From assembly GCA_035236585.1 (NCBI GenBank), contig CP141137.1, forward strand, positions 50,366,057-50,430,056: a DNA stretch of 64,000 nucleotides, given 5' to 3'. The notes under the pieces are model-generated. The model was not told where the DNA came from. It ran no database searches and was given only the letters and a program-made list of their open reading frames with translations. Origin of the DNA: Warburgia ugandensis (lineage: Eukaryota; Streptophyta; Magnoliopsida; Canellales; Canellaceae). The position numbers were made by a program, and so were the translations under genes. Of this stretch, positions 1 through 64,000 are shown piece after piece. Numbering within the stretch: position 1 is the stretch's first letter; each line of letters starts with the position of its first letter.

Positions 1-863
1 TTTTCATGAGCTTTGCAAAATTGCCATTTTGTAAGTTTTCATACTCCTTCCTTGTTAGTTTTCTCAAAATTTTGATATTAACTCTTCTTTGTTTCTCTCT
101 GTTAGTACATTATAACAAGACTTTGTTCGTAATTTTTTGCACAAAAATCTCTAAAATTGATTGTTCTAAATAGAAGATATTGAGAAGAAGAAGACCAAGT
201 CTTAGATTTCCAATTTCATTCAAAAAGGCATCTAACGAAGAGCTTAAGGTCTGCTACTTGTCACTGTTCGGTTGAACAATAACAGTATTTTGCTTATATT
301 TTAAACTTGAATTTTTTTATTAAATTTATTATATTTTTAATTGATCTAGAGCATTGATTACGTTCTAATTTGAAGAGTTTTATGTCAACTTTTAGTGAGA
401 AATCTAAGTTTAAATTGTTGAATTTCATTGGAAAGACTTAATAGGTATTGTTGACATGTTGGTGAACATGATATGTTTGAGATTGAATATCTCATATTGA
501 TTGGTTTTTTATTGAAATGTAACTATAACATTAGATTTCTTATTATTGAATTGTGTTAGATACCTAAGTTTCAATGAAACTTTCTATCGAAAAATCATTG
601 AATTTAGTGGCCAAAGTAGTTAACTTAATCAAGTTTGCCAATGTGAGGTAGCAGATTTGTTAGAAAGTATTAAGAGAGAGAAATGGAGAAGGGTGATATC
701 GGAATTTCAAAAAAATAATAGGGAAAGAGGATGAAAAACTATATAATGGTAATTTTGCAAAGCCCATAAAAACTTAATGGAAAATTTACACAAACAGGAA
801 AAATGTTGGACTTTTTTTTGTTTGCAAAAATGCGAAAATGTAATGCATTTTTGGAAAAAATTC
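1..863. mobile_element. MULE-like long-TIR element, copy A (cut by window edge)
   Basis: The right end (about 690-863) reads into the same A/T-rich terminal sequence as the right ends at 7885-8079 and 42760-42953: GGAAAACTA..ATGG.AATTTTGCAAAG, then GTTGGACTTTTTT, GCAAAAATGC and ATGTAATG. The start of the window (GAGCTTTGCAAAATTGCC) is the inverted copy, so the first ~100 bases of the left terminus lie outside. The interior (about 160-320, with CAAGTCTTAGATTTC, CGAAGAGCTTAA and AGTATTTTGCTT) is shared with copy C but not with copy B. No transposase ORF is present. The class is inferred from copy B, which has a 9-bp target duplication. Confidence 0.6.
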
Positions 864-1029
864 AAGTTTATAAACGTCTATTTTTTATCATCAAAAGCCA
901 TTTTTTCATGCTAGAACCATCTAATCCACATGCTTTCTAGAACACCAAGATATCCAAAGTCAAAGCAATCGGGTGAACATATTCCATCATCCAAATGGGG
1001 CTTTCTTCGTGCAAACAAGTGCCTTGAGA

Positions 1030-1213
1030 CCAAGCGCTTTATATAGAGAATTTTTTTAACATCCTCTACAGTTTTTGCATGTCCTAAATGGAGAATCCTA
1101 TTGTTTGATTTTTACGATTTTTGGGGGACGAGACCTACTAGATGGTAATATGAACTGCTAAATGTTGTGCTCCACAAAGAAATGTAAATCTATACTACAT
1201 TGTCGTGGACTAA
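1030..1213. other. Decayed DNA next to LINE remnant
   Basis: Bases 864-1213 between the MULE-like copy and the LINE remnant contain no ORF, RNA or repeat that I can support. The later part may be further 5' sequence of the decayed LINE. Confidence 0.3.
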
Positions 1214-1720
1214 ATGTCTCTACTATTACCAAGTAATTTGAATTGGTGCTTGGAAAAGGCCAAAAGAGAGGCAGTAATAGTGGACAAAAAAAGCATAGAC
1301 TTAACTTCTCTCCGTTCAATTGCACAAACACATAGTGCCTGGACCATTTGGAAGCTCGAAATGATCTGGTTCATTACAGTAAAAATCTGGATCTGGAGTG
1401 GCTATGGAAGCAAAGAAAGTTAGATGTGCGTGAAATGGCTAATGGAGGATGATGTTAGTTGTTTGTTTACTTGGGAACAAAGTAACACTCTAAACGAAAA
1501 GCTTAGAATAGCATCAGAGGGAGGGGATATAAAACTTTATATTATGAATGCATGCAGGTGAAGTGGTAAACACCCAAACTAGGAATGATCAAACTTGATT
1601 TTGATGGGGCACCCGGGGCAACCCGGGTCTAGCTGGAGCAGGTGGAATATTAATAGACTAGCAGGGAAAATCTGTTGCTGCTTTCAACTATTTCCTAAAT
1701 CTGAATTTTAACGTCAACTC
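1214..1720 (+). pseudogene. L1-like LINE remnant: C-terminal RNase H region
   Basis: Two blocks resemble the 3' end of plant L1-type LINE ORF2 proteins. Near 1340-1420 the translation gives a W(T/H)(I/L)WK type block. At 1573-1605 the frame reads PKLGMIKLDFDGA, the usual start of the LINE RNase H domain, where D in LDFDGA would be the first catalytic Asp. The reading then hits a stop, and the continuation (GNPGLAGAGGIL, then QGKSVAAF) is found one frame over at about 1617-1690. The frameshift and stops make it a pseudogene. Recognition is by motif only, and the extent upstream of 1330 is uncertain. Confidence 0.55.
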
Positions 1721-1783
1721 TTTTGTATCAAATGATTAAGATACGGCCCAATAGTACTTTCCTATTAATGAAGTGGTTCCATC

Positions 1784-1786
<3 letters not shown>

Positions 1787-1847
<61 letters not shown>
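1787..1847. repeat. (CT)n microsatellite
   Basis: About 30 uninterrupted CT dinucleotides. On the plus strand they give a meaningless Leu-Ser run in an open frame at 1723-1911, which is not a gene. Confidence 0.97.
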
Positions 1848-1850
<3 letters not shown>

Positions 1851-1911
1851 TGCAAATTCGGGAAGTAAAAAAAGTCTTCTCTTACCTTTCTTAATATTTT
1901 ATTTTCAATAA

Positions 1912-2855
1912 AACTCTATAAAAGAAAAAGAGAAGCAACAGAATATTGGTGGTGGGGCTCAAAATAAGATGAAGGAAAGACTAACGGTGAAAAAAAGTTT
2001 AATAGTCTTAAGAATAAAGAAAAGTGCATTGGCCCAATCATTAATTTACTAGCCATGAGAACTTCCAAAGGTTGTTTTGCTAAGATTTCTGGTTTTGAAG
2101 ATTTTTTCTTTCTTGATTTCAAAAGTTTGAGGCTTTTTAGATATTTCCTCTTCGTTTGTTCAATCTTGGCTCTTTGAGACCTTGATTGTTCTTCAAGTTT
2201 CTTAGGCTCTTGGATACCTAATACTTGTAGTTCCAGATAATCATATCCTCAGAGACTCAGATTTTAAAACAAGTTTCTCTATTCTCTAAGTCTGGAACTT
2301 GTAATTTCTAGATTCTCATGCTCTTTGAAACTGCAGATCTATGTGATACCTTTTCTCCGAGAGATTATTGTATTAGTTGAATTGACAAAAAATTGATTTT
2401 TTTTTTTTTGTTCTTAATGCTACTCATTTATTTATTTTTTAATTTTTAAGGCATTTATGAATTGAATGTTGAAGATAGAGCTGTTGTATCCTTGCAAGAC
2501 ATTAAAATTCTAACTTAAAGTTTTGGGATTTATAGGGGTTTGGGGAGGTCATTGCTGCTTTTTCTGATCTAGTTATTTTGTTTCAAGAAGTTTGAGAGCT
2601 ATAAATGTCTCTGTCCTAGAGCTCTGATGAGACTAACTATGTTGTCATTTGGAAGAGAGCCTCTTGGTGGTGGGGATTATAGCACACATCAACATTATGA
2701 TAGCACCCATTAGAGAGAAGCTAGGATGTCATAATATTTAGAAGGTATAAAAATACTAAAATTGAAATAAAAATGTTGACAAAACAATTCTTAATAAAAT
2801 ATCTTGTTTAATACGTATAAAAAGTTCAACATTTTAGATGCTACAATCATATATA
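1912..2855. other. No recognisable gene
   Basis: A/T-rich sequence with poly-T at 2399-2410 and no supported coding potential on either strand. Short open frames here lack any family motif. Confidence 0.5.
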
Positions 2856-3122
2856 GGTTTTGACCCATTCATCTCATTGCTATAGGTTTTGATAACTATT
2901 GTTCACATAACTATTTGTTCAAATACTGTGAGAATTGGATAACTCTAGCACTTGAACATTTGTATTTTTATCATAAGAAACATATGGTTAGAATTTTTGT
3001 ATAACGATGGTGTAAATTCAACTCCCAAAAATATGATTTTATAATGCTAGAATCATCAAATCATCATAAGTTTACTATTTATCCAAATCCAAACTAATGA
3101 GATGAAAGTGTCAAATCTAAAG
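2856..3122. repeat. Possible MITE-like inverted repeat
   Basis: TTTTGACCCATTCATCTCATT at the left (about 2858) is matched in inverted orientation by AATGAGATGAAAGTGTCAAA near 3094-3113. Arms of ~30 bp with mismatches enclose about 200 bp of A/T-rich sequence. The core ATCTCATT is also the core of the clearer inverted repeat at 31034-31246, so these may be one MITE family. No target duplication was identified. Confidence 0.35.
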
Positions 3123-3794
3123 GTGAAGCCCCTCAATGCCAAATGTTGGATGCTTTGGCTAAGGACCACTTAGGGCCTTTGGCCTAGCATGTCTTATAAT
3201 TTACTTACTATCGGAATGCTAGTGTAGAGGGTGACAACACCTGATAGCTATATTGTTCATTTAACTCCCCCAATTTTTTATATCTATTGGCCCAAAAATC
3301 ATGCCAAAAAGGAACCAATAGCATCCAATGAACAGTGTTTTGATTCATTGAATCCAAATAATTGCCTACAGAGAGTTTCTAACCATCCATGTCGAGAACC
3401 ATGAAAGCACCCTTTCTTGAAATGCTTGAGGTGCCATTTTAGTATAAGATTTGTGCCAAAAGATATCCAGAGCTAGGGGAGTTAGATGGATGACATTTAT
3501 CAATGGTATGTAGGGCCCACCATAAAAAAAAAAGTGGAGGAGCTACACAATTTTGGGGTATATTTTCCTACTGTATACTAGCCTTCCTCTACTTACTATA
3601 TTATAAGAACTTCTCCCAGGGTTGACTAGATTATGAATTCAATGACTAGAACAATTCTCCCTTCAGTTAAAAAGAACAAACCTCTGCCAACAAATGTCTA
3701 GTGTAGATAGTTGCAAACAACTCTACATCTTCCCTAGAATATGCTTGATCACTTGTTTAAGCCGTCTCTTTCCTCTTTTGCTGGATCAAAATCC

Positions 3795-4550
3795 TTCAAG
3801 TTAGAATCCTTTGTTATCTCAAGGACTTTTTGTTTGGTGGGACCCATTTGGTCAAGTCCTCAATTTCTGAGACTCTTTGAGTTGGTGAGGCCTGTTTGAG
3901 TCCTTATGGTATCCTTTCAATTGTGGGGTGTAATTGGGCAGTGTCATTGATTTTTGGGACTTTTTAAGCTACTGTGGCTCGTTCAACCAGAGTCTTCATT
4001 TTTTTATGACCCTTCAAACTAGTAGGACCTATTTAATTAGAATCCACGTTTTATAAGGCTGCTCGAATTGGCCATCTTCTTTATTTTTAAAGATTTTTAG
4101 TGCTGGTGGGTCCTGCTCAGTGTGGTTCCTTATTTTCTAGGACTCTTCAAGCTATCAGGTTTGTTCGATTGGTGTACTCATTTTTTGAAACTCTTCAAGC
4201 TAGTTAAGTCCATTCAACTAGAGTTCTTGTTTTCTAGGACTCTTTGAGCTGGTGGGCACTGTATATTGTTTGGCTAGTGTCTATATTTTCTGGGACTCTT
4301 TGATCTAGCAGGCTCATTTGGTTAGAGTCCTTGTTTTTAAGACTATTTGAGATAGCAAAGCCCATTCAACTAGTCCTTATTTTCAAAGACTCTTAGAGCT
4401 GTAGGGCTCGATTTGTTAGAGTCCATGTTTTTTAGACTCTTTGAGCTATGAGGTCCTTTTAACTAGAGTCCAATATTTGCAGGATTCCTCAAGCTACTAG
4501 GTCCATTTAGATTGAGTCTAATATTCATGGGACTCTTAGATCACTAAACT
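3795..4550. repeat. Degenerate minisatellite, period ~48 bp
   Basis: About 13-15 imperfect direct units whose consensus starts GGACTCTTTGAGCTAGTAGG and continues with TCCATTCAACTAGAGTCC and TTGTTTTCTA. Clear units begin near 4139, 4188, 4237, 4288, 4338, 4386, 4433 and 4481, with length varying from 45 to 56 bp. Units differ by 20-35 percent by eye, so the array is old. It is flanked on the right by the GTGGGTCCCAC-rich sequence at 4.8-7.25 kb, which may have the same origin. Confidence 0.75.
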
Positions 4551-4872
4551 TCTACTTGTCTCAAAACTCTAAGGTTAGAAGCCTTGGAAATCTTTGGCTA
4601 TAAGATCTTCGATTAGATTTGGCTGTCTTTCAGACTATAGGACTTTGACTAAATTTAGAAGTCCTAGTCGTGAGATCCATTTGCATTCAAGGATTCTAGT
4701 GGGATGGATAATGATAAGAAGATTGGTTACATAGTTTGGATACCAATTAGGGCTCATCTACTTTTCTTTTTACTTGGAACCACTTTGGTGGAGTGAGCAC
4801 CCCCACCATTACATCAATGGTCCGCTTAACCATTTTCAAAAAATTAAGCCCGAGACATCAATTAGAGTCTGC

Positions 4873-5046
4873 TTAAACATTTTTAGAAAAGCAAGTATTT
4901 TGGGTACAAAATGGGTCTCACTTGTTTCTTCCTTTTTTTCTTTTTTATTGTTTTTGCAATTAAACATTTTTAGAAAAGCAAGTATTTTGGATACAAAATG
5001 GGTCTCACTTGTTTCTTCCTTCTTTTTTTCCTTTTTCAATGACCAA
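4873..5046. repeat. 87-bp direct tandem duplication
   Basis: The block starting TTAAACATTTTTAGAAAAGC occurs at 4873 and again at 4960, each copy followed by AAGTATTTTGG, TACAAAATGGGTCTCACTTG and TTTCTTCCTT. The copies are nearly identical over ~65 bp, with differences only in the poly-T part, so this duplication is much younger than the surrounding array. Confidence 0.85.
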
Positions 5047-7250
5047 GTGGACCCCACTTTGCATAGTTGGCCTTTTTAATCTAAATCCTTATCATTTCGA
5101 AGGTTTGACAAACTTGGACAAGTGGGTGGACTTTCCATTTAATCAAAGACGGGGTCCACTTATTTATGAAATTTGATAAGAAGAGAGTCTCTTTTGTGAT
5201 TTTAACTCTTTCAATACGGACTCATTTTGGAGGAAAATGGGGTCCCCTTAGGTATATGCCAAATGGAACCCATCTTGGTTATCATTGGGATTACTTCACA
5301 TATCAAGAAGAGTGAATCAAGCAGACTTTCTAATGTTTGATGAGTGCTACCTCATAATGTTAAGTCAATCGAGAAAAATGGGGTCCTGCTCTCAGGGCAT
5401 AGCGAGCACTACCGAGAGAGAGAGAGAGAGATTATTGAACTCTTGAGAGAATGATAGTAAAGTTCTCTCTTGAAAATGATAGGGTTTCATTATATATTTC
5501 TTTCCTCACGATAAAGTAGGAAGAGAGAAGAATGAAAACGTGAAACAAAAGAGAGGAAGTGGGCTGGAGAGAGATATCTACGAGAGAGTATGAGGGAAAA
5601 CCAAATGAAAAGGGCTGAAATGAATCCCATTGGGCTAGACCTGAGGAGGAAAGAAAGGAGTAAATTGGGTCCCATTGAGACTTGAGCACTCTGTTTATAA
5701 TAGGCAGTCCAATGTGTCCTCATTTTGCTTATTTTTTATTTAGAATTTAAGTTCCTACCATGAGAAACTTAAGTTAAAAAGGTTAAATGTACCTGCTTCT
5801 AATGAGGGACATTTGAAACCCTTGACAGCGCCTAGTTTATGATGGACTGCCCAAGGTAGACTCCAACTTTTTTTTTTTGCTTAGGTGCTTTAAAGGATGG
5901 GGCTCTCAGGTTGGCATATTTGTCTCATTTTAAACCTTGGGTGCCCAGTTTGTGATAGGCTGCCCAAGGTGGAATCCCTTTTTCATTTTTCCTTGTAGGA
6001 GTTTGAAAAGATAAGACTCCTAAGTAGGGCTCATTTGTCTGCTTTGCCAAAAGCTTTTTTATAGAAAATAGGATGCATAGTTTCATGTGATACCCTTCTT
6101 CTTCTTCTTTTTTCCTTTTCTCTATTTTTAAAAAAAGGTTTTATAGATAAAAGGAAGCCCCTAAGATGTTTTTTAATGAATGAGTCCCACTTGCTAATAA
6201 GAGTGGGCCTCACTGCAGTGTTTGAGGCTTACAAATATTCACTGTTTTTCTTTCTCAGGAGAATATTGAACACTAGAGAAACCCTATTAGACTTTTGGGT
6301 GACCAGAGCCCTCACTTGTGAGTGTGGTGGGTCCTATTTCTAGTCTTTTGAGAGACCTATAATTCTCTCTTGTAAAGATCTTTGATGATAAACACAGACT
6401 TATCAAGAAACTAAACATAAAGGCCTCTCTCTCTCTCTCTCCAGGAGAGTCCTAAACATTTTAAAACCCGAGGGAAAGCTCGTGGGGCATTTTATATATT
6501 TTATTTTATAAATTAGTCCAAGTTGTAACCAAGGTGGGTCCCACTTGAAAGGTTATTGAAACATGGTGTGAAAATGGGTCTCATTTATTTTGAACAAAGT
6601 GGGTTCCATTTCAAGAGAACTCCAAATGACTTACTAGCATAGGACTCTCTTTGAGATAGTCCTGAATGTTTTTTTGCTAGAGAAAACTCCATAGTAGAGG
6701 CATTTTGTCTTAGTAGTGAAAATAATAGGAATGGATCCCACACTTGTAGGCTAAGTGAGTCCATTCAACAAATTTTGACTTTAAAGATAGAAATTTTATT
6801 GAGATAGTCCAGGATATTTAACCTAGAGAAAACTCACAAGTAGGTCGTCTTCTTGTTTTGAAGTAAATGGGCCTCACTTCATAGGCTATGCTGGTCCTAC
6901 TTCAAATTTTCTTAGTTGTCCTAGAAATAGAAACAATTTAGAGCCATAAAATCATTCCGAGATAATATTACTGTTTCCAATACAAGGAGGACCCCACATG
7001 TGATTTTTTCTTTCCTTTATATTTCATTGAGGATGGGGCGCACTTGTTCTAGATAAAATGACTCCTATTTTAATGTTTTTGAAACATGGGGACTTAGACA
7101 ATAAGAAAGGACTCTCATAAGAGAATCCTTTTAATATTGAGAGTGAGCTCTTTTTATAGGAATTTTTTTGTTAGGTGGGCCCCCTTTTTTTAAAATAAAG
7201 TGGGTCTCATTCTAGGTTATTGTATTGCAATTTTCTTCTCCAAAAATTTG
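5047..7250. repeat. Old array rich in GTGGGTCCCAC-type motifs
   Basis: Recurring blocks such as AAGTGGGTCTCACTT, TGAGATAGTCCTGAAT, TAGAGAAAACTC and CCCAGTTTGTGATAGGCTGCC reappear at ~115-160-bp spacing (for example 5831/5948 and 6655/6800). I read this as a heavily diverged tandem array. Inside it are (AG)n at 5413-5430, (CT)n at 6425-6441 and (TA)n at 7262-7282 just beyond. No supported gene. Confidence 0.45.
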
Positions 7251-7426
7251 GACAAGACAACATATATATATATATATATATAACATTATAGGCCCCGTGA
7301 GGGGAATTTTTTTTATTAATGGAGGGAGGGATAAATTAACAAAATTTCCTTTAATGCACTTCTAACTAAAGTCCACTTAGGGCAGCCTAGCATTCCTTAA
7401 ATTATAAATAGGTATGCTGAATTAAA

Positions 7427-8088
7427 TAGTTTTAAGGGTTTTTTTTGTAAAAATACCATTATATTTTGACATTTTAGCAAAAAAGTCCAATATTTTCTCA
7501 ATTTTACAAATTTGCCATTAAGTTATCATGAGCTTTACAAAATTACCCTTCTTCTAGTTTTCCATTCGCTTTCCCTATTAGTTTTTACTAAACCCTAATA
7601 TTATCCTCGTTTAACAGACCTCCTACCTTATGCAACAGATTCCCCCTTCTAGCAGCTACTGTTTCTAGCTTGTCAACCACCGACAACCCCTATTTTTGGC
7701 ATATCCCACACCCGGGGAGTGCCCCCCGCCAACCAGCCCACTTCCAATCCACTCTCCTTGATTCTCGATGCATGATCGGTAGCCCTTGCCCTATGTGCAC
7801 CCTCACCTAATCAGCCGTGTTACCTTGCCTCTCCCTCACAATCCCTATTTTGGATGCCTCCCCTCGGGGCACACACATTTGTCTCTGAGGTAGTTGGTTT
7901 GTTAGACAAGGATAATATTAGAATTTGATAAAAACTAGCAAGGAAAGAGGATGGAAAACTAAGAGAATGACAATTTTACAAAGTTTTATGTAAACTTAAT
8001 GGAAAATTTATAAAATATAAAAAGTGTTGGACTTTTTTGCAAAAATGCCAAAATGTGATGGCATTTTTGCAAAAAAGCCTAGTTTTAA
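7427..8088. mobile_element. MULE-like element, copy B, with 9-bp TSD
   Basis: The element body is 7436-8079 (644 bp). It is flanked by a perfect 9-bp direct repeat TAGTTTTAA at 7427-7435 and 8080-8088. The two ends are inverted repeats of about 190 bp: the left starts GGGTTTTTTTTGTAAAAATA and the right, reverse-complemented, starts GGCTTTTTTGCAAAAATGCC. The 9-bp duplication with very long TIRs is the hallmark of Mutator-like elements. No transposase ORF fits, so it is non-autonomous. The ~260-bp interior (about 7625-7890) is much more GC-rich than the ends and differs from the interior of copies A and C. Confidence 0.85.
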
Positions 8089-8559
8089 TCGTTTAATAAA
8101 CAAGCCTAGCAGGCAATACTATCAAGTCATATCAGCTCTTCCTCTCCAAAAGAAAATACCATCAAAGTCATTCGGGCCCTTACTAGGAAGATGCATCTGC
8201 AATCAAGATGGCTGAATTTTGTACGGCATCAAAGGGCAAATTGCATTGTTTGTTTTCATTCTCAAAGAGATACCTCAACTACAAGATATAGCCCAACAAA
8301 ATTAACACCTCCTGTCTTGATTTGATGATGAGACCTAAACCCAGCTACACCATTCAAGACCCTAAGATCACTGGATCAAAGTAAATTCAGCAGCAATGGG
8401 ACAGATCTACAATATCCTGTTTAGAGTAACATACTTGATGATGTCCCGCAGGCCCCACTTGGATCTTGGACCATGGAACAAGGTGACAATCACTGTCTTT
8501 TTGGATTTGACTTTTGCTTAATCATCTCTGTCCCCTAATGGACGGCTAAACTCAAGAGC
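8089..8559. other. Intergenic sequence before the RS-like gene leader
   Basis: No gene motif on either strand. This is the likely upstream region of the plus-strand gene whose leader begins near 8.6 kb. Confidence 0.4.
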
Positions 8560-8726
8560 CCAACCGGTTTTCAAAATTCGCAAAGTAGAAGCATCCCGAT
8601 CGCCGTGCGTAATGCGCGTTCCCATTTATTTCTCGCGTGTCTTCAACGGGGCGGGCATTTGCGGAATGAACAGCGAACCCATCTGCCTTTCCCATCTCGC
8701 TCGCTCAGCGCTCCCTTTCTCTTCAG
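8560..8726 (+). promoter_or_regulatory. Probable promoter-proximal region and first (leader) exon
   Basis: GC and CpG content rise sharply here relative to the surroundings (CGATCGCCGTGCG, AATGCGCG, TCTCGCGTG, ACGGGGCGGGC). This is followed by a CT-rich leader ending CTCTTCAG|GTATTTT at 8726/8727, a good donor context. Downstream sequence is T-rich and intron-like. An ATG at 8667 opens a frame running to the splice site, but it does not join in any way I can verify to the coding exon at 18812. The pairing with that exon is inferred from strand and the absence of any other plus-strand gene between. Confidence 0.45.
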
Positions 8727-9775
8727 GTATTTTCCACTTTTCTTGTCTTCTTCTTTCTTGATTGATTATTTGCATGTTTAGAGCTTCCTGATTTGGTTCT
8801 TTGCTTCTTTAGGGTTTACTCTGTAGATTCTTTTCTTGATGTTTTTGTGTTTTTCTTAGGTATGATCTTTATTGGGTTCTGTGGGTGCTTCCTGTTTAGA
8901 GGATTTCTGGGATTTGCATTGCCAGTTTGAAGTATGGCGCTCTATTTCGGATTTCTTGATGAAATTGTGTTTTAGGGTTTTGTTTTGTTTTTCGTTTTGT
9001 TTACTGAAGGTGCTTTTTCTCCATTCTCGTGCTTTTTTTTGGTTCTCTTTTATCTAGGGCTTTAGGCGTCGAATTTATCTTTGTTTTCCTTTTGTAGGAT
9101 TTGTAACGCCCCTTTTTGTATGTCGCACTGCCTTGCAAAATCAGGGGTTTCCCTAGGTGAATCTTGGATTTAGGGTTTGGTTTTCAACGTATTATTATAT
9201 GTTCGGATGCCCTTTTTCTAGTGACATGCCTGCCACTATTTCCTGTGTTAATTGAAGGTTTAAGGGGCAGTAGCTTCTTCCATCGAGATTCGGTCCTGAT
9301 CTTTTGAAATTTTTGTCGATGAGGTCTTGGATCTAGGTTTCTCCTCTGTCGCGCAGTTCAACTTGCAAATTTTCTCCGTGTGCTTTTTCTTTCCGTTTTT
9401 TAGGTCTGAGTGTATAACATGGCACTGTATTATTTACCCTTAAACGTTGCTATTTTCTGTTGTCTTTGTCTGGTGTGTTTCGTTTCTCAGGAGATTCTTA
9501 TTTATCTATGAGGGTATTGTAGACCTGAAACATCAGCTTATTTCCTGTAACCCTGCTTCTTTTAAATTTCCGTGCTTGCAAGTCCTTTTTCTTCATATCC
9601 CATTCTTTTTGGACAATTCTGTTCTTGATTGTCCCCACCTTTAGGGTTGCTAGTATCTGACGTAGCTAAGCTTTTGCATTTTTCATGCGTTTTAATGAAG
9701 TCTGCTAGATGACTTTGTTTTTCAGTCCTTGTATGCTACTCATTATTTTATGTAATATATGGGTTCATGCTGCAG

Positions 9776-9837
9776 TCCAAGTAGTCGTCTGGCTTGCTTT
9801 TGCATGCTATAGAGGAGCCAGCACTTCAAAATTTATG
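9776..9837 (+). other. Candidate extra leader exon
   Basis: CATGCTGCAG precedes 9776 and GTAAGTCATG follows 9837, giving strong acceptor and donor contexts around a 62-bp block with balanced base composition. It fits a non-coding second leader exon of the RS-like gene. Splice-site context is the only evidence. Confidence 0.3.
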
Positions 9838-11870
9838 GTAAGTCATGGTCAAGTAATGGATGCATGAGCACTGAAACTAGCAAATTTTTTTTTATTGGAC
9901 CAGCATATTCCAACCATAATTGAGAAATTTTGAGGGCTGTTACCTGCTTATTAAGAAGAATGCCTTCTTCTGATTCACACACTGCAAAAATGGCCTATTA
10001 ACCTGTTTGTGCCCAACTGTGCAGCCATTTATTTGGCTGACAGTTTAGGCAGTTGCCATCAACAGTTCTGGTAGGTGCACTGGTGACCATCAACATTAGT
10101 TTATGGATGTCATCTTGTAATGGAGAAGTACCACCTTTCCACTTAATGTTTCAGTCTTGAGGAGCTTCTTGCACAGATAAATATATCACTGATCATAATG
10201 CTTGACAATCATCTACTTTTTGGAATGGGAAAATTCCTCATCCCACTGTGCTGTTTAAAGAAGGGGCTTTTACGTATCTTCTTTATTTAATTGTAGCGTT
10301 TTCTGTTTGATCACTGCATCATTATTTGTAATGTGGGAACTCAGTGTACTAAACAGAAAGAGAGTGTGCAAAGCAAGATTCTTCTTTCTTATTCTTAAGC
10401 AAGGTCCGTGCTAATCGTCTTATTCTTCATTTTGGTGGTTTCACAGATCTTCATATGGAGAAACTATATAGGTTTTCTCTTTGCGAGTAAGGCGGGTGTG
10501 GGTTACATATACCACAAATCTTTGCATAAGGTAAGAAACCTGATTTCATTTTCTCATTTTTGTTTATTCTTACATATAAAGATAGATGTTGAGCTCATCG
10601 CCTCTATGAACTGAATTGCTCCTTTGTAAATATTAAATGGATTACATCTCTAGAACTGTAGCATTGAAGTAGAACTCACTTGTAAGTCCACAAAATCTTG
10701 TGTATAAAATTGAGTAAGGGCATAATTTAGAGCAAAACTAGGCACTTCCATTATGTAATTGAATGTCTCTATTGCTAGATTGTGCAAATATCTAGTCATC
10801 CATATTGATATCTTTTGGGATGTCTATGATACCTGTGGCAAATATAATAAAGTGTTTGAATTGGGTGGTCTAGAAATTTGATAAGGAGGAATGCTTTCTA
10901 ATACAGAGCATAGCTCCAGCTACGATATTGTTGGGTGCTCAAAAACACAGTAAGGGGGGTTTATTTAACGACACATGTGTCATATGTTCTGTGATATCTT
11001 GCATGATATCTGAGATATGTAATATTTGTTCTGTGATATCTCTGATGCCTCAGATATGAAAAACATGCCTCTCAGATATCATAGTTAAATAAGCTGCATT
11101 TCTGACATATGTCATGATATCAACCAGCACCTAAATATTCATCAATGATCTGGGCCATTCATCTGTGTCATGATATTCTCAAGGCCTAGGGATTTTATGG
11201 TAAAAGTACACGAGATGATAAAAGTACACGAGGAGCCCAGTTTCTTCAATGATTTGGGTCATTCATCTAAACCATCTTGCCACCTGGGCTTTCCCTTGCC
11301 TTTTGTGAAGTGCTATTGCTACTGCTGGTGTAACATAATCTTTACATAGCTTATGGTTCTCTTTTTGAAATGATGAACCCTCACAATGCAATAGACACCT
11401 TGTATAATACTAATCACCGTTGTGTGCCTGTATCTGTTACATTTGATGAAGTTTGGAAAGGTCAAATTGGATGGACTATGAATAGCTTATGCTGCGTATC
11501 ATCAGAGATTTTCTGAATAATTATTGAATAGAATAAATAAATTCCTTCTTCCACTAGCAAGAAGTTATCCATACACTGTCAGACTAGCAAAGCAAAAGGG
11601 CAGTCTAAGAAGTAATATGCATAGGACTGATTTACATCAAACCCCGCCACAGCAAATGCTATTGTTAACAAATAAACAAACAAAAACCAGAAACAAAATG
11701 AAAAATAATGTGTACAAATTTGGGATGCACAAGCATGGAAATGATTCTGGACCTCGTAAAAACTTCATCTCGTAGTATGTACAACAGAGTTGTAGATTCT
11801 CAATATTTCTGCTTTGTCAGCTTGAAAGAAGAGCTTTTGGAAGCAAAGTGGGCAGTCAGTCCACTGTCAT

Positions 11871-12396
11871 AGAGTAGTGTGGTCGGAGGATGGGGATGAA
11901 ATATGAAGATAATCCATCTCCGTCCTTGTGCTTCCAATCAAAACAGAACATACACAAATGACACGTTGGACTAGATCTAGATAATGCAAATTTTGTGCAT
12001 GAAGTGATCCATGTTGCTTGTTTCACCATAGTGACAAGACGCTACTGTTGAGAAAATCACTAGAATGATTTGGGGATGGATCTCTGATAAATGTAAAATC
12101 CTGTACCTGTAATGGGAGGTGGATCAGGGTCTCTAGTAGCATGCAATATAGTAGTCCCAGAAGTCAGAGGTATCAATCTGCAAATCTCCGATGCTATGCT
12201 ACTTGCACTTTGAGCAGACAAATCCTGCACCAATGAAATCAAGGATGAGATTGTGCAAACGAAAAAAACAAAAGGAGAAACCAGAAATGTACCATATGAG
12301 TACCTTAAACATAATGGCATTTGCAAAAAGTGTGAGAGTCGTGAACATGGTGTAATTGATGGGAGAAACAATTGCAGTAATAAAAGTATCCAATGC
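11871..12396 (-). pseudogene. Captured 3' exons of a NIPA-type Mg2+ transporter gene
   Basis: Plant NIPA proteins are multi-TM magnesium transporters. Exon 12396-12304 (93 bp), bounded by TTTTTCAG and GTACTC, encodes a block with ALDTFITAIVSPINY and TMFTTLTLFANAIMFK, close to the conserved ALDTFNTA..SPIYYVMFT..T..AS.IMFKDW region. Exon 12234-12107 (128 bp), bounded by GGTGCAG and GTACAGG, encodes DLSAQSASSIASEIC and LTSGTTILHATRDPDPPP, matching the following segment of the family. A third block near 11937-11871 reads WKHKDGDGL..YFI.ILR, resembling the C-terminal tail. The 5' two thirds of the gene are absent. Splice sites are preserved, so it was captured as genomic DNA. Sequence down to about 11500 may be its 3' UTR. 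Several family residues are changed, as expected of a decaying fragment. Confidence 0.65.
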
Positions 12397-12618
12397 CTGA
12401 AAAAATGCAGTCATCAGATAACAAAAACTGAAAGATATTAGCATGCCAAGTAGGGTGTGAACATTTCACTTGTATGGTGTACTTGAGGTTTGTTCTTTAA
12501 CCATCCAGACAAAGTGTATATCAGAAGTAGTAGAAGATAAGCAATAAACTAGAAAAGATGCATTTAGAATCCAAGATGCATTAGATTGGTATAACAGGTG
12601 AAGATAAGCAAGAAACAA

Positions 12619-12856
12619 AAAGGCAAAAACTGCATATGCCTCACGCCTATCAAATTCTTTGCGAAGTTGTTGTGGAGAGAGCCTGTAGTGATCAAGGCCA
12701 TCATTGTATTTGATAGGTTCTAACACTTCCAGATCTCCACCAATGACCCAATTTCCAGCTGGAGTAATTACCTCTTCAACATAAGGTAAACCAGGTGCAG
12801 TTGTTCCCCATGTTCTGGCAATTCTTTCTTCTTTGTTATGCTTTTATATTTGAACT
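12619..12856 (-). pseudogene. Captured internal exon of ATP sulfurylase
   Basis: ATP sulfurylase makes adenosine 5'-phosphosulfate from ATP and sulfate in plant sulfate assimilation. The minus frame reads KHNKEERIARTWGTT, then APGLPYVEEVITPAGNW, VIGGDLEVLEPIKYNDGLDH and YRLSPQQLRKEFDRREA.AVFAF. This is the conserved region just before the QLRNPVHNGH ATP-binding motif. It begins after a good acceptor (CTTCTGCAG at 12857). The Tyr codon expected before KHN is TAA, a premature stop, and homology ends abruptly after VFAF at 12619, before the catalytic motif. So it is a non-functional internal piece. It lies ~220 bp upstream, on the same strand, of the NIPA fragment, an order that no normal gene has. 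Confidence 0.85.
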
Positions 12857-13381
12857 CTGCAGAAGGGAACAAATAGCATTGCATGCAAACACTAGATCAG
12901 AGATGGCTAAGATAGAGAAAAATAATAAATAAATAACAGTAAAACACTTCAAAAGGGAACAAATAGTGCAGATACCATAATCAAAATTTCAAGTTGGGGA
13001 ACGAAGTCATGAACCAGTCAAAACAGCTCCTAACCAAAAATTATATTTGGAATGATGTTTATGCATCTAAAGCTTTTATTCAATGAACCATAGAGCATAA
13101 GCAATGAAGTAAAAAGTGAACCACTATAGCTTCGATGCATCTAATGTTTTAAATAGGTCAAAATGCATTGACAAAGACCTCTTTCTTTTACTAACATAGG
13201 AAGTCGAATAATTCCTTGACCAATGAGCTGATCAACACGAAACAAAATAAAATAGAAAGCTCAAAATCAATTAACATGAACAAGTTCATCTACAGTGGAT
13301 GTACCCAAAAATTCAACCACTCAACAGAAACAATCAAAACTCCCATTACCCATATAAATAAAAAACAAATGTGATACTAAC

Positions 13382-13900
13382 CAATTCCTCTCTTTGCTAT
13401 CAGATACATGTCTTCATCTAGTGAAGGCACATTGAGGAAGAAAATGGTTAATATGTTGGATACCAACTATTAGCAACAATAAGACAGATGTCATTGATTA
13501 GATTCCAGGTACAGATACAAAGGAAAAGAATCAAATAGGTTAGTAGAACAATAAACTAGTTACAGAAAGATTATACCATTGCTCATGCACATAACTAAAA
13601 CAGAAAACAGAGAATAAATAAAATTGGGACTATTCTTTCTATGATTAAAGAGAAAAGCATATTCATTCAAATAAATCATCAAAATCAAAATTCAGAGATT
13701 TGATCCAATGAAGTGCTGTGGAAAAGCATGATACTCCACCACTTCTGAATCATTCAATTCTTCATTTTCACCTTCCATGGAGTGCCAGAGGAAATTGTAG
13801 ATCAGATGGATAGAAAACATACTGGAAGCACCTCCTAATCCATGGAGCTCATATTCCACACTTACAGACATAGGCATGTCCAACACTGATAGAAAAAGAA
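13382..13900 (-). other. Possible further captured exons, unrecognised
   Basis: Two minus-strand blocks inside the element look codon-like but match no family I know. At 13433-13382 the frame reads NVPSLDEDMYLIAKRGIG and ends at a GTTAGT donor. At 13886-13692 a frame includes VEYELHGLGGASSMFS and ends at a stop. The acceptors are weak. They may be decayed captured exons or chance frames. Confidence 0.25.
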
Positions 13901-14127
13901 AACCATAGAAGCTACATCAGCCAATACAGTTGAGAACATATTGTAAGATGGGAGTAATAGTAAAAATGGAAAAGAAAACAATCTGATGGTTGCCAAATTA
14001 CAAGTTAGCTGAATGGAGAATAGTTAGCTGAGGACACACCATAACTCCTAGGAAAGGGAATGACATCTCTGATATTGTCAACGCCCGCTTGAAGCCGAGA
14101 CTAAATCTTGAGTGCTGGATAGTTCCC

Positions 14128-14270
14128 TTTGCTTGTCGGGACCTGGATCGAGTGTCTGGCGAACTGTTCCTCTTCAGCGAACTGCTCTCCTTTGCTCATA
14201 GGGACCTGGATCGGGTGTCTAGTGAACTGCTCCTCTTAAGAGAATTGCTCCCCTCTGCTCCTCGGGACCT
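14128..14270. repeat. 63-bp tandem repeat (2.3 copies) inside the PIF-like element
   Basis: Units 14128-14190 and 14191-14253 are both 63 bp and share GGGACCTGGATCG, GTGTCT and GAACTG.TCCTCTT; a third partial unit runs to ~14270. A period divisible by three and higher GC than the rest of the element suggest it came from coding or regulatory host DNA, but no family is recognised. Confidence 0.8.
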
Positions 14271-14409
14271 TTATGGGAAGAAGCAGACGCATGTTTCTCT
14301 CTCTCTCTAAAAAAACATCTATTTCATTTGATTTTCTCTCTTTGAAAAACAACACATTTTACATTGGAGGGGGGATTTGGCATGTCTACAATATCATCAA
14401 ACATATCAG

Positions 14410-14663
14410 GCATGACAAAGTTAAATAAAGCTGATATCTAACATATGTCGAAGATATTGCAATTAAATAAAATTGATATCTCACATATGTGGAAGATATT
14501 GCTGTTAAATAAACCCATTACCTCACATATGTAGAAGATATCGCAGTTAAATAAACCTGATATGTCACATATGCTGAAGATATTGCAGTTAAATAAGGTG
14601 CATTTATGAGATATGTCATGATATCTCAGAAATGCCAAAGATGTGCGATTAAATAAACCCCCC
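14410..14663. repeat. Subterminal ~42-bp repeats of the PIF-like element
   Basis: Four to five direct units, each with GATATCTCACATATGTGGAA, GATATTGCAG and TTAAATAAA, end in the terminal TTAAATAAACCCCCC. Similar but less regular blocks lie at 10954-11130. Arrays of subterminal motifs near the TIR are typical transposase-binding regions, though that role is inferred here. Confidence 0.8.
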
Positions 14664-15039
14664 TAAAACCAGGGATTTGGTAAGTTTGATTCGTCTATGG
14701 AGAACTTATTAGATAGTCAAGATATCCATCAATTATTTGACTAGTTTGAGACCCAATGAAAATGTCCTACTTATTAGCTGGTGAAACTTGATGCTACCTC
14801 TGATGTCACATTTTTTATTTCGTTGACATATGAGGCTACAACAGCAGGGGTGATTCCCTCATTAATTACGTTAGTACTTCTGAAACTTTATATGCATACA
14901 TAAAAGTAACTAGATGTATGTTGTGTTTGCACTTTGAAAATAATGTAGCTTATAATCTCATAGGACTTAGTTTTGTTATTCCTATTCCCTAAGGTTCATA
15001 TGTCAATAGGAAGTTAAAAACTCTAAAAAAATTCTATAA

Positions 15040-17890
15040 GTTCCAGGGTATGCTTTTGGAGAGGGCAACAGAAGGTGTGTGAGGAAGCAGCAGATAAGCA
15101 ACCAAGCTTGCAATTTGAAATTTTGGGCCTCTTTTGTAATTTCTTATAGTAAGAATCACAAATGCTACTGATAAAACTTGTCTTAGGAGAGAAGATCATT
15201 GATGTTGTAAGTACATACGACCTACTTGTAGGGTTAGAAGATAGATACAAGAGATAGTTCTGTAAAACTATGGAGGGACTAATGCAAGAAATTCCCAACA
15301 TAGTAGTGATATTTATAGGAGTAGACTTAAATGGTTATGTAGAAGGGAAGCCTTGGCGCAATGGTAAAAGTTGTCATCATGTGACCTTGAGGTCACGGGT
15401 TCAAGGTGTGTAAACAGCCTCTTGTAAAAAATACTAGGTAAGGCTTCATACTATAGGCCCTTGTGCACTGGGACTATCCTTTTTTTAGACTTAAATGGTC
15501 ATGTTGGAAAAAAGAAGAAGAAGAAAGGATATGATAGGGTACATGGAGGGTATGGCATTAGAGAAGGAGATGAGATGGAGGAAACTATCATCGATTTTAC
15601 TTTGACATATAACCTAGCTGTAGCAAACACATATTTTAAGAAGAGGGCTAAACACTTACCAACCTTTAAAAGTGAATCATATAAAAGTCAAATAAACTTC
15701 TTTCCACTTATTAATATCGAAAGATCAATGTGCATGAATTGCAAGTTGATACTCGGTGAGAGTTTAACTACACAATGGAGGCTAGTGTTTATGGATGTTT
15801 ACATTAAGAGATGGAAGAAAATAAGTGGTGTCCAAAAACTCAAGTGGTGGAACTTAGTAAGTGTTTAAAAACTAAGTGATGGAACTTGAAAGGATAGAAA
15901 ATAACATAATTCACAAACAAGTTGATAGTAGAAGGAAAGTTGAACAATGAAATATAAGTAAATATCACGTGGATTGATGTGGCCGGGTTTATTAAGAAAA
16001 TGCAAAACATTTTCTAGGAGTATATAAATCTAAAAGACAACCGATAAAGGAAACTTGGTGGTGGAGCAAAAAATTGTAAAAAGTTTTTAAAGAGAAGTGG
16101 GTGTGTTTTAAAGCATGACAGAGGACTACAAATAATGAAAACTTTGAGCAATGTAAGAATGCTAAAAAGGTTGTTAAGAGAGTAGTGTGTGAGGCTAAAA
16201 TAAAGGCACATGCTGATCTCTATAATAAATTAAGGTCAAGAGAAGGTGAGAAAGGTGTTTAAAATTGCAAAAATAAGAGAATAGAAGAGTAATAACTTAA
16301 ATCATGTTAAATGCATTAAAAGTGATGATCAAAGAGTTCTAGTCAAAGATGATGGGATCAATCAAAGGTGAAAATTTTACTTTAAAAAATTGCTAAATGA
16401 CAAATGTCCTAAGAATACAGATGAAAGATTGAAAGAACCGTAAACCTAAATTGCCTTGAAAAGGATGAAATAAGGAAAGGCCTTTTGGCGTAAATTGCCA
16501 ATGATATACTAATAGAGGTTTGGAAGTATATGGGAAATACTAGAGTAGTTTGGTTAACAAAGTTATTTAACAAGATAGTAAAATCGAAGAAAATGCAGAT
16601 GGATGGAGAAAAAAGCTCCATTGTACTAATTTATAAAAATAAAGGAAATGTACAGAGTTGCACTAATTTGTGCAATTAAACTTAATTAGCCACACTATGA
16701 AACTTTGGGAAAGAGTGATGGAGAAAATGCTTTAACATGAGAGTAGTGTACATTGTATCAAAAAACCAGTTTGGTTTCATGTCTGAGATGTCTACTATGG
16801 AACCGATTTTCCTACTTAGATAATTGATAGATACTTAGAAAAGCTTATGATAGGTTCTCTAGAGAGTTTATACGGTGGGTGTTGGGTGAGAAAGGGATTT
16901 CACAGTAGTATACAAACATAATTAAAAATATATATGAGGGAGTGGTAATAAATGCTAGAACCGCTAGCAGAGAGATTGGAGATTTCCCCATCACTAGAGG
17001 ACTGCATTGGGGATCAACATTGAGCAGTACCTCTTCATGTAAGTTATGGATGAGTCAACAAAACATCTGCACGAAGAGATTCTATGGTTCATGTTATTTG
17101 CAAATGGCATAGTTTTGATTGATAAGACTAAAGAGGGCGTACGCATGAAGCTAGAGTTGTGGAGAGATGTTATAAAGTTTAAAAGATTGAAAACTAGACG
17201 AACTAAGATAAAATATATGGAATGCAATTTTAGCTAGGAGAAGAATGAGAGTGAAGCACCAATAAAGATAGATAACCAAAAAGTCTTCTAAAAAGACCAC
17301 CTTCGATACTTTCAATAATTCATGAGAGCAAAAAGATTGAGAGAGATGTTACCCAAAGAATCTAAGTAAGTGGAACAAATGAAAATGTGCCTCTTGAGTT
17401 TTGTGTGATCTGCAGGTGCCATTCAAACAGAATGAAAAACTCTATAGGATGGTTGCAAGGCTAGCCATGCTCTATGGATAGGAGTGTTAGGCAGTTAAGG
17501 AACAACATATGCATAGGATGAGCATAGCCAAAATGAAGATGTTGAGATAGATGAGTAACAAGATAAGAAAGTATAGAATTACAAATGAAAACATTAGAGT
17601 AAACTTAGGAGTAATACCAATAGGTAATAAGATGAGGGAGGGTAGACTTGGATGGTATGGGCATATTGAATGGAAGCTGAAAATGGCACCGGCTAGAGGG
17701 AATGAGTCAATACAAGTTGAAGGCTCTAAAAGAGTAAGGGAAGGCCCAAAAGGATGTGGATAGAAGTGGTGAGAAAAGGTTTGAAAACTTTGGACTAAAT
17801 GAGGCTATGACCTGTGACAGAGGAGAATGGAGTAACAAGGTTCGTGTAGCTGACCTCCAATAGGGATAAGGCTTTGATAATGATGAAGTA
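15040..17890 (+). mobile_element. Decayed RTE-clade LINE
   Basis: Plus-strand frames with many stops follow the order of plant RTE-type LINEs: an endonuclease with LVLGEKIIDVVSTY and FIGVDLNG (15170-15340); its continuation GYDRVHGGYGIREGDE, LTYNLAVANTYFKKR, FKSESYKSQI and GESLTTQWR (15525-15790); ETWWW and EAKIKAHADLYNKLRSREG (16050-16245); RT with NQFGFM and EPIFLLR (16765-16820); MDE.TKHL, LFANGIVLIDKTKEGV and KLELWRD (17046-17170); and a C-terminal part with LGWYGHIEW and VEGSKR.REGPK (17640-17760). It ends near 17865 with DRGEW..KVRVAD. The RT catalytic motif, FADD in the family, reads FANG, so the polymerase is dead. A SINE splits the endonuclease. Confidence 0.8.
15322..15504 (+). mobile_element. 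Au-type SINE inside the LINE, with 19-bp TSD
   Basis: The SINE body is about 15341-15485. It begins GGGAAGCCTTGGCGCAATGG and contains a pol III A-box-like TGGCGCAATGGT and a B-box GGTTCAAGG, followed by AAACAGCCTCTTG, GTAAGGCTTC and a T-rich end. The target duplication is TAGACTTAAATGGTTATGT (15322-15340) against the same 19 bases with one C/T difference at 15486-15504. Both copies are LINE endonuclease sequence (LNGYV / LNGHV), so the SINE arrived after the LINE. Confidence 0.92.
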
Positions 17891-18783
17891 CTATAATTAC
17901 AAAGTTTGGATTAAGCTGGCAAGACTGAAAATCATAAAATTTGGGAGACAGTTGAGAGAACTTGAGGAAAAAGGAGGGGCAACACCATCGTAAAAATGTT
18001 AATTTAATCTCTTGATTTGATATAGTAACTATATTTATAAATAATATTTGAGAATTTGGCAGGCTACTCAAATAATCCGAGTTTAATTAACTGGGAAATG
18101 GGATGAGGCTTATTCCATACAGGAGTGCTTTGTTCTACTTTTCCTGTTAATTGTGGATGGGGATGTCACTGAGATCCTCCCCAGTCGGCACATATATATA
18201 GTTGATATGCAAAAGCTTGTATAGGAGCTGGAAATGTTCTTTCTATCAGTTGGTATTTCTCTTTCTATTGCTGGATAGATTTTGTTCTCATGTGAGCTGT
18301 CTGCAGAAGATTTTAAATATCTTCTTTTGATCATATGAAACTGAGGAATTGATCTTCTAATCTTTTTCTGTATCCATAATTCACGTAGGCATTTTAATTT
18401 TGTCTCTGTCTCCATTCTTGTTTATTCAACTTTCTGGGCATATAGAACAAACTGGTGCGGCTATGGCCACCTGAGCTCCCCCTTTCCACTATTTCCTAGT
18501 ATCCATGATACGTCATTCAATGTTGTTTTTGTGCCACGGTTTCTTGACTGGGTTCTTCATGTATTTTCTCTGTTGAACTTGTTCTTTATCATCTGATAGT
18601 GAAACATAAAATTGATTTTCAAATTCTGTTTATTGGATTGCTAGAACTTGGAAATTACTAACAGCTGGTTTGGTGTGTTTTTGACTTAATGTGCTTTAAT
18701 GTGTTCTCCATTTGTAATGATGGAACTAACATTGTTTTTTCTCTTCTGTGAGATGTACTTCCTGGCATCATTTTACCAAAATG
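17891..18783. other. Intron-like sequence upstream of the RS-like coding exon
   Basis: T-rich plus-strand sequence with no supported ORF or repeat. It fits the last part of the 5' intron ending at the AAATGCAG acceptor. Confidence 0.4.
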
Positions 18784-18811
18784 CAGGTATTAAGTTGGTT
18801 TTTGTCGCTAA

Positions 18812-19679
18812 ATGGATAGCAAGAAGTTCATGCAGCTGGTCGAGGAGAAGAAGAAGAGAGCCCTGGAGAAGAAAGAAGGCCCTTTGCAATGGGAGCAGAA
18901 GCTTGAAGCTGCGGCCAAGGCAAAGGCAGATGCTGAAGCAAAGGAGAGGAAGTTGAGAGCTGCAAAGAAGAGAAAATCTGTCTGATTCCGATGATGAAAG
19001 CGATGACAGTAGCGGCGATTCTGGGAGAAAGGCAAATAAAAGGATCTACAAAAGACACAAGAAGCATGGTCAATCTGATTCTTCAGGCGACAGCGACAAG
19101 AAGTCGAGAAAGAAAGCAAAGCAAAGATCAAGTAAAAGAAGGGGATCAAGGTCAAGTGACGGAAGTAGCAGTGACGAGTATGGAAGTGGGTCCGAGGAAG
19201 AACGGAGGAAAAAGCGAGCCCACAGGAGAAGACACAGGAATTCAAGCTCAAGTGATGAATATGGGTCTGAGGAAGAACGGAGGATGAAGCGAGCTCACAG
19301 GAGAAGACAGAGAAAATATCATTCAACAGATTCTAGCTATTCCAATTCAAGTGATGAGGATGTTGAAATTGTATTAAGAAAACATCATGGGAAACACCAA
19401 AGACGCCACCATCGGTCAAGGGCTGATGCTGATGATTCATTGTCATCTGATTCTGAAATTAAGAAATATTCCCGGAGAAGCCGGTCTTTGGGTAAGTCAT
19501 CAGATGACGACTGTGAGTCAGGCAAGGTCAGAATGCATAAGAGATCACATCATCATGAAGATCGACACAAGCATCACCCTCGTCACAAAGATCGACACCA
19601 TGATAAAACTGAGCGATCTAACCATCATGAAGACAGGAAACAGGATGTAGTGAACGCTGATAGCGATCATGGCAATTGA
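18812..19679 (+). CDS. Lys/Arg/Ser/His-rich (RS-like) protein, frame broken by a 4-bp duplication
   Basis: The ATG at 18812 follows a splice acceptor and a 26-bp leader. Residues 1-55 are a charged, helix-prone head (MDSKKFMQLVEEKKKRALEK at the start; AAAKAKADAEAKERK later) that looks like a coiled coil. At 18977-18984 the sequence TCTGTCTG looks like a 4-bp tandem duplication. It makes the ATG frame stop after 57 codons, while the next frame continues for 232 codons to the TGA at 19677-19679. That part has acidic-serine stretches (DSDDESDDSSGDSG), two direct repeats around SEEERR.KRAHRRR (about 19180 and 19268), RS/SR pairs and a His-rich tail (RSHHHEDRHKHHPRHKDRHH). Composition suggests a nuclear RNA-processing or chromatin-type protein, but I do not recognise the family. 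Either the locus is a recent pseudogene or allele, or the extra bases are a sequence error. Confidence 0.6.
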
Positions 19680-21059
19680 GAATTTTAGGCACTTGATGAA
19701 CTTGGCCTGCCCATCAATTGAATTGTGCTCCTTGGTTGCCCCGTTTTCTTGCTCTGATATGTTGGGTAGTATAATGCATCGAGTACAAAGTACCCTGTAA
19801 AACGGCACAAAAAAGACGTGTTTTGATTGAAATTTGAGCTCGTAGCTCACTGCATTCTCGCAATTCAGTTTAATTTTAAATTTTGCAGGTGACAAGTCTT
19901 CTAGTTGAGCTCGATTCTGGCATGCCCAACCGAACAGTAAACTGGAAGATACTCATACCATGATTAAGTTCATCAGCAACAGTGGAAGTTTGTGGCCGTG
20001 TAATATTCTTCGGGAGCATCTCTTATTCGACGTGCAAATTTTATAAGGTGACCAGTAACAAGTGAATGTGCATTGTAACTTGGTAATTGTATTGATAAAA
20101 AAAGTAGACTAATCAGCGTGCAGTTCATGTTGCTCTGATCCAATGAAGTGGACATCTGATCTGATCATGTTTGCACGACAGGTGAGGTGAAAGAGGGCCA
20201 CAGACAAGTTAAGCACATTTCGTAGTTTTGACTTCATTAATGACAATTTAAGACGCCCTCAAGAAACAGCAAATGAAACAAATCTGAACGACCAACAGTA
20301 TTTGTGGAAAAATTTGAGTAACGCTTGCAGAATATGGGGCCTTCCATATTTGAGGAAAACCGCTTCTAATATAGATGAGTTTCTGAACTAGAAATAGAAG
20401 ATGAATTGCAGTGAGCTTGTTTTCTACCCAGGTAATCGATTCTACTATATGTTTTGATATTGGTTATGGTTGCTATTCGGTTTGAAAGTAGAAAATGGTG
20501 TCTCATGAATGTCCTCCAATGCTATAGGATTTCCATTAATTCCAGCCCCAGGAAGCATGAGATTCATTATCTAATTACCATTCTCTTCTGATGGAGATAT
20601 TGCATTCACTATCTTGTTTATTGATCACAGTTACTATTGGATAAAAAAATAGATAACACCAGTAAGCAGCAGACGCTTTGAATTGCCTAAGGTGGGGGAA
20701 CAATCTGAACCGGTTCTTTAAATGCCCAGTTCAACACGGATCACCGACACCTCTAGTGTATGCTTAAAAGAACCGGAAAATCAACGAAGTCACAACTACA
20801 GTATGGGAGGAGTCCAACAATATGGCAAACCCGTAGCAATCATCATAATGAAGTTGAACTATAACCCAATTATAAACACCCATTCAATCCAGATAATGAA
20901 TGATGAAGGTGACGGATCTCCGGACCATATTAGCTAGCCATCTCCAGTTCTATGAAGCAAACGCCATCTCTACCCCTGACGTGGATGGCAAGATATTGTA
21001 GTAACCATTATAAATTTATAGACAGCTACAGATCTGAAAAATTAAAAACCTAGACCGAG
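19680..21059. other. 3' flank of the RS-like gene; nothing further recognised
   Basis: The first few hundred bases are the likely 3' UTR of the upstream gene. After that I see no gene, RNA or repeat that can be supported. Short frames at 19973-20155 and 20722-20937 have no family motif. Confidence 0.45.
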
Positions 21060-22625
21060 AAGGGCACGCATAAAAGCAATTCAATCTAGTAACATGCATT
21101 ACATGGACTTATTACTCTGCAGGATTTGACAGAATAAAATTGTAGCTCTTTAAGTTTGCAAATATCTGGGGACAATAATTATCCATGGATAACTCAATTT
21201 AAGACTGTTAACAATGCTTAAAAGCAATCAAACCAAGCAAAAATACATGGTCTACGTGTGTGACTGAAAATCCACGTGGGGTCAGCTCATCTAACAATCC
21301 AAATCATTTATTTTCTGCTGGTCCTGCACCAGTGAGGCCATGATCTGTTCCAGGGAATCATTCTAGCCGTTACTCTTCCAAGGTACAAGTGGGACTGGGT
21401 TAAAACGTAACTGTGTCATAGCAGGCAACTAAAAGATATTTCCTTTGCATTGAATCCAAATCTCCATTTGGAGATGGTTAATAAGCTTTATCCTTGCTCA
21501 CTCCTCTCTTATTAGCTGGTTGAGTTCCCAAAAATGAGCTGTCTGAAATGAAGCTCTTGATATTTCAGGAAGATTTATCATCATAAGATCTTGGAAACAG
21601 AAGGGACTACAATTAAGCTTTACTAATCCTCCACATCGCAGGAACAAAGAGCCTGCCTGAACCATCTTATTCCTGCTGTTGAATGCAGTTCATATGTAAC
21701 TCATCCTCAGACTTCCACTTCTCAAATTAACCAAGAATATACAGAAACTATATCAACACAACTATATATAGGAAATAAGACTTACAGATAAAAGAGCAGA
21801 ACACCCAGGACTTACAAGCCAGGACAACATTATAGGGTTGTGTCCCACCTGCCAATTCTAGCGGTGCTGATTTGATTTCTGTATGACTACAGTGTGAAAA
21901 TGCATATGGTTGGAGAATCTCATGAATAAGAATGCAGTAAAAATATTCACGAAAATGAGCAGAGATGGATGAGAATAACATATCAAAGAGTGATTATTTT
22001 ATAGCACACAAGCTTAAAGTTGGTGAAATCAAGGTAGTCGGCAGTAGCAGTAAACAAGAAACAACTAAAATAGCGGTGCAGCAGGCCTCTAGAGTAACAT
22101 AACTATTTTATATTTGATAAGAGAGGTGTTTTATGACAAGAATGGAATCAATTACTTGGTATTTCGCTCTTATTTGTGCGTCCTAACAGAAATAATTTCT
22201 CATTTGTGCTCCTTGGCAAAAGCACTATTCAACTAAAAACCAATTTCTTTATCATCATGAATGACTGAAATGAATTACAAAACAAGGTGGCAGCTTCATA
22301 ATGCCGGAAAGGAATATTATATGCTCTAAGGATATAAGATGCCCAAGAATGGAGTCAGTATATGCTAGAAGGAACACAATAAGCACTAAACCACAAATAC
22401 AATTACATGTTAGTGTGATATTTGGAATAACAGATAAAACAAGATGATATGACCGGCACTACTAATACAATAACATGCTTGTGCACAAGAACAAATATGA
22501 GATGACAGTTGATATACCCATTTTTGCTTCCCTCTGATTCAGTCATCTTTTCTTGTTGCGAAACAAGGCTTGGAATAAGGAATTATGTCATGGAAATGTG
22601 GGAGCCTGCAAGATATTTGACAGGC
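21060..22625. repeat. Segmental duplication, copy 1
   Basis: Shares many blocks in the same order with 26340-27790, including ATTACATGGACTTATTACT, AATATCTGGGGACAA, CTCATCTAACAATCCAAA, GGTTAATAAGCTTTATCCTT, AAAGAGTGATTATTTTATAG and CCCTCTGATTCAGTCATCTT. By eye, identity is roughly 75-80 percent with many indels, so the duplication is old. No coding region is evident within it. Confidence 0.85.
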
Positions 22626-23904
22626 TTCCCAACACAAACCATCGCTATGAGCCAGTAACGTTTCAATATCGTTCCAAATCTATAATGGTCGATCTAATTC
22701 CCATGGAATGCTGTAAGGTGTCCATGATTTCTTCACATTATAATCCTTCAATACGCCTACCTCATAATTACTCAAAAACTATATATCTACATCCCACTAA
22801 CACAGTGACAAACATATACTAGGGATCCTTGCCAAGCAAATCAGAAGATAGCACCAAACTGAACTTCTCCTCCCTCAAATCAAGAGGAGGAATAAATTTT
22901 CCAAACATATCTGGTTGTCAATCAGACAACAGGCACGACCCCATTCACGAATGTATGTTTCCATCATTGTTGCCCTGGAAAACCATGCCTACATCTGGGA
23001 AAGGAACATCTCCGATCTTTCTCCATCAATTTGTGCCTTGACTAAAAACTTCACATTCCATGGTGTGCTACTGCTGCTAGATCCTCTAGTACAGGATAGA
23101 AAATTCTTATGACTTTATATTCATTAACAACAAAGGCAAATCCAGAACAGATTTTGGAATAAGCATCAAGCTCGGGTTCTAGGAGGGTCACATATTAGCC
23201 AATAAGAGGATTAGAGAGGTAGACGGGATCCTGGTATTCACGTTAAGGCATAACAAACCATTACAAGCACCAACAATTTGGGCTTCGGGGGAATACACTC
23301 CTCATAGAACTAGTCTCTTAATTGGATGGAATTGAATGGCTGGGAGAAATCATCGTATTCTAGAAAGTAGAAACCATGGTAGGAGTCAACAAGGAAAGAT
23401 TGGTTGGTTCTGGTGCTGAGAAAACGAGTTCGATTTTGGAGCATCAAAGTTGTGAGCCAGGGTTCTGACTATGACATACCCAGCTGCTGCTAGAGAGAGG
23501 GATTTGATGATGGTCCGTAAGCATCCTCATCCCCGTAGTTGTATGTTTCTGTATCTTCTTCGCATTACATGTTAAATTTGCTTCCGCAGTTCAATTTCTT
23601 GGTTTTCCAAGGCCCTTGAGGGTTGTCTTACATCAATGTTTCCCATAGCCTAGGAACAAAAGCAATTAAAGCAGCAGGGTGTATCATCTTGAGACAGAGT
23701 CAGTAAAGATACAACATCACCAGCAGATAAAAGCGCGTTGCTATTCTTGACCAGTCTTTTTCTCTAGTCAGTTGCAGGGAAAAAGAGTCAACTCTGCTTT
23801 GGCTTGGTCAAGTACTTGGATGAAAGGCTAATTCATGCAACTCGTTAACAGAAGATGTCGATAAAAATAAACTTTGCCAATTCAGGCAAAGAGACAATGT
23901 GTAG
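22626..23904. other. No recognisable gene
   Basis: Single-copy sequence within this window. Open frames at 22553-22822, 22829-23041 and 22915-23112 have no family motif or splice-consistent continuation that I can support. Confidence 0.45.
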
Positions 23905-24110
23905 TGGTTTTGAAGATATCTGAGTTTTCAGGATTTTGGCCAAAAAACCACATCAGTGGTTGGTGATTTGAGAACATTTGGTCAAAACTCAATGTAAGTA
24001 GTTGAAGACTTGTGTTTTGGTGGTTTTTGACATGTTTAACTTCCCAGGCAGTATTACATGTGCTCAAAAACCACCAAATCCCAGCAAGTGAAAATCTGAG
24101 ATGCTTACAA
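23905..24110. repeat. Foldback (imperfect inverted repeat)
   Basis: A perfect 15-bp inverted pair, TTTGGTGGTTTTTGA at 24016-24030 and TCAAAAACCACCAAA at 24064-24078, lies inside a longer imperfect foldback (ATATCTGAGTTTTC near 23916 against GAAAATCTGAGATGC near 24089). It could be a MITE remnant or a hairpin RNA-type locus. No target duplication was identified. Confidence 0.55.
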
Positions 24111-26339
24111 AATAAAATACACCATTTTTCCTCTCTTAGAAATCCACTTGACACTTCTTTTTCTAGAGAGAGCAAGAGAACGGCTTTTGAGGACTTAAGT
24201 CTTTTATAATAATTGCAACATTGAAGTTCTGATTGCTATTAGACATGTGTATCATCATATGGTTGATCTTGCCATTAATTAAGGGCCCCATCATAAAATA
24301 CATTTTCTTATAAAGCAACATAATGTAATACATGGGAATATATAGGTAGAAGCAGATTTGATACATCAATATTATAAAACATACATAAAGAACTACATCT
24401 TTTTCAAATATCCAGCATGCAAGTGCATTAATTATTAGGTGAATCACAATGGGATTTGAAGTCCCCATAAAAATATTTCTCATTGGATATAGTTTATGTA
24501 GTAATTAATGCACAGACCAGCTACCTTTCATGGTATTATTAGAGCTACCAAAGTCTAATTTATATGTTTCAAGTCATCTTTAGGTCGGTAAAGTCCATGA
24601 TAGGTTGCAAGTGAATATTCTTTTCCATGTAAATCTCGCACATATTCAGGGAAAATATATTACAAGAATTATTCTAAAAATTAAACTAATTAAATAACTT
24701 TTCATCTATCACTAAAAATGCTAGGGGCGCATTTGATGAATTACTGTTGAAGGATACTGACTATTTTCCAAACAATATGCAGTCTTAAGAGCAAAGTAGT
24801 GGTTGATGATGTTGTCCTTCTTGAATGTAATGAATAGAATCCTGTCCTGCAAAATGAGAACAGTAATCCTCACGGTACGATGGATGATAAAGAAGTCGCC
24901 TAAATCAGGGGCCAACCAACAAGAATCTCAAGGTACGAAAACAAAGGCAAAGGCAGAAAAGAAAAGGTCTGACAGACAAATCAAAGGCACACAACTAGCA
25001 AATTAGTGGCCCAATTAATCCACTTTTTTAATGGCCCAAACAATTATAATGAAAAGCACACCCAATTAACAATTAGGGTTATTTTTTTATATTATTTAAA
25101 ATTCCATGAATTTTCATCAAAATTCATCAATATATCCCCCAAAACCACTACTATACAAAAAATATCCTCGATAAGTTTCCATGTCCAGTTCCCTGGTTTA
25201 CCACAGAAAACCTCTAATTTATATGAAAAGCTGCCAAAACCAATTTTCATGAAAATCTTTCAAAACCATCAAAACAATTCCCCTATTAGTTTAAACAGTG
25301 ACCATGACAAGTGAAGACGTTGAAAACAGAGAACGCATGATGGGACTCCAAATAAAATGAATGCAGTCAAGGCTAGGTAGATGCCGTGACAGCCGGAACC
25401 TTCAAGTGTTTGTATATCAATCATAGCAGTAGGTAGCAAATAACAGAAAACGCTGAAATTTTACAGTTGTATCACAGGAAGATGATTTTAAAACACCCAA
25501 CTGAAACCAAACATCCAGCTCTCAAGATAACATTCATTGACCTGCTTAAAACACTTGGTATAAAACCAAATGTAGCAGATGCAAGCATAATGGAAGTTCA
25601 ACTTTTAATAGAACCTACTGCATCCAAGGCAACCTAAAGCACTCAAAAGGAACTACACTTGCTATAAGGGGAAAGAGGAATATAACACCATTACGTGGTA
25701 ATCTGTTACCAAACTGCTTATGACAATTATAAAAAAGTAGCCCCAAATTTATGTTTGAGGAGCTCTATATGGGATTTATGAAAAAAATTAACTCCTACAG
25801 TAGTTATCCATGAAGTGAAAAAAATCATTAGGCGTCTTCAGTTCGTAACAGCAAGCACCAAATTCAAGCACCAAATTCAAGCACCAAGTGTCTGCAACAA
25901 AGCCAGCCATGTAACACATTTGAAGTTAAAGAAACCCCATTGACAAATATATCAAACTAAAGGTCAAACATAACATTATGACAAATTCCAGGTTCACTCA
26001 GGAAACTTAAAACTAATATAATCTGTGCCAACAAATTAAAGCGCAAAAGGAACATAACCTCAGTCCTTCCTTTGAGCCCACAAAGAACTGCACTGGTTGA
26101 GAAAGGGTTGGTTATTTGCTTGATTGTAGAAAATCTTGTCTGCAGAAATACATTTACAGTATAAGCAGTAGGACAATAGCGTGATCTCCAGGCAGCACAA
26201 AACTTAACCTACTAAGTTAAAGATTAGGAATGTGCATATAGATAAACATTCTCTCATTTCCGACTATCATCTGGTTGTGGTAATACATGTACAAGTTTGA
26301 CACCAGAACACTCCCAATCCTCGAACCTGTTCTGTAGAG
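24111..26339. other. No recognisable gene
   Basis: A/T-rich intergenic or intronic sequence. The only small feature is a short direct repeat GCACCAAATTCAA repeated at 25855-25888. Open frames such as 24163-24483 and 25006-25314 show no family motif. Confidence 0.45.
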
Positions 26340-27790
26340 GTAGTAAAAGGCATGCACAATAGCTAGGGAGAAACTAACATTACATGGACTTATTACTAAC
26401 TCTGCAGTGAGAAAAATTAAATTCCAGATCTTAAGTGTGAAAATATCTGGGGACAAAATGATTATTGTTGTCCACAAATTGTTGTCCAAAGCAAAAAAGC
26501 AATTAAACCAAGCAAAAAATACAGGGATTTCATGTGTGACTGGAAACCCAAATGGAGTCAACTCATCTAACAATCCAAACTAATTTTCCGTCATGATCTT
26601 CTCCACGAAATCATCCTAGCCTCTGCTCTTCCAGGGTGTAAATGGGACTGAGTTAAGGAGTAAGAGTATGACAGAAGGCAACTAAAAATATTTCTTCCTT
26701 GCGATTGAACCCAAATCTCAATTTACAGATCGTTAATAAGCTTTATCCTTACTTCTTGCAACATAAGCTGGTTCAGTTTTCACAAAAGAGCTGTTCTAAA
26801 ATTGAAGCTCTTGATATTTCAGGAAGATCTATCATCAAAGATCTTGAAAAAAGAAAGGATTTGAATTAAGGGTTCATCATTCTCCATGTCTCAGGAACAC
26901 AGACCTTGCCTGAACCATTTAGTACTAGTGTTGGACGCCATTCAGATATATTTTATCTCATACTTCCATTCACTGGTCAAATTAACCAAGAACAAACTGA
27001 AAATTGTGTCAACACCACTATTTAGTACTGTCAGATGAGTACAGTATAAAAAGGCAACCGGTTGAAGAATCTCAAGAATAAGAATGCATTAAAATATTCG
27101 CGAAAATAAGCAGAGGTGGTTGAGAATAACATTTCAAAGAGTGATTATTTTATAGTACACAAGTTCAAATTAGTGAAATTAGAATTAATTGTAGTAGTAA
27201 ATAAGAAACGACTAAACTAGCGGGCAGCAGGGCTCTTAAGTAGCAGGACTATTTTATATTGTGATAAAAGATAAAGAGTTTTATGACAAAAATGGAATCG
27301 AGTACTTATTACTTCGTTCATATTTGTGCTTTGTAATATAATTCATTTCTCATTTGTGGCAAAAGCATTAACCAACTAGAATCCAGTTTCCTCATCATCA
27401 TGACTGAAATTAATTACAGAACAAGGTAGCATGTTCAACGTGCCAAAAAAGGTACATAGATCTATTACATGTACAAGGAAATTAGATTCCTAGGCTTGGA
27501 GATAATATATGCTACAAGGAATAGAATAAGCGATAAACCACTAACACATTGACATGCACCTTGTAGAGTGTGAGCACTAATAAGAAACATAAGAATATGT
27601 CAAAAGCAGCACTAATTACTAATAAATAACATGCTTGTGCAGAAGAACAAAGACGAGATGATGGTTGATATAACTATTTTTGTTTCCCTCTGATTCAGTC
27701 ATCTTTTCTAGTAGCAATACAAGTCTTGGAAGTTATGGCATTATGCCATGGAAACTTGGGAGCGCACAGAGACATCTTAGAGGCTTGTAC
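26340..27790. repeat. Segmental duplication, copy 2
   Basis: Diverged direct copy of 21060-22625, about 5.25 kb downstream in the same orientation and slightly shorter through deletions. Collinear blocks run from ATTACATGGACTTATTACTAA near 26379 to TTATGCCATGGAAA near 27745. Confidence 0.85.
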
Positions 27791-28206
27791 TCCTTGTCTT
27801 TTGGAGCATAAGACAGAAACAAATCCCGCCACAATGCATACCGGTGGATTTGTCATAACATGAATGTTCCTCTCAAAACTAAGCTAAGAGTCTAAGAGCC
27901 ATAAAAACTACACGGATCCATCACCATATCAGAACCCAACATTAATTTCCAAAACTCTTCCTCCCACGGATCCATACCTTTCATGTATTTTGCCAGAAAG
28001 TTATACAGATAAGAAATGAATGCTTGACACAGTAAATAAAAATAAGTTGAATTTACAGGATATAACTTGATTTGCAGAACAAATTATCTTCACTTAAATG
28101 GATATTGAATATTGATGCAAAGTACACATCCAGTATTTCTTTAACAACTCTCGCTTGATTTGGTTGTTGATGTTAGATTATAATACTTTCTAACTGCTTT
28201 TGCCAA

Positions 28207-28690
28207 ACAGCCTCAACAACAATCATGATCCCACAAATACATTATGAAATCCAACAAAAAAAAAAAAGAAAAAAATTCATCTGTGATGCCAAAACGAAAA
28301 AGAAAGCATGCATCCAACGTTTAAAAACTGAGCTTGTTTATGGAAGAACAGATAATTCCGATGCCCTTTTTGTTCCATAAGGAGAAGAAACAGCGCAGCA
28401 AAACCTATCTACAAATATTACTGGAAAACTCTCGATCAAAGAAGAGATCGCATCGATCTAAACAACAAATGGTCGAAACATTTACACCTCTCACGAATAA
28501 AAAGAAACGAAATAACGCATCAACAAAGCTAGTGAGAAAGGCAAAGGAAAGAACACCCAGAAATCAACAGTTCGATCAAGAGCCGTGACTTCTTAAAAGA
28601 TGAAAAAAAAAAAAAATTGTCACTGGGCAAGATGATGGAGAGATTTTTGCAGGACAGAAATCCATATTTTCTTATCATCCAACCTTCCCA
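28207..28690. repeat. 481-bp tandem duplication, unit 1
   Basis: Starts ACAGCCTCAACAACAATCA and ends CATCCAACCTTCCCA. It is about 97 percent identical to the adjacent unit 28691-29171, differing mainly in A-run lengths and a few substitutions. Both units contain the same 84-codon plus frame (28334 and 28815), which has no family motif. Read on the minus strand, the sequence is T-rich with short purine islands, like a 5' UTR or first intron. Confidence 0.95.
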
Positions 28691-29171
28691 ACAGCCTCAA
28701 CAACAATCAAGATCCCACAAATACATTATGAAATCCAACAAAAAAAAGAAAAAAAATTCATCTGTGATGCCAAAACGAATAAGAAAGCATGTATCCAACG
28801 TTTAAAAACTGAGCTTGTTTATGGAAGAACAGATAATTCCGATGCCCTTTTTGTTCCATAAGGAGAAGAAACAGCGCAGCAAAACCTATCTACAAATATT
28901 ACTGGAAAACTCTCGATCAAAGAATAGATCGTATCGATCTAAACAACAAATGGTCGAAACATTTACACCTCTCACGAATAAAAAGAAACGAAATAACGCA
29001 TCAACTAAGCTAGTAAGAAAGGCAAAGGAAAGAACACCCAGAAATCAACAGTCCAATCGAGAGCCGTGATTTCTTAAAAGATGAAAAAAAAGAAAATTTG
29101 TCATTGGGCAAGACGATGGAGAGATTTTTTCAGGAAAGAAAACCATATTTTCCTATCATCCAACCTGCCCA
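28691..29171. repeat. 481-bp tandem duplication, unit 2
   Basis: Immediate direct copy of 28207-28690. The offset is 481 bp downstream of the poly-A indels. The near identity indicates a recent event. At its right end, sequence passes into unique DNA at CCCAAATTCAGGGG. Confidence 0.95.
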
Positions 29172-29851
29172 AATTCAGGGGAACAACCCCTTCCCTTCTC
29201 ACCAAAACCTCCAAAAATCAATGAAACAAACAGGGGGTTGCGTGCGAACCAGTTGAAAGGGTCGAATCCAGGGAAATCAATAGAATGGGTAGCGTAGGAA
29301 AACCAACAGAATCAAGAATCAGACCAAACTGTTTTCCCACCTACTCATTCTAGTAACCTCCCAGGCTTCCTTCACCCTTTCCATAGCCCGCTCCTCTGTA
29401 CTCCTCTCCAATCGACTTTCCCTTTAAATATGGAATTTTGGTATAGATCCGGTGGCTTGCAGGACACGTTTAGCGGTTTTCCAAAACCGCTTCTCTTACC
29501 CACTGTTTTGACATACTGCCATTTTCCTACCGAAAGAATACGAGGAAAGGGCACAATCTTGCTTCACCAAATAAATAAGGTGGAAAGCACCGTAAAGTTG
29601 GCCTTCTTGGGAGCACTATTGAACTCACAGGAATGGCGTGTCCAGCGACCACATTTTCGGAGCCCACTCGTTTTTCATGACGAGGTAAGATGACATGAAT
29701 CGTATCAATGTAAACGGTGCTTGAGATAAAAATCCTCCTCTTAACTCAAGGTTAAGTTAAAATTTTAATTAATACTAAGTTTGACCCTCTCAGGCTAGAT
29801 TTTATATTATTTAATTTTATATAAAAATATCATCGGGGACTACAAGGCCTA
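29172..29851. other. Possible minus-strand promoter region; no gene confirmed
   Basis: More GC-balanced than its surroundings. On the minus strand there is a TATA-like ATATTTAAAG at about 29423-29432, and the tandem duplication lies downstream of it. No coding exon can be assigned. Confidence 0.25.
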
Positions 29852-29931
29852 AAGTATATGCCTTGAACTCGTGATCTCAAGGTCACATGAAAACAACTTT
29901 TACCATTACACTACGAGCTACATGCACCGGG
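29852..29931 (-). mobile_element. Au-type SINE fragment
   Basis: The minus strand reads TAATGGTAAAAGTTGTTTTC, ATGTGACCTTGAGATCACGA and GTTCAAGGC, the A-box to B-box part of the SINE family. The 3' half is missing. Confidence 0.7.
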
Positions 29932-29945
29932 ACAATCCGATGATA

Positions 29946-31033
29946 GAATGAAGACAACATCAAGTAAGGAAGTAAAGATTATAGAACGGAACATTCTAGC
30001 AAATATTAAATGAAACAATTTAGAATACATACTTTTATAAATAAATTCTAAATTTTAGGCCTGGATCTAATTCACACGTTTTTCTAACCCATTAGACAAT
30101 CAAAGGTGGAGCAAGTAGATGAAATAGTTTCCTTTCACCCAAATTCCAAAATTCTTGGCATTCTTCCTGTCTAAATATGTAATTTAGTAATTACTTTTCG
30201 TATCTCTCCCAAGATTACCACCATTAACAAACATAATGATCTCTCTCCTCCAATCCCGTTTCATGGTTGAAAGTCTTGGGACCAACTAACTTTCTAGCAT
30301 GAAGGATGATAGTATGGTGTGAAAGGCTAATAGCAAGTTGTTGTGCATTATTGCCGCGTTTACAAGATGAGCCTCATCTTCCATTGATCTAACCTGTTCA
30401 TCTAATTTATCAAGCTGCAGACATGCTGTATTCCAAACAGCAAGGTGAGATGGTTATAACCTCCACAAACTTTTTCTTACTCGTTGATTATCAATCGTTC
30501 ATGAGATAATTTGTGCTCAAAGTGACCTTCAAGTTAGGCTATGGACGATTGTTACATTATGTCGTAGTGTTAGTGAGCCTTCATTAGTTTAGTAAATGTC
30601 TCTTATCATCCCGTTATTTAGTCCTTGTTCGTCCCAACAAGAAAGAGAAATGCATATTCTGATGGATACTAAGCTCATAGAATCCTCACTTTTTTTTAAC
30701 ATTAGCCATTTGAAATAGAAAAAATCAGATGTATGAGTTTGACCACCATGGTCAGGTGATCTTTGGTAACCAATAGGGGTGAAAAAACACGGTTAGTTAT
30801 AACTGTACTTTTAATAAGTCTTGTGTTCATGGGCAGTGAAATGTCAAAACTGTTTATTTCAAAGCATGGTTTTAGGGGTATCCAATAGATGAGATTTTTT
30901 TTTTATGTAGGGCATCTAAGATAGCTTGAATCAGATTTAGATAGTTAATAAAATATAAGCAGCGGGCATAGTATGCATCTTTTTCAATAGGACGCCACAA
31001 AAAGCTTTCCATGAGATAGAGAGAGATTACATG
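29946..31033. other. No recognisable gene
   Basis: A/T-rich intergenic DNA without supported ORFs or repeats. A poly-T tract lies near 30895-30905. Confidence 0.45.
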
Positions 31034-31246
31034 GAGCCCACCTTTGCATGATAAGAATCAATCATCTCATTGCTCCAATTTTAGATTTCTTACATGTAAA
31101 AAATCATATGACAAATAATATTCTATTTTAGTCACAATTTTCATATATGTTTTAGATTCTAGAATCATTCTAATCACATGCTTTTAATCTAAAAGACATA
31201 AATATGGAGCAATGAGATGAACGATTCTAATTATTCAATGGTAGGC
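31034..31246. mobile_element. MITE-like inverted repeat
   Basis: Arms of ~45 bp: AGCCCACCTTTGCATGATAA then GAATCAATCATCTCATTGCTCCA at the left, with the inverse (TGGAGCAATGAGATGA, CGATTCTAATTATTCAATGG, TAGGCT) at 31205-31246. About 120 bp of A/T-rich sequence separates them. There is no ORF. No target duplication was assigned; superfamily unknown. Confidence 0.6.
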
Positions 31247-32517
31247 TACAAAAAATATGGTCACTTGGCTGCACCCATAATGTAGTCAATTTAGCATTCG
31301 TCTTAGGTTCAATAGATATAAACCATTTGTTTGTTGTTTATGAGGTGTTACTAGATCATGAGATGGAGTGAGATGGCTCAAGTTTTAGATTTCTTAAGCC
31401 AACTTCTTGTTGTTGAGCTTGATACTACTTGAGTTTCAAAATTCTCATCTCAATTGTTTGTTAGTAATGCTTGAGTTGACTCGGATTTCAAATTTCTCAT
31501 CTTATTTGCTTGTTTCTAGTTATTTAACGACTAAATATTAAGATAGTGATTATCATCTCATGCCATCTCATTTGGAGATAATTATAGTATAAAAGTAGGT
31601 TATTTTCTCTCCCAAAATTTCTAATTAGACTTGTTTTGTGGTTGATTTAGGAAGAGAAAAAAAAATCGCTTATCACTTCCCCACCTTAATTCTCCATAGT
31701 ATACTAATGATGAGAAATGGACCCATAAAAGCTATGAGTGGGCCATGCATGTTTCATTCTATAGGCTGACAAAATGAGCATATATGTAAGTCTCATGCAA
31801 AGTGGTACACAAATCTCCCTTTGAGCAAGACCAAATACATGGATTCTACTCATATTGAGACTATAATTAGGTCTTATGCTACATTTTGTTATAGTGGCCA
31901 ACACAAGCTTCATGCGAAGTGAGCTTATACACAGATCTCATGTTGAGTGAGACCAAATATATAAGTTTCTATTTATATAGCATAAAAAGTGGTCGCACAT
32001 GCACATCTAAGTTTATGCTACACTTTGTCAGAAACGACACATGCATATTTCACAAAAAGATAAGCATATTCAATTTTATTTGAAATGTTATAGTAACTAT
32101 AATAAATGGGAAATGACATTCTCACTCATTTAATAACTATTGCCACATTATCATTTGGAGTGTTGTGGTAAAAGTTCAAGTGGCATCCACCCTAATTGAT
32201 CTTAACTATTTATCATAACCATCTTGACATAGTCATGAGCCTAATTCTAAAAATTAGATGATCTATCCTTGCTTTTCTTACCTATTTCAAGGTCTAAAAT
32301 GAATAGTATTAATATTAACAATAATCAAAATAGTTAGAGCTAATGGTAGGATTACCCTAAGTATTTCATTGTTTTATTAAATCATCTATGACAAGACCAT
32401 TCATTTAATGATTTTGACTATAAAAAGGAGGCCCGTTTAAGAAAAAGTAAAACAAAACCCTAAATAATATTAATGTATCAAAATGAATTTTTTTTGAAAA
32501 AATAATGGATGCTATTT
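31247..32517. other. Intergenic; one degenerate ~130-bp duplication
   Basis: 31790-31910 and 31925-32045 share GTACACAAATCTC / ATACACAGATCTC, GACCAAATA, and TTATGCTACA.TTTGT in the same order, so they are diverged direct copies. The rest has no supported feature. Confidence 0.45.
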
Positions 32518-33546
32518 TGTAACACCCGGGGTTCTAACAGTCACAATATTGTTCGCTTTGGGGCACCCATATACGCCTCTTATCAACAGTGCAACAACTT
32601 TCTCCTTAGCGATGTGGGGGACTAACTCTTTGTCCTTTAGCCGTCTCCCATCTACGGGGTACCTAGGCTTTCACATCTTCCTTCCTTAGGGAACACGTAT
32701 CCCCATATGTTAACCACGAAACCAAGTGCCTGCATGCTGCTAGCTACACACCCGGTTAAGGGTTGGCTCTAATACCATCTATAACAGCCTGAGGGCCCCC
32801 CCCACACAACAATATTGTCCGCTTTGGAGACTAGGGACTATATCACCCAGCCTCCTCACATCTTTGTTCTTCCCTTATGGGAAAAGGCCTTGTTCCATGG
32901 GCAAAGTGTGCAGTGGTCACAATACTGTCCTCTTTGAGTGTCTCCCAATCCATCCCTCAGTCTTCACCTCTAAATGGTACCTCAACCTTCACGGACAACA
33001 TGTTTTTCCTAGGAAATTGGGGAAGAACAAAACCTTGAGAGGTGTATGGGCGCCCCAAAGCAGACAATATTGTAATTGTTGGAACCCCAGGGTATTACAA
33101 ATGGTATTAGGGCCAGTTCCCCTTGTGCTGTGGTGGCTAGTTGCACGCGGGCGCCTAGTCATGGCTATCACGTGGGGACACATGTTCCCTAACGGGAAAA
33201 GATGTGAAGCCTTGAGGGATGAATCCCAGGACGGGTGAGGTACTAAGAGTTAGTCTCACATCGCCTGGGGAGAGAGAGTTGGTTTGTTTATAAGAGTTTG
33301 TACAACTCTCCTAGCAACGAGGCCTTTCGAAGGGTGAAGCCCAAGAGGGGTGAGGGACCTAAGAGAACAAAACCTTGAGAGGTGAAGCCCAAGAGAGGTG
33401 AGGAACCCAATGAGGACACTATTGTCTGCTGTGCATTCTGATACACATGAACGAGACTTTTTTCCATAAGGGAGGAACAAAACTGTGAAGCTGTATGGGT
33501 AGTCACAGCAGACAATATCATTACTATGGGACCTCTGGCTATTACA
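32518..33546. mobile_element. Head-to-head TRIM-like (miniature LTR) palindrome
   Basis: A central LTR-like block (about 32782-33093) has its own inverted ends: AACAATATTGTCCGCTTTGG near 32808 against CCAAAGCAGACAATATTGTA near 33055. On both sides a primer-site-like motif complementary to initiator tRNA-Met points outward: TGGTATTAGGGCC at 33096 on plus, and TGGTATTAGAGCC at 32780-32768 on minus. Beyond each lies matching internal sequence (GTGTTCCCTAAGG..AGATGTGAA on minus; ATGTTCCCTAACG..AGATGTGAA on plus). The outer termini are again LTR ends: TGTAACACCC at 32518 and CTATTACA at 33546. It is non-coding. Confidence 0.7.
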
Positions 33547-34949
33547 GGCTTAATGAGGATGAAAATTTTTTAGTGTTTTTTTAGAAAGCCTTTGTTGGCA
33601 AAAGATTTTCACCGGGTAGAAGCCCTATTTTTTAGCAAAACATAAATAAAACAGCTATATGTAGAATAGTCCAAACTGCATAATAACGCCCAATTTAACA
33701 CATTGGTAGAAATATCATTTCTCATAATAGGTTAACAATATTTTTCTCCTTTTAGATGATCTCATTCTATCTAATTACATATCACCACTCTATATCATGC
33801 AAAATCCTCACATCATATCATGCCATCTCATTGTCTAACACTTCATCTCTAGACATAATAAGTTGTCACTAATTCATGAGAACTCACTCCATCTCAAGAT
33901 CTACTAACACCTTGTCAGCAAACATGCACAACATCATGTAAAAAATATTAGAGGGAAGATTAAAAGAGAACTTAATAACTTTAAAAGAGATTCACTTATT
34001 CAAAGGAACTTAAAAAACCATTTCATTTAGATTATCCTGACTAGTTGTCATTTCTCTAACATATAAGAATTTACTACTCTTGAAATTTACTATCTAGCAT
34101 ATCTAAGGCATTTTGAATAACTTTAAATCTTTCAAAAGAAGTCAACATCTCCAATTCTATATGACCTAAGCGGGTGGGTCTGCAAATATGTGGTATGCAC
34201 CCATATTGGATATGGATTGGAGGTTTTTTGTCCACAATCCATGTGGATTAGAAACTCAATTCGTACTTGATCTATATCTACACAAATTGGATCTAATTCA
34301 ATCTGCTTATCCATTTTGCCAACACTATAGAAATCTCTTCAATAAGGGAAAAATGTAACCTCAAACCTCTAACCAAGCTTAACAAGGAGTGGTGACATAA
34401 TATTTGCAACTAACCATCCTAGACAGATATCGGTGCAGCATGGATATTGTTGCGTCATGTTTACAATAAGAGTCTTGAACTTTTCATTATGATATAAAGT
34501 AATAGATACATTACATAAGATATAAATAGGGAACATCATAATAGAATAAAAATATTTTAAGTAATCCTTAAAAAGTTTAGAAAACAAAATAAAAAATTAG
34601 AAAACTAAGTTGGTTGAGACCAAACTTGAACTGAAGAAGTTCAAAACCATTATTTAGAAAGCGGCTTTCTTGATGCATCTACAATTTGATATTTGATGTC
34701 AATATGTCAAATAAAAAGAGATTCTTTCAAAACCTTATCACGAAAATTGAGAATTAATTTCATTGTGCTTGGATCATGAAAGAAAACTAGATTGGACCTT
34801 AAGGATATGGCTCCAACATTGTCACATATCACTGGTAGCTTTGATTGTCGCAATTTGATTCAAATAACAAGGACTAAAGCTATATAAACTATGCAGGCAT
34901 TGTTGCCATTGACTTATATTCTACTTTTTTTCTTTTTATTATAATAATT
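33547..34949. other. No recognisable gene
   Basis: A/T-rich sequence. A block at 34130-34320 (CATATTGGATATGGATTGG and similar) resembles dispersed non-coding repeats but is single copy here. No supported ORF. Confidence 0.4.
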
Positions 34950-35039
34950 TTTACAATCATACACTCATCCACCATTCTCAAGGACACATGTCCTACACTT
35001 TGTAGTGATAGACATCACACCTCTTAATTGAATGCCTGC

Positions 35040-35950
35040 ATACCTCCAACCTTCAATCTAATGTACAAACAGGAGAGACGGCTCTTGTCTATGACCAACT
35101 ATGCTAGATGGCTTCTGCAAGAGCATTTTTGTTTCTTTAAGCTCCAAATGCAATTGATTTATCATCAAAATAAATAATAAAACCAAGAATTAGAAGTTCT
35201 ATCATCTAGATTGCTAGCTCAATCCATGTAGGAGAAAGCACAAATGGAGTGAAGTTGGAGCCCAAGTGGAGAGTATGTTTCAAGAACCTCAAGAGTTCCT
35301 TAACTACCATCCAATGAGATATAGTAGGTCTAATGTGCCTGAACTTTGCCAACTTTTTGACTATGAATGCACCAACAATGCTTAGATATTCTTTGTCATT
35401 ATTAAGAGAAGTAGTGTTACAAATTGAAAGAGTAGCAGACAAAGCAACGGGCAAGAGAGAAGGTTTGGCACCATCCATATTTGTTGGAGATCTCATTATA
35501 CTTATATTGTAACAAAAATTACTTTCAAAGTAGGTATAGCTTCAATATAAGGAAGAAATGAAAAAGACCTAAATCTTTTGATAAGAGGGGTAGGCCCAAA
35601 GCATCAATCAATTTGGAGATGACTTCCAGTATGTTACTAGTGAGTTGAGCTTTCTGAACCATTATTGAGGACCTTGTTAGGGCAAAACTTAATTATAAGC
35701 CAAACAGTTGTTCCATGTAAACAACTTCCTATAAAATTAACTTCCAAACGAAAAATCTCCAATAAAATTGCCATGAAGCAAAGTATTATCTATTTCCATT
35801 TAGCGTATAGGTCAACCAAGAAACACTGCAAAAGACAAAATCACACAAATAGTAGTGGGTTCTATAAGAGGGCTAAAAGTGTCTGTATAACCCAGTTTGG
35901 GGCATTGATGAAAGCATTTTGCAAAAATTCTAACTTTGTGCAATAGAATT
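35040..35950 (-). pseudogene. Ty1/copia pol remnant (RT end to RNase H start)
   Basis: Minus-strand frames with stops and frameshifts follow the copia order: a piece reading VVYMEQLFG (family: EVYMEQPPGF) near 35720; LLSKDLGLFHFF (family: KDLG.LHYFLG) near 35580; then at 35496-35206 an open frame with MRSPTNMDGAKPSLLP, LNNDKEYLSIVGAF and VKELLRFLKHTLHLG, matching the P.D..EYRS.VGSL and V.R.LRYLKGT segment; and ALAEAI at about 35130, recalling SSAEAEY. No LTRs were found. Sequence to ~36850 may be more of the same element, but I could not match it. Confidence 0.7.
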
Positions 35951-37460
35951 GATCCATCTAAATTCTATTTTAGACAAAATACTAATATGTACTCAGTTAC
36001 ATTATAGTCAAGTTCTCAAGGAGTAATATACTATGTTTAATTTCTTAGAAGCTCATTAATCTTTTTGTTTATAGAAGCACTCCACTTAGGATCTTTCATA
36101 GCTTTTGAGGAGCAAGATGGCAATTGAGATGGTTTCAAAGGTGTATATAGTGGGAGATAAGATTTGGACTAGTAGAAGAATTGATTGTAGACCTAATGAT
36201 TATAGGGTCAATGCAAGAGATAGGTGTAGGGCATAGAAGAAGTGGTAGGACTAATTCCTCTCTTAGAGTTTATAGCTCTTATGCCTTTGGCTTCTAGTGT
36301 TAATCCTTAAGAGTGTTCCTTTATGAGTGTCTTCACCAACTAGCATTACTTGCACTTTCGTGTCACTCAATTTGGTCAGCATTGGGTATTTTCGAGCAGC
36401 GATGCTTACACCCATTCACATTAGTTCATCCAAAGTTCCTTACCCTTATGTACGAATTTTTGAATAAGCCATCTTCCTATCAAGTTTAAGGAGTCAACTA
36501 AGCATCTCAGCGGTGGGATTGAATACCTAGATCAAATCAGAGTTCACGCCACCTGCCTTGAACAAAAAGAAGGTGTAAGCCATAGGTTGCATATAAGCCG
36601 CTGGGTCGCACAATAGAAGAACACCCACTATAAAGATGCACACTTCTCCATTTGAAATATGAATCTTCATTGGAGTTTTTTTGCAGTAGTTATGACCAAT
36701 AGCCATCAACAGTTAGCTCATTGGTAAGCATTAGTAGGGGATGATGAAGGTGAGAGTATAGGAATTGGAAAAAGATTAACCAACAAAGTTATTGCAACCC
36801 TTCTTCTTGAGGCAATATAGAGGAAGATGCACAAGTAGTTTTAGATGAGGGACTCCAAAATGAAAGGGTGAGATTGTGCGATGATTGGGGTTTTTAGAAA
36901 TAATTTTTGAAAATTTATTTAAAAATGATTAAGATCAGTAAAAATAAAGAAAAAATATCTAAAAATATACCATAGATATTAGTTTCCAAAAACTATCCTT
37001 CAAAGCCTAGGCATTTTATCCAAATTCCACACATAGCCAAAATAAGTATATAAGATCAAGCACTACATGACCCACTAGTCACAACCCAAACAACCTTGGA
37101 TGATACTTAAATTAAATCAAATCCTCACATTTGTAACGAGGTTTATTGCCCCATCACATCATTATTCCAAATATTTGAGGTTTTTATTCTAGATAGAATA
37201 AGTAACTAATTTTACTATCATACTTTTACTAGTTCAAAGTTTCTGCACTGCCTCAACTCTTTACTTACATTCAGAAGATTGACTTAAAATTGTTGGTATC
37301 AAACCTCAATAATGATTTAAACATCAAAATTCACGATAAATCACATAGTATTACAAATCTTAATCCAAAAATGTACATCACTAGAAGTTGTATCCCTCAA
37401 GATTGACTGACGAACCATCGATGTTCATATCATAATTTGGTAACTTTGCACATAAACAGA
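35951..37460. other. No confident feature (possibly more copia remnant)
   Basis: Degenerate sequence between the copia remnant and the solo LTR. Open frames such as 36527-36709 minus match no retroelement domain that I can name. Confidence 0.35.
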
Positions 37461-39752
37461 TGTTAAGTGTTCAATTTTGGTCAAAATACTTTTAATTTAG
37501 CTTTCAATTAGATCATTTAACCATTCAAAATTGCAAATTTTAGCTTGATTTTGAATTTAACTCCAATTGACCATCCAAACCTTAATTTGTCAAAATCAAC
37601 GGTCAGATGATCATTAGAGCTCATTAAATGACTAATGTACTTTCAAATGATTCTAATTTAGTCTTTTCTTTTGTAGATCAACCAAAAGATGCATGGACAG
37701 CTGCAATTAAAAGTTAATAATGCAGATCATCTTAAAAAAGATTGGATGGACCAGATCACCCATGGAGATAGATGGAATAGTTTTTTAAAGAATAATTGAG
37801 CTTAATGTGGAAATCATGGACAAAATGAAAATAATATGGAGAAGGCAACTTTAAAGTTTGGAGGAGTTTCCAAAAGGGGGCACCCAATTTAGCAAGGAAC
37901 AAGAAGAAAGAGGCTTGAATACCCATTTCACTCTCTTTCCCCATTCACTCTCTTTCCTCTTCATACACCTTCTCTCTCTCACACACATCTTTCTCCCTCT
38001 CTTACCTTTCCCATCCCCACATCATGCAACTGCATCTACCCCCACTTCTCTTTCTTATTACTTCTCTCTTTCTCTCTTTCCCTCTTTCTTATTCTTCTCT
38101 TTCTTTCTTTCCTTTCCCATCCCCTTACCTTTCTCTCTTAACCACCAACTTCCTCTTCTTCCCTTATTCTCCTCTTCTAAACCCATTCCTAAAAACCGTA
38201 GGAGGGGAGCCTCTTCTCCCACTACTTCTCTACCCTCCTTCCTATTCTCCCATTCTTTTCTCTTCTTCTACTCCTCTATTCTCTCTCCCTCTTCCCATTC
38301 TCTCCCCTTCTTCTTCTTCTCTCTCTCCCACGGCTTCCCCTTCTTCTCTTTTTCTCCTCACCTCCATTCTATTCTCTATTCTCCTCTCCCCCTCCTCTTC
38401 TCTCTTCTCCTCTCATCCTTTCTACATATCTCTCTCCCTCTATCTCTACTCTCACGTTCTCTCCCTCTCCCCCATTCTCTCCTCTTTCTCATCCCCTTCT
38501 CCTCTTTCTCCACTTCCCATAACTCTTCTTCTCTACTCTTTTTTCCTCTTCTCTTGCCCATCTATCTCTCTCAATAGCACCATAGCACCACCTTGCCCAA
38601 ATCGCACCAAGCACGGTAGCGCCCAACTCTCTCTCCATCCTTTTCCCAGTCTCACCTTTGTTTCCCGCTATTCCCTCGTCTTTTTCTCCCTCTCCCTCTC
38701 CCTCTCCCTCTCTCAATCTCGTTCTCTCTCTCACTCTCGTTTGTTCCTTCTTTCCATCTGACCAGTACCCATCACCGAATAGACGACACCCAACGTCTCT
38801 CTGCTCTATCTTCTCCACCAGACGCTCCAGCACTGATCGGACTGCCCAGGTTTTCCTCGCCATCCAACATCCCATAGGAAGAAAACCCAGATCGGGTTTT
38901 CTCCCATCCTGTGCCCCTCTCCTCTTTCCTCTCCTCCTTCCTCCTTTCTTCCCTTCCCTTCCTTTCCTTCTCTTCTCCCTCCTTCGGCTTTCTTCTTCAT
39001 CTGGTTTTTTCCTTAAAAACCAGATTTTTAAAGAATTTCCATTTCTGCCCTTGGTCATTTAAAGAAATCTCATGTCTGTCCTTTTTCAAAAATTACATTT
39101 GTGTCCCAGTTTATTCCGATTCTGTTTTCTCCGTGCTTTTGCTTATCCAAGAACTGCCTAATTTCTACCAGATCAATTAAGGTCTAACTCAATTAACAGG
39201 TTAGCCTTAATCAAACCAAATCTTTAGTTTCTCATTTTTTTGTCTTCTAATTTCAAATTAATTTTAAAGAGTCATTATTAGGACATCCCTAGATCTAATT
39301 AACGTTTCTGATCTTTTATCTGAAATTCAAAAATTAATCTGAGCCGTCCAAATCTTAAAATCGCAATTAACCCAGATCTTGATGATTTTGAAGAATCTGA
39401 TAAATCTGACTGGTGGATCTCTAATCAAGGATGTGATGAAGACATATAAGAAGGCTGATCATCTATCAGATTTAAAGATTTGAAGATTTTGACAGTGATT
39501 GATCTAGGGAAGTTTTTTCTTATTATTTGATTTTGTTTGTTTTCTTTAAGAACTGAAAATTCTGTAATTTTGTTGGATATGATCTCGATTATCATTTCAA
39601 TAATTCTAGTAATTTTGAGTGATTTATTTTTAATTTTAGATAATTAAATTTTATTGAAATTCCTACTTTTTAAATCAAGTCCTCGTAGGATCGACCCGTA
39701 CTTGCATAAGCTACACTACAATAGCTCGTGCACTTGCGGTTAAACATCAACA
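37461..39752 (+). mobile_element. Solo LTR related to the Athila-like element
   Basis: It starts TGTTAAGTGTTCAATTTTGG and ends CACTTGCGGTTAAACATCAACA, the same termini as the LTRs at 48777-50815 and 59328-61355 but in the opposite orientation. Internal blocks also match (GACCATCCAAACCTTAATTT, GACCCGTACTTGCATAAGCT). It is 2292 bp, longer than the 2.03-kb LTRs, mainly through a longer pyrimidine tract (37930-38560 and 38660-39000). Flanking 5-mers ACAGA (37456-37460) and ACAAA (39753-39757) match at 4 of 5 positions. No internal domain follows, so it is a solo LTR left by recombination. Long Ser/Leu/Pro frames here are pyrimidine-tract artefacts. Confidence 0.85.
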
Positions 39753-41793
39753 ACAAAACTAACATCTCTTGCTTTTGTTTGATCATAGACATAGCATGAC
39801 CTGCACCAGTCCTCATGGGGAAGAACAAATTATACTAAATGAAAGGTCTCATTACCGTTCCAAACATACGAAGTTTTACCTTAGGTAGGTATTAAATTTC
39901 CTTTTCAAAATGCCAGTGTCCAACTGCACTCCTTGCACAACAGCTAGAGGTGTCTCACAATATGCCCTAGGGTAGGCTCAACTCTTATGAGTGGCCTAAT
40001 TTTAGGCTAAACACAATTCTTTAGATTTACCTAATTTTTATTCATTAAAACATTTCACATTTCCTATAAAAATTCATATAGAGTCATGATTCAATTACTC
40101 CTCACACATGACTCCAAAGAGTCTAAACACAAATTTGATCACATATTCATGGTATGGTCACATAAGTACTCCCTAGAATGAAAAAAAAAAAAAAAAAGTT
40201 GCCTCAATTAAGATATCATCATTTGCAAATCAACATATAATAGAAGGGTACTTATAAACAAGTCTTCCAATAATGTTTTTGGCAGTTCACCCTTTTCTCA
40301 TTTTCAAGGCGTGGAAGTAGTCACCATAAATATCTTTATATCTTGAAAACATTTTAACATGGGAAATTGTTTACAAAATTGAAGTTAATTATAGAATTTG
40401 GATCAAATCAAACATGAGTGCACATTTGTAATTTTGCAATTGATAATGAACTCCAACAAGCATACATCTAAACTAGATCAACAGTGAGAATTTCAAAATA
40501 GCCTTAGGTGGATGCATATAAGCAAAATAAGATTAAGGATGTAATCTCCAACAAGTCTATAGATGGAGCACAAATGATTACATGAAAACGATGGTGTAAA
40601 TCAAAACAGATCTATAGATGGTGCATACATGAACTCATGAAATCAACAGTGTGCATGATTTGAAAACTTAGATCAATGAAATGTGTGCATATAGAGACAA
40701 GTTTAAAACTCAAAGTCAAAACCCATTTTGGCTATCATTCATCAGTCGATTGGTTGGCTTCTTGAATCAATTGGTAATAGCAATAATTTCATCAACACTA
40801 GTTTTTCTCTTCATGAATTTTCCTAAAATCCAACATAAATGCTAGTTATCCAAACTTCTTTTTAGATCAAAGCTCATTTAATATTTTAGCAATTTCCATA
40901 ACTTTCTTACCTTGTGATGCTTTTCAATTATGTTACATTGATTGTCTATTATCATTGCACCATTCTATAAAGTCTCCCTATGATTTAGATCTCTTTCAAG
41001 ATTTTGCTCACTATGACCATGTTATATTTGCGAGCAAAGTTGCTAAAAAATTAAGATGATTCTCTATCAATAGGTTCTACGAATTCATAGGTTCTACGAA
41101 TTCACACCATATCTTCTCATTGGTTGTGGCTTTTCAAAGATTAAATATGTTATTTCTAGCTTTCCAAAGATCAAGTCCCACAACTTCATAATCTTGAAAA
41201 TCAACTTTCAAAATTGGGAACTAGAAAAGCTTCCAAATCTCTTTGATGGAACCAATGGTGAAATGAAGAAATAAATCAAATCTAAGGAATATTTCCAACC
41301 GAAAAACAAAATTGCACTAATTTGAAGGCAACCCATAAAAGAAAATCTCATTTTTCACACTTAAGCAATATATATTTTGCTAAAAACTAAGCTTCTTGCA
41401 ATTTCAAAGCCCAAATTAAAAAGAAAAAAGAAAAATAAAAAAAAAGAACAAAGCCTTAACAAATACATGGGGATTTTGATGTTGCAAAAAGAGAAAGCTA
41501 GAGAGAGAAAGTTAGTGAGTGAGAAAATCAATGGCAGCTTTGAGCTATTTCAGCCATTCAAATTAAGATCAATGATCAATTCATGGGTTTGGAATGATTT
41601 TAGGGTTTCATTTTTCTTGATTTATTTTCTAGAGAGTGGCAAAGATTTAGGAAGAGGGGGCATTTAGTCCAAATGAGGTCAGCCACTCTAGCTAACCCAT
41701 ATTTGGATATGTCTGGTTAAAATAATGGATCCTAGAAATAACGTTTTTGGAATATTCCTATTTGAAAATTGCCTTTATTCTTGTATTATGCAA
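39753..41793. other. No recognisable gene
   Basis: A/T-rich intergenic DNA. Small items are a poly-A run at 40181-40197 and a 17-bp tandem duplication of ATAGGTTCTACGAATTC at about 41078-41111. The frame at 41377-41667 is Lys-rich low complexity without a motif. Confidence 0.4.
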
Positions 41794-42953
41794 GAGTTTT
41801 TTTTACAAACATACCATTAAATTTTGGCATTTTTGCAAAAAAGTTCGACATTTTTTTAGTTTTGCAAATTTGCTAATAAATTTTCGTGTGCTTTACAAAA
41901 TTGCCATTATGTTAGTTTTCCACCCTCTTTCCCTGTTAGTATTTAATTTAATTTTATATTACCCTTCTGTCTTCAGATGAAGGTGAACAAGAGGACTTTG
42001 TGTGTACTTTTTTGCATCATAAATAAATAAAAATCTTTGATATTGATCATGCTAGATATAAGACATTAAGATGAAGAAGACCTAAGTCTTAGATTTCAAA
42101 TTTTCACTCAAAAAGGTATAAAACGAAGAGCTTAAATCTACTAGTTGCTGTTTGTGAGAAAAGTAATAGTATTTTGCTTGTGTTTAAACTTGAATTTTTT
42201 TTAAATTTATTGTGCTTTGTATTGATCCAAAGAATTAATTAGTTTGTGTACATAGTCACACCCTTCGGAAGCTAGCCCATATGCAGGGCCTGAAGAAGGG
42301 GTAGAAGATAAAGGTCAACATTACGCAGCTTTACCTTACAATTTTACACGAGGCTGTTTCCACGCCTTGAACCCATGACCTCAAGGTCACACAACGACAA
42401 TTTTGCTATTGTGCTAGGGTTCCCCTTCATCCTTTAACAGTATATGCAGGCTCAAAAATTTTATAACACAATTTGTTATTTTCATTTTTTGAAAGAGTTT
42501 AAAATCAATTTTTAGTGAGAAGTCAAAGTTTAAATTGTTGAATTCATTGAAGAAGCTTAACATGTACTATTGACAAGTTGATGAACATGACATATTTGAG
42601 ATTGAATGTCTTATTATTGGTTGGTTTTAGTTGAAATTTAACTATACCATTAGATTTCTTGTTACTAAATTGTATTATATACTAAATTTCAATGAGACTT
42701 TCCATGGAGAAGTCATTGAACTTAGTGTCCAAAGTTGTTAACTTAATCTTATCTATGTATGTGAGGTAGCAGATCTGTTAGACAAGGGTAATATCGAAAT
42801 TTTATGAAAACTAATAAGAAAGGAGGATGGAAAACTAACAGAATGGCAATTTTGGAAAGCTCACAGAAACTTAATAGCAAATTTGAGAAACTAAAAACAC
42901 GTTAGACTTTTTTGCAAAAATGTCAAGATGTAATGAATTTTTCCTAAAAAACC
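41794..42953. mobile_element. MULE-like long-TIR element, copy C
   Basis: Ends GAGTTTTTTTTACAAACATA (left) and, inverted, GGTTTTTTAGGAAAAATTCA (right) align with the TIRs of copy B and continue for >120 bp (GGCATTTTTGCAAAAAAGTT against GACATTTTTGCAAAAAAGTC). The interior is shared with copy A (AAGTCTTAGATTTC, CGAAGAGCTTAAATCTACTA, GTATTTTGCTTGTG). No clear 9-bp target duplication remains. A SINE has inserted at about 42250-42430. Confidence 0.75.
42250..42430 (-). mobile_element. Au-type SINE inside MULE-like copy C
   Basis: The minus strand reads GGGGAACCCTAGCACAATAG, TGTGTGACCTTGAGGTCATG, GGTTCAAGGCGTGGAAACAG, GTAAGGTAAAGCTGCG and CCTGCATATGGGCTAGCTTC. A and B boxes are recognisable. It is absent from copy A, so it inserted after the family spread. 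No clear target duplication. Confidence 0.85.
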
Positions 42954-43222
42954 TACAAACAAAAATGAAAATATATTTTTGCCCCATTTTCCTGTATTTC
43001 CATCTAGTCTTGTTTGTGTTTCTTAAGAAACGACTTCTTTCCTTTGTTTGCAGTTATTTTTCAGGAAAACACAAGTATAAGGGAAGGGGAAATCTGCTGC
43101 AATATAGGTGGTATATGCAGAACATAAAAGCACACGCAATCACATTCAAAACAGGTAGATACATAGGCCTATAGAATGTTGACAAGGACCAACGCCATGT
43201 TGAGAGAGAGAGGCGAATGTAT

Positions 43223-45453
43223 TCAATTCTCAATGCGCTTAACAAGTAGAAGCAAGTCTTCAGACATCTCATACTTGGCGACAGAGGATGACTTGGAGAG
43301 TTCTTCCAGCTTCTTCGAGTATATTTCAAAGACGCCGTCGACAATTTGATCTCCGAAGTGTTTGCTTATGAGTCCCTCCGTCGCTGCTCTGAAATGCCTA
43401 CTAATAATTCTAGCACTGCTTGGATCTCCGACATTTGATGGCTGGTACAATATTTCCATTCCTTCAATACTGAAACATCCATTTCTTTCTACCACCTCCT
43501 TGACCTGCGAGGCAGATGGGATGTACACGGGAAAGTTGAAGGAGTCCACCGCGTCTTTATTTACTAGACCCTGCAATCAACACGAGTCTCAACATAACAC
43601 CTATGTTTTCAGAGAGTTCTACATCGTGGCCATCTAGGAAGTCACAGGGTTAGTTATTTGATCATGAGATAAAGGACCTGCAGATGAATGATTTGGATCA
43701 ACAAAAAGCACCATTTTTGTCATGCCCGTTCATCATGAGAAACCCACGTAGGTCTCACAGCATAAGCTGCACGTCAGGGGAAATTAAACGTCCGAAACAT
43801 GATATCAACATTGCTTGCTACTACGAGCCTACCCATTTCAACCTGCTGACCAAATGGTCTGGAACTTGTTCATCGTCTGCCGATGGGCCACTTTAGGGTC
43901 TTAAAGGTGCTGGTTGGTTCACAATTTCATTAAGCGCCCTTAGCTAGACAGAACCTCCTCCCTTAATTAATTAATACACTCGGGACGTTTGTGGGAGATG
44001 CCCATCTAAGGTTGGCCCCTAGAACATAGATGTTATCAATGGGCTAACTTTGACCATATGTCCGTAGCTGCCTATCGAATGTTAGGATCAATTCCCTTTC
44101 GAGCTTTTATGCCACTTCATACACTGTATATCTAAGGGCCCATTGGCTCTAATACTACCATGGTAGGATGATCCTCAGTAATAAGCAATACCTTTAATGG
44201 AAAAGGACATGATTCTTGTAAATCTTACATGATCTTTTAGGAACTGGTCGCCATGTCCTTCCAATCAAGATGAAGACCATATCAACAGAGTTGATCGATC
44301 ACGGAATAATTGGTTCTCCAAATTTTAACAAATGGTTATTAGATGATAAAAAATGGCAGCCTCAGTGCACAAGCTCCTGTGTATGCGGTGTCCGAGAAAG
44401 GGGCAGATCGCATGGACCACAAAGGTCAATAGTATGCAACGCCTTGAACTCATGATCGCAAGATCACATGACAACTTCAAAGGCATTAGATGATGCGAAA
44501 TGATAAACCGAGGCTCTTTAAACAAGCCTCAAATGAGTCTGATTAGTAAGTGCTACCAAATCCTCTCTTGCCGATCACAACAAATCAATAAATAAATAAA
44601 CGTATATGCATTACCTCATCACCCATGTCATTGAGACAGCATTCCAACTGGTGGAAGAGAAAAGCTAGAGGGAAATCTTCGGGACGGCTCCCACTTGGCC
44701 GGCAGCCGATAGTGATTGCCATCAACCCACCGGCAACCATCTCTTGTGCTCTTGCAGACAAGAAATGCTCCATATCCTTGGCTAATTGAGCTGAGTAGGC
44801 ATCAATAACTTCCTTCGGCGCCCCGACGTAAAAAGTTCTTCCCTCGTTAAATGCAGGAGAATTTTGGTCTAGCACCTCCCCAGGCACCTCCGAGAGCCAA
44901 TGAAGGGCAAAGGAAGAGTGAACGAAATGAAGAGAGGCCTTCGGAAACAGTCGGCCATGGAAAGATCCTGGCATGCCAGCCGCAAAGTATCGTCTATCTG
45001 AAGGAAGAGAGATGAAGAGTGTGTTGAAATCATTCGTTCTGTGGTCATTAAAGAACACCTGAAATTCCGGTTGGCCGAAGTCAAGGCCATGGGATTTATA
45101 CTTGATCTCCACCGCTTCCAATATATTGTCCACGACCATGAAGGTGATGGATCCGACGGAGCACCCAAGATCTGCAATTCGGAAGACATCTGAAGGACGA
45201 ATTTCCAACTTTTCTTTGATGAAGTTGTCTATCAGGGCCTTCATCCCGTCAAACGCCGCTCTCTACATGAACATTCGTTCCATGAGTCATCCTTATTAGA
45301 TAAAAAGGAGGATATTTTGCACTGACCATTGTCAGGTTATCATGCATCCAATCCCCACTAGGAAGGAGAGAGCAGATATATATATACCTGGTAAGTTGAA
45401 TTTTTGGAGTAACTATTTGGGCCATCTCCACCGTTCGTGGCGGAGGATTCCAT
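43223..45453 (-). CDS. SABATH-family carboxyl methyltransferase, three exons
   Basis: SABATH enzymes transfer methyl from S-adenosylmethionine to carboxyl groups of small acids such as salicylate, jasmonate, gibberellins or loganate in the cytosol. Exons: 45453-45388 (22 codons), 45262-44615 (216) and 43570-43223 (115 plus stop), all phase 0 with GT..AG introns; 353 residues, normal for the family. The start MESSATNGGDGPNSYSKNST has the GGDG.NSYSKNS.YQ motif. Next come RIADLGCSVG (SAM site), NDHRTNDFNTLF, GSFHGRLFPKASLHFVHSSF with ALHWLSEVP, and the C-terminal DSFNFPVYIPS and NGCFSIEGMEILYQP. Wording is closest, from memory, to the clade of loganate-type and Arabidopsis At5g38100-like enzymes; the substrate cannot be assigned. 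Odd: the usual GPN after LGCSV is GSI. Intron 2 (1044 bp) carries a SINE fragment. The frame is intact. Confidence 0.9.
44353..44490 (-). mobile_element. Au-type SINE fragment in SABATH intron 2
   Basis: The minus strand reads GTTGTCATGTGATCTTGCGA, TCATGAGTTCAAGGCG, then directly TACTATTGACCTTTGTGGTC, CACCGCATACACAGGAGCTT and GTGCACTGAGGCTGCC. The middle block (GGAAACAGCCTCTTG..GTAAGG) is deleted. It has the same orientation as the host gene. Confidence 0.8.
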
Positions 45454-45530
45454 CACTCTGGCTCTCAATTAGGCTCAGATGGACTTGTCTAAGCCGTATA
45501 TTATCCCAGAGTGTGTGTGTGTTTTCTCCG

Positions 45531-45540
45531 TATTTATATA
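45531..45540 (-). promoter_or_regulatory. TATA box of the SABATH gene
   Basis: TATATAAATA on the minus strand, 78 bp upstream of the ATG at 45453. This places the likely transcription start near 45500 and gives a 5' leader of about 50 nt. A GT/CA run lies between. Confidence 0.7.
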
Positions 45541-47603
45541 CATGTGACCTGTGTATATGTAGGTGAAGTATTAAAGGTTATCCATCTCCTAACATGGATG
45601 GTTGTTGACTTGCTTGGCATTTCTGTGAACCTGGCATCTCTTCTTTCAATAACGCCAAAGCAAGAGCTTGTGATCTACAAGGAATATTTATTAGGAGAAT
45701 GGGTAAACTACCTACTATTCACATTGTTTTATGAGAGGGTGACATAGATGGGCTCTTATATGGCGAATGGGTAAACTAATAACTTGAATATAGAATGGAT
45801 TTATTCTTGATAAGGTTGTCATCTGTCGTATTTAATATATATAGGTTGAGAGGTTTATGGAAAAAGACACTGTAAATAAAGGCAAATGCCTACAAGCTGA
45901 GCTGCATCTGCTCACAAAAGTAAGCTCAATCCTCAATTGCATATTGGTCCTTATGAAGTACAGAATGTACTTGCTTCTCTTTGTTCCTAGCAGCAGGATT
46001 GGCCAATCATTACCATCAAGGTAATTGGATCGGTTGATTTGATGTCTCTTTGACCTGCTCATGAGTTTTGATGTGTTTCTACTTGTTTGGTGTTATGTTT
46101 TGTTGCCCTTCTTGTTGTTTAGCGCTAATCTTGTTCATCCAAACTTGTAGAAGGATCCGGAAGGATCAAAATTAGTACCTTCATGTGACGCCCATATACT
46201 GAGAGAACAAAACAAATCTGATCCGCATCACATACCAAATAGTATCTGTACAATCACAAAGCATGTGTTCGCTTCAAATGCAGTAATAAAGTTTTAAGAC
46301 AAACCAACATTTATCTCATGAAAAGTGGATCATGTTGAGAGAGAGGCACAGCAAAGGTAAGTAAAAGCCATTTCTGATCCCTATCAAAGAAAATACTGGA
46401 AGGGAGAACAATGAAGATGCAGTAGGTGAGAAATACAGGTTTCATTGTCTAAAAAAATGTCTTGAATTGATTCTCATATATGTGTTTGTGTGTGTGACTT
46501 TGCGTACGACTGTATGTTCTCACATACATATCCACCAATACAGATGGAAATCAGTCTGATATAACATATAGAAACACATGTTTGTAATTGGTGTTAGATC
46601 AGAAGCCTTAATTAGTTTTTCAGTTTGGCCTTCTCATGTAAATTGTTATTGTGCTAGTCTTTTTTCTTTTCTTTTTTTCTGTTTTAATTTGAGAAACATC
46701 AATTTTGTTGTTAAACCCAAACATATATCACATAGATCAATCATACAAATGGAACAAACTGTCTTTTAAAACACATAAACAATGGTGCTTTTGGAATGCA
46801 TCTAAAGAAATAGGTGAGATTCTTTACAAGGATATACTAAGTTAGTTAATCCAACAAACACCTTCATTCTACATCGGGGTGACCTAAGCATAACATATCT
46901 AAAACTTCACCGAAAACCACAGGGTGTGCCAGGATATTCTCTTGATCTTAATTTCATCAATCAGAACAGCTCGATGAAGAGACAGGAAGAGAAAGAAGAA
47001 TGGAAAAACAAAGGCAAGGGGAGAAACGCTCTTCCCTTGCCAACTTCTTTTGCCAATGGTTAGTTCTAGCCTTCTAGTGCAGTGGCTCTAGGAGTCTCTC
47101 ACCTTGGTGACCAGGGTACAAGACTGTGCATGAGTGTGTGTGTGTGTGTAACATATGTTGAACTTTCAAGGGAAAAAAAAGTCAGTTCTAGTCAATGTAA
47201 TCAAACAGAGCTCTTTTGATCCCTCTGAAAGTTATGAGGCAGAAAAGGGTCCTACATTTCTTGAGAGAAAAAAAATGCCTACATTTCATTTTCCCAAAAC
47301 TGCAGTTGAGGTTTGGGAACTGATCTTGAAATAGTGAAGTGTTTTGCCTTCGTGTCCTCCAACTATACTGAAATATGTTTGCTGTGCTATCTTCCAGTTT
47401 ACACAAATAAAACTTTTATCACATTTTACTCTCTTTTAAACAAATTCTGTCCAAACAATGTGATATATATATATATTAATGTATAATAATAATAAATTTC
47501 TTATGATATGGTACAGCATCAAAGACAAATTTCATCTGCATTTGGCCAAATCAATTATTCACGTCAAATAAACCATGATAAAATTTGAACAGGGATAACT
47601 CAC
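45541..47603. other. Intergenic; possible 3' end of the unrecognised minus-strand gene
   Basis: A minus frame at 47416-47288 (VNWKIAQQTYFSIVGGHEGK onward to a stop) could be part of the downstream coding region of the gene at 47604-48285, but its splice acceptor is unclear. Nothing else is supported. (TA)n at 47463-47475. Confidence 0.3.
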
Positions 47604-48285
47604 AGCAGATCAACATTGTCGTGCTTAATGAAGAGTAACACTTTGCCAATGAGTGTGACTGCTCTGTTCAGCCCTTCCTTGAGGTCACTTATGCAAGCTT
47701 TCTTGTATGACAAATTCATTGAAAAAGATTAAAGATAGGAATAAAACATTTAGTAACTAAAGATTAATATGAGACACCACGTGGCAATCCAATTACCATG
47801 TTTTAAAAGAATGACTAGAAAAATTGCAAATGCTTACACTTGATCTCTCTGAGAGTTGATGGCAATGGTGCAAGCCGTTTAGCCTTGGTTTGAAATTGTG
47901 AAAAGCATGCATATGAGAAGGACATAAATTCTTGGAAACATGTTTCAGAGCAACTAATACAGTTGTTTACAATTGAAGAACATTTTTCAAGCCACTCATA
48001 AGCGCAATCAAGATAGATTGGGTAAATATGCTTTTGAAGAAACAGAGGAAATGACTAATGAGAAATGTCCACATTCAGATTCTGCTTCAACAAATATCAG
48101 CAAACATCAAAATGAAGAAATTTGTGGACAAGTTGCAAAAGAATTTATATGAAAATGATTGCCTACATACTTATATACAGGATCTTCTAACCTAAACCAA
48201 CTATCACTCCCTTGAAGGTTAACAAAATTTAGGCTGAGTTTACTCCCAAGTATTTGCAAAGTGGTAATATTCAAACTCAGGTTTT
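47604..48285 (-). CDS. Three linked exons of an unrecognised protein-coding gene
   Basis: Minus-strand exons 48285-48179 (acceptor TTACCAG, donor GTATAT), 48030-47838 (acceptor TTCTTCAAAAG, donor GTAAGC) and 47697-47604 (acceptor AAGAAAG, donor GTGAGT) join in consistent phase with no stop. They encode about 130 residues. Readable pieces are ITTLQILGSKLSLNFVNLQG, SDSWFRLEDP, HIYPIYLDCAYEWLEKCSSI, TKAKRLAPLPSTLREIK and SDLKEGLNRAVTLIGKVLLF. The pattern is helical and Leu/Cys-rich, like part of a large repeat or scaffold protein. I do not recognise the family. Upstream exons (61972 and 63531) lie beyond the Athila-like element, so that element interrupts this gene. The first donor is weak. Confidence 0.55.
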
Positions 48286-48771
48286 CTGGTAAGCCTTATT
48301 GGATGTCGTAAACATCCTGGCATTATTTAAAAGACAAACACCACTGCTTAATTCCACCTATCTGTTAGGCTGCCCCTTAGTGTCTCCTCCAATCATCAAC
48401 CTCCAATGGCTTTTGCATCTGACCTTCAACAAGACTCCTTCCCCTCAGTTTCCAGCCACCGTCTACCACCCCAAATTGATATTGATTCTGCACTCCAGTG
48501 GCTTCTGCACCCGAATCCATGTTCATTCGGCCTTCCCCTGCCAGGATATCTAGCTGCCCCACCAGCCTCAATCTTTCCTACCAGCTCTCTGCTGTCTTTC
48601 TCACCCACGTAAGGTGCCAACCCCCGGTTCCTGGTAAGTCCATCCTGCGCTGAACAAACCTTAATTTCATTCTGGAAATGAAAGACATGAAGAATATCCA
48701 TAAACATTAGCAAAAGATGTTCCTTACACTATTAAGGCCATAAAATGAAAAACCCAAGGGAAACTAAATGG
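48286..48771. other. Intron-like flank of the Athila insertion
   Basis: Between the exon at 48285 and the target duplication. Plus-strand frames at 48299-48612 are Pro/Ser-rich without a motif. Confidence 0.35.
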
Positions 48772-48776
48772 TCGGT

Positions 48777-50815
48777 TGTTGAATGTTTTACCGCAAGTGC
48801 ACGGGCTATTGTAGGGTAGCTTATGCAAGTACGGGTCGATCCCACGAGGACTTGATTTAAAATGGAGTTTTCAATAAAATCTAATTAATAAAAGAATCAA
48901 AACAAAGAATATAGCAAAATTCAACTATGATAAAATAAAATCTATATTTATTCAATTGTTGCAATGTACACAATTATTTATTCCAAAACACAGAAAATGC
49001 AATAAAATGATCGATCTGGATAAGCTGTCTGGATTGTAATCGTCACTGGATAGTCAAAATGATGATAAAACAGGCAGGGACATAGATGTAAATAGAATAG
49101 GGACCCAGTTGGAATTAACTCGGGGACCCAAATGGAATTAAAACGGGGGACCCAAATGGAATTTCTCGATAAAGGACAGAAGTGGAATTAAAAACAGGGG
49201 ACTCGAGATGGGACATGCGGGATCTTCCCGGGGGCAAATGTGGAATTCGGGGTTTGGTTTTTTTAACAAAAAACCGGGAAAACAACGATGGAAGAAGAGG
49301 AGAAAACCGAAAGAGAAGGGAAGAAGGAAGAAGGGAGAAGAGGAAGGAGAGGAAGAGAAGGAAGATGGGTTCGGGTTTTCTCCCCCCGGGGCCGTCCAGT
49401 CTTTCTGAGAAAAAGACGCTAGGAGAAGGAAGAAGAGGGCAGATCAAGGGAGAGAAGAAGAAGTCCGGGGCTGGGTAGATGCTCGGCGGCACGAGCGGGG
49501 TGGCTAGGAGAAGGAGATGGTCCGTGGAGATCCGGCTTGAGGTGGTGACAACGCGAGAGAAGGATCCACCGTTGGGTGCGGTCTGTCTCGCGTGGAGAAA
49601 AAGCGGGACTCGGGGGGAACAGAAAGACGAGATAGAGAGAGAACTGCGAGAGAGAGTCAAGGGTGATGGAGAGAAGGGCGCTAGTAGGGAGAAAACTAGA
49701 GGGAGAGGGACGAGAGAGGTCGTGCGAGTGAGAGAGTGAAGGTGGAAGGGCGGCACAGGTGGAGGGGCCGTGGCGCCACACGATTCCGGACGTTGCACTG
49801 GGCCTTTGGGTGCTTGTCCGGTGAGGCCTGGAGGCTGGCGTCGTCGACAGCGAGGGAAGGAGCAAAAGTGAAATGGAAAAAATGACGCCTCGGTGCGTTG
49901 TGGACTGGATTGGGCGGAGATAGAAAATGGTCTTAGACGGGGTTTGTAGGAAGGTGAACAAAGGAAGGGTTGTGCGGTGTTGGGTTGTGCGAGGAAACAA
50001 ATAAAGGAGGAAACTAAGAGGGGGAAAAGTGATGCATGGATGGGGAAGGAAGTTGGGAAAGGATAGGTGCATGAGAGGGAATGGTGTTTGGCTAGGGAAT
50101 CAATGGAAATCGAGTGGAATGGTGAAGGGGAAGTTGAGGCCTGGGGAGTGAGAGAAGGGAGAGTAGAGGAAGATCCGGGCGTGAGAGAAGGGAGAGGGAG
50201 TTATGAAGAGAGACTTCGGTACGTGAGAATGAGGAAGGGAAAAAGAAAAAGGAAAGAAGGAAAAAGAAAGTGGAGAAGGAAAAGGAAAGAAAGAAAAAGA
50301 GAAAAAGGAAGGGAAAAGGGAAAAAGAAAGAAAAGAGAAAAGGAAGGAAAAAGGAAGGGAAAGAGGAAAAGGAAAAGGAAAAAAGAAGAAAAGGAAAGAG
50401 GAAAAGGAAAAGGAAAAAGGAAGAAAAGGAAAGAGGAAGAAAAGGAAAGAAAGAAGTGAGGGAAGGAGTTGTTCTTTCCATTTTGTCCATTATTTTTATT
50501 CCATCATCTCCATGGGTAATCTGGTCCATCCATCGCCCTTTAAGATGATCTGCACCGTTATTTTTTACTCGTATTCATCCGTGTGTCCTTTGGTTGATCT
50601 GCAAAAGAAAAGACTAAATTAGAATCATCTGAACCGTACATTAGTTATCTAATGAGCTCTAATGATCATTTGACCGTTGATTTTGACAAATTAAGGTTTG
50701 GATGGTCAATTGGATTTATATTCAAAATCAAGCTAAGTTTTGTAAAATTGAACGGTTAGATGATCTAATTGAACGCTAAATTAGGGAAATTTTGACCAAA
50801 ATTAAACACTTAACA
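48777..50815 (-). repeat. 3' LTR of the Athila-like element
   Basis: 2039 bp. In element orientation it starts TGTTAAGTGTTTAATTTTGG (at 50815) and ends CATTCAACA (at 48777). It holds a long purine/pyrimidine-biased stretch at about 50170-50460. It is nearly identical to the other LTR outside 49010-49900, where many small indels and substitutions occur. Confidence 0.95.
50170..50460. repeat. Purine-only tract in the 3' LTR
   Basis: Almost 300 bp of A and G on the plus strand (AAGAAAAAGGAAAGAAGG-type). It yields spurious Lys/Glu/Arg frames on plus and Phe/Ser/Leu frames on minus. The same tract is at about 60735-61005 in the other LTR, and as pyrimidines in the solo LTR. Confidence 0.95.
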
Positions 50816-50851
50816 CACCCCAACTTGACATTTTGCTAGTCCCGAGCAAAA
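50816..50851 (-). promoter_or_regulatory. Polypurine tract and conserved hairpin before the 3' LTR
   Basis: On the minus strand the sequence just before the LTR reads AAGTTGGGGTG, the plus-strand primer (polypurine) site. A few bases upstream, 50851-50831 forms a 7-bp stem: TTTTGCT and AGCAAAA around CGGGACT. A motif of this kind beside the polypurine tract is, from memory, common in plant Ty3/gypsy elements of this lineage; its role is unknown to me. Confidence 0.75.
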
Positions 50852-52600
50852 CATGCGAAAAACCAAATTTCAATATTTCAAATTTTATTTTTAAGTCAAC
50901 TCCTCTTTTTCCTCAGAGAATTATTTTCAAAAAATCACATCAACTTTATCATACTAATAAAAATGACTGAAAAATTCAAAACCCTACCCATATGCCAAAA
51001 TAATTCCAATTAAGCTCAAATCTCAGAGTGAGTGTGTGCATGTACGGTTACATATGGAATCATCTTGATCTCTAAATAAACTTCTAACTTTTGAACTCTA
51101 TCCGAAATATGTTTTGACCTCAAGCCTCACTAATGACATACACTCAGAAACAAAATCTCTCAGATAAAGGGGTCAAATCATATCTCTCTTTTAATTATGT
51201 GAGTTGATTCAATAAAAGCAAAATTTTCTCACATGTACTCATGAAAATTGGGAGTTACTAAGGAATTTCATTGTTTTGATCCCTTTAGAATAGATGTCAT
51301 TACCTTTGAATATTTAGAAATACCACTCTTTTATATTCTGTCCATTCATTTCCTCATCAAGACTATATTTCTCCTAGAATCAATAGGTCTTTAATTGGGA
51401 CGAAACGTAGGCTTAGGACAGGGTACCAAAGAAAGGGTATAAGGATATTCAAAGTTTCTTCAAAAAAAATAAGTAGAGGTCTTCTAAAGTTGATAATTCT
51501 TTCTTTCTTTGATTTTTTCTAAAGTGAATATTTTTGTTTCCATTTTTCTTTGTATTCTTTTTTTTCTTTTTTTCTTTTTTTCAGACTATTTCAATACTTT
51601 TGAATCACTTTGAAGAATATTTCTTTTCTTGATATCCACTTTTCATTACAACTAAAAGATATTTCTTCATTCTTCTCTAACTCATTTTTCAAAGAAAATG
51701 GGTAATGGATAATTTATCTTTGGGTTAATATGGGTAAAGGATAATTTTGGTGACAAAGAAAAGGCATATTAAAGGCTCAAGTTGGCTAACTAGTGGTAAC
51801 AATACTTTATGGGTAGGCTTTATGTCTCTAGGTTATAACAAGGATGGCCTAAATCATTTCTTAGGTTTCCTATAATCTATCAAATTCAATGAACTTCTAG
51901 AATTTTAAAGATAATATTCTAATTATCCAGGTAATTAGCCAAATTTAAGAGTATGGGATCAATTTTCTTTAAGCATCTTGAAGAAAATTAGGAACATTAT
52001 AACCTCTCACAAAGGATGAATATCTACAAACTCACTTAGGTTATAGGTCTCCACCTTGGAATTTCTTGATCTACAGAATTATAGCCACTTATCAATCTGG
52101 ACTATCTATATGCAACTATTGTACAGATGTGATCTGAGACTTTGCTTTCATAGAATACTTTAGAAAATGAGTAAAAAGATGAATTAATCATATTCAATTC
52201 CATTAATAAGCTAAAGTTATCTAGATTATACTTCAGAAAATCCAATTCTCATCATAGTGTAGGAAATGACCTAAAATTTTTCAATTTTTCAATTTTTTTT
52301 TTTTTTTTGAAAAATCAAGGAAAGCAGCTAAAAAAAATCTAAAAAAAACTAGAATTTGCTAAAAATCTACACCCCCAACCTGACAGAAACATTGTCCTCA
52401 ATGTTTAAAAAGTGGGACCTAAAATGAATATGAGTGATGCGAGAAAACAACAAAAATACAAAATATGAGTACAGAGGGGATCAAATCCACTCAATCCCGA
52501 TAAAACGGATCCTCGAGTTGTGGACTCAACTTGGATTCTCATAATCTAGGAAAGGCTTTAAACGTTGACCATTTACTTTAAAGAATGACCAGGTCCTAAT
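50852..52600 (-). other. Non-coding 3' internal region of the Athila-like element
   Basis: About 1.75 kb between integrase and the polypurine tract, where Athila elements may carry an envelope-like ORF. No ORF with a signal peptide or membrane segment is visible. T-rich tracts occur at 51540-51585 and 52290-52310. Confidence 0.6.
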
Positions 52601-53680
52601 ATTCTCAATCTCGACGGAGTCCCATATGGAAAAACTTCTTTTTACTATATGGACCAGTCCATCGAGATCTAAGCTTACACGGAAATAAGTGAAGCTTAGA
52701 ATTGTAAAGTAGAACCTTTTGGCTTGGAGTAAAGGATTTTCTCATAATCTTCTTATCATGAAAAACTTTCATCTTTTCTTTATATATCCTATTACTCTCA
52801 TATGCTTCTTGCACGATCTCTTCCAACTCATTAAGTTGGAGTTTGCGATGTGAGCCTCGTTTTATTCATATTGAAATTGAATGTCTTTATTGCCCAAATA
52901 AGCTCTATGTTCCAATTCCACGGGCAAATGACAAGCCTTACCGTATACAATACGATAGGGAGACATACCAATCGGGGTGCGATGTGCGATCTGTAAGCCC
53001 AAAGCGCATCGGTCAGTCGAAGAGACCAATCTTTACGATCTGGATTAACAGTCTTTTGAAGGATTTGTTTGATGGCCCGATTAGATACTTCTACTTGTCC
53101 ACTTGTTTGTGGGTGATACGGTGTTGCAACTTTATGTGTAATATTATTTTTTTTTTTAGTGCTTCAAATGGTTTGTTGCAAAAATGTGTACCGTTATCAC
53201 TTATAATGGCTCGAGGGGTCCCGAATCTAGAAAAAATGTTTTCTTTTAAAAATTTAAGGACTGTTTTGTGATCATTATTCCTACACGGGATAGCCTCAAT
53301 CCATTTTGAAACATAGTCTACGGCTAATAAGATATAAATGTAGTCGAAAGAAGGTGGGAATGGACCCATGAAAGCGATACCCCAACAATAAAAAATTTCT
53401 ATGATCGTAATAGGGTTTAGAGGCATCATATTCCCTACGGGTTAGTCCTCCTAACTTTTGACATTGCTCACATAATTCTGAGAACACATGTGTGTCTTTG
53501 AACAACGATGGCCAATAAAACGCGCTACTTGCAAAATCTTTGCCGTGTTTTACGGGCGAGAGAAAAATGTCCACCACATGCTTCGGAATGACAAAAGGAG
53601 ATAACACTATGTTGTTCTAAGTCGGGGACACATCTCCTAATGATTTGATCTGGGCAATATTTAAACGGTATGGATCATCC
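52600..53680 (-). pseudogene. Integrase region of Athila-like pol
   Basis: Retroviral-type integrase in pieces: HFSPVKHGKDFASSAFYWP and CEQCQKLGG (zinc-binding part, about 53640-53440), [12 protein letters not shown] (53390), [20 protein letters not shown] (53320-53265), [20 protein letters not shown] (53232-53170), then in another frame [14 protein letters not shown] (53120-53080). The C-terminal tail has [18 protein letters not shown] and LRSRWTGPY (52770-52640). The family has WGIDFMGP; here the first catalytic Asp is Ala. At least two frameshifts. Confidence 0.9.
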
Positions 53681-53749
53681 AGAAATAGTGCTTAACATTG
53701 GAAAAGAATTTTTTCTTTTCTTGTGTAGTCCAATGTTCAGGAATTTTCC

Positions 53750-54320
53750 CTGTGACTAAATAATTTGCAATATCAGACAAACCCAAGGAGGATGGGAAAC
53801 ATGAAAAAGTTGCTCATCGGGGAAAGTGTCTTTAATTGGCAACTCATCTAAAGGCTGCATTAGGACTAAGCGAGACAGATGATCGGCTACCACATTCTCT
53901 ACTCCCTTTTTATCTTTTATTTCAATGTCAAACTCTTGGAGTAGGAGAATCCATCTAATTAGTCTAAAGCTTAGCATCTTTCTTAGAAAGAAGATACTTG
54001 GTAGAATGGTCGGTGAATATGACTATTTTAGATCCAACCAAGTAAGACCTGAATTTATCCAATGCGAAGACAAGCTAAGAGTTCTTTCTCCCGTAGTAGA
54101 ATAGTTCATTTGGGTGCTTTATTTAAGGTCCTACGGCATAATAGATGACGTATGGCTTCTTTTCTTTTCTACTGTCTAGTACGGCTCTCTACAAAGATAG
54201 TCACCGGCATCACACATGATTTCAAAGGGTAGACTCAATCGTGGCTGCATGATAGGTGCGGTGGTCAACTTGTCTTTCAACTTTATAAAAGCTTCTTGAC
54301 AATCCTCAGTCCACTCAAAA
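53750..54320 (-). pseudogene. RNase H region of Athila-like pol
   Basis: Pieces read FEWTEDCQEAFIKLKDKLTT and IMQPRLSLPFEIMCDA (54320-54215), then [20 protein letters not shown] and [14 protein letters not shown] (53955-53860), the conserved end of the gypsy RNase H segment. Frameshifts and stops lie between the blocks. Confidence 0.88.
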
Positions 54321-54559
54321 GGAGTATCCTTTGTGAGGAGGTAACATAATGGTCTAGATATTGCCTTAAAATCTTTAATGAACCTCTATAGAATCCTGCA
54401 TGACCTAGGAAAGAAGCGAATGTCCCTAATAGATTTTGGAATGGGTAGATTGGAAATTAGATCAACTTTAGCTCGATCTACCTCTATACCTTTAGATGAC
54501 ACAATGTGACCTAAGACAATTCCCTTAGGGACCATGAAATGACATTTTTCCCAATTAAG

Positions 54560-55150
54560 CACTAGGTTCTTTTCTTTACAACGAGTTAAGACTTTTCTTA
54601 GATTTTGAAGACATGTTTCAAAGGTATTAGAAACGAGAAAAGTCGTCCATGAAAACCTCTAAAATTCTCTCCACCATGTCACTGAAAATGCTTAACATGC
54701 AACGTTGAAATGTGGCGGGAGCATTACATAATCCAAATGGCATTCTTTTGTAAGCAAAAGTGCAAAGGACATGTAAATGTGGTCTTTTCCGATCCTCGGG
54801 TGCAATTTCTATTTGGTTATACCCTGAATAACCATCTAAGAAACAATAGTCTGCGATGTCACGCAACCCTTTCTAACATTTGATCAATGAAGGGCAAAGG
54901 AAAATGGTCCTTCCTATGTAACAAGATTCAACTTTCGATAGTCGATACACATACGCCAACCAGAGGTAACCCTGGTAGGGATCAATTCATTGTTGGCATT
55001 AGTTATTCTTGTCACTCCGGACTTCTTTGGAACCACTTGAGTAGGACTTACCCATTTGCTTATCACTTATGGGATAGATGATTCCCACATCAAGCAACTT
55101 TAGGACTTCTGCTCTAACCACATCTTTCATATTAGGATTTAACCTTCTTT
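54560..55150 (-). pseudogene. Reverse transcriptase region of Athila-like pol
   Basis: VVRAEVLKLLDVGIIYPISD (about 55130-55070) begins the domain. Then DYCFLDGYSGYNQIEIAPED, AYKRMPFGLCNAPATFQRCM and LEVFMDDFS (54855-54635) carry motifs up to the catalytic FMDD, which is intact. Stops and frameshifts before and after, including one beside the HVLCTFAYKR block. FMDDFS is typical of the Athila/Tat lineage. Confidence 0.92.
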
Positions 55151-55739
55151 GCATTTGTGACATGGCTTAGCTTCATCCTCTAGATAGATCCTATGGGTGC
55201 GGATTAAAGGGTTAATGCCCTTTATATCGGCTATGGTCCATCTATAAAGCACCTTTGTGTTCTTTTAAAGTGTCTATTAACTTTTCCTCGAGATGTTTCT
55301 ATTGGGAGGAAATTATTACGAGAAAAGTCTCTTTGTCTCCTAAAAAGGCATATTTTAAATGCGAGGGTAGAGATTTCAATTCTAGCTTAGGAGGTTCTAT
55401 GAATGATGGAAGGGGAGTGGACTCCCTCATTGGAAGGTCCTCAAAGGAGGTTTCCATTTTTACGTTTCCATGATAGAGACGGAATCAAGGAGGGCATTAA
55501 CTTCCTCTATTAATGCATCCTCATTAAACTCATTAAAATGGGCCAAACAGCCTCTAGTAGATCCGACAAGGAAGAGGATTGAAACTGATCTTGCACAACC
55601 GAATTGATCATGTTAACACTTGTGCAAATCATCGGTAGTTTCACCAGGTTGCTTACAAATGTTAAAGATGTTTAGCTACTAATGTCATATTGCCAAGAGG
55701 ACGGTTTCATGACACCATTTCTATAGTTGATTAAGGCAT

Positions 55740-56020
55740 TGGACGTAGCCAAAAATGAGTCGTCCCAAGATGAGTATTTCATTCTTCTCATTCTGCACCT
55801 ATTGTGTATCTAGAACTAGAAAATCGACGGGAAACAAAATTGTTCTACTGGACTAACACATCCTCTATTACCCCTCTTGGTATTTTTTACGACGATCAGC
55901 TAGTGGAGCGTAGTAGATGTAGGTTTTAGTTCACCTGCACCTAGCGTTCGTATCACAGAGTATGGTAATAGATTTACACTAGATCTAAATCCGAGAAGAG
56001 CTTGGTTAATCTTGTAGCTG
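55740..56020 (-). pseudogene. Aspartic protease region of Athila-like pol
   Basis: The block SVNLLPYSVIRTLGAGELKP (about 55985-55925) matches the gypsy protease flap-side sequence (family: DLGASVNL.PYS). The catalytic Asp-Leu-Gly triplet before SSVNL is replaced by Gly-Phe-Arg, so the enzyme is dead. Confidence 0.85.
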
Positions 56021-56299
56021 CCAATAATGCAAGTAAGAGTGGGGCAACCGAGGATCTTTGTACTTTGGTGGTGTATGGTGTTGAAGAATAGAGCGACACA
56101 TTCGATCAAAAATGCCTTCTTCTCGGACATTCAATTTTCTCTTTATGGTGCATAAGTCTTTTAAAAATTTGGCATATGATGGGATTTGTTTTATAAAGCA
56201 TCTAAGATCGGTATGTTGATCTTGACTTGCTTGAAAATCTCTAAAATCTCATCATTAGATGCGGACTTTGGGGCTTGACGCAACCTTTGAGGAAATGGA

Positions 56300-58070
56300 G
56301 CAGTATAGGACATGGATCAGCGGTGAGAAACGGGGTCCTTTTGTTTAGAGTTTTCTTTAACTTTCGTGGATTTTTCTACCTTTTCGGTCTTCGAGGCTCA
56401 TCTTTCTCAATTCTTCTACCACTCCCTAAGAATGGTCACAAATTAGTTTGTTCCATGGTAGAGAAATTTAGATGTTTCATCATATGCATTAATGCTAACG
56501 CATGCACTCCCTTAGGGTTTGCTTGTGGTTGAGCTGGGAACTTTCCTTTTTCCATACTTTGCATCATTTGACTCATCATGTTTTTTAATTCATTCATGGG
56601 ATCAGTTGGTTTGTTTTATTTGACTTTCTAATTGAGAAATTTTCCTTTCACGGTTTTGAACGTTTTGATTATCCTCAACATGCCTTTTAGGTGGGGGCAA
56701 GTAAGGTCCGAAGGAGGTTGATGAGTTTGATAAGGTAAGGTAAGAAGTCCTTGGTTTTGTTGATGAGGTTGATATTGTCCTGATTGTGGAACATTAGCGA
56801 TGGGTCCATTTTTCCAACTAAAATTTGGATGGTTTCTCGAGTTGGGGTTATAAGTGTCTCGAATATGGGGAGAAAAGGTCTTTTATATGTGTTAAGTGCA
56901 TTAGCTTGATTATGAAGTACATCTTGAAAGCAGGGATTGTAGGACATTCTGAGTAAGATGTGACGTACTTTCACAAATACTACACACTTGTTCTTCTTTA
57001 TTTGAGTTTTTCTTTCCCATTTCTATGGCTTCTACTTTTCTCGCATTGGATGCTACTTTGGCATTGATATCATCTTTTTTCGAGACATAGCATACATGCC
57101 TCCCTAGCATGGGTGTTATTGGGCTTAGGTCTATCTGTATGTTATTCTTACGAGTCAGCCTGTGTCTGTGCACTTTTAGCTAGCCATTCCAAATACTCCT
57201 CCGCCTCATCCGTTGTTTGTTGAGAAAGTTGCCATTACACATCATCTCTACAACCGGCGCATGTCAGAATTTGGTCCTTCATAAAGAAGCCGATGATGCG
57301 CCATGGTTCATAGCCATGATGTGGGCAAGTGAGTTGTAGTTCTTTGAACCTTTCCCATTGATAGAATGATTCTTTATCCTTCAGGTAAAGTTCATCATTT
57401 TGCGTGACGTATTGGTTTTATGGGTAGGGAAAAACTTCTTTAAGAATTCCCTAGTCATTTCATTCCGGTTCTTATGAAACTGATGGCAAAGTGCATTAAA
57501 CCACATTTTTGCTTTTTCCTTTAAAGAGAAAGGAAAAAGTTTAAGTCCGACAAGATGTCTAGACCTATATTTTGAGTTCTCTGGGTACTACATACCTCAT
57601 CAAATTCTTTAAGGTGCAAATAAGGACTCTCACTATCTAGACCATGGAATTTGGGAAGTAATTGGATTACTCCGTTTTAATTCTAACGCACCAGCATTTT
57701 TGAGGAAGAATTACACGAGGATGGCGTCTTTGGTGCGTGTAGTGAGGGTAGCCTTGTAAAGTTCTACCACGAAAGTTTTGATGACCCTCATTATTATTAT
57801 CCCCATGTTCACTTTGTTGGTCCCACTCCCTATTGTTTCTTCTCCAATCTCTATTTGGTTGATGATTATTCCTCCTTGGTGGAGGTTAATATTCATCTTC
57901 TATCAAGGGTGGTGGGTCCTCATTCATGATGAATGGAGCCCCTTGACTTCCATGGGGTGAATTACCCCTTGAGCGTTGATCAGCCATAGATGTGGCCTGA
58001 TCTTGCAGTATGTCTTTTTGGTCGTACTTGACTAACCTTCCGGTTTTGTCGCGTCTCCAAAAGTGCATAC
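56300..58070 (-). pseudogene. gag region of Athila-like element
   Basis: Minus-strand pieces in broken frames read SPYLHLKEFDEVCST (57635-57590), FPFSLKEKAKMWFNALCHQF (57540-57480), LKDKESFYQWERFKELQLTC and PHHGYEPW (57390-57300), then DEAEEYLEWLAKSAQTQA (57210-57155). This is the retrotransposon gag core. An N-terminal frame at 58068-57886 (MHFWRRDKTGRLVKYDQKD) precedes it. T/G low-complexity tracts lie upstream at 58085-58156. Confidence 0.85.
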
Positions 58071-58159
58071 AAGGGAAGCTTCTTTTCGTTTTTTGTTTTT
58101 TTGTTTTTTGTTTTTTGTTTTTTTTGTTTTGTTTTGTTTTTTGTTTTTTTTTTTTGAGA

Positions 58160-59303
58160 AAGCTAACCTAAATGATGCAACCTAACTTCTAGAATGATGC
58201 GCAAACAAAAGGGCACACTCAAATAATCCTAAGGCTAATAAGCAATATATTTGAGTTTCTTGATTTTCTGTGGGGACGATGCTTTTATTAGCCTAGACTA
58301 GCGCTCCTCTCTATAGAAGTTGATTACTGCTTCTTGGTTGGGTTACGCTCCAAAGTGGTTAATACAACCCTCGTGTAAGGAGGCGTTTGAACCTCAACAA
58401 CGTCAATAGGAGGTGGGGGAAGAGCGAGGCTCTATTAAGTAACCCCAGTAACCACGGTGATCAAAAGCCCTTTGGGTGACGGTAAATCGCGTCCTATTAA
58501 GAGGGTCCTACGAGCATGTGATGGCCTATGGGTCTCTTCGATTGATTTTAAATTAACGTGAAAGGAAGGTTTGCGCGCTTGAGGTGATTATCCTAAGTGG
58601 GCCAAGAGGTGGTGATGAAATCCACCCTTGATCTTATGGGGGTAGGGTGCCCTTACTAATTAATTTCACACACCATGGCAATTCGATCAGCATATAAATC
58701 ACCTTAAAACATTAAACATGCCCTAAGAATGCAATTAAAAGCAGTAAACTAATGCAAAATCCTAAAATGCAACAATTATAAAAAAAATTGCTTCTATATG
58801 AGTTACACTACCAAACGATGGAAATTATTCTAAATGCAAACCCTAATCTAGGAAATAAATGAGTGAGGAAACTCACAGTGGGGTTTCTGATGAAGATCAA
58901 GTGTGGGCCACCTTATCCCACACTTGCCCTGTATTATACAACCCTTTAAATTTTAAAATGGAAATTGCAATTTACAAGGATCCTCACTACAAGATTCACT
59001 CAAAAGGAAAAAGAAAGTCTTATTCTAGGAAAGCAGGGAAGTTTCCAATTTGGTGAAGATCCACTTGCCAAATTCCTCTACTTTCCTATTTCCTGAAAAA
59101 TAAAATTAGAAATTAGTACCAAATTCAGGAAACAAGGTGATTATGCCCTAAAATTTTTTTTGAAAAATGCACCTAAAATTTCCTAAAATGCTAAAACTTG
59201 CAATTCCTAATTTTATGTATTTTTTTGGATTTTTCTGATTTTTTTAAAATTTTCTGATTTTTTTGGATTTTTTAATTAAATTTTATGAAAACTCTTTTGC
59301 AAG
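58160..59303 (-). other. Untranslated leader of the Athila-like element
   Basis: Non-coding sequence between the primer site and gag. It includes short runs of Pro/Gly-type low complexity but no ORF that I can support. Confidence 0.6.
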
Positions 59304-59321
59304 TCCCCGGCAACGGCGCCA
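59304..59321 (-). promoter_or_regulatory. Primer-binding site (tRNA-Asp)
   Basis: The minus strand reads TGGCGCCGTTGCCGGGGA, complementary to the 3' end of plant tRNA-Asp, starting 6 nt inside the 5' LTR (59328). This is the primer used by Athila-type elements. Confidence 0.93.
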
Positions 59322-59327
59322 AAAACT

Positions 59328-61355
59328 TGTTGAATGTTTTACCGCAAGTGCACGGGCTATTGTAGGGTAGCTTATGCAAGTACGGGTCGATCCCACGAGG
59401 ACTTGATTTAAAATGGAGTTTTCAATAAAATCTAATTAATAAAAGAATCAAAACAAAGAATATAGCAAAATTCAACTAACAATAAAATAAAATCTATATT
59501 TATTCAATTGTTGCAATGTACACAATTATTTATTCCAAAAACACAGAAAATGCAATAAAATGATCAGTCCTGGATAAGCTTGTCCTGGATTGCATCCCTG
59601 GATAGTCAAAATGATGATAAAACGAAGGGACATAGATGTAAATAGAATAGGGACCCGGTTGGAATTAACTCGGGACTCAAATGGAATTAAACAGGGGACC
59701 CAAATGGAATTTCGATAAGGGGAAGTGGAATTAAAACAGGGACTCAGATGGGATTACTGGGATCTTCCAGGGGCAAATGTGGAATTCGGGGGTTTCTGGT
59801 TTTTTAACGAAAATAAAAACCAGGAAAACAACGATGGAAGAAGAGGAGAAAACCGGAAGAGAAGGGGAAGAAGGAAGAAGGGAGAAGAGGAAGGAGAGGA
59901 AGAGAAGGAAGATGGGTTACGGGTTTTCCTCCCCCGGGGCCCCAGTCCGGTCTTTAGCAGAAAAGACGCCGGAGAAGGAAGAAGAGGGCAGATCAAGGGA
60001 GAGAAGAAGAAGTCTGGGGCTGGGTAGATGCCGGCGGCCTGAGCAGGGGTGACCGGAGAAGGAGATGGTCCGTGGAGATCCCGGCGTGAGGTGGTGACAA
60101 CGCAGAGAAGGATCCGCACAGGTGGGTGCGGTCTGTACGGCGCGTGGAGAAAAGCCCCGGACTGGGGGAACAGAAAGACGAGATAGAGAGAGAACTCTGA
60201 GAGAGAGTCAAGGGTGATGGAGAGAAGGGCGCTAGTAGGGAGAAAACTAGAGGGAGAGGGACAGAGAGGTCGTGCGAGTGAGAGAGAGTGAAGATTGGAG
60301 GCGCTGGGTGGAGGGCTGTGGCGCCACACGATTCTGGACGTTGCCTGGGCCTTTGGGTGCTTGTCCGGTGAGGCCTGGAGCTGGCGTCGTCGATTGGCAG
60401 GGAAGGAGCAAAAGTGAAATGGAAAAAATGACGCCTGGTGCGTTGTGGACTGGATTGGGCAGAGATAGAAAATGGTGCTAGACTGGGCTGTAGGAAGGTG
60501 AACAAAGGAAGGGTTGTGCGGTGTTGGGTTGTGCAGGAAACAAATAAAGGAGGAAACTAAGAGGGGGAAAAGTGATGCATGGATGGGGAAGGAAGTTGGG
60601 AAAGGATAGGTGCATGAGAGGGAATGGTGTTTGGCTAGGGAATCAATGGAAATCGGGTGGAATGGTGAAGGGGAAGTTGAGGCTGGGGAGTGAGAGAAGG
60701 GAGTAGAGAGGAAGATCTGGCGTGAGAGAAGGGAGAGGGAGTTATGAAGAGAGACTTCGGTACGTGAGAATGAGGAAGGGAAAAAGAAAAAGGAAAGAAG
60801 GAAAAAGAAAGAGGAGAAGGAAAAGGAAAGAAAGAAAAGAGAAAAAGGAAGGGAAAAGGGAAAAAGAAAGAAAAGAGAAAAGGAAGGAAAAAGGAAGGGA
60901 AAGAGGAAAAGGAAAAGGAAAAAAGAAGAAAAGGAAAGAGGAAAAGGAAAAGGAAAAAGGAAGAAAAGGAAAGAGGAAGAAAAGGAAAGAAAGAAGTGAG
61001 GGAAGGAGTTGTTCTTTCCATTTTGTCCATTATTTTTATTCCATCATCTCCATGGGTAATCTGGTCCATCCATCGCCCTTTAAGATGATCTGCACCGTTA
61101 TCTTTTACTCGTATTCATCCGTGTGTCCTTTGGTTGATCTGCAAAAGAAAAGACTAAATTAGAATCATCTGAACCGTACATTAGTTATCTAATGAGCTCT
61201 AATGATCATTTGACCGTTGATTTTGACAAATTAAGGTTTGGATGGTCAATTGGATTTATATTCAAAATCAAGCTAAGTTTTGTAAAATTGAACGGTTAGA
61301 TGATCTAATTGAACGCTAAATTAGGGAAATTTTGACCAAAATTAAACACTTAACA
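59328..61355 (-). repeat. 5' LTR of the Athila-like element
   Basis: 2028 bp, terminal TG..CA, preceding the primer site in element orientation. Near-identical to the 3' LTR over the first ~235 bp and the last ~770 bp (plus coordinates). Divergence is concentrated in the GC-rich middle (59565-60480). Confidence 0.95.
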
Positions 61356-61771
61356 TCGGTTCCAAGTTTAGGATCCTCAAGACCAGGTTCTTGCTGGCTT
61401 TCTTGAAAATTCAAAGTTCCAACTCACATAAGGGAGGAAGACTGGAAGAACGCAAAGTTGTATCTTTAGTTATTTGAGTAAACAGCTTAGCCTTTTAGAA
61501 ACGGAAACCAATGAGTTTTCAGAACTCCAATAGCAAAACCTCAGAAAATAATATTTTTACACTTTTTTTTTTGAAATCAAACTTTCAAGAAAGAAAAGAT
61601 CTGGAATAGCTAGGAAGATGTTGAAAGTGCACAAGCTTCTGATTTCCTACATTTGTGGGTCCAGAAATGATTAACAGAATATTTTGATAAGGTCAGAAGG
61701 GGCAAACTTAAGAACCTGGTACTTGAAAGACGACTCCCCATGTAAACTAACTTATGTATCATATGAAAACA

Positions 61772-61972
61772 TCAAAGAAAAAATATTTGATAAGTGAAAT
61801 CATCTAGTAAGATCCAATGGTTAAAACTCTCTAACATTTTAGAGGTTTTTCTGCAAGACAGGCAACTAAAGCCTCCAAGTCCAGAAGAGTATGCAGAGAG
61901 AACAAGTTGAAGAAAAAGAAAAGCACCACAGTTGTCCTTAACTTGCTGACATCCAGAAAGCAAGCAAATTTC
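61772..61972 (-). CDS. Probable exon of the unrecognised gene
   Basis: After an acceptor CTTCCTAGCAG (61973), a minus frame runs from 61972 without a stop for 66 codons: EICLLSGCQQVKDNCGAFLF, LQLVLSAYSSGLGGFSCLSC, RKTSKMLESFNHWILLDDF. Amino-acid use looks real and resembles the Leu/Cys-rich style of the exons at 47604-48285. The donor is uncertain (a GTTTTA at about 61834 is possible), so the right-hand part may be intronic. No family recognised. Confidence 0.45.
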   Translation of the reverse strand, partial: EICLLSGCQQVKDNCGAFLFLQLVLSAYSSGLGGFSCLSCRKTSKMLESFNHWILLDDFTYQIFFL

Positions 61973-62584
61973 CTGCTAGGAAGTCTTTTTGCAATGGACT
62001 AAGAATAGAACATGCCTTGGGGATGCGAGACGGTGCTGCTTTGAAGAGCAAGGTAGGAGCTGATTATAAGATGATGCCAGAGGCAGTCTGCAAAAGCATA
62101 GGAAGAGGAGTGGCGACACTTTGTGGCTGCCTTCTCTCTTGGTTTTTTGTCCATACTTCTAGGAGAGATTACTCTTTGATTCTGAATCCTCTTTTGCCTA
62201 TTCATTTTTCTAAGAGGAAAAATCTCAACAGAAGGATATTTTGGTAACGTACAAGTGGCATTATGTAAATAAAAAAAATTATTCCATGACTACAAGAAAC
62301 CAAATCAGAATAACTAAATTGCTATTGGTGAGGTGTAGCTTGTCCTTTACTTTTTATGAATAATTCACATGTTGTGGGCCAGAAGACTAAAATAGTGGTT
62401 CTGAGTGATTTTATATATGAAGTGTACTCTGTCTGAAGCTTTTCTCAAACAAAGGAACAGAACAACAGCATTAAATAGAACCATCTCAAGTAGACAGTTC
62501 CGAAGATCATCTGAAGTAGATACAAGCATGGAAGGAAAGTAAAAAATTCAAACAAAGATGACTCAAGATAGAAATAGCAGTTAC

Positions 62585-62798
62585 ATTGTAATAGATAAAA
62601 CAGAAAGGGAGCCTTGGCGCAACGGCAGGGTTGTCCTTGTGCGACTTGAGGTCACGGGTTCAAAATGTGGAAACAACCTCTTGCAAAAATATAAGGTAAG
62701 GCTGTGTACTATAGACACTTGTGGTCTGCCCCTTCCCTGGACACAGCACATAGGGGACCTTCATGCACCGAGCTGTCCTTTTATTGTTATAGATAAAA
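62585..62798 (+). mobile_element. Au-type SINE with 16-bp TSD
   Basis: Body about 62601-62782: GGGAGCCTTGGCGCAACGGC, GACTTGAGGTCACGGGTTCA, GGAAACAACCTCTTGCAA, GTAAGGCTGTGTACTATAGA, TTGTGGTCTGCCCCTTCCC and CACCGAGCTGTCCTTTT. This is the full-length family form with a T-rich 3' end. The duplication ATTGTAATAGATAAAA (62585-62600) matches 62783-62798 with one mismatch. It lies in an intron of the minus-strand gene, antisense to it. Confidence 0.93.
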
Positions 62799-63393
62799 TG
62801 GTTTCTCAGAAAGCAGTAGGTCAGACATGTTTCAAGACCATAGCTGCCAGAGCAGAAAGGGGAAGCGGGAACTGGAAATCAAACTGAAAGTGGGAAGCTA
62901 GAGATTTTTGGAGGGTGAGAAAGGGGAAGGGCATAATGTGAAAAAGAAAAAAAAATTCACAAGTGATTGAAGAATAAGTAGAGAAAAATCATTAAACCAG
63001 CCAAAAAGAGCGTTCCATGCATTAACGTTGCAAGTTCTAGTCTTGCTAGGTGCATGTCCCCTTTGGAAAAAACTAACTAACAAAAGTAAGCCAAGAAAGA
63101 TGCGTGCTTCGACGATTTTTAGTGCCTCCAAAGTGCTTCAGAGAAGCTAGCTTCCAGCAAGTATGTTTAAGATACACATTTATGGTAAGGCTGCAAGTCC
63201 ATGCTATGTGGAACTCTAGAATATATAATGATATTTCCTACACACGAGCTAAAGTGGAGAGGTCAACCTAGTATTAAACAGTTAACCCAAGTGCTAGCAA
63301 AGGGTAGTGAAATTTTTTTGGAGTAACTGAGAGTACTAAATTTCCATAGCCAGCAACATGGCACTGCTGAAGTACAAAATAGGAGGTTGCTAC
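62799..63393. other. Intron-like sequence between exons of the unrecognised gene
   Basis: No further exon or repeat that I can support. Minus-strand frames at 62898-63131 lack a motif. Confidence 0.35.
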
Positions 63394-63531
63394 CTCCATG
63401 GTATTCTCCAGTTTGTCAAGAAGATTGACCATCTTTTGCACCTTCTTACTTGCACTCAGACCAGGATCCTTCAAAGCAGCAGCTTCAAATCCAGTAAGAG
63501 CCCTTTTATAGATTTTTAGATATCTGTTCAC
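63394..63531 (-). CDS. Exon of the unrecognised gene
   Basis: 138 bp, 46 codons, phase 0 at both ends. The acceptor CCCTTCAG precedes 63531 and the donor GTAGCA follows 63394. It encodes VNRYLKIYKRALTGFEAAAL, KDPGLSASKKVQKMVNLLDK and LENTME, a strongly helical segment with convincing codon use. The polypyrimidine part of the acceptor is formed by the reverse complement of the adjoining SINE's first bases. I do not recognise the family. It probably belongs with the exons at 61972 and 48285-47604. Confidence 0.6.
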
Positions 63532-63534
63532 CTG

Positions 63535-63690
63535 AAGGGAAGCCTTGTCACAACGGTAGAGTTGTCATCGTGTGACTTGAGGTCGTGGGTTCAAGGCGTG
63601 GAAACAGCATCTTGCAAAATGTAAGGTAAGGCTATGTACTATTGACCCTTGTGGTCTGCTCCTTCCTCCGACCCTGCATATGCTGGAGGT
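63535..63690 (+). mobile_element. Au-type SINE abutting a splice acceptor
   Basis: GGGAAGCCTTGTCACAACGG, GACTTGAGGTCGTGGGTTCA, AGGCGTGGAAACAGCATCTT, GTAAGGCTATGTACTATTGA and TTGTGGTCTGCTCCTTCC, then CTGCATATGCTGGAGG. The last ~25 bp of the family consensus and any target duplication are missing. Its 5' end lies ~5 bp from the exon boundary at 63531, in antisense orientation to the gene. Confidence 0.88.
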
Positions 63691-64000
63691 ATGGCATGAA
63701 ATTAGCAGCTGCATAGAATGAAGTATAAACACCTAACTGAGAGTAATACTAGAAGCAGGAAAGCATAATGGAACATGGAAAGGAAACAAGACAAAAATAA
63801 AGAATGAAAAAGAATAGGTCCAAACAAATTAGACCCAAACACATGAATGAAAAGAAACAAAAATAACCCTTGATTTATATAGAAGATGGAAAAATAGGAA
63901 TTTTGATTTTTTGACATCAGCTAATGGACCCAGTTTTGGATTTTAGATTATCGAGACTGTTCCATAACAGAAAAACTAAATGTATCCATCTAGGTGCAAA
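63691..64000. other. Intron-like sequence to window edge
   Basis: A/T-rich, no supported exon or repeat. Confidence 0.35.

Follow-up and report, generated by a model that had tools for sequence, protein, structure and literature searches.

The 64-kb window analysed here, by which we mean the whole stretch of DNA, contains an element of 3,710 bp at positions 10954-14663 with perfect 15-bp inverted ends and TAA on both flanks. The left terminal inverted repeat (TIR), GGGGGGTTTATTTAA, occupies 10954-10968 on the plus strand, and its exact reverse complement forms the right TIR at 14649-14663 on the minus strand, the ends being GGGGGG. The two TAA copies, at 10951-10953 and 14664-14666, form the target-site duplication, and no flank duplication of 2, 4, 5, 8, 9 or 10 bp was found at the element. 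An earlier note on this DNA had proposed these ends and the TAA on each side, and a direct scan bore this out. Scanning the window for perfect TIRs of at least 12 bp, lying 200-8000 bp apart and flanked on both sides by the same TAA or TTA, retrieved this pair only, while two pairs were found at 10 bp. In first-order Markov simulations of the window (n = 40, scored at 12 and 14 bp), a 12-bp pair appeared in 5 and a 14-bp pair in 1.

No transposase was found in the 13 of 39 open reading frames (ORFs) of at least 40 aa scanned within the element, in agreement with the earlier note. A search of ten of the 39 for other domains yielded only two Pfam matches, both far under the cut-off and neither of them a transposase, and three ORFs of the cargo matched ATP sulfurylase/PUA and NIPA only. 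Elsewhere in the 64-kb window no related copy was found; the best outside match (31 bp, 80.6% identity, E 0.20, near 25.9 kb) has no adjoining TAA and looks like chance.

The regions inside the TIRs are rich in repeats. The left subterminal region (10969-11121) contains many GATATC/CATATG motifs and resembles the right end in both inverted and direct orientation. Inward of the 15-bp TIR, the ends align with a score of 86 in direct and 74 in inverted orientation, neither of which was reached in any of 300 shuffles. Since the direct likeness is as high as the inverted one, the longer similarity reflects in part repeat and palindrome content, and there is no clean long TIR. Within the left region, a 39-bp block on the plus strand (11083-11121) matches directly, at 36 of 39 positions, a block at 14587-14625 that lies 38 bp from the right terminus; the next best match in the window is 24/39, and the left copy is possibly the relic of a buried right end. 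The subterminal repeats of about 42 bp that had been noted earlier are real, amounting to 4.2 copies at 14419-14596, and every unit contains the TIR core TTAAATAA. A 63-bp tandem repeat (2.3 copies) lies at 14125-14270. A run of six Gs on the plus strand (14369-14374), bordering the right array on its inner side, could be a buried left end that has mutated, but as a candidate it is weak. It is one of three such runs on this strand, the others being in the left TIR and at 49612; its 17-bp likeness to the true left end was reached by 4 of 300 shuffles, and no TAA precedes it.

Between these ends lies cargo of two kinds, ATP sulfurylase exon sequence and NIPA-type exons, both on the minus strand as previously claimed. 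The NIPA6-type piece comprises the last three exons with both introns between them in place. The first of these exons (12304-12396) has a CAG 3' splice site upstream and a GT donor downstream, and is followed by a GT...AG intron (12225-12303), the second exon (12107-12224), another GT...AG intron (11977-12106), and the last exon including the stop codon (11856-11976), in which the frame shifts after the first residues. Excising the two introns joins the exons at the protein's own residues, and once the second is removed the join reads Thr-Asp-Leu, as it does in Tasmannia NIPA6. Both the exon borders and the frameshift of the third NIPA exon are defined with proteins, and not the parental genes, as the reference. 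Pfam placed one NIPA ORF above the cut-off and one under it, and the identity is fully supported by protein similarity searches. The piece is closest to proteins of the magnoliids Tasmannia (NIPA6; 80% across all 70 spliced residues) and Aristolochia (77%). It is changed at positions 6, 14 and 47, all of which are identical in 64 of 64 relatives.

The ATP sulfurylase piece is an APS2-type exon of 238 bp (12619-12856, minus strand), preceded by a 3' splice site AG at 12858-12857 and broken off in mid-exon after VFAF. Among its ORFs, PUA_2 scored above the Pfam cut-off and the ATP-sulfurylase domain under it, and protein similarity searches fully support the identity, with up to 94% identity to APS2-type proteins over 53% of a 145-residue joined ATP sulfurylase-NIPA query. 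To place the exon borders we used 31 of the 120 listed relatives, namely those shorter than 300 aa that hold the search motif. The residues just before the EIYKHN stretch are unrelated in 23 of these, suggesting that an intron border lies at this position; they are the usual ATP sulfurylase residues in 6, and in 2 the protein starts at this point. At the other side, the sequence of all 31 carries on beyond VFAF/IFAF with Q(L/M)RNP, indicating that the break in the element sits inside an exon, and no donor is found where the similarity stops. The exon also carries a stop codon at the Tyr position of the relatives' IEIYKHN/VQIYKHN, and a changed Asp that is kept in 112 of 113 relatives.

Upstream on the minus strand, 12857-14030 holds non-coding cargo whose origin is unproven. 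Next to 12857 it is probably intron of the ATP sulfurylase gene, ending in its 3' splice site; the remainder may likewise be intronic, or may be captured DNA of another kind. An exon-like ORF of 74 aa on the minus strand at 13.69-13.92 kb was considered as a possible third captured gene; it had no Pfam match, and the best hit in a PDB sequence search had an E value of 0.21.

The order on the minus strand is thus the ATP sulfurylase exon, a gap of 222 bp, and then the NIPA exons. The description of one piece as directly followed by the other was nearly right, in that strand and order hold but 222 bp separate the two. In this interval (12397-12618, minus strand) the ATP sulfurylase similarity has already ended, and the part adjoining 12397 is presumably a truncated upstream NIPA intron. 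Splice sites, said to have been kept, are indeed intact at the ATP sulfurylase 3' border and in the NIPA introns, whereas none is kept at the junction, which interrupts the ATP sulfurylase exon. Because this exon is cut in its middle, the pair is a chimera rather than an ordinary stretch of adjacent genes. Of the joined query's 695 matches, the best 120 include no ATP sulfurylase relative that matched the NIPA piece, and none of the 64 matches of the NIPA query matched the ATP sulfurylase piece, so that no chimeric protein is seen among the listed relatives. An Olea protein, the top match with a higher score, was examined as a possible conserved chimera and set aside, as it duplicates a portion of a single ATP sulfurylase exon. 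As judged from the sequence, the stop codon, the frameshift and the changes at otherwise invariant residues show the cargo to be pseudogenic, and we expect it to have no function.

With the ends, the TAA duplication, the identities of the gene fragments and their order, the retained introns, the mid-exon break and the decay all observed directly, the locus is very probably a non-autonomous cut-and-paste TIR transposon of the Pack-TYPE kind, most likely a Pack-PIF, which was inserted at a TAA site and whose cargo consists of genomic fragments of an ATP sulfurylase 2 gene and of a NIPA6-type gene. As in Pack-TYPE elements, a TIR and target-site duplication enclose host gene pieces, with no transposase in the 13 of 39 ORFs scanned; a non-autonomous element need not have a DDE transposase or ORF1. 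Helitrons have neither TIRs nor target-site duplications, and this element has both. Its 3-bp TAA duplication is of the TAA/TTA type given for PIF/Harbinger (table in PMC4423477; PMC2213677), and its 15-bp perfect TIR falls within the 14-25 bp range stated for this superfamily (PMC2213677). However, GGGGGGTTTATTTAA fits neither the Medicago PIF motif G(N)5GTT, used as a mining criterion in PMC2213677 (its GTT comes one base too early), nor the rice Harbinger motif GG(G/C)CC tabulated in PMC4423477. With two published motifs unmatched, the element is PIF-like only, and the assignment to PIF/Harbinger, resting on the TAA duplication, the TIR length and the precedent for subterminal tandem repeats, is provisional. 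The earlier reading of a PIF/Harbinger capture therefore stands as to the TIR element, its TAA duplication and the two unrelated host pieces taken as genomic DNA with introns, and is provisional as to the superfamily.

It is possible, if not probable, that the same capture history belongs to another superfamily, for example a relative of CACTA with a 3-bp duplication and subterminal arrays, or an undescribed TAA-targeting group. The failure of the TIR to fit either motif speaks for this, as do complex subterminal arrays, which PMC4423477 describes as frequent in CACTA. Yet the CACT(A/G) ends of CACTA and the 9-bp and 8-bp flank duplications of Mutator (Pack-MULE) and hAT, as given there, are absent; TAA is the PIF/Harbinger target, and 60-bp subterminal tandem repeats are known in the Medicago PIF subfamily MtPH-A6-4 (PMC2213677). 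Rather doubtful is a history in which the ATP sulfurylase/NIPA chimera arose first by ordinary genomic rearrangement, and transposon ends later flanked it or took it in one step. Both pieces lie on one strand about 0.2 kb apart and the data cannot order the events, but the listed relatives, which are proteins and not genomes, include no such chimera. Sequence similarity by itself and the intact NIPA splice sites would allow a functional novel gene or an antisense regulator of the two parental genes, which is highly improbable given that a stop codon stands at the beginning of the ATP sulfurylase exon, and given the missing donor where its similarity stops, the frameshifted last NIPA exon and the lost invariant residues. 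That ends and TAA match by chance around a decayed pseudogene cluster is scarcely credible: a 14-bp TIR with TAA/TTA did arise in 1 of 40 simulations, but the TIR here is 15 bp and perfect, the ends are similar beyond it (0/300 shuffles), 42-bp repeats with the TIR core adjoin the right end, and the ends bracket a cross-gene chimera.

Under the Pack-TYPE reading, a transposase made elsewhere would recognise the TIR, possibly together with the copies of its core in the 42-bp array, and would move the package, whose gene pieces would have entered as DNA and not as mRNA. The likeliest capture route would be that two neighbouring insertions of the same family came to move as one, with their inner ends deleted or mutated and at least one further join bringing in the second gene. 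Such a tandem-insertion model (Catoni 2019, as relayed in PMC8903248 and PMC13317346) predicts a right-end block in direct orientation inside the left end, as the 39-bp block is, although we take this as suggestive only, and 14369 is a weak candidate for the corresponding left end. We consider it unlikely, on the whole, that the element represents a TAA-targeting TIR group outside the described PIF/Harbinger motifs, with its terminal motif iterated in the 42-bp array and a single element scarred by two fused neighbouring insertions that packaged parts of two unlinked host genes. If true, the fused-insertion scar would let one read an intermediate step of gene capture by tandem insertion.

Pack-MULEs and Pack-CACTA elements likewise enclose fragments of host genes within their TIRs, often drawn from several loci; the outcome is the same, but their 9-bp duplication or CACT(A/G) ends are absent here. 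PIF elements for comparison include Pifvine-3 of grapevine and MtPH-A6-4 of Medicago, from papers reportedly by Benjak and by Grzebelus, respectively. The statement that capture is much less described for PIF/Harbinger was overstated, since grapevine Pifvine-3 (2008, PMC2528002) contains host exons and introns, and maize and rice have Pack-PIF elements that carry captured host gene pieces (Gisby and Catoni 2022, PMC8903248). In the account of PMC2528002, grapevine PIF duplications are mostly TAA or TTA, as here, but the DNA captured by Pifvine-3 occupies a long 5' region, and these elements have transposase and ORF1 regions, whereas we found no transposase in the ORFs scanned. The Pack-PIFs, as described in PMC8903248, share with our element the TIR ends, the host coding pieces, the non-autonomous state, TTA/TAA duplications (in the majority) and, in the cluster 18 family, 15-nt TIRs. 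Four maize elements of cluster 18 subgroup B1 even hold pieces of two genes, although these measure 163 and 58 bp and the elements average 535 bp, compared with several exons and introns in 3.7 kb here (PMC8903248; a likeness by description, TIR sequences not being compared). MtPH-A6-4 (2007, PMC2213677) has imperfect subterminal tandem repeats on one or both sides, but with 60-bp units holding a AAACNNCTTATT motif in elements mined by G(N)5GTT ends, in contrast to the present element, whose 42-bp units include the TIR core and which lacks G(N)5GTT; the portion of that paper drawn on describes no host gene capture, as opposed to two gene pieces here. Our literature search found no paper joining Pack-TYPE and magnoliid. 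The element adds a well-bounded example, from a flowering plant, of a TIR element with exons and introns of two genes, and, should relatives turn up, the block in direct orientation within its left end would allow a test of how such elements pick up genes. Given the grapevine 2008 and maize 2022 precedents it belongs to an already known kind, and, gene shuffling by PIF-type transposons being already documented, it is a good but ordinary example.

An element of 3,710 bp (10954-14663) was found to be bounded by perfect 15-bp terminal inverted repeats (TIRs; GGGGGGTTTATTTAA) with TAA immediately outside each (10951-10953 and 14664-14666), as the earlier note had claimed. These ends form the sole perfect TIR of at least 12 bp in the window, among pairs 200-8000 bp apart whose two flanks carry an identical TAA or TTA; in 40 Markov-simulated windows, a 12-bp pair arose in 5 and a 14-bp pair in 1. 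Duplications of 2, 4, 5, 8, 9 or 10 bp were absent from the flanks. In agreement with the same note, no transposase was recognisable in the 13 of the element's 39 ORFs that were scanned, and this result, the TIR and the TAA duplication together make it very probable that we are dealing with a non-autonomous Pack-TYPE element.

The cargo consists of pieces of two plant genes on the minus strand. The first, an ATP sulfurylase exon piece (12856-12619, reading RVQI*KHNKEERIARTWG...AVFAF), matches PDB 4maf with an E value of 2e-36, and APS2-type relatives are at most 94% identical over that part among the matches listed. Its borders were compared in 31 relatives shorter than 300 aa that contain the search motif, out of the best 120 of 695 ATP sulfurylase relatives (the four lacking the motif all exceed 300 aa). 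Just upstream of the exon start, unrelated residues appear in 23/31, as expected if an intron ends at that point, the usual residues in 6/31 and the protein start in 2/31; past the end of similarity (AVFAF), all 31 continue into Q(L/M)RNP. Together with the pyrimidine-rich 3' splice site preceding the exon, these data indicate, at the sequence level, a piece with one intron border kept and a break in mid-exon, so that the proposed retention of splice sites holds for the former end and fails for the latter.

Three NIPA6-type exons follow (12396-12304, 12224-12107 and 11976-11856), the last running to a stop codon; order and strand are thus as previously described, although 222 bp intervene where the pieces had been said to adjoin directly. 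The first two exons, when spliced, give 70 residues with an 80% match to Tasmannia NIPA6 over their full length, and removal of the second intron yields Thr-Asp-Leu, as in the Tasmannia protein. The proteins nearest to the NIPA piece are those of Tasmannia and Aristolochia, neighbours that suggest a flowering plant as host. Similarity in the last exon goes on in another frame, pointing to a frameshift. In the ATP sulfurylase piece, a stop codon occupies the position of the relatives' Tyr, and an Asp conserved in 112/113 relatives (113 of the 120 listed, 7 being excluded as too short or without the exact anchor motif) is Tyr; NIPA positions 6, 14 and 47, invariant in 64/64 relatives, are changed. 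The cargo thus seems not to be a functional gene. An exon-like 74-aa ORF without family match (13692-13916, minus strand) could be a third captured piece.

The right end of the element carries 4.2 copies of a 42-bp tandem repeat (14419-14596); 63-bp tandem repeats lie at 14125-14270. Six occurrences of TTAAATAA, which forms the inner part of the TIR, lie at the right end with spacings of 42, 42, 42, 42 and 60, the last occurrence being the terminus itself; the left end has one inner copy, within a 39-bp block. This block agrees at 36/39 positions with another that lies 38 bp from the right terminus, the two being in direct rather than inverted orientation; its second-best match anywhere in the window is 24/39. 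When the left 247 bp and the right 295 bp were aligned locally, the scores were 74 inverted and 86 direct, and 0/300 shuffles reached either. The likeness of the ends past the 15-bp TIR is thus in part one of shared repeats and GATATC/CATATG palindromes.

A transposase supplied in trans would bind the TIRs and move the package. Capture may have followed the tandem-insertion model, in which two neighbouring insertions move as one; reported to have been put forward for Pack-CACTA and then widened to include PIF, it predicts leftover inner ends (PMC8903248). The copy of right-end sequence that lies in direct orientation within the left end would fit, as would, weakly, a G6 run at 14369, where the right array has its inner edge. 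The 39-bp block could also be due to subterminal repeats spreading in the ordinary way. The plus strand of the window has three G6 runs, one being the left TIR, and the sequence after that at 14369 scarcely resembles the true left end (a 17-bp match, equalled in 4/300 shuffles). Two unlinked genes in one element would require at least one further step beyond tandem insertion. Less probably, a genomic ATP sulfurylase-NIPA chimera may have existed beforehand. Neither the best 120 of 695 ATP sulfurylase relatives nor the 64 relatives of the NIPA piece include a chimeric protein. A junction in mid-exon speaks against two intact genes that are normal neighbours, and the presence of introns speaks against passage of the cargo through mRNA, in keeping with the earlier suggestion that host exons moved as genomic DNA.

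Elsewhere in the window, two sequences in direct orientation, each about 2.0 kb long (48776-50815 and 59327-61355; 93.6% identical), are most likely the LTRs of a ~12.6 kb retroelement, and fragments matching them lie on the opposite strand at 37455-37779 and 39641-39754. A SABATH-type carboxyl methyltransferase gene (43223-45262, minus strand) matches in two separate ORFs, its first two matches being Coptis and Tetracentron (57 and 60%). A 481-bp tandem duplication (28203-29172) is about 94-95% identical, and an older direct duplication (21097-22627 versus 26378-27786) comprises two pieces at 73.5 and 76.1%. A dispersed repeat with inverted arms (1-880, 7434-8095 and 41792-42955; copies about 74-81% identical) is possibly a MITE-like family.

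As to superfamily, PIF/Harbinger is probably the best assignment: the duplicated TAA and the length of the TIR are as expected, and Medicago PIF elements are on record with subterminal tandem repeats (PMC2213677), like those seen here. We hold this part of the earlier classification with some reserve because the TIR sequence departs from both G(N)5GTT, the Medicago PIF motif, and GG(G/C)CC, the rice Harbinger motif. The view that capture is much less described for this superfamily goes too far, since exon and intron capture, as seen here, is reported for grapevine PIF elements (PMC2528002) and maize Pack-PIFs are reported to carry, likewise, pieces of one or two genes (PMC8903248); the Warburgia element therefore adds one more example of a known phenomenon.
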